Positions 1-64,000 of a stretch of 64,000 nucleotides of DNA are shown here, piece by piece. Position numbers and translations under genes: made by a program. Position 1 is the first letter of the stretch. Each line of letters begins with the position of its first letter. The notes beneath the pieces are model-generated. The model worked only from the letters and a program-made list of their open reading frames with translations. It was not told the DNA's origin and made no database searches. Where the stretch lies: positions 114,988 through 178,987 of the forward strand of contig NZ_JAKFUM010000016.1 in NCBI RefSeq assembly GCF_021732705.1, in the 5' to 3' direction. The stretch is from Nevskia sp. GTDB lineage: Bacteria > Pseudomonadota > Gammaproteobacteria > Nevskiales > Nevskiaceae.

Positions 1-687
1 CGACAGCTGCGCTTCATAGGCATCCGGCAGGCTGCGGTCGGGAAACACATGGAAGTAGTCGCGGTAGCGTGCCTCGCCGCGCAGCGCGGCCTGCGCCCAC
101 GGATGGTCGCTGGCGACATGATTCAGCACGAAATCGCCGCAGAGGCTGATGCCGCTCGCTCGCAGCTGCGCCGTCAGCGCATCGAGATCGGCCATCGTGC
201 CGAGGCGCGGCTCGATCGCCTCGAAACTGGCGACGGCGAAGCCGCCATCGTTGTCGCCGGCCTGCATCTTCAGGAACGGCAGCAGGTGCAGGTAGGTCAC
301 GCCGAGTTCGCGCAGGTACGGCACGCGCTGCCGTACGCCGTCCAGCGTGCCGGCGAAGCGATCGACATAGGCGCAGTAGCCGAGCATCCGCGACTGCAGG
401 AACCAGTCCGGATGCGCCAGCCGATCTTCGTCCAGCGCCAGCAGTTCCGCCGGTCGCGCGGCAAGGCACTGGCCGATGGTCTGCAGCAGTTCGCCCAGCC
501 AGCCGTCAAAGCCTGTGGCGTCGTCCTTGCCGTACAAGGCCTGCAAGGTGCCGACCAGCGCGCCAACGTGGCGATCGAAGCGGACCTCGGCCAGCGCCTG
601 GCGGTCCATGGGCAGCGCGGACAGCAGGCTGCGGCGGAGCGCGGCCAGCAAGTCGGGATGTTCAGGCTTCATCGACAGAGGGTCCAT
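1..687 (-). CDS. amylosucrase (GH13), N-terminal part, cut by window edge
   Basis: Amylosucrase transfers glucose from sucrose to alpha-glucan, releasing fructose. The visible 229 residues fit the N-terminal helical domain followed by the start of the GH13 barrel: the segment YLHLLPFLK, then GDNDGGFAV around residue 144-152, LGTMADL, and GH13 region I as DFVLNH (D185, N189, H190). The strand and frame were read directly from the complement; the frame runs open to base 1, so the catalytic nucleophile and acid/base lie outside the window. The start is either ATG at 687 or ATG at 672; a GAGG lies directly before the first, so neither has an ideal ribosome site. It lies downstream of the TonB receptor on the same strand, behind a hairpin, and the LacI-type gene nearby makes a sucrose-use locus likely. 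Another sucrose-acting GH13 enzyme (for example sucrose hydrolase) cannot be excluded from this part alone. Confidence 0.85.
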   Translation of the reverse strand, partial: MDPLSMKPEHPDLLAALRRSLLSALPMDRQALAEVRFDRHVGALVGTLQALYGKDDATGFDGWLGELLQTIGQCLAARPAELLALDEDRLAHPDWFLQSRMLGYCAYVDRFAGTLDGVRQRVPYLRELGVTYLHLLPFLKMQAGDNDGGFAVASFEAIEPRLGTMADLDALTAQLRASGISLCGDFVLNHVASDHPWAQAALRGEARYRDYFHVFPDRSLPDAYEAQLS

Positions 688-744
688 CCTCGGGGACGCC
701 GGCAAGGCGCGGGGTGGGCAATGGCGGAACGTTCAAAACGGGCA

Positions 745-778
745 CCGGGCGCGCGAGCCTCTCTTCTCGCGCACCCGG
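745..778 (-). terminator. hairpin after the TonB receptor gene
   Basis: Arms 745-757 and 766-778 pair at 12 of 13 positions, with one C/A mismatch, around an 8-base loop. Read on the minus strand the stem follows the receptor stop codon at 806 and is followed after a few bases by GTTTTG. This resembles an intrinsic terminator with a short T run. It would separate or attenuate transcription between receptor and amylosucrase. Confidence 0.55.
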
Positions 779-805
779 GCCCGGACTGATCACGGCAGGC
801 CGCGA

Positions 806-3301
806 TCAGAAGTCGTAACGGATCGAACCCAGCAGCGAGCGGCCATTCAGCGGACGTGCTCGGACAATGCTGCCCGGCGCGCCGGTCGCCTCTTCGGCTT
901 CGGTGACGACAAACTCGTCGAGCAGGTTGTTGGCGCTGATCGAGATCGAGATCGACTGCGTCAGGTTGTACCCGGCGTAGGCATTGACCAGCGTGTAGGC
1001 CTGCTGCTTCAGCGCGTTCGCCTGCTGGTTGTCGTCGTTCAGGAAGTAGCCGGTCGAACCCTGAAGCGTGATGCCGGCGGTCCAGTTCGCGGCGCGGTAG
1101 CGCGGGCTCACCGTCCAGATCAGCTCGGCCTGACGGCGCGGACGATTGCCGACCACGGCCGGGTTCAGCCGGTCCTTGTCGATCTCGGCGTGCGTGTAGG
1201 TCGTGTTGCCGGCGATCTCGAAGCCGGTGCCCGGCAGGCGGTAGCTGCTTTCCAGTTCCAGACCGTAGGCGGCATAGGTGCGCAGGAAGGTCTGGCCGTT
1301 GGTCAGATCGGCGTTGGTCTCGTCGGTGATCGTGTAGAACGCCGTCGGGTAGAACGTGAAGCCGCGTGCCCGGATCTTGTAGCCGCCTTCGATCTGGCGA
1401 ACGGTGTCGTAGCCCTTGGTGGTCGAGGCCAGCGAGCCGTCGGCATTCACGGCGCCGGCGATCTGCAACAGACGATCGGCATTGAAGCGGGCGCCGACGC
1501 TGTAGCGGAAGAACGCCGACGAGCGCTGATCGATGCGGTAGGCGCCGCCAAGCGAGTACTCGAAGTGATCGGCGCGATAGTTGACGCGACCGGTCGGATC
1601 GAAGCCGCCGACGAACGCCGCGCCGACCGTTTCCAGCCCCGGGCTGATCGTGCCGTCGCCGTTGTAGTCGATCGGCGTGCCGCCGCTGGTCTGGTACAGC
1701 GTGCCGCGGGCGCGAATGGTGTCGAAGCGGCCGCTGACATCCCAGCTGAACTCGTTGTTGGCGCCGAACTGGCCACCGATGTTCAGATACGGCGCGGTGG
1801 TGTCGTAGTTCAGATCCCACGACCACGACAGCAGGCCCGGGTTGTACAGGCCCTGGTTGTTCGCGATCTGGTCGCCGTTCGGCGCGGTCACGGCCAGACC
1901 GACCGGATCACGGCCAACGGTCTGCAGCAGGAACTGCCACGAGTTCCAGTCGATCGAGACGTTCTGGTGCGAGTAGTAGAAGCCGGCCGTCGCGGTGATG
2001 CCGGCGAAGGTCTTCGACAGCTTCAGGTCGTTGACCAGCAAGCCGACGTCCTTGAACGAGGTATCGAACAGCAGGTTCTGGAATGCCAGCCCGTTGTAGG
2101 CCTGGCCGCGGTTCGGACCCTGCCCGATGCGGACGGTCGAGCCGGCGCAGGCGTCGCACAGGCCATTGGCCAGGGTCTGGGCATTGCCGACGCCCGCCGT
2201 GAACGGCGAGATGAAACCGCCGCCGACATCGGACTTGCGGAACTTGTTGTTGACCTTCCAGCCGTCGCCCACGTCCTTGTCGAACTCGAAGCCGTAGGCG
2301 GTGACCAGCGCGTGGATGCCATCGGTGAGATCGCGGTTGCGGCGGTTGCCGAAGGCGTCGTACGTGACGATCTGCGACTGGTAGCGGCTGAACAGCGTGT
2401 CTCGGCTGGCGTCATAGCCCGGCACGCCACCGAACTCGCCGCTGCCCTTGTAGGTGACCGGCGACGGCAGGTAGCTGGAGATGCGGTCGTTCAGGTGCTT
2501 GAAGTAGAAGCGCAGGAAACCGCCATCCAGGCGCTTGGTGATGTTGGCCTTGATCTGGCCGCCGTTGTCGCCGGTCAGGCCGGTGTGACGCACGCCTTCG
2601 CCGGTGCGGTAGAAGCCGCCGACGTGATAGCTGATGGTGTCGGTGGCCTTGCCGCCGTACGAGAAATCGGTGCGGTAGCTGGTGTAGTCGACGCCGACGC
2701 TCTGCGCGATCGAACCGCCTTCGTTCTCGCCGGTGTTGCTGATGAAATTGATGATGCCGCCGGGCGAGTTGCTGGCGAAGGTCGAAGCCGAGCCGCCGCG
2801 AATCGATTCGACGCGGGAGACGGAGCCATCGAGGCGAATGAAGTTGTCGGCATTGGCGAAGTTCAGGTCGCCGAACTCGAGCACCGGCAGGCCGTCTTCC
2901 CACAGCTGCAGATATTTCGAGCCGCCGGTGGCCAGCGGAATGCCGCGGATGGTGATGTTGGCGTTGCCCTCGCCGCCCGACGATTCGGCACGAATGCCGG
3001 GCAGGCTGCGGAACAGTTCGGCAGTCGAGCGCGGCGCAACGCGGGCCGCGGCTTCGAGATCGAGCGAACTGGTGGAAACGCTGGAGTCCAGTCGGTTGAC
3101 CGGACGGGCAACACCGGTGACGACGACTTCCTGGAGCTTCGCCGGATCGGCCGGCGTGCTGCCGTCAGCGGCCTTGTCGGTCGGGGTAGTGGCGGCCGCG
3201 GCGGCTTCGTCGGCAGCCAGCGCTGGCGCTGCGTTGATCAGGAACAGCGACGCTGCAGCGGCAGCGATCAGGCGCGGCTTCAAAACGGACGGCTTGTGCA
3301 T
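806..3301 (-). CDS. TonB-dependent outer-membrane receptor, probably for a sugar
   Basis: A TonB-dependent receptor takes a scarce substrate across the outer membrane using energy from TonB-ExbBD. The 831-residue product begins with a signal peptide (hydrophobic stretch around 11-24, cleavage near ALAA at 27-30), then the segment LQEVVVTG at 57-64, a plug domain with NITIRGIP and GGIINFIS, and a long beta-barrel ending in Phe (IRYDF), as outer-membrane barrels do. The reading frame runs further upstream to 3502, but the start at 3301 is chosen because it gives the signal peptide and has GGAGGAG six bases before it. Neighbouring amylosucrase and LacI-type genes suggest sucrose or a related glucoside as substrate; that is inference. 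A LacI-type operator overlaps its promoter. Confidence 0.9.
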   Translation of the reverse strand: MHKPSVLKPRLIAAAAASLFLINAAPALAADEAAAAATTPTDKAADGSTPADPAKLQEVVVTGVARPVNRLDSSVSTSSLDLEAAARVAPRSTAELFRSLPGIRAESSGGEGNANITIRGIPLATGGSKYLQLWEDGLPVLEFGDLNFANADNFIRLDGSVSRVESIRGGSASTFASNSPGGIINFISNTGENEGGSIAQSVGVDYTSYRTDFSYGGKATDTISYHVGGFYRTGEGVRHTGLTGDNGGQIKANITKRLDGGFLRFYFKHLNDRISSYLPSPVTYKGSGEFGGVPGYDASRDTLFSRYQSQIVTYDAFGNRRNRDLTDGIHALVTAYGFEFDKDVGDGWKVNNKFRKSDVGGGFISPFTAGVGNAQTLANGLCDACAGSTVRIGQGPNRGQAYNGLAFQNLLFDTSFKDVGLLVNDLKLSKTFAGITATAGFYYSHQNVSIDWNSWQFLLQTVGRDPVGLAVTAPNGDQIANNQGLYNPGLLSWSWDLNYDTTAPYLNIGGQFGANNEFSWDVSGRFDTIRARGTLYQTSGGTPIDYNGDGTISPGLETVGAAFVGGFDPTGRVNYRADHFEYSLGGAYRIDQRSSAFFRYSVGARFNADRLLQIAGAVNADGSLASTTKGYDTVRQIEGGYKIRARGFTFYPTAFYTITDETNADLTNGQTFLRTYAAYGLELESSYRLPGTGFEIAGNTTYTHAEIDKDRLNPAVVGNRPRRQAELIWTVSPRYRAANWTAGITLQGSTGYFLNDDNQQANALKQQAYTLVNAYAGYNLTQSISISISANNLLDEFVVTEAEEATGAPGSIVRARPLNGRSLLGSIRYDF

Positions 3302-3456
3302 GGCTCTCCTCCACGTACGACGGTTTGGTCTTGTCTTCTGGTGCCGCTTTTTTGGTCTGCGTCCACTCGCCACAGCACGGCTGCCGGCGGCTTTCGTCAG
3401 GTCGATCACCGCTGTGCGCGCTTTCACGCGGAACGATGACGATTGGATTGCACCGG

Positions 3457-3485
3457 AGTATGCGAGGCGATGAAATCGATTGCAA
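3457..3485 (-). promoter_or_regulatory. promoter of the TonB receptor with LacI-type operator
   Basis: Bases 3470-3485 read ATGAAATCGATTGCAA, matching the LacI/GalR-family consensus TTGnnAnCGnTnnCAA at 9 of 10 fixed positions, with the typical central CG. On the minus strand a -35 element TTGCAA (3485-3480), a 17-base spacer and a -10 element CATACT (3462-3457) can be read. The operator covers the -35, as expected for repression by the LacI-type protein encoded at 4080-5141. Confidence 0.6.
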
Positions 3486-3559
3486 CTAGAGTTTTCACCC
3501 AAGCTGCGGGTGAAAAGCGCATCAGGATTCCAGACGCGTCCGGTTCGCCCGTCGCGAAC

Positions 3560-4015
3560 TCAGCCGCCGCCCGCGCCGCGTGAACCGCCGACAACGGCCA
3601 GCAGCAGCATCGCCCAGAGCCCGAGCACCGCGACGAAATTGATGGTGAAGACGAGCCCGCGCAGCCGCAGATTCGGCAGCGCGATCTGCACCGCGCTGTG
3701 CAGCACGCGGCCGGCGACGAAGACCCAGGCCAGCCCGACGGCAGCCCGACCGTCGACGGCATTGCCCATCACCATCAGCAGCAGACAGGCGATGTGGAAG
3801 AACAGCGGCCACTCGAACTGGTTCGACAGGTTGGCGCTGATCCGTGGCTCGACCGCCGCCCACGGGTTGCGCCCGTCCGGCGCGCGGCCCCACCCCCACA
3901 CGGCGGGTGCGCGCGCCACCGTCAGCAGCGCGTACAGCACGGTGGACAGCGCAACGTGCGCAGCCATCGGCAGGATCAGGTCTTCAAGCAGGCGCAGAGC
4001 AACGACGGGCGGCAT
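3560..4015 (-). CDS. MAPEG family membrane protein
   Basis: A 151-residue integral membrane protein of the MAPEG family (membrane-associated proteins in eicosanoid and glutathione metabolism). It has about four hydrophobic segments. The family-typical stretch NQFEWPLFF sits near residue 65 and RVLHSAVQ near 103. Bacterial members are mostly uncharacterised, and some act as glutathione transferases. The start ATG at 4015 has only a weak AAGAG upstream. It lies 64 bases downstream of the LacI-type gene on the same strand, so it may be cotranscribed with it. Nothing in the sequence ties its activity to sucrose metabolism. Confidence 0.8.
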   Translation of the reverse strand: MPPVVALRLLEDLILPMAAHVALSTVLYALLTVARAPAVWGWGRAPDGRNPWAAVEPRISANLSNQFEWPLFFHIACLLLMVMGNAVDGRAAVGLAWVFVAGRVLHSAVQIALPNLRLRGLVFTINFVAVLGLWAMLLLAVVGGSRGAGGG

Positions 4016-4079
4016 CAGCGCTCTTGATGGGTGCTGGCAGCGCGCCGCGCCGCGAACCGGCGGCTTGCAAGCCCGGCGT

Positions 4080-5141
4080 TCAGGCGGCCGGCACGCGGCT
4101 GGTTTCGCGGATCACCAGCTCGGTGGCGACCACACGCGATGCCGGTTCCTGATGGCCAATGCGCTCGATCAGCGCCGCCACCAGTTCCCGGCCGCCGGCT
4201 TCGATGTCTTGCCGGACCGTGGTCAGCGGCAGATGGAAGTAGCTGGCCATCGCAACGTCGTCATACCCGACGACGGAGACATCGCGCGGGACCTTCAGGC
4301 CCTGCTGTTCGAGCGCGCCGATGGCGGTCAGCGCCAGCAGGTCGCTGCAGGCGAACACGGCATCGAACGGCGCCTGCCGGCGCTTCAACTCGGCCATCGC
4401 CTGACGTGCGCCATCGGCGAGGAACGACGCCGCAATCGACAATCGCTCGTCGGCGACGATGCCGTGCCGTGCCAGCGCCCGGCGATAGCCTTCCATGCGC
4501 TGCGCGACTTCCGGGAACACGGTATCGCCGATGAATGCGATGCGACGGCGACCGCAGGCGATCAGATGCTCGGTTGCCAGTTCGCCGCCGGCGATGTTGT
4601 CGCAGCCGACCGTGCAGTAGCCGCCGTCGGTCATCTGCGCGCCCCACACCACCAGCGGCACGCCGCGCTCGGCCATCGCCTTCAGCTGCTCGTGATGGCG
4701 CCACTGGCCGATCAGGATGATGCCCATCGCGCGGCCGGCATTGTAGAGCTGCGCGGCACAGTCCAGCTCGCTGGCATCGACCCGCGACACCAGCATGTCG
4801 TAACCGCGCTCGGTCAGGGCATCGGCGATCGCGCCGAACATGCTGAGGAAGAAAGGATCCGACACGCTCTGGCGCGAGTCGCGTTCGTACGGCAGCACCA
4901 GCGCCACGGTCTTGTTCTGCCCCAGACGCAGGTGCTTGGCGCCGGCATTGATCGTGTAGTTCATCGACCGCGCCAGCTCGGCAATCCGGGCGCGGGTCTC
5001 GGGTGTCACCAGCGGGCTGTCGTTCAGCGCACGCGACACGGTGGCCGTCGACACGCCCGCCATCTTGGCGATGTCGACCATCTGCAGCCGGGGCTTGGCA
5101 CCGGGCGGTGTCGGGGTCTTCCGAGATTGCTTGTTGGTCAT
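4080..5141 (-). CDS. LacI-family transcriptional regulator of the sucrose locus
   Basis: A 353-residue LacI/GalR repressor. The DNA-binding helix-turn-helix and hinge occupy about residues 20-75 (VDIAKMAGVSTATVSRALN, then the hinge up to AKHLRLGQNK), followed by a periplasmic-binding-protein-like effector domain with the usual DPFF, ACSDLLALTAIGAL and VVGYDD segments. The reading frame continues upstream to 5465, but that extension is arginine-rich and unlike the family; the ATG at 5141 gives a normal-length protein with a short polar leader. By context it probably senses sucrose or a derived sugar and represses the TonB receptor through the operator at 3470-3485. The effector is inferred, not seen. 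Confidence 0.9.
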   Translation of the reverse strand: MTNKQSRKTPTPPGAKPRLQMVDIAKMAGVSTATVSRALNDSPLVTPETRARIAELARSMNYTINAGAKHLRLGQNKTVALVLPYERDSRQSVSDPFFLSMFGAIADALTERGYDMLVSRVDASELDCAAQLYNAGRAMGIILIGQWRHHEQLKAMAERGVPLVVWGAQMTDGGYCTVGCDNIAGGELATEHLIACGRRRIAFIGDTVFPEVAQRMEGYRRALARHGIVADERLSIAASFLADGARQAMAELKRRQAPFDAVFACSDLLALTAIGALEQQGLKVPRDVSVVGYDDVAMASYFHLPLTTVRQDIEAGGRELVAALIERIGHQEPASRVVATELVIRETSRVPAA

Positions 5142-5472
5142 CCTGCAAGTCTGTCGGATGTGGAGCCGGCGCGGCAATGCCGCCGACCCGCGATGGCGCT
5201 GCCGCCGATCCGGCACGCAAGCCGGGTGCCAGCCGCATTTCCGCTCGCGCAGACGCGCGTCGCTGGAGGCCCGACCGCGCGGCGGGAGCGATCCGACCTC
5301 GCCCATTCGAGTCGACCAAGACGATGTCTTGACCAGGTCGCGGCGCCTGCGGAACGCGGCAACGCGATGCCGGCCTGCGATCCGCATCGGGTTGCCCGCA
5401 GCCACTTCCCGCGTGCCGGCTGCCGACCGGTTGCCCGACGTGTTTGCGCGCAGAGCGGACTTCACGCAAATG

Positions 5473-5501
5473 TTGACACTGTAAATTTTACGGTGTTAAT
5501 T
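5473..5501 (+). promoter_or_regulatory. tetR promoter giving a nearly leaderless transcript
   Basis: A perfect -35 TTGACA (5473-5478), a 17-base spacer and a -10 element TTAATT (5496-5501) precede the TetR-family gene. Transcription should start about seven bases after the -10, at or next to the ATG at 5509. There is no Shine-Dalgarno sequence before that ATG, which agrees with a leaderless or nearly leaderless message. Confidence 0.6.
5476..5496. promoter_or_regulatory. TetR-type operator, 21-bp inverted repeat
   Basis: Two 10-base arms, ACACTGTAAA and TTTACGGTGT, flank a central T and match at 9 of 10 positions. The repeat fills the spacer between the -35 and -10 of the TetR-family gene, the classic place for an autorepressing TetR protein. 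Confidence 0.65.
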
Positions 5502-5508
5502 TACGTTC

Positions 5509-6198
5509 ATGCCCCGCGCCCAGCACAGCCCTGCCGCCGTCGATGCCACCCGCCAGCGTCTGGCCGCGCTCGCGCTCGACATCTATCGCGTTGAAGGGCT
5601 GGACGCGATTTCGTTCCGTCGACTCGCCGAAGCCGCGGGCATCAGCCACACGCTGCCGTACCGCTATTTCGACAGCAAGGAAGCATTGCTGGTCGCCCTG
5701 CGCGTGCAGTGCATGGAACACTTCGAGCAGTTCGTCCGCGCGCGCGAGCCGTCGCAGGCGGCACCGATGCCGCGGATCGAGTCGCTCGCGGCGGCCTACG
5801 TCGAGTACGTGCGGGCGCATCCGGCCGACTATCAGCTGATCTTCTCGACGCATCAGCCAGCGATCAACCAGTACCCGGATCTGCTCGCCGCGCGCCGCAG
5901 CCTGTTCGAGCACGCGGTATCGGTGGTGCAGCACGCGATCGATGCCGGCGTGCTGCACGGCGATGCGCGGGTGCTCACCCACCTGTTCTGGATTTCGCTG
6001 CACGGCCTGATGACGCTGCACGCCGCTGGCCAGCTGGTGCACGGCCTGACGCTCGAGGCGCTGATCGCGCCGCTGGTGACCCGCATGGTCCAGACCACAA
6101 CGAGCGCGCCGACGCCCGGCCCGGCCGCTTCGAAACCGGCTCCGGCATCCGCCGATGTCATCGTCCTTGCCCCGCGCCGGCGCAAGCCAACCGCCTGA
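5509..6198 (+). CDS. TetR-family transcriptional regulator
   Basis: A 229-residue regulator. The N-terminal TetR helix-turn-helix is clear (FRRLAEAAGISHTLPYRYF at about 41-59), followed by a helical ligand-binding domain whose C-terminal part (LHGLMTLHAAGQLVHG) resembles the WHG type. The last 30 residues are Ala/Pro-rich and probably disordered. It begins directly behind a promoter carrying a 21-bp inverted repeat, so it very likely represses itself and the downstream desaturase and rubredoxin genes on the same strand, the first of which starts 25 bases after its stop. The ligand is unknown; a fatty acid, acyl-CoA or carotenoid-like lipid would fit the neighbours. Confidence 0.88.
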   Translation: MPRAQHSPAAVDATRQRLAALALDIYRVEGLDAISFRRLAEAAGISHTLPYRYFDSKEALLVALRVQCMEHFEQFVRAREPSQAAPMPRIESLAAAYVEYVRAHPADYQLIFSTHQPAINQYPDLLAARRSLFEHAVSVVQHAIDAGVLHGDARVLTHLFWISLHGLMTLHAAGQLVHGLTLEALIAPLVTRMVQTTTSAPTPGPAASKPAPASADVIVLAPRRRKPTA

Positions 6199-6223
6199 CC
6201 AACCCTCGCCGATCGTCATCGCC

Positions 6224-7156
6224 ATGAGCGCTGCCCCTGTCCTGACCACGCACCTCGATCCGCAACAGAAAGCCGAGTTCCGCAGGCTGACCACGGCACC
6301 GATACTGGCGTGGCCGACGGTCTGGCTGTGGGCGCTGGTGATGACGGTCTACATCGGCTCGGATGTGCTGTCGGTACTGGGCACGATTCCGCTATGGCTC
6401 GGCATGCTCGTCAACGGCGCCATCGGCTATCTCGCGTTCAGCGTCGTTCACGACTCGATCCACCGGGCGATCTCGACCAACGCCCGCGTCAACGACTGGA
6501 TCGGCCAGAGCGCGGTCTTCCTCGGCGCGCCCTACGTCAACCTGAAGCTGTTCCGCTGGGCCCATATCCTTCACCACCGCTACACCAGCGGCCCGCGCGA
6601 TCCGGACATCGTGCTGCACGGCGCGACCTGGACCTTGCCGTTCCGCTGGCTGCTGATCGACGTGATCTACCTGATCCACTCGATCCGGCATGGCGACAAG
6701 GTGTCGAAGCCTTATCTCGTCACGTCACTGTGGATGACGCTCGGCACCGTCATCGTGTTCGGCTCATTCACCGCGATGGGCTACGGCTGGCACGTGCTGA
6801 TGCTGTGGTTCGTGCCGTCGCGGATGATCTTTCTCGCGCTTGGCTTCAGTTTTTTCTGGCTGCCGCACGTTCCGCACGACACCCGGCAGGACGTCAACTT
6901 CACCAAGGCCACCGCCATCCGCCTGGGTCACGAGTGGTTGCTGACGCCGGTGCTGCAGTATCAGAACTACCACCTGATCCACCATCTGTATCCGACCACG
7001 CCGTTCTACAACAACCTGCGTGTGTGGCAGTTGCTGGAGCCGGCGCTGCGCCAGCAGGATCTGGCGATCCAGCACGGCTTTGCGATCCAGCCGACGATCT
7101 ATCCGGCACCGGCCGCGACGTTGCCGACGGCCACCGCCGCGGCCGCGGCCGCCTGA
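6224..7156 (+). CDS. membrane fatty acid desaturase / carotenoid-hydroxylase-like di-iron enzyme
   Basis: A 310-residue integral membrane enzyme of the fatty-acid desaturase/hydroxylase superfamily, which uses a di-iron centre held by histidines to insert a double bond or hydroxyl into a lipid. The three histidine boxes are visible: HDSIH (76-80), HILHH (114-118) and HLIHH (250-254), plus HVPHD (215-219). The third box sits in NYHLIHHLYPTTPFY, a pattern also seen in CrtR-type carotene hydroxylases. There are about five hydrophobic segments; the C-terminus is Ala/Pro-rich. The frame opens earlier, inside tetR at 6155, but ATG 6224 lies after the tetR stop and gives a normal N-terminus. The rubredoxin gene 22 bases downstream is its likely electron donor. 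Confidence 0.85.
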   Translation: MSAAPVLTTHLDPQQKAEFRRLTTAPILAWPTVWLWALVMTVYIGSDVLSVLGTIPLWLGMLVNGAIGYLAFSVVHDSIHRAISTNARVNDWIGQSAVFLGAPYVNLKLFRWAHILHHRYTSGPRDPDIVLHGATWTLPFRWLLIDVIYLIHSIRHGDKVSKPYLVTSLWMTLGTVIVFGSFTAMGYGWHVLMLWFVPSRMIFLALGFSFFWLPHVPHDTRQDVNFTKATAIRLGHEWLLTPVLQYQNYHLIHHLYPTTPFYNNLRVWQLLEPALRQQDLAIQHGFAIQPTIYPAPAATLPTATAAAAAA

Positions 7157-7178
7157 TCCACTGACACGAGACGCTGCC

Positions 7179-7355
7179 ATGCCCGCTGCCACTCGCCGCT
7201 ATCGCTGCCGCTACTGCAGTCACGTGTATGACGAAGCGCTGGGCGATCCCGACAGCAGCATCGCACCCGGCACCCGTTTCGAAGACATTCCGGACGACTG
7301 GATGTGCCCGGAATGCGGTGCCGGCAAGGGCGACTACGATCTGATCGAGGCCTGA
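7179..7355 (+). CDS. rubredoxin
   Basis: A 58-residue rubredoxin, a one-iron electron carrier. Iron is held by four cysteines in two pairs, CRYC (residues 10-13) and CPEC (45-48), with the family-typical PGTRFEDIPDDWMCPECGAGK segment in between. The start ATG at 7179 was chosen because the upstream part of the open frame only shadows the desaturase gene. The position directly behind a membrane di-iron enzyme suggests that it delivers electrons to that enzyme, as rubredoxins do for alkane hydroxylases. A rubredoxin reductase is not in the window. Confidence 0.95.
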   Translation: MPAATRRYRCRYCSHVYDEALGDPDSSIAPGTRFEDIPDDWMCPECGAGKGDYDLIEA

Positions 7356-7487
7356 TCAGGGTCGGGTCCGGCAAAGCCCAGCGGCTGCTCGACACGCCCC
7401 TGGCCGCGACACGCCGACCAGACCTCGACAGACGTGCCTGTGCCGCGCCGACGACAGTCGTGCCGACCGCCGCCGGCAGCCTCGGCT

Positions 7488-8333
7488 TCAGGCCTTGATC
7501 GACGGGTCGACGTCGCTGACGCTGGTGCCGCGCTGGATCGCCAGGCGGTCGACGATCTGCGAGAACGCCTGCAGCGAGGCGAAGTGGTGGTAGACCATCT
7601 CGAGCATCTCGTTGTCGAGCAGTTCCAGCTTCGCCTCGTTCGACAGCTTGTACAGGGCCCCGCGCTCGATCACGCGCAAGCCGGACATCGCGAACTGCTC
7701 GCCATTGCGCAGCCGCGCCTCGGCATTGACCGACACCAGCAGGCCCAGCTCGGCAATCCGCGTGGCGAAGCGCCGCGCCTGTTCCATCTGCGCGTCGTAG
7801 TGCTGCAAAAATTCCAGCATCTGGTTCAGGTACGCCGTCTTTTCACCGGCCGTGTCGAACAGCGGTGCGCCGTCGACATTGCTGAACTCCGGACAAGCCC
7901 GATCGATCGCCACGGTGAACGTGCCCGGCGACTGCTCGGGCCCGCGCGCGAGCGCGAACGGATAGCAGCGCAGGTAGGCCGGCACGTAGCGACCCTGCCA
8001 TCGGCCATCGGCGCCGACGAACAGGTTTTCGGCATTGGTCAGGCCGACCAGCGCCACCAGATGCAGGTTGGGACCGTCGCCGGCGAACACCACCGGGTAT
8101 TCCTGCGCGATGCGCGGCAGCTCGCCGTACACGATCGGAATGGCATTGGTGCCGGTCGCGAACTGGTAGCTCTCGCGCGGCTTGCGCCGCAACATCCGGT
8201 GCACGCTGGAATCCAGCGCTTCGATGCTGCGGAAGAACAGCGGCAGGCCTTGCGCGGCCGCAGCGGCAGCGGCATCGCGCGGAGGCGGCGTGGCAGTGGC
8301 GGCAGCAGCCGGCGCGCTTGCGTCATTCATCAT
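7488..8333 (-). CDS. SapC family protein
   Basis: A 281-residue protein of the SapC family, named after a gene near Campylobacter surface-layer genes; its biochemical function is not known. Recognisable parts are the repeated FFRSIEALD start, YGELPRIAQEYPVVF, LFVGADGRWQGRYVPAYLRCYPF and the C-terminal FSQIVDRLAIQRG. The N-terminus is an Ala/Pro-rich stretch; there is no signal peptide. The gene overlaps the tpsA stop by 11 bases through ATGATGAATGA, with AAGGAG (8338-8343, complement) inside the tpsA end, so translation is coupled to the giant exoprotein. Starts at 8333 and 8330 are both possible; the second has the better spacing. A role in making, modifying or anchoring the exoprotein is a guess from position. 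Confidence 0.85.
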   Translation of the reverse strand: MMNDASAPAAAATATPPPRDAAAAAAAQGLPLFFRSIEALDSSVHRMLRRKPRESYQFATGTNAIPIVYGELPRIAQEYPVVFAGDGPNLHLVALVGLTNAENLFVGADGRWQGRYVPAYLRCYPFALARGPEQSPGTFTVAIDRACPEFSNVDGAPLFDTAGEKTAYLNQMLEFLQHYDAQMEQARRFATRIAELGLLVSVNAEARLRNGEQFAMSGLRVIERGALYKLSNEAKLELLDNEMLEMVYHHFASLQAFSQIVDRLAIQRGTSVSDVDPSIKA

Positions 8334-11300
8334 CGGACTCCTTCGATTCGATCTGGTCCTCGGGCAGACGCATGCCTGACGGGACGATGCCATAGGTGCG
8401 GAAACGGGCGCTGATCAACGCCGGATCGATGTAAGAATCGCTGACGTTGTTCGACTGCTGCGCCGAGCCGGTGCTGCCGGCGATTTCCGAATTGAAGCCG
8501 CCGACACCATCGAGCAGCAGGAAGGTGCCATTGGCCGTGCGGGCGGTAACGTAAGCAGGCCGTATCCGGACGTCAATGATGGTCTGGTTGCCGGTGCCGG
8601 TGACGCGCAGCGACTGACCCTCGCCATTGCCGCGGCGGCCGATGCCGCCGTCCGGCACGAAGTAGCGGCCGGTGGTGTTGCGAATCTCGGAATCGCGAAG
8701 CTGCAGCAGGTCGCCGCCGATCACGCCGAGGTAGGTGGTGAAGCCGGTGGCATCGAGGTTGAAGATGCCGAGCGTGCCCTCGGTGGTCAGGCTGAAGGTG
8801 CCGCGCGACTGGAACTGCGACACGGTGCCGACCCGATTGGCGATGAAGCTGTTCTCGCTGCCGAACGAGGCACTGCCCAGCGAGCGGCCCGTCAGGACGT
8901 CGGCCAGGATGCGGCCGCCCACGCCTTCGACGATCGTGCCGGCCGAGTTCAGCGTCACCGTGCCGTCGACCGTCACCGCATGCTGCGAGCGCAAGGTGCC
9001 GTCGATCGCGATACCGCCCTGCGTCGTGGTCAATGCGACATTGCCGGTGCCGCCGTCGACCACGGCATTGCTGGCGACCGTCAGCGCCTGGGCATTGCTC
9101 AGTGCAAAGCCATTGGTCGTGAACGCGCCGAGCCGATCGATGCGGTTCGCCGCCAGCAGGCTGGTTGCGCCCTGCGAACTGCCGCTGAGCGTGTCGGCGG
9201 TGATGACGCCGGCATTCGACTGCCGAATCGCACCACCGCGCGCGTTCAGCACCACTTCGTCAGCGCTGACCGCAGCGTTCAAGGCAAGGTCTCGGCCTGC
9301 GGTCAGTCGGGCATCGCCGCCCGTGCTGACCGCGCCATCCACGGTCAGATCGCCGGACGTGGACTCCACCCGGATATCGCCGCTGCCGGTGCTGCCGCGA
9401 ATCGACGCACCATTCGCTTCGACGATGTTGATCGCGCCGCTGCCATTGCCGGTGAACGCGATGGTCGCGGCATCGGTCAGCACGGGCGCTGCCACGCTGC
9501 CGATGCCACCGTTGCTGCCGCCAGCGATGAGGCTCAGGGCATTGGCGCGAACGGTACCGCCGGTGCGCTGCAGGCTGCCGGCGGTCGCGGTCAGGCTGGC
9601 ATCGCCGCGGGTGGCGATGTCACCCGCCACGGTCAGGTCGCCGGTCTGCGTGGCCAGTGCGATGTTGCCGCTGCCGGTGGCACCGGAGAAGCCGGCGCCG
9701 TTGGCATCGACGATGTCGACCGTACCGCTGCCAGTGCCGAGGAAAGCGACGGCGTTGGCATCGGTCAGGATCGCAGCGCCCGCGGCACCGATGGCACCGT
9801 TGGCGCCGCCGGCGGTCAGCGTGACCGTGCCGCCGCTGACCGTGCCAGCCGCGCGCAGGATGCTGCCGCTGCTCGCGGTCAGCGCCGTGTTGCCGGTGCT
9901 GCCGACATTGCCGCCGACGACCAGATTGCCCGCCGCGGCACTGATCCGGATGTCGCCGCTGCCGGTGCTGCCGGAAATCGTCGCGCCGTTGATCTCGCTG
10001 ATGTCGACGCTGCCACTGCCGGCGCCGGTGAAGACAATGGCGTCGGCATCGGTGACGATCGGCGCACGGTTGCCGCCGATCGAGCCGCCGATCGAGCCAC
10101 CAGCCGTGCCGCTGCCGCCCGCAATCAAGGTCACGGTGCCGCCGCGCACGGTCCCGGCTATGCGCAGGATGCTGCCGGCGCTCGCGGTCAGGCGGGTGTT
10201 GCCGCTGGCGCTGATATCGCCGCCGACCGTGAGATTGCCCAGCGTCTCGGTCACCACGATCGATCCGCCGCGACTGCTGCCATCCACGACCACGCCTTGG
10301 GCCTGCGCGTTTCCGATCGCGACGTCGCCGCTGGCGGTATCGAAGCTCAATGCGGCCACCGCCGTTTCCAGCGCATCACCGCCGGCGCCGATGCCGGTGA
10401 CGGCAGTGGCGACGAGGCGATCGGCCGTGACATTGACCGCAGCGCCGTTGCTATCGACGATCGCGCCCGCCGAGCTCAGCAGCGCGTCATTGCCGAGGGC
10501 CCGCAGTTCGCCGATCACCAGATTGCCGCTGCCGGTGGTGGCGATCTGCAGATCGTCGTCGTCATCGGTCCCCCCGACATCGGCGGCGGTCACGGTCAGC
10601 GTGCCGCGATCGTTGCTGATCGCGATGGCGCCGTTGCCGGTGCTGGCGCTGGATACGTTCAGCGCTTGACCGCCGGTCTGGTCGAATCGGATCGTACCGT
10701 TGCCGGTGCGAAGCTCGGCGACGGTGACCGTCGACGTCGCAAGACTATCGAGATCGATGTTGCCGTTGGTGCTGCGCGCGGTCAGGTTTCCAGTGCTGAC
10801 GCCCAGCGCGCCGTTGGCACCATTGCCGATGCCGCTGCCGGCCGTCAGCAACACGTTGGCGGCCGAGATGTCGGCAGCCGCATCGGCATCGATCGTGATG
10901 ATCGAGCCACCAGCCGTCACGCGCACATCATTGCCAAGGGCCTGAACGTCACCGACCGCGATATCGCCGCTGCCGGTCGTCAGCAAGGTCAGGTTGTCGC
11001 TGGCATCGCTGCCACCGGCCGTCGCGCGGTTCACGGTCAGTTGCCCCTCGGCGTTGCTGATGCTGATCGCCCCGTCGGCCGTGCTGGCGTCTTGCACCAT
11101 GAGGGCCTGGCCACCGGTCTGATCGAGCGTGATGCTGCCGATGCCGGTCGCCAGACGGCTGACGACCAAGGTGCCGGATTCCGACAAGCCCTGACTGTTG
11201 AGATCGATATTGCCGTTGACACTGGTCGCCGACAGCGTTGCACCGTAGACGTTCAACGCCCCGTTGGCGTCGTTGCCAATCCCGCGGCCGGCCTCGAGAA

Positions 11301-14300
11301 CGACATCGAGGCCAATGACCCCTGCGTCAAGACTGTTGCTGAGTGCCGTGATGGCACCACCGGCCTGCAGCAGAGCCCGCGCGCCGCCAACAACCGTCCC
11401 GACGATCAGGTCGCCCGCGCTGCTCAGTTGCACGGTCGGCAGGGTATTGCCCGCAAACGCACCGATCGTCGCATTCTCGACCGTCAGCCTCGCACCATCG
11501 TTCTGAATCGTGGTCGAGCCGCTCTGCTGGTTCTCCGCGCGGATCACCTTCAGATCTTGGTTGCCGGTCTGGTTGAAGCGGATATCGCCATTGCGCGCAG
11601 TAAGGTTGGCAACCGTGACAGCGGTGGTTGCGAGGCTATCGAGGTAGACGCCGCCGGAGAACGCTGACGCCGACAATTGGCCGCCGCCGGTCAAGGTCAA
11701 GTCGATTGCACCCTGGCTGCCAGTGCCGATGCCGGTCGCGCTGGCCAGCGTGATGTTCGCGGCACGGATGTCGGCGCTAGCGTCGTTGTCGGCAGCCACA
11801 ATTGCTCCAGCCTGCAAGCTCACCGAATTGCCGGCGATGCTGCCAACTGCGAGCTCGCTGCTTTCGTTGAGGACGACGATCTGGACATTGCCGCGCTGCG
11901 CCGTGACATCGGTGGCGGTGACGTCTCCCGCTTCGCGGGTGAGGATGCGGATGTTGCCGTCAGCCGCCGTGACCGAATCGAGAGTGATGCCGTCACGTTC
12001 GTTGATGGTTAGATCGCCGACCCCGGTGACGAGGCCGGAATAATGGTCAACGGCGGTATTCAGAACCGTGCGGTCGCCGGATACGGTGGTCAGCGACTGG
12101 CCCTCGACCCGCGAATCGACCGTGCCAATGATCGCGCCGCCGGCCGTCAGCGACACGTCGACTCCGCGGACGGTGCCGGTGCCGAGCACCAGATCGCTGG
12201 CGCGCGCGGTGATCACCGTGCGGTTGCCGCCATCGACGTTGTTGATCGTCAGCGAGCCGTTCGCAGCCGAGCTCAGGCTCAAACCTTGCGCCGTGAAGGT
12301 ATCGACGCGACTGATATCGTTGAGGCCATCAAGCGTCGCACTGCCGCTGACCTGCCCGCTCAAGATCTCGGCGGTGATCACACCGGCGGTCTGCACGACA
12401 CTGCCAGTGACATCCAGCGCCGTCCGGACCCCGCGCAGATCGCCGGTCACATTCAGATCCCCGGCATTGCGGATCGTGGTGCGAATGCCGCCGTCAACGG
12501 ATCCGGAAATCGTCAGCGCGCGCGTGTTGACGAGGTCCAGCCCGTTCGCGGTGAAGCTCGCGAGCTCCGCGATGGCATTGGCTCCGGTGAGCGCGGCGAC
12601 GCCGCCGGCACTGCCCGTCAACAGCCGCGTGGTGAGCCCGGCATTGCCGGCTTGCGTGATCGCGCTGGCGGCCACCAGCCGCGAAGTGTCGGCACTGAGG
12701 TTCGAGGTCAGGATCAGATCCGCAGCGGATGCCAGATCGAGATTGCGCACGGCCAGATCGCCCTGCACGTCGATGTCCCCGGTCGTCGTCTGCAGTCGGA
12801 GATCGCCGGCACCATCGCCGATGGCCACGCCGCTGCCGACCGTGAGTCGCTGACCGTTGACGAGGCTCAGGTTCGCAGCCGAGAAATCGCGCAGCGTGCC
12901 GATCCGGTTGCCGGCTTCCAGCGTCGCATTGCCACCGGTGCGGCCGCTCAGCTGCGCGGTCTCGATCACGCCTTCCGCTGTCTGGCCCAGATTGCCGGCA
13001 GCGCGAAGGTCCAAGGTCGAAGCCGCATTCACTGCGCGCGTGAGCTGCAGATCCGCCGCGGAATCCAGCGCGATGTCGACTGCGGTCAGTGCCGAATTGA
13101 CGGTCAAGCCGCCGACAGTCGTCGCCAGCCGCACGCGCTGCGGCGCCTGCAGCCCGTTGCTCAGCGTGCCGTTGACGATCAGGGCCTGAGCGTTGCTCAG
13201 GTTGAGGTTCGGCGCCGAGTAGTTCCCGAGCACATCGATGCGATTCGCGGCCGTCAACGTGCTGTCGCCGGCTGACTGCCCGGTCAGCAGTGCCGTGTCG
13301 ATGATGCCGGCCGCCGTTTGCGTGATCGTGCCGCCAGACGTCAGCGATACCGAGTTCGCAGTGACCGCGTTGGCGAGCAGAAGGTCGGTGGCCGAGCCGA
13401 GCGCCAGCGCATCGGCGGTGAGCGCCGTGTTGATGGTCAGCGTGCCTGCCGACGTGCTCAGGCTCAGATCGCCGGGAACCCCGCCAACGCCGACCGTCAG
13501 AGGCCCGTTCACGGCCAGCGACTGTGCATTGTTCAGCGTCAGATTGGCTGCCGTTATCGTGCCAAGTGCATCGATCCGATTGGCACCGGTCAGGCGGGTA
13601 TCGCCATCCGAGCGGAGATCGAGCAGGCCGGTATCGATCACGCCGTTCGCGGTCTGCGCTATGTCGCCGCCGGCATCGAGGCTGACGGTGTTGCCAGCTA
13701 CGGTCTGTGTCAGCGTCAGATCGGTGGCAGACGCCAGCACAACGTCATCGGCGACGATGTCGGTATTGACGGTCAAGCCACCTGCGCTGGTTCGCAGGCT
13801 GAGATCGCCGAGCCCGCCGCCGATGGTCAGCGGTCCGTTGACCGTCAGCGCCCGGGAATTGCTCAGGCTCAGATTGGCGGCGGTGAATCCTCCAAGCGTG
13901 TCGATGAGATTGGCGGCGTTCAATGTGGTGCTGCCGACGGAACTGCCGGTCAGTACGACGACATCGAGAATGCCCGCCGAGGTCTGGCTGATCCCGCCGC
14001 CGGATCGCAGGTCCAGCGTGTTGCCGGTGACGGCATTGCTCAGCAGCAGATCGGTCGCCGAGTTCAAGGCGATGTCGTCGGCCACGATTTCGGTATTGAT
14101 CGACAGCGAGCCTGCGGTCGTGCGGAGGCTCAGATCGCCTGCGCCGGAGCCGATGACCAGCGGTCCGTTGACCGCCAGCGACTGGGCGTTGGTCAGGCTC
14201 AGGCTGCCGACGGACACCGGCCCAAGCGCATCGATCCGATTGGCGCCGTCCAGCACCGCACGGCCACCGGCGGCAATCCGGAGCAGCGGCGTGGTGATGA

Positions 14301-17300
14301 TCCCCGAATTCTGCGTGATGGTTCCGGCATCGAAACCGATGCTGTCCGAAGCAGACAGCGATGCACCGAGGACGAGCTCTCCAAGCACACGCGCGGAGAT
14401 CGAACCGGCACTGATGTCGGACAGGATGGTCAGATCATTGCCGGCACCGACCACCTGAAGCGTCACGTCACCGGTCGGCGAAACATTGATCGGGCCCTCC
14501 ACTCGCAGATCGGTCACGTTGCGCACGCTGAGGTTGCCAGCGGTGACATCGTGCAGACGGTCGATGCGGTTCTGCCCCGTGAGACTGAACCCGGATGGTC
14601 CGGTGCCGCTGACGCCGCCTGCGGTAATCACACCGTCCGCTGCCTGAACGACGAACGTACTCGCTGAAAGCGAAACTTCGTTGCCGTCCGCGTTGATCGT
14701 GCCGACGCTCAAGCTTCCGGCCCGCGCATCGAGCGATACGTCGCCATCGCCGCCGGCCGTGAGCAGCGCCGAGGTCAGCGCGCCGCCAGCCGTCACGGCG
14801 ATGTCGCCACTGTTGGTGTTGACGGTACCGAGCGTGATCGAATCCAGTTCGGTGACGCTGATCGAACCGCTGCCGATGCTGGCGAGATCAGCAGTGGTCA
14901 CGGCCGTATTGAGCGCAATGCCGCCGACGGCCGTCGCGGTCAGCGCCACTGCGTTCACCGTGCCTGCGGTCTGCGTGATGCCGGCTGCAGAGTTCAGGCG
15001 CGTATCGGCGCCGGTGATGCTGGCAGCGATGGCGATGCCGCCCGACGTGGTGGTCAGCGCCACCCCGCTGCCACCGTTGACGGCAGCCGTGACATTCAGC
15101 GCCTGGGCGTTGTTGAGCGTGAAGCCCGTCGCGGTGAAGCCGGCCAGATTGGTGATGCTGTTGTTGCCAGCAAGACTGGTCGCGCCAACCGACTGACCAC
15201 TCAGGTTCGCGGCGACAAGTCGGCCGCCAACACCTTCGCTGATCGCGCCCGCGGAATTCAGCACGAGATTGGTCGCGGTCACCGTATTGTTGATCGCCAG
15301 ATCGCCAGCGGTCGTGGTCAGGTTGCCGGATGCTCCGGCGTTGACCACGCCATTGACGGTCAGGGCTTGGGCATTGCTCAGGCTGAAGCCGTTGGCCGTG
15401 ACATCGCCCAGCTGTCCGATGAGATTGGCGTTGGTCAATGTGGTAGCCAGACCGGACACGGCGCTCAGGGTGCCGACGGCGACTCGGGTGCTGGCCGCTT
15501 GCGTCAGCGTACCGCCAGCAGTCAGTGCCACTACCCCGCCCGCGTCAAGATTGCCGACGACCAGATCATTGGCATCACGCAATGCGATGTTCGATCCGCT
15601 GGCGGTGACCACGCCACCGAAATCATTGCCGGCAGTCGACAGATCAATCGCGTTGCTGCCGGCATTGAGCGCGGCATTCCCGGCGACGGCGATCGCACCA
15701 CCTTGCGTGATCTCGCCACCGGCTGCGCTGTCGACGCTGGCGACGCTCAAGGTCTCGAAGCGTGTCCCGGTTCCACTGACCGTGGTCAGGGCGGCGGCAT
15801 TGCCGCCGACAGACAAGGCACCCGTCAACGCACGAACATCCGCCGCTCCACTTGCTGTAATTCGCACATCCAGGCTGTTGGCGTCACGCAGGCTGATCGC
15901 GCTGCCGGTCGCGACGACCTGACTCCGGAAATCATTGCCGGCGTTCGCCAGCGTGATCGTGCCGCTGCCCGCGTTGATCGCGCTCGCACCGGTGACGTTC
16001 AGCGCTCCGGTCTGCGTGATCACGCCGCCGTTGCTGACTGCGGACAGCAGCCCGGCGACCGAGCCGCTACCGAGATTCAAGGCACCAGTGCTGGTGACAT
16101 TGAGGTTGCCGGTCGTCAGCGTGCCGAGCGTCAGGTTGTTGGTATCGACGATCGTGGCATTGGCACCGGCGATGTTGACCACGCCCTGAAAGTCGTTGTC
16201 GGCGCGATCCAGCGTGATGGCACCGGCACCGGCGTCGAGCGTGGTGCTGCCACCGACAACGAGTGCCGCGGTCTGCGTGATCGTGCCGTTCTGCGTGCTG
16301 GCCAGCAGGTTGCCGCCCTGCGTGATCGTATCGAAGCGCAGGTCGCCAGCACTGCTGGCAGCGATGTTGCCGGAAGCCGTAACGCTGCCGGTGGACAGAT
16401 TGCCGCGAGCGGTCAAGCTGACATTGATGCCGCTGACGACGCCACCAATGAAGTCGCTACCCGCGCCGTTCGCCGTGAGATCGACATTGCCGCCGGTCGC
16501 TGCGACATCACTGGCCGTCAGCGTGCCGCCGGCCGTCACGGCAATGCCTCCCGCTGCGGTATCAACATCGATCAGCGTGATGGCATCGCGCTCGCGAATC
16601 AGCAGCGCACCCGTGCCGCTGACGCTGGCATCGAGCTCGGCAATTGCGGTGTCGAGGTCGATGCCGGTCGCGGCATCGGCCGTCAGTCGCGTGGCGCTGA
16701 TGTTGGTCGCGGTGCCGTTGCCATCAGTGATCGCCCGACCCGCCGACAGCAGCACGTTGTTGCCGCTGATGCTGCCGGCTTCGAGATCGCTGGCCGCACC
16801 CGTGGCGGTCAATGAAACATTGCCGCCCAGCGCTGCAACGTCTGCAGCGGCGATACGGCCACCGGCGTTGATCGTGATGCTGCCGTTGGCGGTATCGACA
16901 TCCACCAAGCGGATGGCATCGAGCTCGTTGATGACGATATTGCCGGTGCCGGTGACGCTGGCATCGAGCGAGCCGACCGCTGTGTTCAGCGTGAACCCGC
17001 TGGCCGCCGTCGCGATCAGATTGGCAACCGTCACGTCCGCCCCGCCGGCGTTGGCCGTGGTGATGGCAGCGCCGGTGGTCAACGCGAGGGTTGCAACGTT
17101 GCCCAGACTGATGGCGTTGCGCAAGCTCAGATCGCCGCTGTCGCCGTTGCCGATGGCCAGCGTTGCGGCGCTGATCGTGTCCAGTTCGGCATCGCTGAGG
17201 CTCAGCTCGTTGGCTTGTTCGGTGCCCAGTGAAATGGCGCGGCCGTTGGTGGTCTGGCGAATGGCCACCGTGCCGTTCCCAGCGGCGATCGTGGCTCCCG

Positions 17301-20300
17301 TCAGATCAAGGTTGTCAGCCACCAGAGTGACCCCCGAGCCCGGTGCACCGAGGTAGGTCGTGCTGATCTGCCCGCCGATGACCAGACCCGCATTGGCGGC
17401 GGTGGCGCCCAGGCTGATCGCGCCACCACTCGCTTGCAGACTATTCCCCGCTGCCAGAGTCAGGCCGCCGGCACCGGTACTGGTCAGATCGATCGCGCCG
17501 TTGTTGTTCAGCGAATTGCGGACGGTCAAGCCTGCGCTGCTGCGGTCGATCACCCGAACGGCATTGGCACCGTTGCTGAACGCCAGCGTGGCCACTTCGG
17601 TATCGATGGCATCCGCATCGCCGATGCCGGTGGCGGCATCTAGCACGAGGTTGCCGCCGTTGGTGGCGATGCTGGTGATGTTGCCACCATCGGCGTCGAC
17701 GATCGCGCCAGCCGCTGACAGTGCAACAGCACCGCCCTGCGTCAAAACCGAACCATCGCGAAGCGCAATGTCGCCGCCGCCGCTGGTGCTCAGTTGCACA
17801 CTGCCGGTGCCAGCAGCCTGCAAGGCCTGCACGGCGACGGTGCCGACGTTGCTGATGGCGATATCGCCTGCCGCGCCCGTGCTGCGCACGTTCAGCACGT
17901 CGACATCGGTACCGAGCGCGATGCCGGCAGCAGCCGTCGCATTGAGTTGCGTCGCAGTGACGTTGTTGCTGCCGCCGTTGCCGTCACCGATTGCGCGGCC
18001 AGCCGTCAGATTCACCAGCGTGCCGCCCAGCACGCCAGCCACGATGTCGCTGGTGACGCCGTTCGCGCTCAGATTAAGGTTGCCGCCGCGCGCGACGGCA
18101 CTGGTGGCCGTGATCGTGCCGCCTGCGTTGATCGTGATGTTGCCGGCATTGGTCGAGACATCGGTCAGGCTTACGGCATCGGCGTCATCGATCGCGAGAT
18201 TGCCGGTGCCGTTGACGCTCGCATCAAGGCTGGCGATGCTGGTATCGAGGTCGATGCCGGTTGCGGCATCGGCCACTAGGTTTGCGGCACTGACGTTGAT
18301 CGCAGCGCCGTTGATGTCGCGGATCTGGCCAGCGAGCGCACTCAGCCGCACGTCGTCATCAAGCGCAACCAGCGTATCGACATCGACATTGCCACCGGTG
18401 CTGGTCAGCTGGATGTCGCCAGTGCCGCCGGCTTCCACCCGAGTCGCGGTGATCGTGCTGCCCGCGGTGACCACGGCGTTGCCAGCCGTGGTGGTGACAT
18501 TCGCAAGGGTGATCGCGTTGAGATCCGCGAGTGTCACGGCGCTGCCGGATGCCGTGACCGCGCCGCCGAAGTCGTTGCCGGCGTTGCCGAGGGTGATCGC
18601 GCCCGCTCCGGCAGCAATCTGGCTGGTGCCCGCGACCACCAGCGCGCCAGTCTGCGTGACCGCACCGTTGTTGGCGACCACGAGATTGCCGGTCAGGGTG
18701 ACGCCCTCGATGACCAGGCTACCGGCATTGCTGGTGGTCAGATTGCCGGTGTTGCTGATGGTGCCGGTCGACAGGTCGCGACCGGCGTTCAAGGTGATGC
18801 TGTTGCCGCGCAGCACGCCCCCGACGATGTCGCTGGTGGCGCCGCTGGCGGTCAGCGCCACCGTGCCGCCGGTGGCCGCAACATCGCTCGCGGTGATCGT
18901 GCCGAGTGCCGTGACGTCGATGTTGCCGTTGGCGGTATCGATATCGGTCAGGGTGATCGCGTTGGCTTCGCGAATCACCAGATTGCCGGCGCCGCTGACA
19001 CTGGCATTGAGGCTGGCGACACTGGTATCCAGATTGATGCCGGTCACCGCATCGGCGGTCAGCAGGCCGGTGCTGACATTGACTGCCGCGCCATTGCCAT
19101 CGGTGATTGCACGGCCAGCGGCCAGCACCACATTGCTGCCACTGATCGTGCCGACGACGAGATCGCTGGCAGCACCGTTGGCGGTCAGGCGTGCCGTCCC
19201 ACCGGTCGCGGCGACATCCAGCGCGGTGATCGTGCCGCTTGCGGTGACACGGACATCGCCGTTTGCGGTATCGATATCGTCGAGCTGGATCGCCCCAGTC
19301 TGGTCGACGGCGATGGCGCCCACGCCACTGACGCTGGCATCGAGACGCGCAACCGCCGTGTCGAGGTCGATGCCAGTCACGGCATCGGCGGTCAACACGC
19401 CCACCGTCGTGACGTTGACGGCCATGCCATTGCCATCGGTGATCGCACGGCCAGCGTTGAGGCTCACGGCCGTGCCGCTGATGACGCCGGCCGCGAGGTC
19501 GCTGCCGCTGCCCGTTGCGGACAGGCTGACCGTTCCGTTGGTCGCGGCGACATCGGTGGCCGTCAGCGTGCCGCCGGCAGTGATGGCGATGTTGCCGTTC
19601 GCGGTATCGACGTCGGTCAGGCTGATCGTATTCAGTTCGTCGATGCTGATCGCGCCGGCGCCGGTGACGCTGGCATCGAGTGCCGCGATATCGGTATCGA
19701 GATCGATGCCGGTCAGTGCCAAGGCCGTCAGCGTACCGCCCGACACGTTGCGGGCATTGCCATTGCCATCGACGATGGCGCCGGTCGTCGCACTCAAGTT
19801 GATCGCCGTGCCGCTGACCAGGCCCTCGATGCGCAGATCGCCCGTGGTCGTCGTGATCGTGGTGCTGGTGCCGCCGCTGACGGTCCCGGAGACCGTCAGT
19901 GCCGGTGCGCCGGCGACGGCCGGCGAGGCCGCGCTGACCAGACTGAAACCGGCACCTGTCGTGAACGTGCCGAGCGTCGAAACTGCATTGGTCGCCTGAT
20001 TCAGCGTGGCACTGCCCACTGCGCTGCCGGTCAGGGTGCCGGCGGTCACCCGTGCGCTGCCGGTCTGCGTGATCGCCGCACCGGATTGCAGATCGACCGT
20101 GCCACCGCCGACATTGCCACTCAAGATCAGATTGCCGGCCGATGCCAGTTGCAGCGTGCCGCCCGCGCCGCCGGTGATCGTGATCGGTGCCGTGATCGTC
20201 AGCGAGTTACCGGTGCCGCCAGCGGTCGAAAGGCGCACGGTTTCGCCGTTGGTCGCGGCAATCGTCGACGCCACCGTGAATGCGCGTCCGCTGTTGATGT

Positions 20301-23300
20301 CGAGGCTGCTCGTGAAGGCGGCGCTGGATAGTGTCGCGATCTGATTGGCCGTCGAATTCAGTGCCACGGAATTCGCCGCCTGCACGTTCAAGGTCGTGGC
20401 ATTGACCGCCGTACCCGTGGCCTGCGTGATGGCGCCGGTATCGGCCCGCAAGGTGACGGCATTCCCGGCCACCGACCCACCCGTGCCTACCGACAAGTTG
20501 CCGGCTTGTGCTCGCAGGCTCGTGTTCCCGGTGCCGCCCATCACTGCCCCGCTGACATTCAGGGCCGACGCATTCAACAGCTGGAAGCCTGTCGCGGTGA
20601 AGGGACCGAGATTCGCGATGTTGTTGGCTTGGCCGAGGGTCGTTGTGCCGGACGACGATCCGGTCAACGTACCGGCCGTGATCGTTGCCGCGGTCTGGTT
20701 GATGGCCCCCGTTGTCGACGTCAGCGTCAGAGCGCCCGACGTCGTGATGGCGTGACCGATCCCAAGTGCGTCGCGCGCCGTCAGGCTGATATTGGCGCCG
20801 GACAAGCTGCCACCGGTGCTGAAACTGCCGCCGTTTGCCGCCAGCACGAGGTCAGCGGTGCCCGTGCTGATCGCACCCGCTGGCAGCGTGAGGTTGCCGC
20901 CGGCAATCAGGCTGACGGCACCATTGGCGCCATTGGCCAAGGTCGATACCGTCAGGTCATTGGTATCGCGCAAGCTGATCGCGTTGCCGGTGGCCGAGAC
21001 CGCGCCGGTGAAGTTGTTGGCGGCGTTGGCCAACGTCACGTTGCCGATGCCGGCATTCAGCGTGGTGGTGGTTCCTGCGACGATCGCACCGGTCTGGGTG
21101 ATATTGCCGTTGCTGCTGACGTTCAACGCACCGCTGACGGTGGAAGCGCCCAGAACAATCGCGTTGGCATCGACCAAGGTCGTGGCGGCGCCGGTCACCG
21201 AGACCGCGCCGTCGAAATCATTGCCGACATTGTTCAGCATGATCGCGGCACCGGTCGCCGTCAGCGCGCTGGTGCCGGCCACGGTCAGTGCGCCCGATTG
21301 CGTGATGGCATCGCCACCACTGGTGGCGACCAGATTGCCGGCGATGATGCCGGCGCCAAGGTTCAGCGCCCCGGCGCTCTGAACGCTGAGATCGGCGGTA
21401 TCCAGCGTCCCGAGCGTCAACTGGTTCGCGTCCCGGATGCTGACGTTGCCGCCCGCGAGCGATACCGCGCCGATGAAGTTGTTGGTCGCGGTGGTCAGCG
21501 TGATGGTGCTGCTGCCGGCGTCGATGTTGCTCGTACCGTTGACGCTCACCGCGCCGGTCTGGGTCACGGCACCGCTGGTCGTCGACGTCAGATTGCCGCC
21601 CAGATTCAAGGTGCCGTAGCTGAGCGTGCCGGTATTGCTCGTCGCCAGATCGTTTGCCGCAGTGACCGCACCCGTCGCGATGTTGCGGCCAGCAATCAGG
21701 TTGATCGTCGTTCCGCTCAAGGTCGTGCCGATGATGTCGCTGGTGGCACCGTCAGCGGTCAGCGACACCGTGCCGCTGCCTGCCGCGACAGTGCTGGCGA
21801 CGATGCTGCCGCCGGCGGTCACGGCGATGCTGCCGTTGCTGGTCGTGGCCGAGGTCAGGGTCACGCCATCCAGTTCGGCAAGGTTGATGCTGCCGGCTCC
21901 GCTCGATGTGGCACTGAGTGTGGTGGCTGCCGTTTCGATCGCTTCCGTCGTCGTGCCCACGCCGTTGGCTGCCGTCAACGTGACGTTACCGCCGGCGATG
22001 TCGACGGCGGCATCCGGCGTCGCTTCAGTGATCGACCCCGCTGTCGCGGTCAGGCTGACGTTGCCTTGACCCGCAGCACCCGCACCGGCACCTGCGCTGA
22101 CCGAGCCGACGCTCAAATTGCCGGCGCTCGTGGTGATGCTGATCGCGCCATTGACGGTGGTCGCCGAGTTCAGCAGCAAGGCGTTCGATTGGATGATCGA
22201 CAGGCTTCCGGTGCCGGTGACGCTCGCATTCAGGCTGGCAACGTCGGTTTCGATCGCCCCCCCGGTACCGTTGCCGATGCCTTGGGTTGCTTCAAGGGTC
22301 AGGCTGTTGGCGCGGATGTCGGCTGCAGCCGGCGCTTCGACGCTGTCGACAATCGAGCCGTCGCGAGCACGCAGCAGGACATCGCCGCTGGTGCCGATTT
22401 CCTGCTGCGTCAGCAGGCCGAGCGTGATGCCGTCGGCGATGACCGACAGATTCCGCGTGCCGATATCCTGGAACCGCGTCGTGTTGAAGTTGAAGTCCGC
22501 GCCATCGACGGCGATGCCGATGTCCTGCGTCGCCTCAGTCAGCTCGTTCAACTGCGACGCGCCCGCATTGACGTTGGTCGTCGTCACGAAGCGCACGAAC
22601 ACGCCCGCGGGCGCGCCGTCGAGGTTGATGTCCGGCAGGCCCGTGAAATCCAGATAGCCGAGCGGGATGCCGGATGTGGTCGCGCCGCCACCGCTGCCGA
22701 TCGTGGAAGCGGCACCGGCCGTCGTCAGGTTCACGGTGTTGGCGTCGATCAGCGTCGTGTCGATGGTGTCGTCGAGGATCGAGCCGGCCGATGTCAGCGT
22801 CACCGCGTCGCCATCGGCCGTGATCGCGCCGGCAATGAGATTGCCCGCAGTCGTGGTCAGCGTCACATCGCGATTGTTGCCGGCGGCGACAACCAGCGTG
22901 GCCGTCAGTTCACCGCCGGCGGAAACCGTGACGTCGCCATTGATCGTGCGGATGCTGTTCAGCGTGATCGCGTTCGCTTCCGCGACGTTGATCAAGCCCG
23001 TGCCGGTCACGGAAGCCGACAAGCCGGCCAGGTCGGTATCAATCGCGCCGGCACCCGCAGCGCCAATGCCGTCTCGCGCCGTCAGCACGGCATTCCCGGT
23101 CGCATTGGTGATGCTGGCTGCCGTGCCGCCGTCGTTATCGCTGATCGCACCGGCCGTTGCGGTCAGCGTGATCAGGCCACCCTGGCTCAGCACGGCGCCG
23201 TTGTTGAGCATCAGGTTTCCGCTGTTCGAGATCAGCGAGACCGTGCCGGTCACGTTGGCGGCATTGCTCTGGCGCAGCATGGCCACGGTCAGGCCGTTGA

Positions 23301-25212
23301 CTTCGGTGATGTCGATGTTGCCGGTGGCGCCGTTGTTGATGACGTTCAACGAATTGACGTTGGTCATCAGGCTGATGCCGCTGTCGGCCCTGGCCGTCAG
23401 GTCGTCGGCTGTCAGGGTCGTGCCTGCACTGCGGGTGATCGCGCCAGTCGTGGCATTCAGCGTTGCATCGCCTGCGCCGAGGTCGATGTTGGCGTTCAGT
23501 GCGATGCTGCGTCCCGCCTGCAGGTTCAGGTTCAGCGAATCGCCACCCGGCGTGCCATCGAGGATGGCCGCGTTGATCAGAATGTCGTTGGCGGCATTCA
23601 GGTTCAGCGTGCCGTTGCCCGTGCCGTTGTAGTTCAGCTGGGTCGCCAGCGTGATGTCGCCGGCATCGGTGCCGGGCGAGCCGGCAGCGCCGGTCGATAC
23701 CGTCACGGTGTTCCCGCCATTCAAAGCGCTGATCAGCAATGCGACATTGATCGAGGTGTTGTTGGCCGTCGCGTTGAACGGGTTGGCGTTGTCGTAGGTG
23801 TTGTTGCCGCCCGTCGCGACGATCGTCACGTTGTAAGGGTCGATCAGCCATTCGCCACCAATGCCGTTCACGGTCCGTGCGCTGACCTTCGGCGTGCTGC
23901 TGATCGAGAATCCGCCGCCGCTGGAGGTTTCGACGAAACCGCCGTTGCCGCCTTCGAGGCCGCCCTGCGCCGACAGCGTGCCGGCGATCACCGTGTTGTC
24001 CTTCGAGTAGACGACGATCGAGCCGCCGTTGCCATTGCCGCTGGCGTCAGCCGTGATCACGGCATCGGGCGCCACCAGTGCCCGCTCCGGCTGCACCAGA
24101 CCCTCGCCGCCGCTCAGCCCGCCACCGATCCGCACCGTGCCGCCGCCATCGCGGCCGGAAGCGTCGATCACTGCCGAGCCGGTCACGAGCACATCGCGAT
24201 CGCCGAGCACCTGCACATCACCGCCGCGGCTGCCACTGGCAACGATCCGCCCGCTGTGCTCGACATTGCCGCCGCTCGCGACCAGCCGAACCACGCCGCC
24301 GTCATCGCTGATGCCGCCGGCGTCGATCAGGCCGCTGTTGTTGACGAGGTTGGTGAACAGATCGCGGGCCGCGGACGCCTGCAACACCACGGTTCCGCCC
24401 TGCGTGCGCAGTTCGCCAGTGTTGCTGACGGCCGGGCCCGCGGCATCGAGCCGCGCGCGCAGCTCGCCGGTGACTTCAATGTTGATCAGACCATTGCCGT
24501 CGAAATCGAGAAAGGCGCGGTCGGCGGCGTCGAGGTTGATTCGGCCGTAGTTCGCGACGATCAGCCCGTCGTTGACCACCTTGCTGCCGACGAGACTGAT
24601 CGTGCCGCCATTGGCTGCCGCGAGAATGCCGTGATTGACAACGGCACCGAGCCCCCCGCGCGCATCGAGCTGATAGCGCCCTGCCTGGAAATCATCGGAA
24701 CTCAGATCGAGCGAACTGGCCAGCAGACCCGCAACATTCACTTTCGCCGTGGCCCCGAACAGGATGCCGTGCGTGTTGATCAGGAACACCTGACCGTTGG
24801 CATTGATCTGTCCGAAAATCTGGCTGGCTTTCTGATCGAGAATGCGATTCAGCGCCACCGACGATGCCGACGGCTGCAGGAAGTTGACGGTTTCGTTGGC
24901 ATTCAGATTGAACGTCTGCCAGTTCAGCGACAGGCGCTGCGAGGTCTGGTTGATCGTCGTCGTGCTGCCGCTGCTGCCGATGGTGCCGCTGCCGCCCACG
25001 ACCACGCCGCCCGTGGGCCCCGCCTCTGCATCGGTAGCCAGCAGCAGCGCGCTGCCGCTGATGACAACACCGAGGAAGTACGCCGCGAAAGGAAACTGCC
25101 GACGAGCCGGCCAGATGACCGGCGGCGGCTGCTCCCTCGATTCAGATCCCGACACTGACGATATCGATGACGACCTGTGACGGACAGCGCGCACTGCGAT
25201 CTGCTGGTTCAT
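8323..25212 (-). CDS. giant two-partner secretion exoprotein (TpsA, filamentous haemagglutinin type)
   Basis: A 5,629-residue secreted filamentous protein. A 40-residue N-terminal extension precedes a hydrophobic segment (about 43-60) and cleavage near DAEA at 61-64, a long signal peptide as in many large exoproteins. The TPS secretion domain follows (about 65-330), with SLNWQTFN (95-102) and NTHGILFGATAKVNVAG (146-162), where most relatives have NPNGI. The rest is Gly/Ala/Thr/Asn-rich beta-helix sequence in tandem repeats of about 96-112 residues. I noticed no cysteine while reading it. ATG 25212 is preferred to the upstream TTG because AGGTGA lies just before it; it begins 11 bases after the tpsB stop. 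There is no VENN motif, toxin-like C-terminus or downstream immunity gene, so a contact-dependent inhibition role is unlikely; adhesion or biofilm function is the default inference. Confidence 0.93.
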   Translation of the reverse strand: MNQQIAVRAVRHRSSSISSVSGSESREQPPPVIWPARRQFPFAAYFLGVVISGSALLLATDAEAGPTGGVVVGGSGTIGSSGSTTTINQTSQRLSLNWQTFNLNANETVNFLQPSASSVALNRILDQKASQIFGQINANGQVFLINTHGILFGATAKVNVAGLLASSLDLSSDDFQAGRYQLDARGGLGAVVNHGILAAANGGTISLVGSKVVNDGLIVANYGRINLDAADRAFLDFDGNGLINIEVTGELRARLDAAGPAVSNTGELRTQGGTVVLQASAARDLFTNLVNNSGLIDAGGISDDGGVVRLVASGGNVEHSGRIVASGSRGGDVQVLGDRDVLVTGSAVIDASGRDGGGTVRIGGGLSGGEGLVQPERALVAPDAVITADASGNGNGGSIVVYSKDNTVIAGTLSAQGGLEGGNGGFVETSSGGGFSISSTPKVSARTVNGIGGEWLIDPYNVTIVATGGNNTYDNANPFNATANNTSINVALLISALNGGNTVTVSTGAAGSPGTDAGDITLATQLNYNGTGNGTLNLNAANDILINAAILDGTPGGDSLNLNLQAGRSIALNANIDLGAGDATLNATTGAITRSAGTTLTADDLTARADSGISLMTNVNSLNVINNGATGNIDITEVNGLTVAMLRQSNAANVTGTVSLISNSGNLMLNNGAVLSQGGLITLTATAGAISDNDGGTAASITNATGNAVLTARDGIGAAGAGAIDTDLAGLSASVTGTGLINVAEANAITLNSIRTINGDVTVSAGGELTATLVVAAGNNRDVTLTTTAGNLIAGAITADGDAVTLTSAGSILDDTIDTTLIDANTVNLTTAGAASTIGSGGGATTSGIPLGYLDFTGLPDINLDGAPAGVFVRFVTTTNVNAGASQLNELTEATQDIGIAVDGADFNFNTTRFQDIGTRNLSVIADGITLGLLTQQEIGTSGDVLLRARDGSIVDSVEAPAAADIRANSLTLEATQGIGNGTGGAIETDVASLNASVTGTGSLSIIQSNALLLNSATTVNGAISITTSAGNLSVGSVSAGAGAGAAGQGNVSLTATAGSITEATPDAAVDIAGGNVTLTAANGVGTTTEAIETAATTLSATSSGAGSINLAELDGVTLTSATTSNGSIAVTAGGSIVASTVAAGSGTVSLTADGATSDIIGTTLSGTTINLIAGRNIATGAVTAANDLATSNTGTLSYGTLNLGGNLTSTTSGAVTQTGAVSVNGTSNIDAGSSTITLTTATNNFIGAVSLAGGNVSIRDANQLTLGTLDTADLSVQSAGALNLGAGIIAGNLVATSGGDAITQSGALTVAGTSALTATGAAIMLNNVGNDFDGAVSVTGAATTLVDANAIVLGASTVSGALNVSSNGNITQTGAIVAGTTTTLNAGIGNVTLANAANNFTGAVSATGNAISLRDTNDLTVSTLANGANGAVSLIAGGNLTLPAGAISTGTADLVLAANGGSFSTGGSLSGANISLTARDALGIGHAITTSGALTLTSTTGAINQTAATITAGTLTGSSSGTTTLGQANNIANLGPFTATGFQLLNASALNVSGAVMGGTGNTSLRAQAGNLSVGTGGSVAGNAVTLRADTGAITQATGTAVNATTLNVQAANSVALNSTANQIATLSSAAFTSSLDINSGRAFTVASTIAATNGETVRLSTAGGTGNSLTITAPITITGGAGGTLQLASAGNLILSGNVGGGTVDLQSGAAITQTGSARVTAGTLTGSAVGSATLNQATNAVSTLGTFTTGAGFSLVSAASPAVAGAPALTVSGTVSGGTSTTITTTTGDLRIEGLVSGTAINLSATTGAIVDGNGNARNVSGGTLTALALTGIDLDTDIAALDASVTGAGAISIDELNTISLTDVDTANGNIAITAGGTLTATDVAATNGTVSLSATGSGSDLAAGVISGTAVSLNAGRAITDGNGMAVNVTTVGVLTADAVTGIDLDTAVARLDASVSGVGAIAVDQTGAIQLDDIDTANGDVRVTASGTITALDVAATGGTARLTANGAASDLVVGTISGSNVVLAAGRAITDGNGAAVNVSTGLLTADAVTGINLDTSVASLNASVSGAGNLVIREANAITLTDIDTANGNIDVTALGTITASDVAATGGTVALTASGATSDIVGGVLRGNSITLNAGRDLSTGTISNTGNLTTSNAGSLVIEGVTLTGNLVVANNGAVTQTGALVVAGTSQIAAGAGAITLGNAGNDFGGAVTASGSAVTLADLNAITLANVTTTAGNAVVTAGSTITATRVEAGGTGDIQLTSTGGNVDVDTLVALDDDVRLSALAGQIRDINGAAINVSAANLVADAATGIDLDTSIASLDASVNGTGNLAIDDADAVSLTDVSTNAGNITINAGGTITATSAVARGGNLNLSANGVTSDIVAGVLGGTLVNLTAGRAIGDGNGGSNNVTATQLNATAAAGIALGTDVDVLNVRSTGAAGDIAISNVGTVAVQALQAAGTGSVQLSTSGGGDIALRDGSVLTQGGAVALSAAGAIVDADGGNITSIATNGGNLVLDAATGIGDADAIDTEVATLAFSNGANAVRVIDRSSAGLTVRNSLNNNGAIDLTSTGAGGLTLAAGNSLQASGGAISLGATAANAGLVIGGQISTTYLGAPGSGVTLVADNLDLTGATIAAGNGTVAIRQTTNGRAISLGTEQANELSLSDAELDTISAATLAIGNGDSGDLSLRNAISLGNVATLALTTGAAITTANAGGADVTVANLIATAASGFTLNTAVGSLDASVTGTGNIVINELDAIRLVDVDTANGSITINAGGRIAAADVAALGGNVSLTATGAASDLEAGSISGNNVLLSAGRAITDGNGTATNISATRLTADAATGIDLDTAIAELDASVSGTGALLIRERDAITLIDVDTAAGGIAVTAGGTLTASDVAATGGNVDLTANGAGSDFIGGVVSGINVSLTARGNLSTGSVTASGNIAASSAGDLRFDTITQGGNLLASTQNGTITQTAALVVGGSTTLDAGAGAITLDRADNDFQGVVNIAGANATIVDTNNLTLGTLTTGNLNVTSTGALNLGSGSVAGLLSAVSNGGVITQTGALNVTGASAINAGSGTITLANAGNDFRSQVVATGSAISLRDANSLDVRITASGAADVRALTGALSVGGNAAALTTVSGTGTRFETLSVASVDSAAGGEITQGGAIAVAGNAALNAGSNAIDLSTAGNDFGGVVTASGSNIALRDANDLVVGNLDAGGVVALTAGGTLTQAASTRVAVGTLSAVSGLATTLTNANLIGQLGDVTANGFSLSNAQALTVNGVVNAGASGNLTTTAGDLAINNTVTATNLVLNSAGAISEGVGGRLVAANLSGQSVGATSLAGNNSITNLAGFTATGFTLNNAQALNVTAAVNGGSGVALTTTSGGIAIAASITGADTRLNSAAGITQTAGTVNAVALTATAVGGIALNTAVTTADLASIGSGSISVTELDSITLGTVNTNSGDIAVTAGGALTSALLTAGGDGDVSLDARAGSLSVGTINADGNEVSLSASTFVVQAADGVITAGGVSGTGPSGFSLTGQNRIDRLHDVTAGNLSVRNVTDLRVEGPINVSPTGDVTLQVVGAGNDLTILSDISAGSISARVLGELVLGASLSASDSIGFDAGTITQNSGIITTPLLRIAAGGRAVLDGANRIDALGPVSVGSLSLTNAQSLAVNGPLVIGSGAGDLSLRTTAGSLSINTEIVADDIALNSATDLLLSNAVTGNTLDLRSGGGISQTSAGILDVVVLTGSSVGSTTLNAANLIDTLGGFTAANLSLSNSRALTVNGPLTIGGGLGDLSLRTSAGGLTVNTDIVADDVVLASATDLTLTQTVAGNTVSLDAGGDIAQTANGVIDTGLLDLRSDGDTRLTGANRIDALGTITAANLTLNNAQSLAVNGPLTVGVGGVPGDLSLSTSAGTLTINTALTADALALGSATDLLLANAVTANSVSLTSGGTITQTAAGIIDTALLTGQSAGDSTLTAANRIDVLGNYSAPNLNLSNAQALIVNGTLSNGLQAPQRVRLATTVGGLTVNSALTAVDIALDSAADLQLTRAVNAASTLDLRAAGNLGQTAEGVIETAQLSGRTGGNATLEAGNRIGTLRDFSAANLSLVNGQRLTVGSGVAIGDGAGDLRLQTTTGDIDVQGDLAVRNLDLASAADLILTSNLSADTSRLVAASAITQAGNAGLTTRLLTGSAGGVAALTGANAIAELASFTANGLDLVNTRALTISGSVDGGIRTTIRNAGDLNVTGDLRGVRTALDVTGSVVQTAGVITAEILSGQVSGSATLDGLNDISRVDTFTAQGLSLSSAANGSLTINNVDGGNRTVITARASDLVLGTGTVRGVDVSLTAGGAIIGTVDSRVEGQSLTTVSGDRTVLNTAVDHYSGLVTGVGDLTINERDGITLDSVTAADGNIRILTREAGDVTATDVTAQRGNVQIVVLNESSELAVGSIAGNSVSLQAGAIVAADNDASADIRAANITLASATGIGTGSQGAIDLTLTGGGQLSASAFSGGVYLDSLATTAVTVANLTARNGDIRFNQTGNQDLKVIRAENQQSGSTTIQNDGARLTVENATIGAFAGNTLPTVQLSSAGDLIVGTVVGGARALLQAGGAITALSNSLDAGVIGLDVVLEAGRGIGNDANGALNVYGATLSATSVNGNIDLNSQGLSESGTLVVSRLATGIGSITLDQTGGQALMVQDASTADGAISISNAEGQLTVNRATAGGSDASDNLTLLTTGSGDIAVGDVQALGNDVRVTAGGSIITIDADAAADISAANVLLTAGSGIGNGANGALGVSTGNLTARSTNGNIDLDSLATSTVTVAELRTGNGTIRFDQTGGQALNVSSASTGNGAIAISNDRGTLTVTAADVGGTDDDDDLQIATTGSGNLVIGELRALGNDALLSSAGAIVDSNGAAVNVTADRLVATAVTGIGAGGDALETAVAALSFDTASGDVAIGNAQAQGVVVDGSSRGGSIVVTETLGNLTVGGDISASGNTRLTASAGSILRIAGTVRGGTVTLIAGGSGTAGGSIGGSIGGNRAPIVTDADAIVFTGAGSGSVDISEINGATISGSTGSGDIRISAAAGNLVVGGNVGSTGNTALTASSGSILRAAGTVSGGTVTLTAGGANGAIGAAGAAILTDANAVAFLGTGSGTVDIVDANGAGFSGATGSGNIALATQTGDLTVAGDIATRGDASLTATAGSLQRTGGTVRANALSLIAGGSNGGIGSVAAPVLTDAATIAFTGNGSGAINIVEANGASIRGSTGSGDIRVESTSGDLTVDGAVSTGGDARLTAGRDLALNAAVSADEVVLNARGGAIRQSNAGVITADTLSGSSQGATSLLAANRIDRLGAFTTNGFALSNAQALTVASNAVVDGGTGNVALTTTQGGIAIDGTLRSQHAVTVDGTVTLNSAGTIVEGVGGRILADVLTGRSLGSASFGSENSFIANRVGTVSQFQSRGTFSLTTEGTLGIFNLDATGFTTYLGVIGGDLLQLRDSEIRNTTGRYFVPDGGIGRRGNGEGQSLRVTGTGNQTIIDVRIRPAYVTARTANGTFLLLDGVGGFNSEIAGSTGSAQQSNNVSDSYIDPALISARFRTYGIVPSGMRLPEDQIESKESDDE
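9290..10190 (-). repeat. three tandem repeats of about 96 residues in TpsA
   Basis: Near the C-terminus, three in-frame units of roughly 290-310 bases share the pattern R-(I/A/T)-(A/G)-GTV, AGG, (V/L)TDA, GSG, (N/E)-(G)-A, GSTGSGDI and G(D/N)L-V-G. The unit boundaries can be followed by the recurring GCTGCCG-type landmarks near 10162, 9853 and 9567. These are protein repeats of the beta-helix, not a separate genetic element. Confidence 0.75.
12660..14318 (-). repeat. five tandem repeats of about 110 residues in TpsA
   Basis: Five consecutive in-frame units, each starting near a Q-T/S-x-x-G-(I/V)-(I/L) segment and containing ANRIDxLG, LSLxNxxxLxVNG, GDLSL-TxAGxLxxN and SATDLxLxxxV. The unit starts lie near 14318, 13990, 13660, 13320 and 12980 with spacings of about 328-338 bases. 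The last unit is the most diverged. Confidence 0.8.
18770..19740 (-). repeat. three tandem repeats of about 112 residues in TpsA
   Basis: Three in-frame units of about 333-336 bases share LTADAVTGIDLDT, LDASVSG, DxDTANGxIxVTA, DVAATGGT and AGRAITDGNG. Their starts lie near 19740, 19400 and 19069. More diverged copies occur near 18260, 17010 and 16680, so this module family was spread or duplicated within the gene more than once. Confidence 0.8.
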
Positions 25213-25223
25213 GAGGTCACCTG

Positions 25224-27041
25224 TCAAAACGTGAAGCCGATCTGGCCGTAGATGTGGAAATCGTCGCCATCCGACGACTGGGCATTGCTCAGCGGCACGG
25301 CGCCGGAGAGGTGCAACTGCATCTGGTACAAGCGCGGCAGACGGAACAGCACGCCGCCACCGACACCGCTGCGGGTATCGGCATTCGAGACATTCGCGGT
25401 GCGGTGCTGGCCGGCCGCCTCGGAACGCGCCCAGTCACCAAACAATTCGAACTCGAGCAGTTCGGCCCATGGCCGACCGTAGAACGGCGAGATCACGTCG
25501 CCGAAGCCGGGCGCATTGACGTGATACTCGAGCGCGCCGTAAACGCCGCGATCGTTAAGCACATCGACCACCGGATAGGCGCGAACGCTGTCCGGGCCGC
25601 CGACGCCGAACTGTTCGATCGGAATCAGCGCATCGCCGGTGTACTGGCCGACCGCCTTGACGATCAGGCGCTGATCGGTCGTGAGGAACTGCAGACGGGT
25701 GTAGCTCAGCGTGCCGAGCACGAAACTGGAGTCGTTGTCGGCAAACTGCGTGTCGATCGAACGATCGTTGATGGACTTGCGGATGCCGATGTCGACGATG
25801 TCGACACCTTTGAATCGCTTGTCTGTTCGATTCAGCGAGAACCGGGCGTTGGCGACAGTGAAGCGGTCGTTCGAGATCAGGCCGGCAGCGCTGCTGAGCT
25901 TCGAATTTTCGTACAGGAGCAGCAGGCTGCCGGTGGCTTTCAGATCCGGCGTGTTGACGAACTTCCAGTCGAAGCCGCCGTAGTAGTTCGACGCCGGGCC
26001 CGTGATCGACAGCTGCTGGAACTGACCGTTGTTGATCTGCAGCTGATTGCGGCTGTAGCCGACCACGCTCGACAGGCCGCGCACGCGCTGCACCGGCAGG
26101 CGGTAGCTGGCGGTGCCGAAGATGTTGTTGCTGGGATCGAGCCCGTATTCGAACAGGCCGTTGAAGGTATCGCCGAGGCCGAACGGGCTGTTCCACTGGA
26201 TGCCGGCCTGCGCGCGGTAACGCCCGGTGAATTCCGTGCCGAAGTTGTTGCCGCCGATCGAGAATTGAAGCGGGCGCGCATCCTCGTTGGCCAGCAGCAC
26301 CAGATCGGTATCGCCAGTGTCGCGACCGGGCTGGAAGGTCGAGGTGACGGTGACGCCGGGCAGATCGTCGGCATACAGCAGCGCGGTTTCGACATCGGAC
26401 TTGATCAGCGGCCGGTCGCGCAGCGGCCGGATCGGCTCGGCGATGGTGCTGGCCGGATACCGCCGGTTGCCCTTGACGATGACGTTTGCCAGCCGGCCTT
26501 CGACAACATCGATCCGAACGATCTTGTCGTCGCCGATCGACTGCGCCGGCAGGAACGCGCGGCTCAGGATGAAGCCGGCGGACTTGTAGGCTTCGGTGAT
26601 CGTCGCGGCCACCGCCTGCATGTCGGCAAAGCCGAGCTTCACGCCAGCATCCCCCTGCGTCGCCACGAATTTCGCGTACTCGGCATCGGCAATCGCCTGG
26701 ATGCCTGCCGGCGTGATGCCGAGATCAGGGTGCGTCGCGACCCCGGTGACGCGAAAGCCGCGCACCGCGATCGTTGCCGCCTGCTGCCCCGGTGCATTGC
26801 GATCCTTCAGCGGCGGCACGAGGCCGCGATTGGCGGCAATCGCACCCGGCGGCAGCGGCTCGTAGCGCGTGTCCGGGCAATCCGAGGGGTCGATGTAGCC
26901 GCCCGGCGGCGGTGCGGTCTCGGCCGATGCGACCGGAACGGCCGTCATTGCGGTCAACACTGCGGCCAGGATCGACAGCAGGCGCTTGCGCAGCGGGAGC
27001 GGCGATGCCGGGCAGGCAGTCGCGGGCAGCCAGTCGTGCAT
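25224..27041 (-). CDS. TpsB outer-membrane transporter (ShlB/FhaC/HecB family)
   Basis: A 605-residue outer-membrane pore that recognises and exports the TpsA partner encoded just downstream. A basic n-region (RKR 18-20) and hydrophobic core lead to a cleavage site near ASAE (38-41). Two POTRA domains follow (about 88-180 and 184-255), then a beta-barrel from about 258 to the C-terminal Phe. The conserved L6 tip motif reads SVRAYP (485-490) rather than VRGY. The open frame continues upstream to 27392 but that part has no family similarity; ATG 27041 with GGA upstream gives the signal peptide. The 11-base gap to tpsA, with the tpsA ribosome site overlapping this stop, indicates one operon. Confidence 0.93.
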   Translation of the reverse strand: MHDWLPATACPASPLPLRKRLLSILAAVLTAMTAVPVASAETAPPPGGYIDPSDCPDTRYEPLPPGAIAANRGLVPPLKDRNAPGQQAATIAVRGFRVTGVATHPDLGITPAGIQAIADAEYAKFVATQGDAGVKLGFADMQAVAATITEAYKSAGFILSRAFLPAQSIGDDKIVRIDVVEGRLANVIVKGNRRYPASTIAEPIRPLRDRPLIKSDVETALLYADDLPGVTVTSTFQPGRDTGDTDLVLLANEDARPLQFSIGGNNFGTEFTGRYRAQAGIQWNSPFGLGDTFNGLFEYGLDPSNNIFGTASYRLPVQRVRGLSSVVGYSRNQLQINNGQFQQLSITGPASNYYGGFDWKFVNTPDLKATGSLLLLYENSKLSSAAGLISNDRFTVANARFSLNRTDKRFKGVDIVDIGIRKSINDRSIDTQFADNDSSFVLGTLSYTRLQFLTTDQRLIVKAVGQYTGDALIPIEQFGVGGPDSVRAYPVVDVLNDRGVYGALEYHVNAPGFGDVISPFYGRPWAELLEFELFGDWARSEAAGQHRTANVSNADTRSGVGGGVLFRLPRLYQMQLHLSGAVPLSNAQSSDGDDFHIYGQIGFTF

Positions 27042-27526
27042 GAAGGATTCCGGAACGAAAAACGGCCGCGCGGAACCCGCCGCACGGTCGGAAGTGGGCT
27101 GGGAATTTGGCGCTTCGGCAATCAGCGACGCGGGCAGGCGGATGCGCGCGATGGCGGCTACCAGCACTGGGGCCACGACGCGCGGCGCATCAGCGATCGC
27201 GGAATGGGGGACGTGACGATGGCCATGCGCCCCGCACGCGGGTGCCAGCATCGGGTCGACCACAGTTGGCCCGTTGGGGCACACGGCATCCTGCCTGCTG
27301 CTTACCCGATCCATCGGGAAATCTCCGGTTCCAGCATCCTGCGAAACCCGCGAGCCGCGCCGAAGGGCGGGCCTCGCATGCATGCAGCTCAATCCCTGAG
27401 CCGTACCACCTGAACTCTAAGCACTCGTTCGACGAACCGTAAACCCCGGCACGACCAATGGCCGGGGCTGACTGTGATCTGGCGCACCGATGACGCCCGC
27501 GTCAGCGAGCGGCGCCTGTTCAGGGC
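27042..27526. other. intergenic region upstream of tpsB
   Basis: 485 bases without a supported gene. It must hold the tpsB operon promoter, though I cannot pick a convincing -35/-10 pair. It contains a candidate terminator for the preceding operon and a perfect 10-base palindrome, GCATGCATGC, at 27376-27385. I looked for a cyclic-di-GMP riboswitch and did not find its conserved core. Confidence 0.5.
27444..27467 (-). terminator. hairpin after the kinase operon
   Basis: Perfect 7-base arms CCCCGGC (27444-27450) and GCCGGGG (27461-27467) around a 10-base loop, followed on the minus strand by TTTACGG. It lies about 60 bases past the stop at 27527. The T run is short, so this is a moderate terminator call. 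Confidence 0.45.
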
Positions 27527-28258
27527 TCACGGCCCGGCATCGATCGCGTCGAGCAGCGCCTGCAGCGACCGGGTGCGCGCCGCGGCTCCGTCGCTGCCCG
27601 AATCGCTGGCCGAATCGCTGGCCGCGTCGGACGTGCCAAGATCGCCGATGGCCAGTGCCCGGTCCACGCTCAGCCGATAGCGCGCCTGATCGCGCAGGCC
27701 CTGCAACGCCGGCCGCGCGCGCAACTGCCGCCGTCCATCGGCAGACAGCGCCTGCCACTGCGCCAGCCATTGCGCGATGGCCAGCGCCTGCCAGTCATTG
27801 GCATCGACCAGCGCCTGCGCCGCGCGTTCGGCCGCAGCCGTTGCCGCATCCAGCGGGACCTCGGCATGCCCGGCCGTCCCCGCTGGCGGCGCGGGGTCGC
27901 CGTTCGCCGCAGGCACGGCCTGCGATGACGGCTCAGTGACGATCAAGGCCGCCAGCGCCAGCACCCCGAGCGCGAACACCGCGCCGCCGAGCCACCACAG
28001 GCGCCGGGATGACGTCGACGCGGCGTGGCCGGCCACGCGCGAGGCTTTCGGCAGGTGCGATGCCAGCGCGCTGCCGGGTGCTGCATCCAGTTCGTCCGGC
28101 AACAGCGGGTTGCGCTCGGTCTCGGTATCGCCCGGGCGCAGCGCGCCGAGCAGCTCGCGACGCTTCAGCCGATAGTCATCGAGGCTCAGGCGCCCGAAGC
28201 GGTAGGCATCACCGAGCTTCTGCAAGGCTTGATTGACCGACCGTTCGCGGTTGTTCAC
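27527..28258 (-). CDS. small membrane-anchored protein of the kinase operon, function unknown
   Basis: A 243-residue protein I do not recognise as a named family. The N-terminal 45 residues form a short helical SHOCT-like segment (YRFGRLSLDDYRLKRRELL), followed by one transmembrane segment (WWLGGAVFALGVLALAALIV, about residues 86-105) and an Ala-rich helical tail. It starts with GTG at 28258 and shares GTGA with the kinase stop codon, so its synthesis is coupled to the kinase. The same FxxGRLSL motif occurs at the N-terminus of the kinase itself. Position and topology suggest a partner of the kinase, for example a membrane adaptor; that is inference. Confidence 0.75.
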   Translation of the reverse strand: MNNRERSVNQALQKLGDAYRFGRLSLDDYRLKRRELLGALRPGDTETERNPLLPDELDAAPGSALASHLPKASRVAGHAASTSSRRLWWLGGAVFALGVLALAALIVTEPSSQAVPAANGDPAPPAGTAGHAEVPLDAATAAAERAAQALVDANDWQALAIAQWLAQWQALSADGRRQLRARPALQGLRDQARYRLSVDRALAIGDLGTSDAASDSASDSGSDGAAARTRSLQALLDAIDAGP

Positions 28259-31200
28259 TTGAGCTCTCTCAGCACGCGGAATCCCACATCCTTTTCGCCG
28301 CGGCCATTGTCGTCGCGTCGAGCATCCACCGTACAGGCCGACCAGTACTCGTTGAAGCTGCCGCCGCGCACCACGAGTCCGCCGCCGGCGGTCGCCCACT
28401 CCCAGACATTGCCGCTCATGTGCACCAGCCCCCACGGGTTCGGGTCGCGTCCCTTCGCCGACACCGCAAAACCGCTGCCAGGTGCCGCCCCCGGCAACAG
28501 GCAATTGCTGGTTTCCGATTGACGGAACCCGCCGCCCGCCCTCGCCGCGTGCGTCCATTCGGCCTCGGTCGGCAAGCGGTAGCGGTAGCCGCCACTGGCC
28601 TTGCCGAGCCAGGCGACATAGGCCGTGGCCTGCGTCGCCGAGATGCCGGTGATCGGCGCGTTGGCGAAGTCCTCGTCCGTCGCCGGGCGTGCCGCACAGC
28701 TGCGCGTGGCGGCGCAGAACTCGTTGTAGTTGGCGATCGACACCTCGCTGCGCGACAGGGCGTAGGCACTGCCGCCCTCGGCACCCGGCACGACGATCAG
28801 CCGCGGCGGCCGACGCCCGCCGGCCAGCAGGTCGACACAGGTCTTGCCATGGCCGATCAGCTCCGGCTTGTTGCACGGGTCAGGACCGGTCGCGACAAAC
28901 GGCGCTTCCGGCTCGGGCGTGGTCGCGGCGGCAGCTGCTGGCGGATTCGCCGGTTCCGCGGATGGTCGGGCGTCAACCGAACCTGCCGCCGGCGCCGGGG
29001 CGGTACCGGCGACGGGTTTCAGCTTGTCGAGCCGCGCCGCGAAGGTCTTCTCCGGCAACTGGCCGGCGGCGAACAGATCCCGTTCCATTTGGTCGAACGC
29101 AGCCGTGTCGAGTCGCCGGGTGTCGTCGAGCTGGCGCTTCAGGCGCTCGTGCTCGGCCGCCGCCAGCGGGCCCGGGCCCGCCTTGCGGATCGCGACGACG
29201 AGTTCGTAGCGCGCCTTCAGCGGCCGCAGTTCGGCGCGATCGCCGACCACCTTCTGCGCCTGCGCCATCAGATCGGTCGCCACCTGATCGTTGCGGCGCT
29301 GAAACGCTTCCGCCGCCAGCCGCTGGAACGCGTCGGACAGCAGCTGCAGACCCTCGGTGCGCGGGAACGGCTCGTCCGGCTTCAGGCTGCGGATTCGCGC
29401 CAGCGACTCGCGCGTCTTCTGGATGTCGTTCGCCGCCGCTGCGCTGCGCGCCGACTCAATGCGGGCCCTGACCTCGGCATCGGCACTGTCCTGATCGAGC
29501 CTCGCCTGCGTCAGTTGCTGCAGCTGATCGATCTTCGTCCGCTCCGCCAGCAGGCGCGGCGATTTCGGGAACTGCTTCAGGCCGAAGTCGAGTGCGGCGC
29601 GCGCCTGCGGCAACTGCTGCGCTGCGCCGAGCCTGACGGCTTCGGCGGCGATCGCCTCGGTCAGCGCCACGCGGCTGCGCTGCGCTTCGCTGCCGGCATC
29701 GTCCTTCAGCGCTGCCAACGCCTGCGACACGGCCGCCTGCCACTCGGCGCTCAGGGTCGGCGTCGCGATCCGCTCGGCCAGGGTGCGCCGCGCCTCGGCG
29801 GCGGCCTGCGCCTGCTGTTGTGCGACGCGAGCCTGTGCCGCGACGCGGGCGCTGGCGATCTCGGACTGCAGGGCGGCGATGCCGAAGTCGGCGCCACCGG
29901 TGGCGGCCTCGATCTGCCGCGCCGCACGGGCGATGCGCTCGGCCTCGTCCAGCTTGCCGCGGGCGAGTTCGTCGCGAATGCGCTGCGTCAAGGCGCGGCC
30001 GGCTTCCGCGCGAGTGCTCGCGAAGCCCGCGGCATCGCCACCGAGCGCCGGACGCAGCGTGTCCAGCGCGCTGGCGAGGTCCTGCAGCCAGATCACCGTC
30101 GCGCCCGGCTGCGCCAGCAGCGCCGCGACGCGCATGCGCGCCCGGGCGATCCGCTCGGCCTCGGTCTGCGCAAGCTGCGCCAGCCGGTTCTGCTCGTCGA
30201 TCAGTGACTTGCGCGCCTTCGCGAGGACCGCATCGGCCGGGAACAGATCGACCGCGAAGCCGGCGATGTCGATCGCGGTCTGCGGCTCGCGCGCCGCCGC
30301 CGACTGCGCGGCCAGCACCGACTTCAGGCGCGCGGCCTGGGCATCGAGCAGCGCGTTGTCGCCAACCCGCGCCGCCGCCTCGCGATAGGCCGCGGCCGCC
30401 TGCTGCCGCCAGCCCGCGTCGTCGACGGCGCGGTCGATCAGGCCGGTCAGTCGCTCGATTGCGGCAGCCCGTTCCTGCAACGCAGCGCGCGCAGCCGCCT
30501 CCTGCTGCTGCGCGGCGGCCACGGTGGCCGCCAGTTCGGTGACCTGTGCCTGACGATCGCCGAGGCGAGCGGATTCCGGGAACCAGCGCTGGGCAACCGT
30601 CAGGCGCTGCTGCGCCTCGTCGAGCCGGCCGCCGGCGATCGAGCGGCCGATCGCCATGTCGTACTTCAGTTCAAGTTGCGGATTGCGCAGCAGGCTGCTG
30701 CCCGGATCGATGGCCTGAATCCGCGCCAGCGTCGCGCTTGCGTTGTCCGGGCGATCGTCGAACAGTGCGTCCGCGTCGATCTGGGCCGAGAGCTGGCTGT
30801 CGAGCGTGTTCAGCAGCGCATTGCGGCTGCGGTCGAGATCCTGCCGCTTCTGGTCCAGCGGCGGCGAGTAGAACTTGAGCCGATCGCGCAGCGCCAGCGC
30901 CTTCAGCGCCCCGGCATAGTCGTAGCGGCCCTGATTCGGCTCCCAGGCGGCGCCGATGCGCGCCAGCAGGAAACGTTCGAGAACATCGCTGCGCGAGACC
31001 AGCAACGCGTTGCGCTGGTCGCTGTCGAGGCTGTCGAGCGCGGCGCGGGCTTCGTCCTCATCGGCGAAATGCCCGGGCTGGCCGACATCGAAGCGCGCGA
31101 TGACCCGCTCCAGCCGCTGCTGGTCGCGGTGATTCAGCAGCGCAAGGCCACCGGCACCGATCAGCATCAGCGCCGGCACGCCGAGCAGCAACGCCGGCAG

Positions 31201-32574
31201 CGCGCGTTCGCGCAGGCTGCGCTCGCGCAGGCCCTCGAGCAGCGCGTCGGCGCTCGCCAGCCGCTGTTCGCGGGTGAACGCCACGGCCGCACACAGCGCC
31301 CGGTACTGGCGGCGGCTGAGGCCCGGCACCGGCGGCGGTACGCGGCCATCCTTGCGGGCGATCTCGGCGCTGGCCTTGCCGTAGGGATGGCTGCCGGTCA
31401 GCAGTTCGAAGATGACGCAGCCCAGCGCGTAGAGATCGTCGGAGGGCTCCGGTTCGCGCCCGAGGATCATTTCCAGCGAGGCGTAGGCCGGCGTCAGCGC
31501 GCCGAGCGTGCCGGCATCGAACACGGTCTGCTCGCCGGTCGCGTCGCCAAGCCCCTGCCCGGCCCGGGCAATGCCGAAATCGAACACCTTCGGTACGCCG
31601 GTCCGGGTCACCAGCACATTGCCGGGCTTGAAGTCGGAATGGACGATGCCGGCCTCGTGCGCGCGCGCCAGCCCGCGCGCCATGCCGTCGATCAGCGGCA
31701 TCGCCTTCGCCAGCGGCAGGCCGATGCCGCCCTGCTCGCGGATCAGCGTCTTGAGGTCGGCGCCGTCGATGTACTCCATCGTCATGAAGACGATGGCGCC
31801 ATCCTTGTCGAAATCGAACACGCGCACGATGTTGTCGTGCGCCAGTTGCTGGCTGCGCCGCGCCTCGCGCTGCAGCGAGATCAGCGAATCCGGATGCCGA
31901 CGGAACTCGTCGTTCAGCACCTTCACCGCGATGTACGGATCGCGATCACGGGCTTCGACCTTGCGCTCGTCGCGCGCCTGGTAGACCACGCCCATGCCGC
32001 CGCGGCCCAGTTCGCGCTCGAGCGTGAAGCGGCCCTTCAGCACCGAGCCGATGCCCACCGTTTCGCCGACCTCGGCCGCCGCCAGCCGCCGCCAGGTCGC
32101 GCTGCTGCTGCCGCTGCTGGCCGCGCCGCCGGTGCTGGAACCGGTGCCGGAACCGGTATTCGGGCCGGTCGCAGGGCCCCGCATCGCTGTTGCACCGCGT
32201 GTGCCTTGGTCGCCGGTCACCGGCTGCATCATGGTGAGGTCCGACGGCGGCGGAATCTCGATCGGCGAGAACACGGTGACATCGGACGTCGCAGGCGCGT
32301 CCGGCGCCGGCGCCGACGGGCGCGGCGCCAGCCGGGTCGCGTCGTCGGCCTCGCCACTCGCAGCGGCTTCCTGCAGCGTCAGCAGCTTGCGTCGCAGTGC
32401 GCGCGCCACATCCGGCGGCAGTCGGCGATCGCGTTCGAGCGCTTCCAGCGCGGCCAGGTCGGCCTGATGATCGGCATCGGGCTGCGTGCCACGCGCGTCG
32501 AGCACTTCGAACCACTGGCGCAGGCTCAGGCGGCCCTCGACGAACGCGCGGGCGGCATCGTGCAGGTGGCTCAT
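28255..32574 (-). CDS. transmembrane Ser/Thr protein kinase with C-terminal SUMF1 (formylglycine-enzyme-like) domain
   Basis: A 1,439-residue kinase. Order of parts: helical N-terminus with GRLSL (14-18); Pro/Ser/Gly-rich linker; kinase domain about 181-450 with the glycine loop GRGGMGVVY (190-198), Lys in AVKVL (218), catalytic loop HSDFKPGN (312-319) and DFG (332-334); one transmembrane segment (about 459-480); a long Ala/Gln/Arg-rich coiled-coil region to about 1215; and an FGE-sulfatase/SUMF1 domain to the end (RLPTEAEWTHAAR, HMSGNVWEWA, VVRGGSFNEYW, VGFRVLRE). The catalytic loop has Ser where most have Arg, so it is a non-RD kinase. The C-terminal half is probably periplasmic. It is encoded with a PP2C phosphatase and an FHA protein, the composition of the type VI secretion PpkA/PppA/Fha pathway, although PpkA carries a different sensor domain. 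Confidence 0.88.
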   Translation of the reverse strand: MSHLHDAARAFVEGRLSLRQWFEVLDARGTQPDADHQADLAALEALERDRRLPPDVARALRRKLLTLQEAAASGEADDATRLAPRPSAPAPDAPATSDVTVFSPIEIPPPSDLTMMQPVTGDQGTRGATAMRGPATGPNTGSGTGSSTGGAASSGSSSATWRRLAAAEVGETVGIGSVLKGRFTLERELGRGGMGVVYQARDERKVEARDRDPYIAVKVLNDEFRRHPDSLISLQREARRSQQLAHDNIVRVFDFDKDGAIVFMTMEYIDGADLKTLIREQGGIGLPLAKAMPLIDGMARGLARAHEAGIVHSDFKPGNVLVTRTGVPKVFDFGIARAGQGLGDATGEQTVFDAGTLGALTPAYASLEMILGREPEPSDDLYALGCVIFELLTGSHPYGKASAEIARKDGRVPPPVPGLSRRQYRALCAAVAFTREQRLASADALLEGLRERSLRERALPALLLGVPALMLIGAGGLALLNHRDQQRLERVIARFDVGQPGHFADEDEARAALDSLDSDQRNALLVSRSDVLERFLLARIGAAWEPNQGRYDYAGALKALALRDRLKFYSPPLDQKRQDLDRSRNALLNTLDSQLSAQIDADALFDDRPDNASATLARIQAIDPGSSLLRNPQLELKYDMAIGRSIAGGRLDEAQQRLTVAQRWFPESARLGDRQAQVTELAATVAAAQQQEAAARAALQERAAAIERLTGLIDRAVDDAGWRQQAAAAYREAAARVGDNALLDAQAARLKSVLAAQSAAAREPQTAIDIAGFAVDLFPADAVLAKARKSLIDEQNRLAQLAQTEAERIARARMRVAALLAQPGATVIWLQDLASALDTLRPALGGDAAGFASTRAEAGRALTQRIRDELARGKLDEAERIARAARQIEAATGGADFGIAALQSEIASARVAAQARVAQQQAQAAAEARRTLAERIATPTLSAEWQAAVSQALAALKDDAGSEAQRSRVALTEAIAAEAVRLGAAQQLPQARAALDFGLKQFPKSPRLLAERTKIDQLQQLTQARLDQDSADAEVRARIESARSAAAANDIQKTRESLARIRSLKPDEPFPRTEGLQLLSDAFQRLAAEAFQRRNDQVATDLMAQAQKVVGDRAELRPLKARYELVVAIRKAGPGPLAAAEHERLKRQLDDTRRLDTAAFDQMERDLFAAGQLPEKTFAARLDKLKPVAGTAPAPAAGSVDARPSAEPANPPAAAAATTPEPEAPFVATGPDPCNKPELIGHGKTCVDLLAGGRRPPRLIVVPGAEGGSAYALSRSEVSIANYNEFCAATRSCAARPATDEDFANAPITGISATQATAYVAWLGKASGGYRYRLPTEAEWTHAARAGGGFRQSETSNCLLPGAAPGSGFAVSAKGRDPNPWGLVHMSGNVWEWATAGGGLVVRGGSFNEYWSACTVDARRDDNGRGEKDVGFRVLRELK

Positions 32575-32609
32575 CGATCAGCGTTCCGGCCGAAGGTCAT
32601 GACGTGGAC

Positions 32610-33332
32610 TCAACTGCCGAGCCGCACGACGATCGCCGTGACGTTGTCGCGCGCACCGCGTGCCAGCGAGGTCTCGACGATGTGCTCGATCAGCTCGGGC
32701 GGGCTGGCGGGCGAGCGGAACGCGGCTTCCAGCTCGGCATCGCCCAGCTCCTTGTTGACGCCGTCCGAGCACAGCAGGAACTGCATGCCCGGGCGATGGC
32801 CGGTGATCAGCCAGTCGACCGCCAGCCGCTCCTCGGCCCCGATCGCGCGCGTCAGCACGGCATTGCCGGCCGGCACCGGACGGCGGCGGCCGTAGTCGGT
32901 GTCGTCGTCCCCGCCTTGCGCGTGATCACGCGTGACCTGTCGCAGGCGGTTGCCCTCGAAGGCGTAGACGCGGCTGTCGCCGACCCAGCCGCACAGCATG
33001 AATGCGTCGTGGTGCACCAGCAGCGCGACGGTCGAGCCGATCAGGTCGACACGGCGCTCGAGTGCGGCCTGACGCAGATCGTCATTGGTGCGGATCAGCG
33101 CATCCTCGATCGCTTCGATGAAGTCGTGCACCGTGCCGGTTCGGCTCAGTGCCGCCAGCCGTTCGACGATCAGCGCGCTGGCCACGTCGCCTGCCGAATG
33201 GCCACCCAGACCGTCGGCGACGACCCACAGCCCCAGATCGTCGCGGATCAGCAGCGCATCCTCGTTGTGGCCGCGCAGCTTGCCGACATCGGTGCGCCCG
33301 GCCGAGCGATAGCCGCGCGGGGCAGCGCTCAT
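32610..33332 (-). CDS. PP2C-family protein phosphatase (PppA-like)
   Basis: A 240-residue metal-dependent Ser/Thr phosphatase. Conserved PP2C motifs are present in order: RGHNEDA (near 20), VADGLGGHSAGD (about 37-48), GWVGDSRVY, LLCSDGV and ARDNVTAIVV at the end, giving all the metal-binding Asp residues. ATG 33332 is preceded by GGAGG and begins near the typical family start; the upstream extension of the frame is unrelated. It lies between the FHA gene and the kinase (35 bases before the latter) and should reverse phosphorylation by that kinase. Confidence 0.92.
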   Translation of the reverse strand: MSAAPRGYRSAGRTDVGKLRGHNEDALLIRDDLGLWVVADGLGGHSAGDVASALIVERLAALSRTGTVHDFIEAIEDALIRTNDDLRQAALERRVDLIGSTVALLVHHDAFMLCGWVGDSRVYAFEGNRLRQVTRDHAQGGDDDTDYGRRRPVPAGNAVLTRAIGAEERLAVDWLITGHRPGMQFLLCSDGVNKELGDAELEAAFRSPASPPELIEHIVETSLARGARDNVTAIVVRLGS

Positions 33333-33485
33333 GCCCGCCTCCGGCCAGCACTTTCGCGTGTCCCGCCGCAGCGGAAGCATGATCTCGAAGCAGTCATCGT
33401 GGGCCCCATCCCTGGGCCGGCAGTCTGGACGGGCGCGCCGGGTCGGCGAGCCGTCGTGGTTCCCTGAAACGCGCCGCGCGCAGCG

Positions 33486-34907
33486 CTAGCGGATTGTCCG
33501 TCCGCCTCGCAGCCTCGACAACTGCGATTCGTAGGCTTTCGCGAACTCATCCCCGAACAGGCGGCGATACCGCTCGTCCGGATCGCGCCCGAGCCGGTCG
33601 AAGTGCTCGCGATAGCGCTCCCAGTGGCGGCCCTTGCCTGCGAAATCGAGCAGCGGTGGCCGCTTGCTGCCGTGATCCGCGTCGTGCTCGAAGGCATCCG
33701 GGCCGATCTGCCGCAGCATCGCGTCGAACGCCTCGCGCAGCGCGCCGACCATCGCCAGCTGATGACAGCGCAGTTCCTCGAACGCTTCGTCGAATGCGGC
33801 TTCGGCCGACAGGTAGCCGCTGCCCGGCGGCGCCAGCAGCCGGCTCAGGGCTTCATCGGCGTTGGCCGCGAACTTCAGCGGATTGTTGCCGCTGCGCTGC
33901 ATGATCGTGACCGGCACGCGCAGCGCATTCTTGATCTCGGCCCGCGTCCGCAGCGCCTCCATCAGACCGTCGACGGCCCGCCGGAACAGCGCATCGGCAG
34001 CCGGCGGCACGTCGTTCCACGCTGGCACCGCAGCCGATGCCGGCGGCGGCGATGCGCTGGTAAACGGCGCGTACGGTGCCGGTGCGGCAGCCGGCGCCGG
34101 GAACGAATTTGGAAATGGGGCCGGAAACGGCGTCGGATGCGCGCTTGCAGCGGGGGCCGACAGCGCGGATACGGCAGCCGATGGCGGTATCGACGGCCAC
34201 GGATCGCGCGGCAGCGAGACTGGGGCGGCATCGGCATGGCGCGACGGGAACGGCTCGTCATCGAGCAGGCCAAGGCTTCCGAACGGTGACGGTGGCGGCA
34301 CCGTCGGACGTGCCGGAACCGGATCCGGCAACGCGCGTTCCATAGCCTGCGCCCGTGACCACGAGGGGTCGGTCAGATGCGTCGGCAGCGGCTCGACCCG
34401 CGGCAACGGCGGCGGCGCGAACGCGGCATCGGCCACGGCGTAGCGCGGTTGCGAGGGCTCGCGCTCGTACCGGTCATCGCGCGCCGCGGCGGCCAGCCGC
34501 TCGGCATTGCCGATCCGCACTTCCAGCTCGAAGGTATCGATGCGAACGCGGTCGCCGTCCTGCAGCAGGCTCGGCTGGGCGTGCACCATCGGTGCGCCGT
34601 TCAGCAGCATGCCGTTGGTGCTGCGATCCTCGATGTAATAGCGGTTGCCGAGCACCGTGATCCGGGCGTGCATCCGCGACACGCCGGAAGCGCTCAGGAC
34701 CCAGTCGCAATCGTCGGAGCGGCCGATGCTGCCGCCGTGTCCTTCGAACGTCCGTGACGCCTGGGCGCCGAATTGCGCGGCCTGACGGCCGGCCACCTGC
34801 AGGTTCAGTATCGGGATGGTTGCCACGCTCGCACCGGTATCCTTATCGGAGGCAAGATCGGGCTTCACCGCGGTTTCGATCGAACCGACCGACGGCGAAG
34901 TCGACAT
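33486..34907 (-). CDS. FHA-domain protein, type VI secretion TagH/ImpI-like
   Basis: A 473-residue protein with an N-terminal FHA phosphothreonine-binding domain (GSIGRSDDCDWVL, SRMHARI, EDRSTNGMLLNG; about residues 60-105), a long Pro/Ala-rich linker (about 150-285) and a C-terminal helical domain typical of the FHA proteins of type VI secretion (LFRRAVDGLMEALRTRAEIK through LFGDEFAKAYE near the end). In known systems the phosphorylated Fha protein turns on secretion. Here it heads an operon with a PP2C phosphatase and a kinase, but no tss structural gene occurs in the 64 kb. The ribosome site before ATG 34907 (AAGG) is very close, so the exact start is less sure. Confidence 0.85.
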   Translation of the reverse strand: MSTSPSVGSIETAVKPDLASDKDTGASVATIPILNLQVAGRQAAQFGAQASRTFEGHGGSIGRSDDCDWVLSASGVSRMHARITVLGNRYYIEDRSTNGMLLNGAPMVHAQPSLLQDGDRVRIDTFELEVRIGNAERLAAAARDDRYEREPSQPRYAVADAAFAPPPLPRVEPLPTHLTDPSWSRAQAMERALPDPVPARPTVPPPSPFGSLGLLDDEPFPSRHADAAPVSLPRDPWPSIPPSAAVSALSAPAASAHPTPFPAPFPNSFPAPAAAPAPYAPFTSASPPPASAAVPAWNDVPPAADALFRRAVDGLMEALRTRAEIKNALRVPVTIMQRSGNNPLKFAANADEALSRLLAPPGSGYLSAEAAFDEAFEELRCHQLAMVGALREAFDAMLRQIGPDAFEHDADHGSKRPPLLDFAGKGRHWERYREHFDRLGRDPDERYRRLFGDEFAKAYESQLSRLRGGRTIR

Positions 34908-35013
34908 ACCTTAGCACTGGCATTGCCCCCCGCGATGCCCCGCCCGCCCGCCATCGAAGCCGGCAGCGGCTACCGCCTGCCGGCAAGCGGGGCCGCTCCG
35001 TGCGCCAGGTCTT

Positions 35014-35029
35014 TGTTCGATAACGCACC
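35014..35029. promoter_or_regulatory. Crp/Fnr-type operator candidate upstream of dps
   Basis: TGTTCGATAACGCACC matches the palindrome TGTnCGnTAnCGnACA at 11 of 12 fixed positions. It lies between the divergent tagH-like and dps genes, about 100 bases before the dps start. The same palindrome occurs twice near 38.9 kb beside a Crp/Fnr-type gene. Confidence 0.55.
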
Positions 35030-35122
35030 GCAGTCCAGGCCCCCGATGGCGATGCTCCGGCTCCCCGTGCCGCGATCGCCTGCGCCCCCGCGCACGCCCC
35101 GCGCACGGCACCGGAGCATCCG

Positions 35123-35716
35123 ATGACTCTCAAGACCCCCGCGCCGACACCGGCCAGCAGCAAGGCCCGCCCGCACCTGCACCAGCACTCGCACGAGACT
35201 CAGGCCTTCGGCCAGCTGGTCAAGCTGCCGATCGCGCTTGGCGAGCAGGTCTGCAGCGGCAGCGTCGACCTGCTGAACCAGCTACTGGCCGACACCATGA
35301 CCCTGCGCGACCTGTACAAGAAGCATCACTGGCAGGTTTCAGGGCCCACGTTCAACGCCCTGCATCTGCTGTACGACAAGCACTTCGATGAACAGGTGCT
35401 GCTGGTGGACCTGATTGCGGAACGCATCCAGCTGCTCGGCGGAATCACGCTGGCGATGGGCGCCGACGTCGGCGAGGTCACGATGATTCCGCGCCCGCCG
35501 CGTGGCCGCGAGGAAGTGCCGGTGCAGCTGTCGCGGCTGCTCGAAGCGCACGAGCTGATCATTCTCGCGACCCGCAGCGTGGCCACTGCAGCGGCCGAGT
35601 CCGGCGATCTCGGCACCAACGATCTGCTGGCCGGTACGGTCCTGCGCACCAACGAGCTGCAGGTCTGGTTCCTGTCCGAACATCTGGTGGCGATGCCGCT
35701 GGTGAAGGCCACGTGA
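35123..35716 (+). CDS. dps: Dps-type DNA-binding ferritin-like protein
   Basis: A 197-residue Dps protein, which stores iron using hydrogen peroxide and protects DNA in stress and stationary phase. The ferroxidase segment is clear (KKHHWQVSGPTF at about 56-67, then YDKHFDEQVLLVDLIAERI), followed by the remaining helices of the ferritin-like bundle. The His-rich N-terminal tail (HLHQHSHETQ) could bind metal. GGAG precedes the ATG by nine bases. A candidate Crp-type operator lies upstream, and its stop overlaps the start of the aldehyde dehydrogenase gene. Confidence 0.93.
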   Translation: MTLKTPAPTPASSKARPHLHQHSHETQAFGQLVKLPIALGEQVCSGSVDLLNQLLADTMTLRDLYKKHHWQVSGPTFNALHLLYDKHFDEQVLLVDLIAERIQLLGGITLAMGADVGEVTMIPRPPRGREEVPVQLSRLLEAHELIILATRSVATAAAESGDLGTNDLLAGTVLRTNELQVWFLSEHLVAMPLVKAT

Positions 35717-37095
35717 GCTATCGCAGCGTCAATCCGTACAACGGTGACGTGATGGCGGAGTTCGACGAGATCGGCGACGCGGCGCTGGAGCAGGCCGTGG
35801 CCACCGCCGAAACCTGCTTCGAGGCCTGGCGCCGGACCGCCTTCGCCGAGCGCGCGGCCATTGCCACGCGCGCCGCCTCGATCCTGCGGCAGCAGGCGGA
35901 GGACCATGCCCGCCCGATGACGCAGGAGATGGGCAAGCGGATCAGCGAAGCCCGCGGCGAAGTCGCGCTCAGCGCCGACATCATCGACTACTACGCGATC
36001 CACGCCGAACGCTTTCTGGCACCGGAAATCCTGCAGCCGGAGGCGGGCGAGGCCCACGTCGAAAGCGAGCCGATCGGCCTGCTGTTCGGCGTGCAGCCAT
36101 GGAACTTCCCGTATTACCAGCTCGCCCGCTTTGCCGCCCCGAACCTGATGGCAGGCAACGTCGTGATGGTCAAGCATTCGGGCACCGTGCCGCAATGCGC
36201 GCTGCGCTTCGAACAGCTGTGGCGCGATGCCGGCGCGCCAGCCGGGGCCTACACGAATGTCTTCGCGAGCTACGACCAGATCACCCGTTTGATCGATGAC
36301 CCGCGAGTCAAGGGCGTGGCATTGACCGGCAGCGCCGATGCCGGCAGGAAAGTCGCCGCCCGTGCCGGTCAGAACCTGAAGAAGTCGACGATGGAACTCG
36401 GCGGCAGCGATGCCTTCATCGTGCTGGCCGACGCCGACATCGCCAAGACCGTGAAGTGGGCGATGTGGGCCAAGCTCAACAACATGGGCCAGTGCTGCAT
36501 CGCCGCCAAGCGCTTCATCGCGGTCGACGCGGTGGCCGATGCCTTCTTCGCCGCGTTCACCGACGCCATGACCCGGCTGACGCCGGGCGACCCGATGGAT
36601 GCGGCCACCACCCTGGCGCCGTTGTCGACGGAAGCGGCGCTGCTGACGCTGGTCGCACAAGTCGACCGGGCCGTCGCTCACGGCGCGACCCGGGTCATGG
36701 GCGGTGGCCGCATCGACCGGCCGGGCTCGTTCATGCAGCCGACGATCCTGTCGCACATCACGCGCGATAATCCCGCGTTCGACGAGGAATTCTTCGGCCC
36801 GGTCGCGCTGTTCTTCCGGGTGGCCGATGCCGATGCCGCGGTGGCGCTCGCCAATGATTCCAGCTTCGGACTCGGCGGCTCGGTGTTCACGCGCGACATT
36901 GCCGAGGGTCAGGCCATTGCCCGACGGATCGAAACCGGCATGGTGTTCGTCAACCAGCCGACGTGGACTGCGGCCGATCTGCCGTTCGGTGGTATCAAGC
37001 AGTCGGGCTACGGTCGCGAGTTGTCGCGCGCCGGCATCCAGGAGTTCGTCAACCGCAAGCTGATCCGGGTGGCCTCGATCGACGACGCACCCTGA
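35713..37095 (+). CDS. NAD(P)-dependent aldehyde dehydrogenase, succinate-semialdehyde (Sad/YneI) type
   Basis: A 460-residue aldehyde dehydrogenase. The active-site Glu lies in MELGGSD (E228) and the catalytic Cys in GQCC (C262 by alignment to the usual GQxC), with the cofactor segments PWNFP (129-133) and LTGSADAG (204-211). Length and the ELGGSDAFIVL segment resemble E. coli Sad (YneI), which oxidises succinate semialdehyde to succinate; the substrate here is inferred. It starts with GTG inside GTGA shared with the dps stop, an unusual pairing that suggests coupled stress expression. A hairpin follows at 37125-37153. Confidence 0.88.
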   Translation: MSYRSVNPYNGDVMAEFDEIGDAALEQAVATAETCFEAWRRTAFAERAAIATRAASILRQQAEDHARPMTQEMGKRISEARGEVALSADIIDYYAIHAERFLAPEILQPEAGEAHVESEPIGLLFGVQPWNFPYYQLARFAAPNLMAGNVVMVKHSGTVPQCALRFEQLWRDAGAPAGAYTNVFASYDQITRLIDDPRVKGVALTGSADAGRKVAARAGQNLKKSTMELGGSDAFIVLADADIAKTVKWAMWAKLNNMGQCCIAAKRFIAVDAVADAFFAAFTDAMTRLTPGDPMDAATTLAPLSTEAALLTLVAQVDRAVAHGATRVMGGGRIDRPGSFMQPTILSHITRDNPAFDEEFFGPVALFFRVADADAAVALANDSSFGLGGSVFTRDIAEGQAIARRIETGMVFVNQPTWTAADLPFGGIKQSGYGRELSRAGIQEFVNRKLIRVASIDDAP

Positions 37096-37124
37096 GCAGC
37101 GGGCCGCTTCCCGGCATCACCTCG

Positions 37125-37153
37125 CCCCCTGTCGCGACCCGCGCGGCAGGGGG
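37125..37153. terminator. hairpin between convergent ALDH and Crp-type genes
   Basis: Arms CCCCCTG (37125-37131) and CAGGGGG (37147-37153) pair perfectly, with extra GC pairing inside. It lies in the 90-base gap between two convergent stop codons. No T run follows on either side, so termination is plausible but not proved. Confidence 0.4.
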
Positions 37154-37185
37154 TCCATGCAGCCCGGACGGCGGCTGCCGACCCG

Positions 37186-37893
37186 CTACCTCAGCAGCCG
37201 CGAATACTCTTCGTTGACGCCGCGATAGCACTCGCAACTGACGGCCTCGAGCCCCTGACGGTCGAGAATGTGGATATCGCCGCGCGAGTACTCGATCAGA
37301 CCATTCGCCTGCATCACCGACGCCGCCGTGGTGACACCGCTGCGCCGCACGCCGAGCATCTCGGACAGGAACTGGTGGGTCAGGTGGAAGTGATCGCCGT
37401 GCGCGCGGTCATGGGTCATCAGCAGCCACCGTGCCAGGCGCTGGCCGATCTCGTGAAAGTGCAGGCAGGCCGCGGTCCGAGACAACTGCACCATCAGCAC
37501 GTAGAGGTAGCGGTTCAGTGTTCGCCGTAGCATCGGGCTTTCGTCAAGCGCCTTGCGCAATGCGCTCGGCGTCAGCCTCAGCGACTGCCCGGCCCCTTGC
37601 ACGATGCAGCGGAGCGGCATGCTGGTGACGCCGAGCAGCATCGTGGCGCCGAGGGCGCCTTCGCTGCCGATCATGCCCATTTCGATCGGCGGCCGCTCAT
37701 CGACACTGGCCACCAGCGACAGAAATGCGGTCAGCGGAAAATGCACGTGCCGCAGCGGCCCATGCGCTTCGCAGAGGATGGTGCCGAACGTCAGATCGAC
37801 GGTCTGACACCGCGCCAGCAGAGCCTTGCGCTCGGCCGGCGGCAGACGCTGGATCAGGGTATTCACGACAGGCCGTACATCGATGGCAGACAT
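37186..37893 (-). CDS. Crp/Fnr-type transcriptional regulator, copy 1
   Basis: A 235-residue regulator with an N-terminal cyclic-nucleotide-binding-like beta-roll (about 20-130), a dimer helix and a C-terminal winged helix (FLSEMLGVRRSGVTTAASVM at about 176-195). It lacks the usual cAMP-binding signature and the N-terminal cysteine cluster of FNR. The C-terminus carries CECY, also present in the second copy. ATG 37893 has AGAGG six bases upstream; the longer open frame to 37968 looks non-native. It lies head to tail with the paralogous gene at 38041, 147 bases downstream of it. The signal is unknown. Confidence 0.88.
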   Translation of the reverse strand: MSAIDVRPVVNTLIQRLPPAERKALLARCQTVDLTFGTILCEAHGPLRHVHFPLTAFLSLVASVDERPPIEMGMIGSEGALGATMLLGVTSMPLRCIVQGAGQSLRLTPSALRKALDESPMLRRTLNRYLYVLMVQLSRTAACLHFHEIGQRLARWLLMTHDRAHGDHFHLTHQFLSEMLGVRRSGVTTAASVMQANGLIEYSRGDIHILDRQGLEAVSCECYRGVNEEYSRLLR

Positions 37894-38040
37894 CAGCGCC
37901 TCTGCAAGCAGTCCCGACGCCGGAGATGGCACGCGACAGCTGCCAGTTCCGCCACGCACCCGCACCATAGCGCCATCGATGCCGGGTTTCGGTGCGTCAG
38001 GGCACAGAGTCCGCGTCGCGCCGCGCAGCCGCGACCAACG

Positions 38041-38766
38041 TCAGTGCGCGGTCGACTTCAGCAATGGCAGCAGGCGATCGGTCTCGATCTTCACGACGCT
38101 GTAACACTCGCAGCACAGCCGTTCGAGGCGCGACCGATCGAGTACCGTGATCTTCCCGCGGTTGTAGGAAATCACTGCCAGCTTCTGCAGCTTGCTCGCC
38201 GCTTCGGTCACGCCCTCGCGGCGCACGCCCAGCATGTTGGCGATCAGTTCCTGCGTCATCGACAACTGGTTGCTGGGCAGACGATCGAGCGACAGCAGCA
38301 GCCATCGGCAGAGTTGCTGATCGATCGTGTGATGCCGATTGCAGACCGCGGTCTGCGCCATCTGCGTGATCAGCGACTGCGTGTAGCGCAGCAGCAGATC
38401 CATCAGATCACTGTGTCGATTGATCTCTTCCTTGAAGCGGCCACTGGCCAGCTGATAGGCATAGCCTGCGCTCTGCACGATGGCGCGGCTCGGCGTGCTG
38501 TTGCCACCCGTGAACAGCGCGATGCCGATCAGGCCATCGTTGCCGACAACCGAGATTTCGGCCGATGCTCCACTCTTCATGACATACAGCAGCGACACGA
38601 TGGCATCGGTCGGGAAGTAGACATGATTGAGCGTATCGCCGGACTCGTAGACGACTTTGCCGAGTCGCAGTGGAATCAGTTTCAGATGAGGAAACAGGCG
38701 GGCCTGCACGGACTCCGGCAGTGCCGCCAGAAGGTGATTGTGTTGCGGATTGTAGGTCAGGGGCAT
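38041..38766 (-). CDS. Crp/Fnr-type transcriptional regulator, copy 2
   Basis: A 241-residue paralogue of the preceding regulator: cyclic-nucleotide-like sensor domain, then a winged helix (LIANMLGVRREGVTEAASKL) and a CCECY segment near the C-terminus. ATG 38766 lacks a ribosome site; a TTG six codons earlier (38784), with GAGG just before it, is an alternative start. Two copies of the TGTnCGnTAnCGnACA palindrome lie in its divergent upstream region, so it or its paralogue may regulate its own gene and the membrane peptide gene opposite. The effector cannot be told from sequence. Confidence 0.86.
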   Translation of the reverse strand: MPLTYNPQHNHLLAALPESVQARLFPHLKLIPLRLGKVVYESGDTLNHVYFPTDAIVSLLYVMKSGASAEISVVGNDGLIGIALFTGGNSTPSRAIVQSAGYAYQLASGRFKEEINRHSDLMDLLLRYTQSLITQMAQTAVCNRHHTIDQQLCRWLLLSLDRLPSNQLSMTQELIANMLGVRREGVTEAASKLQKLAVISYNRGKITVLDRSRLERLCCECYSVVKIETDRLLPLLKSTAH

Positions 38767-38847
38767 TGAAGCGACTGATCGCAAAACCTCGCAAGTAAGA
38801 GACTCCGTCCCTGTAGAGCCAGCTTACCCAGTCTTGATTTGTTCTTA

Positions 38848-38863
38848 TGTGCGCTATCGTACA
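38848..38863. promoter_or_regulatory. Crp/Fnr-type operator candidate, perfect palindrome match
   Basis: TGTGCGCTATCGTACA matches TGTnCGnTAnCGnACA at all 12 fixed positions. It is centred about 90 bases upstream of the Crp-type gene on the minus strand and 177 bases before the membrane peptide gene on the plus strand. Confidence 0.6.
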
Positions 38864-38946
38864 AATGGCACCGGCATGCAGCTGAAACAACAGTGCGGAT
38901 TGAACGTCGGCGCCCGATCAGTATGCAATCGCCGCGCGAGAACATG

Positions 38947-38962
38947 CGTTCGATACCGTACA
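38947..38962. promoter_or_regulatory. Crp/Fnr-type operator candidate before the membrane peptide gene
   Basis: CGTTCGATACCGTACA matches the same palindrome at 11 of 12 fixed positions and is centred about 78 bases before the ATG at 39033. Confidence 0.55.
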
Positions 38963-39032
38963 GACCCTGTCCTGCGCTGCTCGCACCGTCGATCTCCGAA
39001 GGTCGCCACGACCGTTTCCAAGGATCATCGAC

Positions 39033-39179
39033 ATGCTTGAAACAATTGCCGTCGTGCTGCTCGTGCTGTGGGCGCTGGGGCTGGTCTCCGCCTATTCGCT
39101 CGGAGGCCTGATCCACATCCTGCTGGTCGTCGCGATCGTGCTGATCATCATCCGCGTGGTGCAGGGCCGGCGGATCTGA
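39033..39179 (+). CDS. 48-residue membrane peptide, lmo0937/DUF5670-like
   Basis: A tiny protein with two hydrophobic helices (TIAVVLLVLWALGLVSAY and HILLVVAIVLIIIRVV) joined by SLGG and ending in a basic RR. Size, the LWALG start and the two-helix layout are those of the lmo0937-type family, often found near stress genes; no biochemical role is known. AAGGA lies eight bases before the ATG. It is divergent from the second Crp-type gene, with two candidate operators between them. Confidence 0.8.
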   Translation: MLETIAVVLLVLWALGLVSAYSLGGLIHILLVVAIVLIIIRVVQGRRI

Positions 39180-39294
39180 CCGCGGTCCTTCGAGCGATCA
39201 AATGGGCCCGGTTCGATGGCGCACAGACCTCGGGACCAACAGCAGCGAAAGTGACGGACATGAAGCCGATCCCCCGATCGACGGAGCGTCCGAC

Positions 39295-40113
39295 ATGCCG
39301 AGCTTCAAGGATTTCGCACCCACCCCGGTTCGCCCGGCGCTGTGGCCCGTCGCAAGACGGCCGGCGGCACCGGTCTCGACGATGGCACTGGCCGATGGCA
39401 GCGGCATCGACCTGGCCCTCGCGCTCGCCATCGCCGAAGAACAGCTGCACGGGACGCTGCGTGAAAACGAGCTTCTGCGCGTCAGCAACCAGCGCCTGAT
39501 GACGGCGCTGTCCGATGTCTCTCGTCAGAACAGCGAGGCGCACCACCTCGCTCATCACGACGCGCTGACCGGCCTGCCGAACCGGTTGATGCTGCTGCGT
39601 CGTCTGCAGGACGGCATCGCCGACGCCTTTGTCCGCCAGCAGCACCTGGCGTTGATGTTCATCGATCTCGATGGCTTCAAGGTGGTCAACGATCGCTACG
39701 GCCACACCACCGGCGACAAGCTGCTGGGTGTGGTTGCCAGACGCATCGTCGGCTGCGTCCGGTCCGACGATGTTGCGTGCCGCTACGGCGGCGACGAGTT
39801 CGTCGTGATGCTGTCGAACCTGCACGACGGCTCGCTGGCCGTGGGGCTGGCCGACGAGATCCGGCGGCAGGTCGAAGGCCGCTACTGCATCGACGGCATC
39901 GAACTGACCATCAGCGCATCGATCGGCATGGCGCTGTATCCGGTCGATGGCGAACACCACGATACCTTGCTCGAGGTGGCGGACGCCTCGATGTATCGAA
40001 ACAAGTCGGCCCGCATGGCGCGCCAGGCGCTGGCGGTCGGCAAGGCCGCAGCCACGGCCGAACCGGAACCCAAACGCCGCAGCCGCGTGCGGTCGCTGCG
40101 CGCTCGTGCCTGA
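39295..40113 (+). CDS. diguanylate cyclase (GGDEF domain)
   Basis: A 272-residue enzyme making cyclic-di-GMP from two GTP. The first 40 residues have no recognised fold; a helical, probably coiled-coil segment (about 45-88) leads into the GGDEF domain: HHDALTGLPNR, FIDLDGFKVVND, and an intact active site RYGGDEFVV (GGDEF at 165-169). An RxxD inhibitory site (RSDD, 156-159) sits five residues before it, so product feedback is likely. The frame also opens at 39202, but ATG 39295 has GGAG nine bases upstream. No membrane segment or named sensor domain is seen. Confidence 0.9.
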   Translation: MPSFKDFAPTPVRPALWPVARRPAAPVSTMALADGSGIDLALALAIAEEQLHGTLRENELLRVSNQRLMTALSDVSRQNSEAHHLAHHDALTGLPNRLMLLRRLQDGIADAFVRQQHLALMFIDLDGFKVVNDRYGHTTGDKLLGVVARRIVGCVRSDDVACRYGGDEFVVMLSNLHDGSLAVGLADEIRRQVEGRYCIDGIELTISASIGMALYPVDGEHHDTLLEVADASMYRNKSARMARQALAVGKAAATAEPEPKRRSRVRSLRARA

Positions 40114-40393
40114 GCGGCACGGCACGCACGACCACGGCGGCAGTCGGCGCTAAGCGCGCCAGCGGACAGACCGCAGCGGCTGCGATCAGCGACAAGGTGT
40201 CGATACCGACCGTGCGAGGGGTGCACCGATGAAGGTTGCTACCGGCACCGAGCGCTGCCGCCGGATGGACGACGTGCTCGACGACGTCGACACGCCCGCC
40301 GATTCGGGTGGCAGCCAACGATTTCAGCCCACGACGACGCAAACCTGCACGCGCCAATCCTGCGCCCATGACACCGCTACTGGAGAAAACACG

Positions 40394-40789
40394 ATGAATC
40401 GAACCCTTGTGATCGCGGCCTGGGCCAGCGGATTGATGCTGCTTGCGAGTGGCGGCTGCGCCAGCACCCCGCTGCCGCCGACCGATGCCTTTCAGGCGGC
40501 CGACATCGCAATCACCAATGCCGATCAGGACAAGGCCGCCGAGTTCGCGCCGGTGGAGCTGAAATCGGCCCGTGAACGGATCGTCGCCGCGCGAGCGGCG
40601 GTCGGCCGGGATCCGGAGCCACGCGACATCGAGCGCGCCCGGCAGCTCGCCAACGAGGCGCAGGCCGATGCCGAGCTGGCGTCCGCACGTACCCGCAGCG
40701 CTCGCGCCGAAGCCGTCAACGCCGAACTGAGAAAGAACATCGAGACCCTGAAGCTGGAACTGCAGCGCAAGTCGGGAGCGCCGACATGA
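40394..40789 (+). CDS. DUF4398-type small lipoprotein
   Basis: A 131-residue protein with an N-terminal hydrophobic leader and a cysteine at the end of it (LMLLASGGCAS), probably a lipoprotein although the lipobox is not ideal. The mature part is charged and helical (AFQAADIAITNADQDKA, then coiled-coil ARQLANEAQADAELASA), matching DUF4398 proteins. These often precede OmpA-family genes, as here: its stop overlaps the next start through ATGA. GGAG lies nine bases before ATG 40394; the longer open frame from 40229 lacks a signal peptide. Confidence 0.8.
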   Translation: MNRTLVIAAWASGLMLLASGGCASTPLPPTDAFQAADIAITNADQDKAAEFAPVELKSARERIVAARAAVGRDPEPRDIERARQLANEAQADAELASARTRSARAEAVNAELRKNIETLKLELQRKSGAPT

Positions 40790-41661
40790 ACGACCTTCGC
40801 CCCGCATCGCTGTCGGCTGCCCATATCCGCCTGCTCGGCGTTGCGGCCGTCGCCGCAGCCCTCGCCGCCTGTGCGGCCACACCAACGCGGGACCCCGCCT
40901 CCGCACGGGTGCGTGCCGATCTCTCGGCGCTGCAGTCGAATCCGGAACTGGCGACCAAGGCGCCGATCGCGCTGCAGAACGCCGAGCGCGCGGTCGAACT
41001 GGCCGAGCGTCCGGATGCCGATTCCGCGTTGACCGCGCACCGGGTCTACGTGGCCGATCGCAAGGTGCAGACCGCGAAGTCGCTTTCGCTGGCGCAGGCG
41101 GCGATCGAGCAGCGCAAGGCGCTGTCCGACCAGAGCGAGCAGGTTCGGCTTGAAGCCCGCACCCGTGAAGCCGATCTGGCCCGGAACGACGCCAATCGCG
41201 CCCGGCAGGATGCCAGCGCGGCGCGGGTCGAAAGCAGCGCCGCGCAGGACCGCAACGACGCCCTGCTCGCGGAACTGGCCGACCTCAAGGCCAAGAAGAC
41301 CGACCGCGGCGTGCAGATCACGCTGGGTGACGTGCTGTTCTCCAGCGGTCGCGCCGAGCTGCAGGCCGGGGCGGTCGGCAATCTCGACAAGCTGGTGCTG
41401 GCGCTGCAGGGCAGTGCCGATCGCAAGGTCGTGATCGAAGGGTTCACCGACAGTCAGGGCTCGGAAGCCTCGAACCAGGCGCTGTCGCAACGTCGCGCAG
41501 ATGCCGTGTCCGGTTACTTGAGCCGGCACGGCGTCGATGCCTCGCGCCTGAGTGCGACCGGACGCGGCGAAGCATTCCCGGTGGCCGGCAACGAGATCCC
41601 GGCAGGCCGGCAACTGAACCGCCGCGTCGAGGTCACGATCGAGAACCCGGTGGCGCCGTAA
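40786..41661 (+). CDS. OmpA-family lipoprotein
   Basis: A 291-residue outer-membrane lipoprotein. It has a signal peptide with lipobox LAAC (Cys 29), a coiled-coil middle (about 85-165) and a C-terminal OmpA peptidoglycan-binding domain (about 175-290) with FSSGRAELQAG, GFTDSQGSEASNQALSQRRADAV and NRRVEV. The domain anchors the outer membrane to the cell wall. It is coupled by ATGA to the DUF4398 gene, so the two probably work together in the envelope. Confidence 0.9.
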   Translation: MNDLRPASLSAAHIRLLGVAAVAAALAACAATPTRDPASARVRADLSALQSNPELATKAPIALQNAERAVELAERPDADSALTAHRVYVADRKVQTAKSLSLAQAAIEQRKALSDQSEQVRLEARTREADLARNDANRARQDASAARVESSAAQDRNDALLAELADLKAKKTDRGVQITLGDVLFSSGRAELQAGAVGNLDKLVLALQGSADRKVVIEGFTDSQGSEASNQALSQRRADAVSGYLSRHGVDASRLSATGRGEAFPVAGNEIPAGRQLNRRVEVTIENPVAP

Positions 41662-41712
41662 CGGCCGCTCGCGGCAGGCGCAGCGGGCAGCCAGGCACGG
41701 CAGCCGGCGGCC

Positions 41713-42516
41713 GTGCTGCTGCTCGGCGCCACAGCGGGCGACACCACGTCCATCGGCAAGGCGCTGCCTGACCGGGCGATCCGGCTGCGGGTGCTGAGCT
41801 ACAACATCCAGATCGGCGTGCAGACTGCCAGGTACGGCGACTATCTGACCCGGGCGTGGCGCCATGCCCTGCCCGGAAGCGGCATGCCGGCGCATCTGGA
41901 CCGGCTGGCCGAGGTCGTGCGCCACTTCGATTTCGTCGCGATCCAGGAAGCCGATGCCGGCAGCCTGCGCACGGGCTTCGTCAACCAGATCGAGTATCTG
42001 GCGGGCGCCGCCGGCTTCGCGTCCTGGGGCCTGTCGGTGACTCGCGACCTGCGACCGATCGCCTGTCACGCGCTCGGCTTCCTGAGTCGATACCGGCCGA
42101 CGCGGGTGGTCGAGCACGTGCTGCCATCGAGTCTGCCGGGCCGACGCGTGGTCGGCATCGATCTCGGTGCCGACGCCGGTCACCTGCACGTGCTGGTCGC
42201 GCACCTGTCGCTCGGGGCCCGTGCCCGTCGCCGACAGCTCGACTTCGTCGATGCCCTGGTGCCCGTCGCTGGCCCGGTGCTGCTGCTCGGGGATCTGAAC
42301 TGCGGGGCCGCAGCGCTGCGCGCGCGGCGCGGCAGCCGTCTGCTGGTCAGCGCGCACCCGCCGGCCACGTTTCCAAGCTGGCAGCCGCGGCTTGCGCTCG
42401 ACCACATCCTGCACAGCGCCGAGGTCCGGCTGCATCGGCTGCAGGCCTTGCCGGTGCCGATCTCCGATCACCTGCCGCTGGCAGCCGACATCGAAGTGCC
42501 GGCGCGTCTGCCGTGA
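41713..42516 (+). CDS. endonuclease/exonuclease/phosphatase (EEP) family hydrolase
   Basis: A 267-residue protein of the EEP fold, which holds metal-dependent phosphodiesterases acting on nucleic acid or phospholipid. Motifs: LSYNIQIG at the start, VAIQEADAGS with the metal-binding Glu, LLLGDLNC, and the C-terminal LDHILHS and SDHLPLAADI. The start is uncertain: GTG 41713 is the longest choice, and the first 25 residues are not conserved-looking. It overlaps the cardiolipin synthase start through GTGA. EEP genes beside cardiolipin synthase are common, so a lipid-phosphodiesterase role is a reasonable inference. Confidence 0.82.
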   Translation: MLLLGATAGDTTSIGKALPDRAIRLRVLSYNIQIGVQTARYGDYLTRAWRHALPGSGMPAHLDRLAEVVRHFDFVAIQEADAGSLRTGFVNQIEYLAGAAGFASWGLSVTRDLRPIACHALGFLSRYRPTRVVEHVLPSSLPGRRVVGIDLGADAGHLHVLVAHLSLGARARRRQLDFVDALVPVAGPVLLLGDLNCGAAALRARRGSRLLVSAHPPATFPSWQPRLALDHILHSAEVRLHRLQALPVPISDHLPLAADIEVPARLP

Positions 42517-43970
42517 CCGCCGTCGCGCCGGACGCATCGGTGCCGAGCATTGCGCAGGCGCTGCTCGATCCCGAGATCTGGGCGCTGATCGCCACAATCA
42601 ACGCCGCGTTGGCGCTGCTGGCCGCCGGCCTTGCGTCGGTCCATGCGCTGCTGACCAAGCGCGATTCGCGCGCCGCTTGGGGCTGGATCGCGACCTGCTG
42701 GCTGTTCCCGCTGGCCGGGCCGACGCTGTATTACCTGTTCGGCATCAACCGCCTGCAACCGCAGCCTTTGCCGAACGCGCCGACGGCACCGGGCCTCGAT
42801 CCGCTGGCGATTACGCCCGTTTGCGAGCGTTCGATGGCGGAACAGGTGCGTGTCGGCCAGCGGCTGACCGGGCTGCTGCCGGTCCCCGGCAATCGCATCG
42901 ACGTGCTGCACAACGGCGACGAAGCCTACCCGGCGTTGCTGCGCGCGATTGCCGATGCCCGATGCTCGATCCGCCTGTGCACCTACATCTTCGAAGCCGG
43001 CGCCAGCGCCGATCGCTTCATTGCCGCGCTCGCGACGGCGCAGGCCCGCGGCGTCGACGTGCTGGTGCTGGTCGATGGCATGGCCGAGCTGCTGTTCGCA
43101 GGCCGCATCCGCCAACGGCTGCGCAAGCTCAACGTGCCGACCGCGCGCTTCCTGAAGCCCGGACTGTTCCCGCCGATGCTCAGGCTGAACACCCGCATCC
43201 ACCGCAAGCTGCTGATCATCGACGACCGCGTCGCGTTCACCGGCGGCATGAACATCCGCGATCGCCAGATGCTGAAGCCACCTCGGCCGGACAGCACCAG
43301 CGACCTGCATTTCCGCCTGTCCGGCCCGGTGGTGGCACCGCTCGCGGCGATCTTCGCGCGCGACTGGCAGTTCACCACCGGCGAGGCGCTGCCGGACGCA
43401 GTCCCCGCCGAAGCAGCCGGCGGCAGCGCGTGCCGCCCGGTGACCACCGGCCCGAACGAGGACCTCGAAAAGCTGACCCTGCTGCTGATCGCCGCGATCG
43501 GCAGCGCCCACCGCCGCGTGCTGATCATGACGCCGTACTTCATCCCGACGCTGTCGCTGCTGGCCGTGCTCGAAGCGGCGGCGCTGCGCGGTGTCGCGGT
43601 CGACATCGTGCTGCCGGCGCGCAGCGATCAGCGTTATGTCGATCGCGCATCGCGCCGCTTCCAGCAGGCGCTGCTGCTGCGCGGGGCTGCCATCTGGCTG
43701 CAGCCGGCACCGTTCGCGCACGGCAAGCTGTTCATCGTCGATGACCATTACCTGCTGCTGGGCTCGGCCAATCTTGACCAGCGCAGCCTGCGCCTGAATT
43801 TCGAACTGGTGATCGAAGTGTTCGATCCGGCGGTCGTGGCGCAGCTGGCCCTGCACGTGCTCGACATTCGCCGGCGATCACTGCGGGTCGATGCAGCAGA
43901 GCTTCGGGCGCGCAGCCTGCCGACGCGCCTGCTCGATGGCCTGTGCTGGCTGTTCTCGCCGTATCTGTAG
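42513..43970 (+). CDS. cls: cardiolipin synthase (phospholipase D family)
   Basis: A 485-residue membrane enzyme joining two phosphatidylglycerols into cardiolipin. Two N-terminal transmembrane helices (about 20-45 and 52-74) are followed by two HKD motifs, [18 protein letters not shown] and [23 protein letters not shown] 42513 within GTGA of the EEP stop is chosen; the frame extends upstream into the EEP gene but without similarity. Coupling to EEP and proximity to OmpA and DUF4398 genes make this an envelope-stress cluster. Confidence 0.92.
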
Positions 43971-44071
43971 CGGCGCCCGGAACGCTGTGCGTGCCAGCGG
44001 ACAGACGGGCGCCAGGCACGCGCCGACGCTCGACCGTCGCTCGCGCGCGAGCCCACCGATCCGACGACGCC

Positions 44072-46486
44072 ATGGATTCACCGCCGATCTCCACCGGCCC
44101 GCGCGGGGCCGCGATGCTGCCGCCGGGACCGCTGTCCGCCGAGGAACTGGCTGGCCTCGATGCCTACTGGCGGGCGTCGAATTACCTCGCCGCAGGCCAG
44201 ATCTACCTGAAAGCCAATGCCCTGCTCGATCAGCCGTTGCAACGGTCGCAGATCAAGCCGCGCCTGCTCGGTCACTGGGGCACGACCCCGGGCCTGAACT
44301 TCCTGTACGTGCATCTGAACCGGCTGATCAAGGCCCATGCGCTGGATCTGCTCGCGATCATCGGCCCCGGTCACGGCGGACCGGCCATCGTTGCCCAGAG
44401 CTGGCTCGAAGGGACGTACAGCGAGCGGTACCCGGCCATCGGCAACAACCGCAGCGGCATCGAGCGGCTGTTCCGGCAGTTCTCGTGGCCGAACGGCATT
44501 CCGAGCCATGTCTCGGCCGACACGCCGGGGTCGATCTATGAAGGCGGCGAGCTCGGTTACTCGCTGGCCCATGCCTACGGTGCGGTGTTCGACAATCCGG
44601 GGCTGATCGCGGCCTGCATCATCGGCGATGGCGAAGCCGAAACCGGCGCGCTGGCGGCCAGCTGGCACTCGAACAAGTTCCTGAATCCGATCCGCGATGG
44701 CGCGGTGCTGCCGATCCTGCACCTGAACGGCTACAAGATCGCCAATCCGACGGTGCTCGCGCGCATCCCGCGCAGCGAGCTGATCGACCTGCTGCGCGGC
44801 TACGGCCACGAGCCGCATTTCGTCGAAGGCGACGAGCCGCTGATCGTGCATCAGGCGCTTGCCGCAGCACTGGACACGGTGCTGGCGTCGATCCAGCAGA
44901 TCCAGCGCGAAGCCCGGCGGCCGGATCGAGGCGCGGCCCTCACCCGCCCGCGTTGGCCGATGATCGTGTTCGCGACGCCGAAGGGCTGGACCGGCCCGAA
45001 GGTCGTCGACGGCCTGCCGGTCGAAGGCACCTGGCGCGCCCATCAACTGCCGATCACCGATCCGAGTCGGCCCGGGCAGCTGCAGCTGCTTGAGGACTGG
45101 CTGCGCAGCTACCGGCCGCAGGAACTGTTCGATGCCGATGGTCACTTCCTGCCGGCGCTGGCGGCACTGGCGCCGACCGGCCGCCACCGCATCGGCGCCA
45201 ATGCCCATGCCAACGGTGGCCGCCTGCTGGTGCCGCTGGTGCTGCCGTCGTTCCGCCAACACGCCATCCAGTTCGATGAACCGGGTACCGCGCGCGGCGA
45301 AGCCACGCGACGGCTCGGCAGCTATCTGCGCGACGTCATGCGCGCCAACGCGGCTGCCGGCAACTTCCGGCTGTTCGGCCCCGACGAGACCGCCTCCAAC
45401 CGCCTCGCCGAGGTCTACGAGGTGTCCGGCAAGACCTGGCTCGAGCCACTGCTGCCGGTCGATCGCGATCTCGCTGCCGATGGCCGGGTCATGGAAGTGC
45501 TCAGCGAACATCTGTGCCAGGGCTGGCTGGAAGGCTATCTGCTGACCGGCCGGCACGGTCTGTTCTCGTGCTACGAGGCGTTCATCCACATCATCGATTC
45601 GATGTTCAACCAGCATGCGAAGTGGCTCAAGCGCAGCCGCGAGCTCGCATGGCGCGAACCGATCGCCTCGCTGAACTATCTGCTGACGTCGCACGTCTGG
45701 CAGCAGGATCACAACGGCTATTCGCATCAGGATCCGGGCTTCATCGACCATGTCGCGAACAAGAAGTCCGGTGTCGTTCGCATCTATCTGCCGCCGGACA
45801 GCAACTGCCTGCTGTCGGTCGTCGATCACTGCCTGCGCAGCCGCGACTACGTCAACGTCGTCATCGCCGGCAAGGCGCCGTGCTGGCAGTGGCTGACCAT
45901 CGACGACGCCGCGCGGCACTGCACCGACGGCATCGGCATCTGGCGCTGGGCCGGCAACGACGATGACGATCCGGACGTGGTCATGGCCTGCGCCGGCGAT
46001 GTGCCGACGGTCGAGACGCTGGCCGCCGTCATGCTGCTGCGGGCCGATGCGCCGGGCATCCGCATCCGCGTGGTCAACGTCGTCGACCTGATGGCGCTGG
46101 TGCCGCGCAGCGAGCATCCGCACGGTCTCGACGATGCGACGTTCGATGCGCTGTTCACCGTCGACCGCCCGGTGATCTTCGCGTTCCACGGCTATCCGGC
46201 GCTGATCCACAAGCTGATCTACCGGCGCCGCAATCACGCCGGCTTCCACGCCCACGGCTACCGCGAGGAAGGCAGCACGACCACTCCGTTCGACATGGTC
46301 GTGCTGAACGGCCTCGACCGCTATCGGCTCGCGCTCGATGCCATCCGCCACGTGCCGCGTCTGGCGTCGACGCTCGAGGCAGCGATCGATCTCTACTGGG
46401 AGCGCATCGCCCGGCACAAGCGCCACATCAGCGAGTGGGGCGAAGACCTGCCGGAGATCCGCGACTGGCGCTGGTCGCGGCCATGA
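44072..46486 (+). CDS. xfp: xylulose-5-phosphate/fructose-6-phosphate phosphoketolase
   Basis: An 804-residue thiamine-diphosphate enzyme that splits xylulose 5-phosphate (or fructose 6-phosphate) with phosphate into acetyl phosphate and a sugar phosphate. Family segments are intact: [28 protein letters not shown], ThDP-binding [19 protein letters not shown], and [21 protein letters not shown]. Length is normal. ATG 44072 starts near the usual family N-terminus; ATG 44114 is an alternative. Its stop overlaps the acetate kinase start through ATGA, so acetyl phosphate is handed on to make ATP and acetate. Confidence 0.95.
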
Positions 46487-47637
46487 GTGCGGCGATCGGA
46501 CAGGCGCTCGGCGCGGCGCAGGCCGAAGCGACGGCTGACGGCGGCAGCATCGTGGTGCTGGTGCTGAACAGCGGCTCCTCGAGCCTGAAGCACGGGCTGT
46601 ATCGCGTCAGCCGGTGGCGGATCGACTGCCTGAACGACGGCATCATCGAGGATGCCGATGCCGACCCGCTGGCGGCGATCGTCGCGATCGTCCGGCAACT
46701 GGCCGAGGCCGCGTTGCCGCCACCGCAGCGCATCGGCCACCGCATCGTTCACGGCGGGCCGCATCGGCATCGCCATGGACGGATCGATGCGCAGGTGCTG
46801 CAGCAACTCGAAGCCGCGGCACCGTTCGCGCCGCTGCATGCCGCCAAGGCGCTGGCACTGATCCGCCACTGCGGCAGCCTGTTTCCCGGACATCCGCAGG
46901 TGGCCTGCTACGACACCGCGTTCCACGCCGCCATGCCGGCGCTCGGCGCGACCCTGCCGCTGCCGAAAGCGCTGCGCGACAGCGGCCTGCGCCGCTACGG
47001 CTTTCATGGTCTGTCATGCGAATCGGTGCTCGACACGCTGGGTGCGGACTGCCCACCTCGTGTGGTCATCGCCCATCTCGGCAACGGCGTCAGCATCAGC
47101 GCGGTGCGCGATGGCCGCTCGATCGACACCAGCATGGGGCTCACGCCGAACGGCGGCGCGATCATGGGCACGCGTTGCGGCGATCTCGATCCCGGCGTGC
47201 TGCTGCATCTGTTGCAGCAGCGGCAGTTCGATGGCGCGGCGTTGAGCCGCCTGCTCGAGCATGAATCCGGCCTGCTCGGTCTTTCCGGCGTGTCCAGCGA
47301 CCTGCGCGCGATTCGCGCCGCCGCCGACCGCGGCAACCGCGATGCGGCCTTCGCGATCGAGGCCTTCTGCCTGTCGGTCGCGCGCCCGATCGCGGCGATG
47401 ATCGCGGTGCTCGACGGCCTCGACCTGCTGGTGTTCACCGCCGGCATCGGCGAACACGATGCCGCCGTGCGCGAAAGCATCTGCGCGCATCTCGGCTGGA
47501 TCGGCATCAGCCTGGATGGCGGGCGCAACGCTGCCGGCAACGCCGTGATCCACGGTCCCGCCTCGCGCTGCGCCATTCGAGTGGTCCCCTGTCGCGAAGA
47601 CGAGCAGATCGCGCGTCATGCGGCGGACGCCGCGTGA
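46483..47637 (+). CDS. ackA: acetate kinase
   Basis: A 384-residue acetate kinase (acetyl phosphate + ADP to acetate + ATP). Motifs: [11 protein letters not shown] at the N-terminus, GHRIVHGG with the catalytic Arg, YDTAFH with the catalytic Asp, [18 protein letters not shown] with the second Arg, and FTAGIGEHD. It is slightly shorter than typical 400-residue enzymes. The start ATG 46483 shares ATGA with the phosphoketolase stop. Together they form a two-step bypass giving ATP from pentose phosphate. No phosphotransacetylase is in the window. Confidence 0.93.
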
Positions 47638-47640
47638 GCG

Positions 47641-47656
47641 GCGGAGCCCGCTCCGC
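47641..47656. terminator. small hairpin between convergent genes
   Basis: GCGGAG and CTCCGC pair around a 4-base loop in the 32-base gap between the acetate kinase stop and the stop of the convergent gene. There is no T run, so this is a weak, possibly bidirectional terminator. Confidence 0.35.
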
Positions 47657-47669
47657 ATCGCGAGCGGCG

Positions 47670-48284
47670 TCAGCCGTTGACCCGCCGCAACGGCGCCGTC
47701 GCGTCGAAATCGATCCACTGCCCGGCATCGATGATGCCTTCGGCGGCATCGATGTCCGTGGCCCCATGCGCCTGCAGGATGCGGATCGCCGATAGCTGCC
47801 ATGCGGCGTCGCTGGCGGTCACGGCGATCAAGGTGCCGGGCTGGCGCTGCAGGCTGCTGGGCGGTGTCTGCTGCTCGTCGCGATGATCCGGGTCGGCGGG
47901 ATCGCCGAGCTTGTTCAAGGCACCGACCAGCGAGCCGACGTAGGCACCGGCTCCCGCACCGGCGACGGCCGCACCGGGACCGAGGAACGGCACTGTCAGC
48001 AGGCCGGCGGCAATGCCGACCGCACCGCCGATCGCCGCGCCGGACAGTGCACCGCCGGCGGCCGGATCGTCGCCGGGCGATTCGAGCTGTTCGACCGTCG
48101 TCGTTGCCGGTGGCGCTGCGGTTGCCGACGGCGATTCTTCCGCCGTCGCCGGCTGGGCCGGCGGCAGACCGGCGACGACGAGCGACGCCGTGCCCGTGCG
48201 CGCGAAGCCGGCGCCATCGAGTTCAGCCAGCGCCAGGCGCACCTGTTCCGCGTTCTGGAAGTTGCCGGTGATCAGGGTCGACAT
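47670..48284 (-). CDS. glycine-zipper protein, function unknown
   Basis: A 204-residue protein. The N-terminal part (STLITGNFQNAEQVRLALAEL, then FARTGTASL) resembles the beta-alpha-beta start of YflT-like stress proteins; a Pro/Thr/Ala-rich linker follows; the middle is a Gly/Ala hydrophobic zipper (GAAIGGAVGIAAGLL and VAGAGAGAYVGSLVGAL, about 80-120); the C-terminus repeats a similar alpha/beta half (ILQAHGATDIDAAEG). AAGGAG lies six bases before the ATG. It is divergent from the lipase gene and convergent with acetate kinase. A membrane-associated general-stress role is a guess. Confidence 0.75.
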   Translation of the reverse strand: MSTLITGNFQNAEQVRLALAELDGAGFARTGTASLVVAGLPPAQPATAEESPSATAAPPATTTVEQLESPGDDPAAGGALSGAAIGGAVGIAAGLLTVPFLGPGAAVAGAGAGAYVGSLVGALNKLGDPADPDHRDEQQTPPSSLQRQPGTLIAVTASDAAWQLSAIRILQAHGATDIDAAEGIIDAGQWIDFDATAPLRRVNG

Positions 48285-48451
48285 CGCGTGCTCCTTGCAG
48301 GCGCACGCCGCGCCGGCCGACGGCCGGATGACGTTGTGCGCACTGCAGCCTCGCCCGCCGACAGCGCCCGGTCTGTACGGCAGCGCGCAGCAGGGCCGCT
48401 GCTACGTGTGCTGGCGCACGGAGCACCCGGTACTCGAGTGGGATGGTCCCA

Positions 48452-48480
48452 TTGACGAATAGCACGCAGTCATTCATAAG
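48452..48480 (+). promoter_or_regulatory. promoter of the lipase / DUF1302 pair
   Basis: A -35 element TTGACG (48452-48457), a 17-base spacer and a -10 element CATAAG (48475-48480). Transcription would start near 48487, leaving about 40 bases before the ATG with its GGAGGAGG ribosome site. Confidence 0.55.
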
Positions 48481-48526
48481 AACGAGGCGACGCCACGGCG
48501 CGCTTCACACCCTGGAGGAGGTTCCC

Positions 48527-50893
48527 ATGCGCTCGACCGTGCGCCCGATGGTCCGTTCCCGTCTGTTCGTCATCCTGTCCGCCGCGCTGTCCGCCACGGC
48601 GCTGCTCGCCGGTTGCGGCAGCGGCAATGGCGGTGACGGCGGCCTGCTGGCCAGTCCGTCATCCGCGTTCTCGCTGTTCGATCCAACCGGCGTCAGCAAC
48701 ACCGCCACGCCGGGCAGCGCGATCATCCCGTTCCCGTTCGACGGCCTGTTCGCCAACAGCCCGACGCCGACGCTGAACATCCCGCTGCCGGACGCCGCCA
48801 ATCCGGCCAACCCGGCGAATGCGCTGGTGGTCTCGGCCAACCTGCAGGACGGCTTCTCGACCACCGCCTCGATCTTCACCGACTTCGCCGGCTTCATCGA
48901 TTTCGCGACCGTGCCCCGCGGCCTGCTGGTGATCAATGGCCGCACCGGCCAGCCGCTGGTCTACGGCAGCGACTACACGGTGCAGACCTCGACCGCGATC
49001 GGCAGCGATGGCGTGCCGCTGAATCTGGAACGCACGCGCATCCTGATCGAGCCGCTGAAGCCGCTGGCGCCGTCGACGACCTACATCGTGGCGCTGACGC
49101 CGGCGATCCAGAGCCGCGATGGCCTGCCGATCGTCGCCAGCGACTACTTCCGCGCCGTGCGCAGCGCGACACCGGTGGCCTCGCAGACCGGCAACTTCGC
49201 CGCGGCATTGACGCCGGCGCAGCGCACCACGCTGGAAGCGGTGCGCAGCCAGCTGATCCGGCCGCTGGTGCAGGTGCTGACCGCGCCACCGGCGCAGGGT
49301 GGCGCGGGACTGACCGAGGAACAGGTGATCATCGCGTGGAGCTTCACCACGCAGTCGATCGACAGGACCCTGCGCTCGGTCGCGGCGCGCGCCACACCGG
49401 GCGTGATCCGGGCAGTGCCGACCGGTCTGACCACGCAGGCCGTCGGCGGCTTCGGGCTGGCCAGCCTGTATGCCGGCATCACCACCGTGCCGTACTACCT
49501 GAACAACGCCGGCACGCCGGCCAATCCGCAGTCGCAGGCGCCGCTGACCGGCTATTGGCGCGCGGATCCGACGCGTCCGGATCCGGGCGTGTTCGCGCCA
49601 ACGCAGTTGTCGGCACAGCCCGTGCCCTGCGCCGCGTTCACGCCGGCCGCCGGTCTGGGCCTGAGTCCAAGCCCGAGTACCACCGGCTGCTTCCCGGCCG
49701 TCGACATCGCCACGGCAACGACCGAGACCATCCCGGTGCTGGTCACCGTGCCCAGCCCGGCCAGCGGTCGCGTCCGCCCGGTCACTGGCTGGCCGGTGGT
49801 CATCTTCCAGCACGGCATCACCCGCAACCGCGCGGACCTGCTCGCCGTCGCCGACACGCTGGCGCAGGCCGGCTTCGTGGCCGTGGCGATCGACCTGCCG
49901 CTGCACGGTGTCGCCCCGCCGGACCCGCTGCTGCCGCAGCCGACCGATCCGCTGTATCGCAACGGCCTGTTCGCCGGTTCGCCGGCCGCAGCCCTGCAGA
50001 CCGGCGAGCGGACCTTCGATCTGGACCTGCAGAGCAACGCCACCGGCGCCGCCGGACCGGATGGCCGCGCCGACACCTCGGGCAGCTGGTTCATCAACCT
50101 GCCGAGCCTCGTCACCAGCCGAGACAACATCCGGCAGGCGGTGTCCGACCTGCTGACCCTCGAAAAGACGCTGGCCGGGCTCGATCTCGACGGCGACAAC
50201 GCGGGCGACATCGACACCACGCAGATCCGCTTCTTCGGACATTCGCTCGGCGCGATCGTCGGCACCACCTTCCTCGGCGTCAGCAGCAACACCAATGCCG
50301 CGGCACTCGCCAACCCGGGTGGCGGCATCGGCAAGCTGCTCGATGGTTCGGCGTCGTTCGGGCCGCGCATCGCCGCCGGCCTGCAGGCGTCCGGCGTGCG
50401 CGAAGGCACGGATGACTACGAAACCTTCCTCCGCTTCGCCCAGACCCTGGTCGATTCCGGCGATCCGCAGAACTACGCGGTGGCCGCGCGTGCCGCCCAC
50501 CCGATCTACCTGATCGAAGTGCAGAACGACACCGTGGTGCCGAACGCCGTGCCGTCGAACTGCACGTCGGCACCGACCGGGCTCACCTGCAGCAACAACG
50601 CCGCGGCCGATCGCGTGCTGATCGCGGGCTTCCTGTCCGGCACCGATCCGCTGGTACGGACGATGGGCCTGACGACCGTCGGCCCACTGACCATTCCGCT
50701 TGCCGCGCAGGCGCCGATCACCGGCGCCAGCCTCGGCCTCGTCGCCCGCTTCACGCAGGGCAACCACGGTTCGATCCTCGATCCGAGCGGCGGCAACGTC
50801 AACGCGGCGGTGACCTGCGAGATGCAGCGTCAGACCGCGAGCTTCCTCGCGACCAACGGCACCGCGCTGCCGGTCGGAGGCACCTGCCCATGA
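48527..50893 (+). CDS. VolA-like lipase lipoprotein (alpha/beta hydrolase)
   Basis: A 788-residue lipoprotein with lipobox LLAGC (Cys 30). The first third matches the N-terminal domain of bacterial virulence-factor lipases (IPFPFDGLF, DGFSTTA, DYTVQT, LAPSTTYIVALT); the C-terminal half is an alpha/beta hydrolase with nucleophile GHSLGA (Ser 573), oxyanion region VIFQHGITRNR, and a late FTQGNHG His. VolA of Vibrio cholerae is a surface lysophospholipase of this type that works with a fatty-acid channel. A strong GGAGGAGG sits six bases before the ATG. The stop overlaps the next gene by ATGA, so the hydrolase and an outer-membrane protein are made together; substrate is not known. Confidence 0.87.
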   Translation: MRSTVRPMVRSRLFVILSAALSATALLAGCGSGNGGDGGLLASPSSAFSLFDPTGVSNTATPGSAIIPFPFDGLFANSPTPTLNIPLPDAANPANPANALVVSANLQDGFSTTASIFTDFAGFIDFATVPRGLLVINGRTGQPLVYGSDYTVQTSTAIGSDGVPLNLERTRILIEPLKPLAPSTTYIVALTPAIQSRDGLPIVASDYFRAVRSATPVASQTGNFAAALTPAQRTTLEAVRSQLIRPLVQVLTAPPAQGGAGLTEEQVIIAWSFTTQSIDRTLRSVAARATPGVIRAVPTGLTTQAVGGFGLASLYAGITTVPYYLNNAGTPANPQSQAPLTGYWRADPTRPDPGVFAPTQLSAQPVPCAAFTPAAGLGLSPSPSTTGCFPAVDIATATTETIPVLVTVPSPASGRVRPVTGWPVVIFQHGITRNRADLLAVADTLAQAGFVAVAIDLPLHGVAPPDPLLPQPTDPLYRNGLFAGSPAAALQTGERTFDLDLQSNATGAAGPDGRADTSGSWFINLPSLVTSRDNIRQAVSDLLTLEKTLAGLDLDGDNAGDIDTTQIRFFGHSLGAIVGTTFLGVSSNTNAAALANPGGGIGKLLDGSASFGPRIAAGLQASGVREGTDDYETFLRFAQTLVDSGDPQNYAVAARAAHPIYLIEVQNDTVVPNAVPSNCTSAPTGLTCSNNAAADRVLIAGFLSGTDPLVRTMGLTTVGPLTIPLAAQAPITGASLGLVARFTQGNHGSILDPSGGNVNAAVTCEMQRQTASFLATNGTALPVGGTCP

Positions 50894-52764
50894 GCCGCGC
50901 CCCGACCTCCGCCCTCGATCCCCACGAATCTGGAAGCCCGGCCATGACCGCCCCACTCGTTCCCGTCTTGCGCCGCACGCTGATCGCGTCGGCGATCCCG
51001 TCCTGCACCACCGCCTCGGCCTGGACCACCGAATGGCGCGACGTCCGCATCACCGTCGACAACGCCGTGACCGCCGGCGCCGCCATGCGGGTCGAAGGCG
51101 CCGATCCGCGCCTGATCGGCATCGCCAACGGCGGCACCGCGTATTCGATCAACGAGGACGACGGCAACCTGAACTTCCGCAAGGGCACCATCACGTCCAG
51201 CATCCTGCAGCTGAAGACCGACCTCAGCGTGAAATACGAGGACTACGGCTTCTTCGTCCGCTCGCTGGCGTTCACCAACCCCACCGTCGCCGGCAAGAAC
51301 CTGTTCGACGAATCCGACTACGGCCCGGGCACGGAAGCGCCGCTGTCGGAACTGGCCGCGAAGCGCAAGGCGGTGAAGAGCCACAACGGCTCGCGCGCGA
51401 GCATTCTCGATGCCTTCGCCTACGGCAATTTCTCGGTGCTCGATCACGAACTGACCCTGAAAGTCGGCCGCCAGATCCTGAACTGGGGCGAGTCGACGTT
51501 CATCCAGAACGGCCTGAACAGCCTCGTGTCGTTCGATGCCAATCGCCTGACCACGCCGGGCTTCGAGCTGAACGAGATCACCGTGCCGGTGCCGATGATC
51601 TTCGCCAGCACCACGCTGTTCCCGAACGTGAGCCTCGACGGCTTCTACCAGATCGGCTGGCAGCGGACGAACATCCATGCCTCCGGCAGCTATTTCGGCA
51701 GCAACGACTTCGCCGGCATCGGCGGCACCCGCGCCTACATCGACTTCGGCCGCGCCGGCGAGAACGCCGTCGCCGGTTCGTCGTGCGCCGGCCTGCCGGC
51801 CGGCGCGCCAACCTGCGTGCCGTTCGGCAACAGCGTGCCGCGCGCGGCCGACCGCACGCCCGGCTCGGGTGGCCAGTACGGCGCGGCGCTGCACGCCTAC
51901 GTGCCAGCGCTCCACAACACCGATCTAACGTTCTACGCCACCCGCTATCACAGCCGTCTGCCGCTGTTCAGCGGAACATCCCGGGCCACGCCGAGCTCGC
52001 CGGCAAGCGATGCCAACTACTTCAGCGAGTATCCGAAAGGCATCGAGATGGTCGGTGCCTCGTTCAACACGCTGATCCCGTTCGGCTTCGCGCTGCAGGG
52101 CGAGTACAGCTTCAAGCATCGGCAGCCGCTGCAGCTGCAGGCGGTGGAACTGCTGCTGACCGGCCTGGGCCAGCCGAGCCAGATCGACCCGATTCCCGGT
52201 GATTCGCTCGGCAACAAGTACATCCGTGGCTACCGGCGCAGCAATGTCAGCCAGGGCAATGTCAGCATCACCCAGCTGTTCGCGCCGAACAGGATGTTCG
52301 GCTACGACGATCTGCTGCTGCTCGCCGAAGTCGGCTACACCTACGTGCACGGGCTGCCCAGCCAGTCGCCGGATGGCCTGTACTACGAAGGCCCGGCCGC
52401 CTATCTGCCGGGCGACCGGCCGACGGCGACGGCGCTGGGCCTGCCGGTGCAGGACCCGGCGAGCTTCCCGACCAAGATGAGCTGGGGTTACCGCGTGCTG
52501 CTGCGGCCGACCTACAACAACTTCCTCGTCGGCCAGCTGATCTTCCAGCCGACGGTGGTCTGGCAGCACGATGTCGCCGGCATCACGCCGACGCCGCTGA
52601 CCAACTTCGTGCGCGACCGCCGCACGCTGACGCCGCTGATGCAGATGCGCTACGGCCAGAGCCTGAGCTTCGAAGTGGGCTACACGATGTTCTTCGGCGG
52701 CGGCCAGCAGAACCTGCTGCGCGATCGCGACTTCGTGCAGACCAACGTCAAGTACTCGTTCTGA
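50890..52764 (+). CDS. DUF1302-family outer-membrane protein
   Basis: A 624-residue beta-barrel-type outer-membrane protein of the DUF1302 family (VGRQILNWGESTFIQNGLN, TPGFELNEI, FGSNDFAGIGGTRAYIDFG, ending NVKYSF with C-terminal Phe). DUF1302 proteins often accompany uptake or breakdown of hydrophobic compounds such as sterols, esters and lipids. The start is either ATG 50890, which overlaps the lipase stop, or ATG 50944, which places a short signal-like segment (LRRTLIASAIPS) nearer the N-terminus; both have purine-rich sites upstream. Coupling to the lipase suggests export of substrate or import of released fatty acid. Confidence 0.86.
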   Translation: MSRAPTSALDPHESGSPAMTAPLVPVLRRTLIASAIPSCTTASAWTTEWRDVRITVDNAVTAGAAMRVEGADPRLIGIANGGTAYSINEDDGNLNFRKGTITSSILQLKTDLSVKYEDYGFFVRSLAFTNPTVAGKNLFDESDYGPGTEAPLSELAAKRKAVKSHNGSRASILDAFAYGNFSVLDHELTLKVGRQILNWGESTFIQNGLNSLVSFDANRLTTPGFELNEITVPVPMIFASTTLFPNVSLDGFYQIGWQRTNIHASGSYFGSNDFAGIGGTRAYIDFGRAGENAVAGSSCAGLPAGAPTCVPFGNSVPRAADRTPGSGGQYGAALHAYVPALHNTDLTFYATRYHSRLPLFSGTSRATPSSPASDANYFSEYPKGIEMVGASFNTLIPFGFALQGEYSFKHRQPLQLQAVELLLTGLGQPSQIDPIPGDSLGNKYIRGYRRSNVSQGNVSITQLFAPNRMFGYDDLLLLAEVGYTYVHGLPSQSPDGLYYEGPAAYLPGDRPTATALGLPVQDPASFPTKMSWGYRVLLRPTYNNFLVGQLIFQPTVVWQHDVAGITPTPLTNFVRDRRTLTPLMQMRYGQSLSFEVGYTMFFGGGQQNLLRDRDFVQTNVKYSF

Positions 52765-52797
52765 TCCGCCAACGATCAGTGCCCGATCGGCGCCTGC

Positions 52798-55380
52798 TCA
52801 ACCGGGCGACTGCGTGAACGAAGGCCGGCTGCGGAACCAGCCGGCCTTCATCGTTTCCAGCAGCACCAGCAGACCCGTGCCGCAGGCCAGCGCCAGCGCC
52901 AGTTGCACCGGACTCAGCGGCGCGAAACGGAACAGCTCGCGCACCGCCGGCACCGCCAGCGAGACGCCGAGCATCGCCAGCACCGCCACGCCAAGCCAGC
53001 GCAGCGCCCGGTTCGGCCGAAGCAGCGCCTCGATCAGCGACGCGCCGAACGAGCGGTTGACGAGAATCAGCCCGAGATTCGCCAGCACCAGCACGGTGAA
53101 CACCAGCGCGCGGATCGTGGCTTCGTCCAGTCCGGCACGGGACGCGCCGACCAGCAGCGCCGCCAGCACGGCCAGCACCACGCCGCCCTGCATCACCGCC
53201 CAGACGATGCGCTCCCGCAGCAGCAGGGCGTTGCCCGGATCGCGCGGCGGGCGGGTCATGACGTTGTCCTCCTCGCCCTCGGCCTCGAACACCACCGAAC
53301 ACGCCGGATCGATCAGCATCTCGAGGAAAGCGATGTGGATCGGCGTCAGCATCAACGGCAGACCGAGCAGCAGCGGCAGCAGCGCCAGCCCGGCAATCGG
53401 GATGTGGACGGCCACGATGTATTCGATCGCCTTGCGCAGGTTGTCGTAGATGCGCCGGCCGAGCCGGATCGTCTTCACCACCGAGCCGAAGTCGTCGTCG
53501 AGCAGCACCAGCGCGGCGGCTTCACGCGCGACATCGGTGCCACGTCCGCCCATCGCGATGCCGATGTCCGCCGCCTTGATCGCCGGCGCGTCGTTGACGC
53601 CATCGCCGGTCATCGCCACGACTGCGCCGGCGGCCTTCAGGCATTGCACCAGCCGCAGCTTCTGGTTCGGCCGGATGCGGGCGAAGACCGCGGTATCGGC
53701 CAGCGCCTGCCGGAGTTCGACGTCGGACATCGCCTCGATCTCGGCACCGGACAGCACGCGACCGGCGTCAATGCCGGCCTGGCTGGCAATCGCGATCGCG
53801 GTCGCCGCGTAGTCACCGGTGATCATCACCACGCGGATGCCGGCCGCGCGGCATTCGGCCACCGCCGCCGGCACGTTGGCGCGCAGCGGATCGGCAAAGC
53901 CGACGAGGCCCAGCCATTCGAACGGAAGACCGCGCGGGCTGTTGGCCGGTGTCGCGACCTGCGCGGGCGTCAGCCGGGCGCGGGCAACGCCGAGCACACG
54001 GATGCCGGCGGCCGCCATCGCGTCGGCCTGCTGGCGCGCCGCGTCGAGCCGCTCGGCAGGCAGCGCGCACAACGACGCGACCGCTTCGAGCGCGCCCTTG
54101 GTGAAGGCGGTCGCGCCGCCGCCGGTGTCATCGTCGACGATGACCGTCACCGCCATCAGCGCGGGCCGCAGACCATGGCGATGACGACGGACGCGCGCAG
54201 CCAGCGGCGCGATCCGCGACGGCAGCTGCCGTTCGATGAAGCCGGCCAGCGCGACATCCATCGGGTCCGTCGGCTGCTCGTCGCTGGCCAGGCGGGCCGC
54301 TTCGAGCGTGTCGCGACAGCCGGGCGACAAGGCGCCATCGGTCGCGATCTGCCAGCGATCATCATCGCTGCAGACGATGGCGGCGATCGACATGCGGTTC
54401 TCGGTCAGGGTGCCGGTCTTGTCGGTGCACAGCACGGTGGTCGCGCCGAGCGTCTCGATCGCCGATGCGCGGCGCGTCAGCACCCGTGCCTGCGAGATGC
54501 GCCACGCGCCCATCGCCATGAACACGGCCATGACCAGCGCGAATTCTTCCGGCAGCAGCGACATGCCGATGGCAATGCCGCCCAGAAGCGCCTGCAGCCA
54601 CGAGCCGCGCAGCCAGCCGTACAGCAGCACCGTCAGCACGCCGGCAATCAGGCCGATGATCGCGAAATCGCGCACGAACCAGCCGATCTGCTGCTGCAGA
54701 TGCGGCTGGCCGGTTTCGATGCCGCCGATGGCGCTGCCGATCTTGCCGAGCTCGCTGCGTCCGGCGGTCGCGATGACGCAGGCACGCCCGCTGCCGCGCA
54801 CCACCAGCGTGCCGCCGAAGATCAGTCGCACTGGGTCGCCACCGGCGCTCGGCGCGACCGCCTCGTCATCCGCCGTCGCCGCGCGCTTGTGCACCGGCAC
54901 CGATTCGCCGGTCAGCAACGATTCGTCGACCAGCAGATCCTGCGCGTCGATCAGGCGGGCATCGGCCGCGACGCGATCGCCCTCGCCCAGCGCCAGCCAA
55001 TCGCCGACGACAACGTCGCGGCCGGCGATCGTCTGCCGCTCGCCATCGCGGATCACCGTTGCCCGCGGGCTCGCCAGCCGGCGCAAGGCCCCGAGCACGT
55101 TTTCGCTGCGCGATTCCTGCACCCAGGTGATCGTCACCGACAGCGATGCGAAGGCCAGTAGCAGGATCGCCTCGGTGCGGTCACCGAGCAGCAGGTAGAC
55201 GATGCCGCCGCCGATCAGCAGCGCGAACATCGGCTGCCGCAGCAGATCGAACAGCAGCCGGAACACGCTGCGCCGGGCCGCCGACGCGATCTCGTTCGGG
55301 CCATCGGTCGCCAGTCGCCGCGCAGCCTCGGCGGCGCTCAGCCCCTGTTCGCCCGCCTCGCGGGCTTCGGCGTCGATCAT
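52798..55380 (-). CDS. P-type cation-transporting ATPase (P2-like)
   Basis: An 860-residue ion pump. It has a cytosolic N-terminal cation ATPase segment, about ten membrane helices, the actuator motif TGES (157-160), PEEF in helix M4 (277-280), phosphorylated Asp in DKTGTLT (D320), TGDGVNDAPA in the hinge, and LEMLIDPACSVVFEAE in M6. The PEEF/FEAE arrangement places it near Ca2+/H+-type P2 ATPases, but the ion cannot be named with confidence. The start ATG 55380 overlaps the stop of the AI-2E-family permease (ATGA); the longer open frame to 55746 runs through that gene. Confidence 0.9.
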   Translation of the reverse strand: MIDAEAREAGEQGLSAAEAARRLATDGPNEIASAARRSVFRLLFDLLRQPMFALLIGGGIVYLLLGDRTEAILLLAFASLSVTITWVQESRSENVLGALRRLASPRATVIRDGERQTIAGRDVVVGDWLALGEGDRVAADARLIDAQDLLVDESLLTGESVPVHKRAATADDEAVAPSAGGDPVRLIFGGTLVVRGSGRACVIATAGRSELGKIGSAIGGIETGQPHLQQQIGWFVRDFAIIGLIAGVLTVLLYGWLRGSWLQALLGGIAIGMSLLPEEFALVMAVFMAMGAWRISQARVLTRRASAIETLGATTVLCTDKTGTLTENRMSIAAIVCSDDDRWQIATDGALSPGCRDTLEAARLASDEQPTDPMDVALAGFIERQLPSRIAPLAARVRRHRHGLRPALMAVTVIVDDDTGGGATAFTKGALEAVASLCALPAERLDAARQQADAMAAAGIRVLGVARARLTPAQVATPANSPRGLPFEWLGLVGFADPLRANVPAAVAECRAAGIRVVMITGDYAATAIAIASQAGIDAGRVLSGAEIEAMSDVELRQALADTAVFARIRPNQKLRLVQCLKAAGAVVAMTGDGVNDAPAIKAADIGIAMGGRGTDVAREAAALVLLDDDFGSVVKTIRLGRRIYDNLRKAIEYIVAVHIPIAGLALLPLLLGLPLMLTPIHIAFLEMLIDPACSVVFEAEGEEDNVMTRPPRDPGNALLLRERIVWAVMQGGVVLAVLAALLVGASRAGLDEATIRALVFTVLVLANLGLILVNRSFGASLIEALLRPNRALRWLGVAVLAMLGVSLAVPAVRELFRFAPLSPVQLALALACGTGLLVLLETMKAGWFRSRPSFTQSPG

Positions 55381-56450
55381 CGCGGCGGTGGCTCGGGATG
55401 CGGGCTGGCTGCCGGCAACGGGTTGCCGTTCCGGGCCCAGACATCGAGCAGGGCCAGGGTCACGCTCAGGATCACCGGGCCGAGGATCAGACCCGCGCTG
55501 CCGAACACGAGCAAGCCGCCGACGATCGCGATGAACGCCGGCACCGTGTGCAGCTTCAGCCGCGCGCCGACCAGCATCGGCCGCAGCAGGTTGTCGATGG
55601 TGCCCACCACCAGCACGCCCCACAGCACCAGCACCAGCGCGGCGGCCCAGCGATTCTCGACCACCAGGAACAGCGCCGCCGGAATCCAGACCACGAAGGC
55701 GCCGAGCACCGGCACGATCGCCAGCACCATCATCACCACGCCCCACAGCAGCGGGGCCGGCAGGCCGAGTGCCCAGAACATCAGTCCGCCGAGCAGGCCC
55801 TGGACCGAGGCCACGGCGAGCGTGCCGTAGACCGTGGCGTGAATGCAGTCATCGATGCGCGGCAGCATCGTGTCCATGTCGCGCGGGCCCAGCGGCGTCA
55901 GTCGCCGCACGGCTGAGAGCACCATCGTGCGATCGCGCAGCAGGAAGAACAGCAGGTAGAACACGAGGCCAAGGCCGATGATCTGCACCGCCGAGCCTCG
56001 GGCCATCGCGCCCGCCGCGTTGCCGAAGCGATCGGTCAGCAGCTTGACCGTCTGCGCCAGATCGATCCGGGCCTCGATCGCCGCCGCAGGTCGCGCCAGC
56101 AGCGGCTGTTCGGCCAAGCGTTGTCGCCATTGTCCGGAGGCGGCTTCGGCCTCGACGCGGGCGGCACCGACCATGGCTTGCACCGCGAGCTGCTGGCCGA
56201 CGAAGGCCGCCGGCGCCACCACCAGCAGGCCAATGACGAAGACCGATGCCAGCGCCGCGCGATTGGCCGAGCCGAGCATCCGTTCGAGCCGCTGCTGCAT
56301 CGGCGCGAAGATCACCGCCAGCGCCGTGGCCCAGACCAGCGGCGTCAGAAACGGCAGCGCCATGCGACCGCACAGATAGAGCCCCGCCGCGGTCAGCAGT
56401 GCCAGCAGCGCTGCGGTCAGCGCATCGCGACTGATCAGCCGTCGCGTCAT
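55377..56450 (-). CDS. AI-2E family (PerM/YdiK-like) permease
   Basis: A 357-residue integral membrane protein of the AI-2E transporter family: two N-terminal helix pairs, a cytosolic stretch (about 95-175), then six more helices with the family-typical PAPLLWGVVMMVLAIVPVLGAFVVWIPA and TIDNLLRPMLVG (TIDN/RP motif). Members export autoinducer-2 or exchange Na+/H+; the role here is open. ATG 56450 is preferred; a GTG at 56537 would add an Arg-rich tail. It is coupled to the downstream ATPase. Confidence 0.88.
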   Translation of the reverse strand: MTRRLISRDALTAALLALLTAAGLYLCGRMALPFLTPLVWATALAVIFAPMQQRLERMLGSANRAALASVFVIGLLVVAPAAFVGQQLAVQAMVGAARVEAEAASGQWRQRLAEQPLLARPAAAIEARIDLAQTVKLLTDRFGNAAGAMARGSAVQIIGLGLVFYLLFFLLRDRTMVLSAVRRLTPLGPRDMDTMLPRIDDCIHATVYGTLAVASVQGLLGGLMFWALGLPAPLLWGVVMMVLAIVPVLGAFVVWIPAALFLVVENRWAAALVLVLWGVLVVGTIDNLLRPMLVGARLKLHTVPAFIAIVGGLLVFGSAGLILGPVILSVTLALLDVWARNGNPLPAASPHPEPPPR

Positions 56451-56809
56451 CAGGCCCTGCCCGCGCGGCTCTCCGCCATCCGGACGGCGGCGCACGATCG
56501 ATCGGCCACCCGAGCGGCTGCCGTCGGATTCGATCACCGGCCGGTGCCCGTGATCGGCAGCCGATCATTCCCGCCGACAGGCCAGTGTGCAGTCAGAGTC
56601 ATCAGCGAGCACCGGTCGGAGGGAGGCTCACGATGCGCGGCGCGCAGCGCGGCAATCGGTACGCAGCCGCACGCAGGCTCTTCGACCGCAAATCGGCCTG
56701 CGGCGTGGGAACGCTCGCGTGCGGCGCGCCGGGCCCGCCTGGAATCGAGTCCAGACGATCGGGAGATGCATATAGCTGCTCAGGTGTCCGCTGTGTCAGC
56801 GCCGCGCTG
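56451..56809. other. intergenic region between the glucan synthase and the permease
   Basis: 359 bases between two genes on the minus strand. I see no supported gene and no convincing terminator or promoter. A short TGCGC-GGC-GCGCA palindrome lies at 56634-56646. Confidence 0.5.
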
Positions 56810-59800
56810 CTACGGGTCTGCCTGCGCGCGGGTCCGGGGCGAGATCGGCATCGTGCTTCCGTGCACGATCTCGACCGTGACCCGATGCTCGCGGTGATCG
56901 TCGGCCAGCGGAATCAGCGGCTGCGGCAGGCGTTCACCATCGAGCATCACCGTGATCGACGGCACTGCATCCGGTTCGGTGCGCTGGCTGATTTCGATTC
57001 GGTAGCTGCTGCCGCGATGGCGATAGCGCAGGCCGAGCTGCGGCCAGTGCCGCGGCAGGCATGGCGCGATCCGCAGATGGTCGCCGTCGCGGGTCAGGCC
57101 CAGCAGCGATTCGAGCATCAGCCGGTACAGCCAGCCGGCCGAACCGGTGTACCAGCTCCAGCCCCCGCGGCCGACATGCGGCGCCACGGCGTAGACATCG
57201 GCTGCGACGACGTACGGCTCGGTGCGATAGATCGCGACATCGGCTGCCGTGCGCCCGTGATTCACCGGGTTGATGATGCCGAACAGTTCCCAGGCGCGCG
57301 CCTGATCGCCCTGCGCAGCAAACGCCATCGCGGCCCAGATCGCGGCATGGGTGTACTGGCCGCCGTTCTCGCGCACGCCGGGCAGATAGCCCTTGATGTA
57401 GCCGGGGTTCAGCCCGGAGCGGTCGAACGGCGGATCGAGCAGCTGCACCAGCCCGCCACCCGGCACGTCGCGCTTGACCAGCAGGCGATCGACACTGTCC
57501 ATCGCGATTCGCACGCGCGCCGGCTCGCCGGCACCGGACAGCACCGCCCAGCTTTGCGTCACCGAATCGATCCGGCATTCGTCATTGCCGGCCGAGCCGA
57601 GCGCAGTGCCGTCATCGAACCACGCGCGCTTGAACCACTCGCCATCCCAGGCCACGGCGTCGAGCCGCACGGCCAGCGCTGCCGCTTCGGCCAGACAGCG
57701 GTCGCCGAACCCGGCATCGCCATGATCGCGGGCGATCGGCGCGAAGCGCTTCAGCACGTCGACGAGGAAGAAGCCTAGCCAGACGCTTTCGCCGTGACCT
57801 TCGATGCCGACGAGGTTCATGCCGTCGTTCCAGTCGCCGGACCCCATCAGCGGCAGACCGCGGCTGCCGAAGCGCAGGCCATGCTCGATTGCCCGCCGGC
57901 AATGCCGGTACAGGCTTTCCGGCTCGCCCGAGCGTATCGGCAGGTCGTAGCACGATTCTTCGTCGGCATTCAGCGGACGACCGTCGATGAAGTACACCGG
58001 CTCGTCGAGCACGCCGGTATCGGCGGTCGCGCCGACGTAGCGCGCCGTGGCCAGCGGCAGCCACAGGTAGTCATCCGAGCAGCGCGTGCGCACACCGCGG
58101 CCGCTCGGCGGATGCCACCAGTGCTGGACATCGCCTTCGGGATACTGCCGCGCCGCCGCCCGCAGCAGGTGCTCGCGCACCAGCGCCGGCTCGGCATGCA
58201 CCAGCGCCATCGTGTCCTGCAGTTGATCGCGGAAGCCGAAGGCGCCGCCCGACTGGCTGTAGCCGCTGCGGGCCCACAGGCGGCAGGCCAGCGTCTGGTA
58301 GACCAGCCAGCCGTTAGCCATCACGTTGAATGCGGCATCCGGCGTGGTCACCTGCACGGCACCGAGCGTGCGGAGCCAGTAGCGGTGGACATTGTCGAGG
58401 GCATTGCGCGCAGCGCCGGTGCGCCGGAAGCGCTGCGCGAGCCGGCGGGTCTGGTCGCGATCATGGCCGGCACCGAGGCGAAAGATGATCTCGCGGCTTT
58501 CGCCATCGGCCAGATCGAACGGCACCTGGATCGCGCCGCACGGGTCCAGCGCCGCGCCGAGCCGGCCGGACAGCCGGGCGCGGCTCATGGCGTCCGGGGT
58601 CTGCAGCGAGCCGTTGCGGCCGAGGAATTCGCCGCGATCGCCAGTCAAGGTGCGCGAAGCATCGTCGACATCGAAGAACGCGATGCGGCCCTCGAACTCG
58701 GTGTTGTAGGCATTGCGGGCAAACAGCGCACCACTCGCGGCATCGATCTCGGTGACCACCTGCATCGCGGTGTTCGGGCGCAGGTCGCCGAGCACCCATT
58801 CGACATAGCCGGTGGCCGAAAGCCGCCGCGCGCGGCCGGAACCGTTGCGGACTTTCAGCACCGAGAACTTCACGGACTCCTCGAGATCGACATAGACCGT
58901 GAGCTCCGAGCGGATGCCGCCGCAGGTGTGCTCGAAGCGGCTGTAGCCGAAGCCGTGGGCGGCGATGTACGGCATCGCACCGCGCACCGGGAACGGCGTG
59001 GGCGACCAGTAATGGCCGCTTTCCTCGTCGCGCAGGTACAGCGCTTCGCCGCCGCTGGCGCCCACAGCATCGTCGTGCCACGGCGTCAGGCGGAACTCGT
59101 GCGCGTTCTCGCTCCAGCTGTAGCTCGATCCGCTTTCGGCGATCACGGTGCCGAAGTGCGGATTGGCGATGACATTGACCCACGGCGTCGGCGTCATCCG
59201 TGCGGCCGTGGTCGCGATGCGGTACTCGCGGCCATCGGCACTGAAGCCGCCGAGCGGATGCGACAGGATCAGGTCCGGCATCGGCGGCGGCAGTTCGGCG
59301 ATCGGCTCGAGTCGATGGCTGCGGCTGACGATCAGCCGCGGCACGCGCGGATCGACGATCGCGCGCCGATGCACCTGCTCGCCGAGATCGCCGCGACCAT
59401 CGGCGATGATCACGCGGGCCACGGCCTGCAGCAGGATGCGGTCCTCGTTCGAAATCTGCTCGGCCGAGCGCACGTAGATGCCGCCGGGGCGGTCGATGAC
59501 ATGGGCTTCGATGCCGGTCGCGATCAGCCCCATGATCTGATCCTGCAGCCGCTGTCGATAGCTGACGTGATCCTCGTTCCAGATCACCAGATCGACCGCC
59601 AGCCCCTTCAGCCGCCACCAGGCATGGCACTGGATCAGCTGCCGCGCGAGTTCGATGTGCGCGGTATCGGCGATCTTCAGCAGCACGATCGGCAGGTCGC
59701 CAGAAATGGCATAGCCCCACAGGCCGGACTGGCCACGACGGTTCTGGATCAGCACGCCGGCCTCCGCCCGCAGGCCGGCGTTGGCGTAGATCACCGAGCC

Positions 59801-62800
59801 GGCGAGCTTGCGATACAGCTGGGCATCGGCCTCGCTGGCGTTGATCTGGCGGCGGGTGACGCCGGCATGGGTCCAGGCCAGATCGAACACGCGATCGGCC
59901 ATGTGCCGGTCCTGGTACTTGTCGACCAGCAGCATGCAGGCCTCGCGGCTGTCAGCGGCGCCGGACACCCAGTCGATGGTCGCCGACGCTTCGGCTTCGA
60001 GCACGATGCGGCAGCGGATCGCCATGCACGGGTCGAGCACCGGCCCGGCGGTGCCGGACAGCGCTGCGTCGCCGACCATGGCGGCCGGTGCCGCCACCGT
60101 GCGGCCACGGCCGATGAAGCGGACGCGGTCGGTTTCGAACGACAGGCCGCGCACGTCGGTGCCATGCGCGGCAAGTCGATGGAACATCCACGGCCGGGCG
60201 TCGCCGAGCGAGCGCGGCCGCCGCGTGCCGAGCACCGCCTGCCGCTCCGGCACGATCTCGGTCTGCATGAACAGGTTCGAGAACGCGGTATGGCTGGCAT
60301 CGGCGGCCGGGGTCGCCAGCACCGCTTCGGAATAGCTGGTCAGCTCGATCGTGCGGCGGCTGCGCGAGCGATTGGTGATGCGCACGCGCTTCAGCTCGAT
60401 GTCGTCTTCCGGCGACACCACGATCTCGCTGTAGGTCTCGATCTCGTGATCGAGCCGCCGGAACTCGGCGCGGCCTTCGGAGAACGTCGCTTCGTAGCGG
60501 TCGGCGCGGCGGCCGGTCGGATGGTGCGCGGCCGACCAGACATCGCCGCTGGCGATGTCGCGCAGATAGAGGAACGAACCCCAGGCGTCGCTCGTCGCGT
60601 CCTCGCGCCAGCGGGTCACGGCCAGCTGGTTCCAGCGGCTGTAGCCGCCGCCGGCGCTGGTCACCATCACGTGATAGCGGCCGTTCGACAGCAGCTGCAC
60701 TTCCGGAGTCGGCGTGGCAGCGGGGAACGGGGCCTGGGTCGCCGCTTCGGCGGCATCGGCGAACACCGAGGTCTGCTCGGCATCGGCGCTGCGATCGAGA
60801 AACACCGCGTGCTTCGGGATCCGCTCCTGCAGCAGCAGCAGGGTCGCCTGACACTGCGGGTCCGACGCGAAGCGGCGCTGCATCGGCTGCTGCAGCAGCA
60901 GGCTCGCGATCGCCAGCAGACTCATGCCCTGATGGTGGGCCATGTACGACTGCACGATGACCCGGCTTTGCCCGCGCGGCATCCGCGACGGCGTGTAGTC
61001 GATCGCCTCGTGCAGGCCGTAGCGGCCTTCCAGTCCGTCCGCCGACAGCCGCTGCAGATTGCTGCAGGCCGCTTCCGGTTCCACCATCAGCGCCAGCGCC
61101 GAGGCATACGGCGCGATCACCGAATCGTCGCCCAGCCCGCGCTTCAGCCCGAGACCCGGCACGCCGAACGCGTGGTACTGGTAGTTCAGGCCGGCATCGA
61201 CCGTGTTGTAGCCGGATTCCGACACGCCCCACGGCAGGCTGCGCTGCTCGCCGTAGGCGATCTGCCGGGCGACGGCGGCGCGGCAGGTCTGGTCGAGCAG
61301 ACTGTCGGCATACGTCGGCATCACCAGCATCGGCATCAGGTACTCGAACATCGAGCCGCTCCACGACACCAGGATCGGCTCGCCGTCGACGGTGGTGCGC
61401 AGCCGGCCGAGCGCGAACCAGCTTTCCTGCGGCAACTGGCCCTGCGCGATGGCGACGAAGCTGCACAGCCGCGCTTCCGAGGCCAGCAGATCGTAGTAGC
61501 TGGCATCGCGGCGGAACTCGTCGACGTTGTAGCCGATCGCCAGCAGATGCCGGGTGCGGTCGTACAGGAAGCCGTAGTCCATCGTCGCGAAGCCGGTGGC
61601 CTGCTGCGCCAGCTGATCGCAGGCGGCGATCCGCTCGGCGCAGCGACTGAGGCCTTCGAGCACGGCGGCGCGCTGCTCGGACAGCCAGCCGCGCTGGTAG
61701 GCGGACAGCTCGTGCCGACGCTGGTCATCGAGCGCTGCCAACCAGTCCGCGGCGGCGGCCGGGAAGCTGCGGCTGCTCGGCACGGTCGCCAGATCGGCCA
61801 GCGCCACGAAGCCGCCCGGTGCTTCGGCCAGCAGCAGCCAGGGCGCGGACTGCACGAGATCGGTCAGCGCATCGCGGCACTGCCGGTCGAAGGCGATGGC
61901 CCAGTACGTGGCGTCGTCGTGGGCATCGGGATAAGCCGGCCGCACGGCATCGCCGCCCGATCCCGGCATCGGCTGCGCCTCGGGATCAAGCCCGTTGGCA
62001 GCGGCGGCATCGGTGCGCTCGGACGCGATTGCCCGCAGCCAGTTCAGATGCTGGCGCAGGCTGGCGTTCTCGGCGTGGCTGGCAGCGGTCAGCGTGCGGC
62101 GCAGCGCGGTCAGCCTTTCAAGGCCGTCCGGCGTGTCGATGGCGTCGTCGTCGCGGCTCGCCGTGCGGACGTCGATCAGCAGGTCGAGCGTGTCGATCAG
62201 GCCGGTGTAGACGCTGCGGTCGACCATCGGCTGATCCGGCAGCGCCAGCAGCCCGGCGCGCAGGGTCAGCAGGTGGCCGGCCAGATTGCCGCTGTCGACC
62301 GACGAGATGTAGCGCGGCGGCAGCGGCGCCAGCGTGCGGGTGTCGTACCAGTTGTAGAAATGGCCGAGATGGCGCGGCAGCACGGCGAGCGTCGCGAAGC
62401 TGGCCGCAGTGCGCCGCAGCAGCGTGCCGGTGCTGACGTAGCCGAAGTCATGCGCCGCCAGATTGGCCAGCAGCGCCATGCCGATGTTGGTCGGCGAGGT
62501 CCGGTGCGCGGTGATCGGCCCCGGATGCTGCTGATGATTGTCCGGCGGCAGATGGTGATCCTCGGCGCCGACATGGCGCTCGAAGAACGCCCAGGTCTTG
62601 CGCGCGATGCGGCGCAGGTAGCGCGTCTGCGTGTCGGACAACGATGCTTCGCTGCGCTGCGGTGGGTGGCTCAGCCATGCCGCCAGCCACGGCGCCGCCA
62701 GCCACAGCACGAGGATCGGCCAAGCCGCCAGCAGCGCGGCCGGACGCGCCAGCATCAGCACGGCGATGACGGCGATGGCCAGCAGCGGCGCGATCGCCAT

Positions 62801-64000
62801 GCGCCGCAAGGTGCCGGCCAGCGACGTGGCCAACGACTCGGCAGCGGCCGCGCCGGGTTCGCCGGCGATCTGCCATTCGAGCAGGCCGCGATGCGAGACC
62901 TGCATCCGCCACAGCGTGCGGACGATGGCGTCGAGGCTGTACGCGGCCTCGAACGGCAGGCAGGCCACGCGGAACAGCACGCGTTCGAGACTGCGCCGGG
63001 CGTTGCGGCCGACGCCGGGCAGATGGCGATGCCAGCGCACGTCGTCCGGGCGTCGCAGCGCATCGACGACGCTCACCAGCAGCAGCGGCAGCAGCGGTAG
63101 CGCCAGCACCGTCGCGGTCCAGAACGCCGGATACGGCAGCCAGCGCCAGCCGCACAGCGTCATCGCGACCAGCGCCGGCGCGGTCAGGCTGCGCCGCAGG
63201 TTGTCGGCGAGCTTCCAGCGCGACAGCGCCGACAGCGGGTTGTGCAGCCGTGTGCCGGCAGGCCCCGGCACGTTCGGCAGCAGCCAGCGGGCGATCTGCC
63301 AGTCACCGCGGATCCACCGGTGCTGCCGCCGGGCATCGGCCAGATAGCGCGCCGGGTATTCCTCGAACAGGTCGACATCGCTGAGCAGGCCGGAGCGCGC
63401 GTGACAGCCTTCCAGCAGGTCGTGGCTGAGGATGCGGTTGTCGGGGAAACGGCCGTCGAGCGCCTGCTCGAAGGCATCGACATCGTAGATGCCCTTGCCG
63501 ATGAACGAGCCTTCGCCGAACAGATCCTGATAGACGTCGGACACCGAGCGCGTGTACGGATCGATGCCCGGCTCGCTGCCGGCCATGTCGGCATATCGCG
63601 AGCGCGGTGCGGCCGACAGGCTCGCCGCCATCCGCGGCTGCAGGATGCCGTAGCCGCCGGTCACGCGCTGCGCCCGTGGATCGAAGCGCGGCCGGTTCAG
63701 CGGGTGTGCCATCGCGCCGACCAGTTGCCGCGCCGTGTCGCGCGGCAGCAGCGTGTCGGCATCGAGCGTGATCACGTAGCGCACGTCGCGCAGGCGACGG
63801 CTGTCGCCGACGATGCAGGCGAAGCGGTCCTCGCCGTGCCCGCGGAGCAGCGCGTTCAGATCCGACAGCTTGCCGCGCTTGCGCTCGAAGCCCATCCACA
63901 GCCGTTCGCCGGCATTCCAGAAGCGCGGCCGGTGCAGCAGATGGAAGCGGTCGCCGAGCGTCGTGTCCGGCTCGGCATGACGCTGGTTCAGCGCAAGGAT
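56810..64000 (-). CDS. ndvB: cyclic beta-1,2-glucan synthase (NdvB-type), cut by window edge
   Basis: 2,396 residues are visible and the frame is open through base 64000, so the N-terminus is missing. Domains in order: the C-terminal half of a GT84 glycosyltransferase (FHRERxW-like [16 protein letters not shown] near the edge, then [14 protein letters not shown] near 63760 and [11 protein letters not shown] near 63300); membrane helices (about 63170-63060 and 62800-62670); a glycoamylase-like region (about 62570-60830, with [12 protein letters not shown] and [12 protein letters not shown]); two beta-sandwich regions; and a GH94 phosphorylase-like (alpha/alpha)6 domain with [12 protein letters not shown] and [17 protein letters not shown] near 57800. 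NdvB polymerises and cyclises glucose from UDP-glucose into periplasmic glucan important in osmotic adaptation. A related glucan phosphorylase function cannot be fully excluded. Confidence 0.9.

Follow-up and report, generated by a model that had tools for sequence, protein, structure and literature searches.

A self-complementary 16-base palindrome found in the window (the whole 64,000-nucleotide stretch of Nevskia sp. DNA analysed here) is, as judged from its sequence context, a real and widely conserved control site. It occupies a fixed spot before stress-type genes and before the gene of its likely controller, a Crp/Fnr-type protein. We consider it very likely that the palindrome marks an autoregulated, largely clustered stress regulon that an unnamed Crp/Fnr subfamily would activate through this operator.

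Predicted operators in the window and in the host genome

The initial annotation described three palindrome sites, and all three are present: 35014-35029, 38848-38863 and 38947-38962 match 11, 12 and 11 of the 12 fixed positions, respectively. With up to two mismatches allowed, the window holds six matches compared to a mean of 1.8 in shuffled sequences, and two of 100 shuffles reached six. Adding flanking bases that had not been selected for extends the operator to TnTGTnCGnTAnCGnACAnA, a 20-base form with 14 fixed positions.

Each operator is accompanied by a -10-like hexamer. Operator 1 (38848..38863, minus strand; extended form 38846-38865) is perfect and would serve the Crp-type gene at 38041-38766, with TAAGCT at 38821-38826. 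Operator 2 (38947..38962, plus strand; one mismatch) is oriented toward the peptide gene at 39033-39179, with CACCGT at 38984-38989, and is also readable in the direction of the Crp-type gene, where the -10-like sequence is CATACT. Operator 3 (35014..35029, plus strand) precedes dps, deviates at one of 12 positions or two of 14 in the extended form, and is followed by GATGCT at 35051-35056.

Allowing up to one mismatch, a search of the whole genome (4.53 Mb) yields 14 sites, versus seven for the reversed pattern. The extended form, with up to two of 14 positions mismatched, yields ten sites versus four in the control. Only two sites match the extended form perfectly: the one at 38848 and one on contig C17, located 2.8 kb before a Crp-type paralogue (57% identical).

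Conservation and co-occurrence with the Crp-type gene

Among 80 loci carrying orthologues of the Crp-type gene, many of them closely related to one another, 20 have a perfect site upstream and 39 have one with at most one mismatch. Approximately 60 rearranged palindromes applied to the same loci gave no perfect match, and a match with at most one mismatch in one locus at most. No site within two mismatches was found upstream in 22 of the 80 loci. None of the 95 sites (at most one mismatch) in these loci falls within called genes, and 69% of bases there are called coding. In the host genome, eight of the 14 sites lie inside called genes and six outside. Genes were called with a home-made caller that had been trained on this high-GC window, 95% of which it calls coding.

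The operator also tracks the regulator gene across genomes. In a class-wide survey of 369 genomes, the 39 that carry the gene contain 55 motif sites versus seven for the reversed control, and the 330 that lack it show no excess (34 sites versus 46). Perfect sites occur in 25 of the 39 carriers and in 33 of the 330 non-carriers (p 1.6e-13). Within the family, the corresponding counts are 15 of 33 and one of 25 (p 0.0004). Among carriers, a perfect site is lacking in 14 of the 39 genomes of the class and in 18 of the 33 of the family.

Promoter architecture and proposed mechanism

Hexamers of the form NAnnnT are found at offset 38 in 56 of 134 site-gene pairs other than those of crp genes, and the best offset outside 36-39 accounts for 15. 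In crp promoters, the hexamer resides at offset 37 in 22 of 59 cases. This fixed distance places the operator near -41.5, which is the position of a class II activator. The two sequence hallmarks of a class II promoter, an operator centred near -41.5 and a constant spacing to the -10 element, are found together. What is directly observed is that the element is conserved and extended, that it goes with the regulator gene and that its spacing to the -10-like hexamer is fixed.

The regulator that recognizes the palindrome as its operator would be the Crp/Fnr-type protein encoded at 38041-38766, perhaps together with its paralogues. A regulator dimer is predicted to bind TnTGTnCGnTAnCGnACAnA centred near -41.5, where it would replace the -35 element and activate transcription through a class II contact with RNA polymerase. 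Besides its own gene, the protein may in this manner turn on the divergent DUF5670 membrane peptide and a set of stress and envelope genes nearby. The dps-aldehyde dehydrogenase pair was probably added to the target set in this genome. We infer binding by the 38041-38766 protein, activation rather than repression, and a role in stress from these arrangements. A shared operator for a Crp-type protein, as originally proposed, is strongly supported at the sequence level by orthologue conservation, gene co-occurrence and class II spacing.

The Crp-type proteins

The likely binder (38041..38766, minus strand) combines cNMP_binding and HTH_Crp_2 domains, which assign it to the superfamily (PF00027, 31 bits, cut-off 27.5; PF13545, 55.7 bits, cut-off 27). 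The best of its AlphaFold2 models has a mean pLDDT of 88.4, and the other four are below 67. This model is predicted to adopt the Crp fold, with 3d0s_A as the best Foldseek match (E 9.3e-14). The protein scores 30.2 bits with the NCBIfam model for NtcA, TIGR03697, far below the cut-off of 244.95. It also lacks the N-terminal cysteine cluster of an FNR with a [4Fe-4S] cluster, and its first cysteine is C142. The recognition-helix segment GVRREGVT is invariant or nearly so among 30 aligned proteins. An invariant set of cysteines and histidines (C142, H146, C219, C221) permits the guess that the regulator responds to a redox or metal cue. A second Crp-type regulator (37186..37893, minus strand), with an HTH_Crp_2 domain, is a 35% identical paralogue.

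Alternative explanations

It is rather unlikely that this second paralogue, or both proteins, binds the element and that the first serves another site. The two proteins have the GVRR-GVT helix segment in common, their genes are adjacent in several genomes, and sites are found upstream of relatives of the second gene. However, three genomes (G024, G026 and G027) harbour two, three and three perfect sites, and the second-type matches listed for them are at most 39% identical and correspond to their first-type genes. There is very little likelihood that some other factor, for example of the IclR type, recognizes the palindrome and that the Crp link reflects shared neighbourhood only. The palindrome may resemble PcaR-type sites, but the 330 genomes of the class without the Crp-type gene show no excess of the motif over control. 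Its length and outer TGT/ACA agree with Crp-type operators.

Repression by the 38041-38766 protein is improbable, if somewhat less so. An operator that overlies the -35 region, as this one does, can block RNA polymerase. Against this, matches to TTGACA form no clear peak around the sites upstream of crp genes (best 7 of 47), the only set in which they were counted. In addition, among the 56 offset-38 hexamers of non-crp targets, just 13 start with TA, as would suit weak promoters dependent on an activator. Finally, the three sites could be chance matches in GC-rich DNA, as the merely twofold excess of one-mismatch sites over control in the whole genome might suggest. The conservation, co-occurrence and spacing results counter this notion, and the rearranged-palindrome and reversed-pattern controls led us to reject it. 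Chance is already refuted for operators 1 and 2, and is exceedingly improbable for the three together, but the dps site taken alone could be a chance match.

Predicted targets

The Crp-type gene and the 48-residue membrane peptide are secure predicted targets. The peptide (39033..39179, plus strand) belongs to the DUF5670/lmo0937 family, with scores of 58.8 bits for PF18919 (cut-off 23.5) and 61.1 bits for NF033488 (cut-off 30). The site begins 83-89 bases ahead of its start codon in eight of 12 loci, including the window (seven of 11 relatives).

Iron storage, the peptide and possibly the aldehyde dehydrogenase had been proposed to form one regulon, and this proposal fares unevenly. It stands for the peptide, where site placement is conserved. 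The link to dps is plausible from the sequence and spacing of its site, and rests on this genome. The encoded Dps-type ferritin-like protein (35123..35716, plus strand) scores 91.5 bits for Ferritin PF00210 and falls below the cut-offs of three Dps-type equivalog models. The search for dps relatives covered 80 genomes, selected from among the known carriers of the Crp-type gene, and found none at E <= 1e-22 in the 79 other than this one. Of 29 loci with remote Dps relatives, the best 14 had no site within three mismatches. The aldehyde dehydrogenase (35713..37095, plus strand; best model a succinate-semialdehyde type, below cut-off) enters the target set only as the second gene, because its start overlaps the dps stop. 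A site precedes a dehydrogenase relative in one other locus (L123), and the Halopseudomonas pelagia relative with a site is 61% identical. Three relatives from the same genus have no site upstream and reside in other gene strings.

The initial annotation saw no good match in the other intergenic regions it read, which we revise, since six further positions carry sites that are weaker but share this promoter layout. A promoter model trained on other genomes, with this one left out, was used to scan the window. Its top 11 hits (nine sites) are all intergenic and lie 69-181 bases ahead of a gene. In 20 Markov-random windows, the best hit was 19.8 in one and at most 12.7 in all others. One weak operator (37991..38006, minus strand; three mismatches of 14; TATGGT at 37964-37969) precedes the second Crp-type gene, whose relatives have upstream sites in the same layout. 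Another (39210..39225, plus strand; two mismatches of 12; GAAAGT at 39247-39252) precedes the gene for a GGDEF protein (39295..40113, plus strand), a predicted target. Candidate weak operators are located before a predicted target encoding phosphoketolase (44072..46486, plus strand; site 43988..44003, plus strand; composite score 16.7), which is followed by acetate kinase (46483-47637), and before gene 47670-48284, which has no Pfam match (48374..48389, minus strand; 17.1). Two more precede a lipase-like gene at 48527-50893 (48405..48420, plus strand; 20.2) and an AI-2E-type transporter gene at 55377-56537 (56658..56673, minus strand; 16.8).

Relationship to known systems

Small stress-type genes such as DUF5670, CsbD, DUF3309, BON, YSC84 and DUF883 are common in Proteobacteria. 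To our knowledge, their inducers outside RpoS, EcfG and sigma-B control are often unknown. When a well-defined operator is linked to a single regulator, a regulon of such genes becomes readable from sequence, and who controls them and which stress they answer can be tested directly. The Pseudomonas aeruginosa element pKLC102 has six operator-like sites within about 6 kb of its regulator gene. We give slightly less than even weight to a broader proposal, that Gammaproteobacteria and their neighbours possess a general stress/envelope regulon in which a single unnamed Crp/Fnr subfamily, acting at a 20-base class II operator, takes the place of an alternative sigma factor. This regulon would be autoregulated and built of clusters in which small stress genes come and go, and it could move together with its targets on mobile elements such as pKLC102, with a signal that may act through C142, H146, C219 and C221.

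Mg2046 of Magnetospirillum (PMC6607277) is described as 240 residues long and as containing a CRP effector domain and an HTH_Crp_2 domain, features it has in common with the regulator here. The terms 'motif' and 'binding site' are absent from that text. Judged from partial texts, literature matches other than PMC12531629 and PMC6607277 appeared unrelated. Searches with motif strings and with combinations of target and regulator names returned no paper, and a 2013 computational survey of Crp/Fnr target motifs may contain an earlier prediction. The gene set marked by the operator was not found named in the literature searched.

At class II promoters of E. coli CRP, the operator TGTGA-N6-TCACA is centred at -41.5. 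The present system is similar in its 16-base dyad, outer TGT...ACA, centre near -41.5 and predicted Crp fold. It differs in its inner sequence, CGnTAnCG. The window protein shares no more than about 16-18% identity with CRP structures that have been solved, and cAMP-binding residues, compared by eye, are not evidently kept in it. FNR/ANR/DNR-type regulators recognize TTGAT-N4-ATCAA. They share the superfamily fold and class II use, whereas the window protein has no N-terminal cysteines and its predicted operator differs.

In Listeria, lmo0937 is mentioned in the literature on sigma B. The sigma-B, EcfG and RpoS regulons resemble the one proposed here in their overlapping kinds of targets: CsbD, BON, DUF883 and the DUF5670 peptide. 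Unlike these regulons, control here is predicted to employ a DNA-binding activator and its operator in place of an alternative sigma factor.

Conservation of the operator and its association with a Crp-type gene

The palindrome studied here, a 16-base element with 12 fixed positions, is a real operator, and the Crp-type protein encoded at 38041-38766 on the reverse strand is, as judged from sequence, very probably its binder. The initial annotation placed copies before dps (35014-35029) and between the Crp-type gene and a divergent gene for a 48-residue membrane peptide (38848-38863 and 38947-38962). All three are found there, matching 11, 12 and 11 fixed positions, respectively.

At least 573 relatives of the regulator were confirmed. 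The best 80 of these, which are 73-80% identical, were used as orthologues and come from Pseudomonas, Aeromonas, Chromobacterium, Nitrosomonas, Nevskia, Cellvibrio and others. In the 350 bases upstream of the protein match, 20 of these best 80 loci carry a perfect site; the count rises to 39 when one mismatch is allowed and to 58 when two are. The loci are not fully independent, since many are from Pseudomonas and some genomes are shared with the family set used below (L058 and L050 have the same coordinates there, in genomes G021 and G025). Approximately 60 control palindromes rearranged from the same half-site give no perfect sites and at most one locus at one mismatch across the 80 loci. 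Unselected flanking bases are also conserved in the aligned sites, with T at -1 in 86% and A at +18 in 84%. Both of these outer bases are present at 38848 and 38947 in the window, and one is present at the dps site.

Perfect sites are concentrated where the regulator gene occurs. Among 58 family genomes, they are found in 15 of the 33 with the gene (E<=1e-20) versus 1 of the 25 without it, and among 369 class genomes in 25 of 39 (E<=1e-60) versus 33 of 330. Summed by hand from the table, the class has 55 motif and 7 control sites in genomes with the gene, and 34 and 46 in those lacking it. Twenty-four genomes picked as gene carriers contain 37 perfect sites and 3 control sites (likewise summed by hand), with a perfect site absent from six of them.

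The operator across the genome

The proposed genome-wide scan at one mismatch returned 14 sites versus 7 for the reversed pattern; about half of the sites at this threshold may therefore be background. According to our own gene caller, 6 of them are intergenic and 8 fall within genes. The extended 20-base form, allowed two mismatches at its 14 fixed positions, gives 10 sites versus 4 for the control. Five of the 10 reside on the 260 kb contig C8, including the three sites originally annotated. Besides 38848, the extended form is perfect at one place in the genome, on contig C17 (locus L161, 7141-9629). This site has a BLUF photoreceptor gene on one side and a PAS histidine kinase/receiver gene on the other; it is upstream of the kinase and 2.8 kb upstream of a 57% identical Crp-type paralogue. 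Kinases resembling this one by eye, with a perfect site, are also found in genome G019 (L129) and at two Cellvibrio loci (L057, L073). Elsewhere on C8, a sigma-54-type response regulator gene is preceded by a one-mismatch site and a -10-like hexamer (L158 12182; G000:C8:190181).

Predicted targets

The peptide (39033-39179) belongs to the DUF5670/lmo0937 family by profile matches. Relatives occur in 11 of the 58 family genomes, and all 11 have a Crp-type match as well. At 8 of 12 peptide loci (L203 from the window's genome, L205, L206, L207, L209, L212, L213 and L214), a match with at most three mismatches in 14 lies 83-89 bases upstream of the start codon, the position of the site at 38947-38962. 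There is an additional match, equal or better, farther upstream in L206, L209 and L213. At the 83-89 position the match of L210 is poor (five mismatches); L208 has one at -94 with four mismatches, and L204 and L211 have none. The contig of L117/L213 is labelled Verrucomicrobia, yet over the residues shown its regulator and peptide look the same as their counterparts in G026, from the window's genus; the label may therefore reflect mis-binning.

A composite model of operator plus -10 hexamer was trained on 142 promoters outside the window's genome. Its 11 best matches in the window (9 sites) are all intergenic, 69-181 bases upstream of a gene, in a sequence that is 95% called coding. (One open frame, at 8323-25155, spans approximately 5610 codons.) The genes concerned are the Crp-type gene, the peptide gene, a second Crp-type gene (37186-37893, reverse strand), dps, a GGDEF gene, a phosphoketolase gene, two divergently oriented genes at 48.3-48.5 kb and the gene for an AI-2E-type transporter. 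For some window promoters, the copies in relatives are part of the training set; the scores for crp and the peptide are therefore not independent evidence.

The best score in each of 20 Markov-random windows was 19.8 in one case and at most 12.7 in the others. By chance, a lone score near the 20.3 of dps might therefore occur in about one of 20 windows. Chance would not be expected to give six matches of 16.7-20.3 in one window, all of them at promoter positions. We consider dps (35123-35716) probably a member of the predicted regulon, and membership of the aldehyde dehydrogenase gene (35713-37095) depends on that of dps. The gene divergent from dps (33486-34907) encodes an FHA protein whose C-terminal domain is of the type VI secretion kind, and the dps operator falls in the upstream region common to both genes.

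Across 118 loci, 362 composite matches score at least 20, with each direction of a palindrome counted separately. Two are inside called genes, 163 have no called gene 20-250 bases downstream on the same strand, 63 precede Crp-type genes recognized by short words and 117 precede other distinct genes; the other 17 were removed as incomplete, longer than 1500 codons or duplicate. The 25 families listed, out of 66 for these 117 genes, include DUF5670 (15), HTH_Crp_2 (9, representing more Crp-type genes), CsbD (8), DUF3309 (5), BON, GGDEF, Ysc84 and HisKA/PAS kinases (4 each), and NhaA, DUF883, LTXXQ and fatty acid desaturase (3 each). These counts, drawn from the surroundings of regulators or perfect sites, describe local targets and are not an enrichment test. 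From the kinds of genes involved, we infer a stress role for the regulon. A very large GH94/glucoamylase-type gene occupies 56810-64000 and continues beyond the window, and genes resembling it by eye lie downstream of sites in L084, L104 and L122.

The regulator and its mobility

The regulator combines a cNMP-binding-type domain with HTH_Crp_2 and has a predicted Crp fold (one of five structure models was confident). It has no N-terminal cysteines. In an alignment of 30 sequences, one of them the window's 35% identical paralogue, C142, H146, C219 and C221 are invariant; that they have a part in sensing is a guess. Relatives are present on 48 of 72,556 plasmid records. In pKLC102, a conjugative element of P. 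aeruginosa (L239, 83797-103532), six operator-like sites, with composite scores of 19.7-28.2, surround a regulator relative; the genes nearby include a GH94 gene and a fatty acid desaturase gene. Two more plasmid stretches gave a single match and none. Neither motif nor regulon was found in the literature searched; an earlier prediction is possible in one directly relevant survey beyond that search. The examined portion of a study of the DNA-binding domain across the Crp/Fnr family contains no such operator motif (PMC12531629).

Promoter architecture

Operators stand at a fixed distance from a putative -10 element. Counted from the first base of the operator, TATAAT-like hexamers (at least four matches) are most frequent at offset 37 for the 47 crp-upstream sites with at most one mismatch (17 of 47; offset 38 has 8). 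For 134 other site-gene pairs, NAnnnT hexamers peak at offset 38 (56 of 134, with 25 at offset 39), versus 15 at the best offset outside 36-39 and a median of 4.5. TTGACA matches around the crp sites reach 7 of 47 at best, and no comparable peak exists. If the hexamer occupies -12 to -7, the operator centre falls near -41.5 for targets and near -40.5 for crp itself. Activation is the likely role predicted for the Crp-type protein from this spacing. The operator centres match the class II activator position, as established for CRP and FNR promoters.
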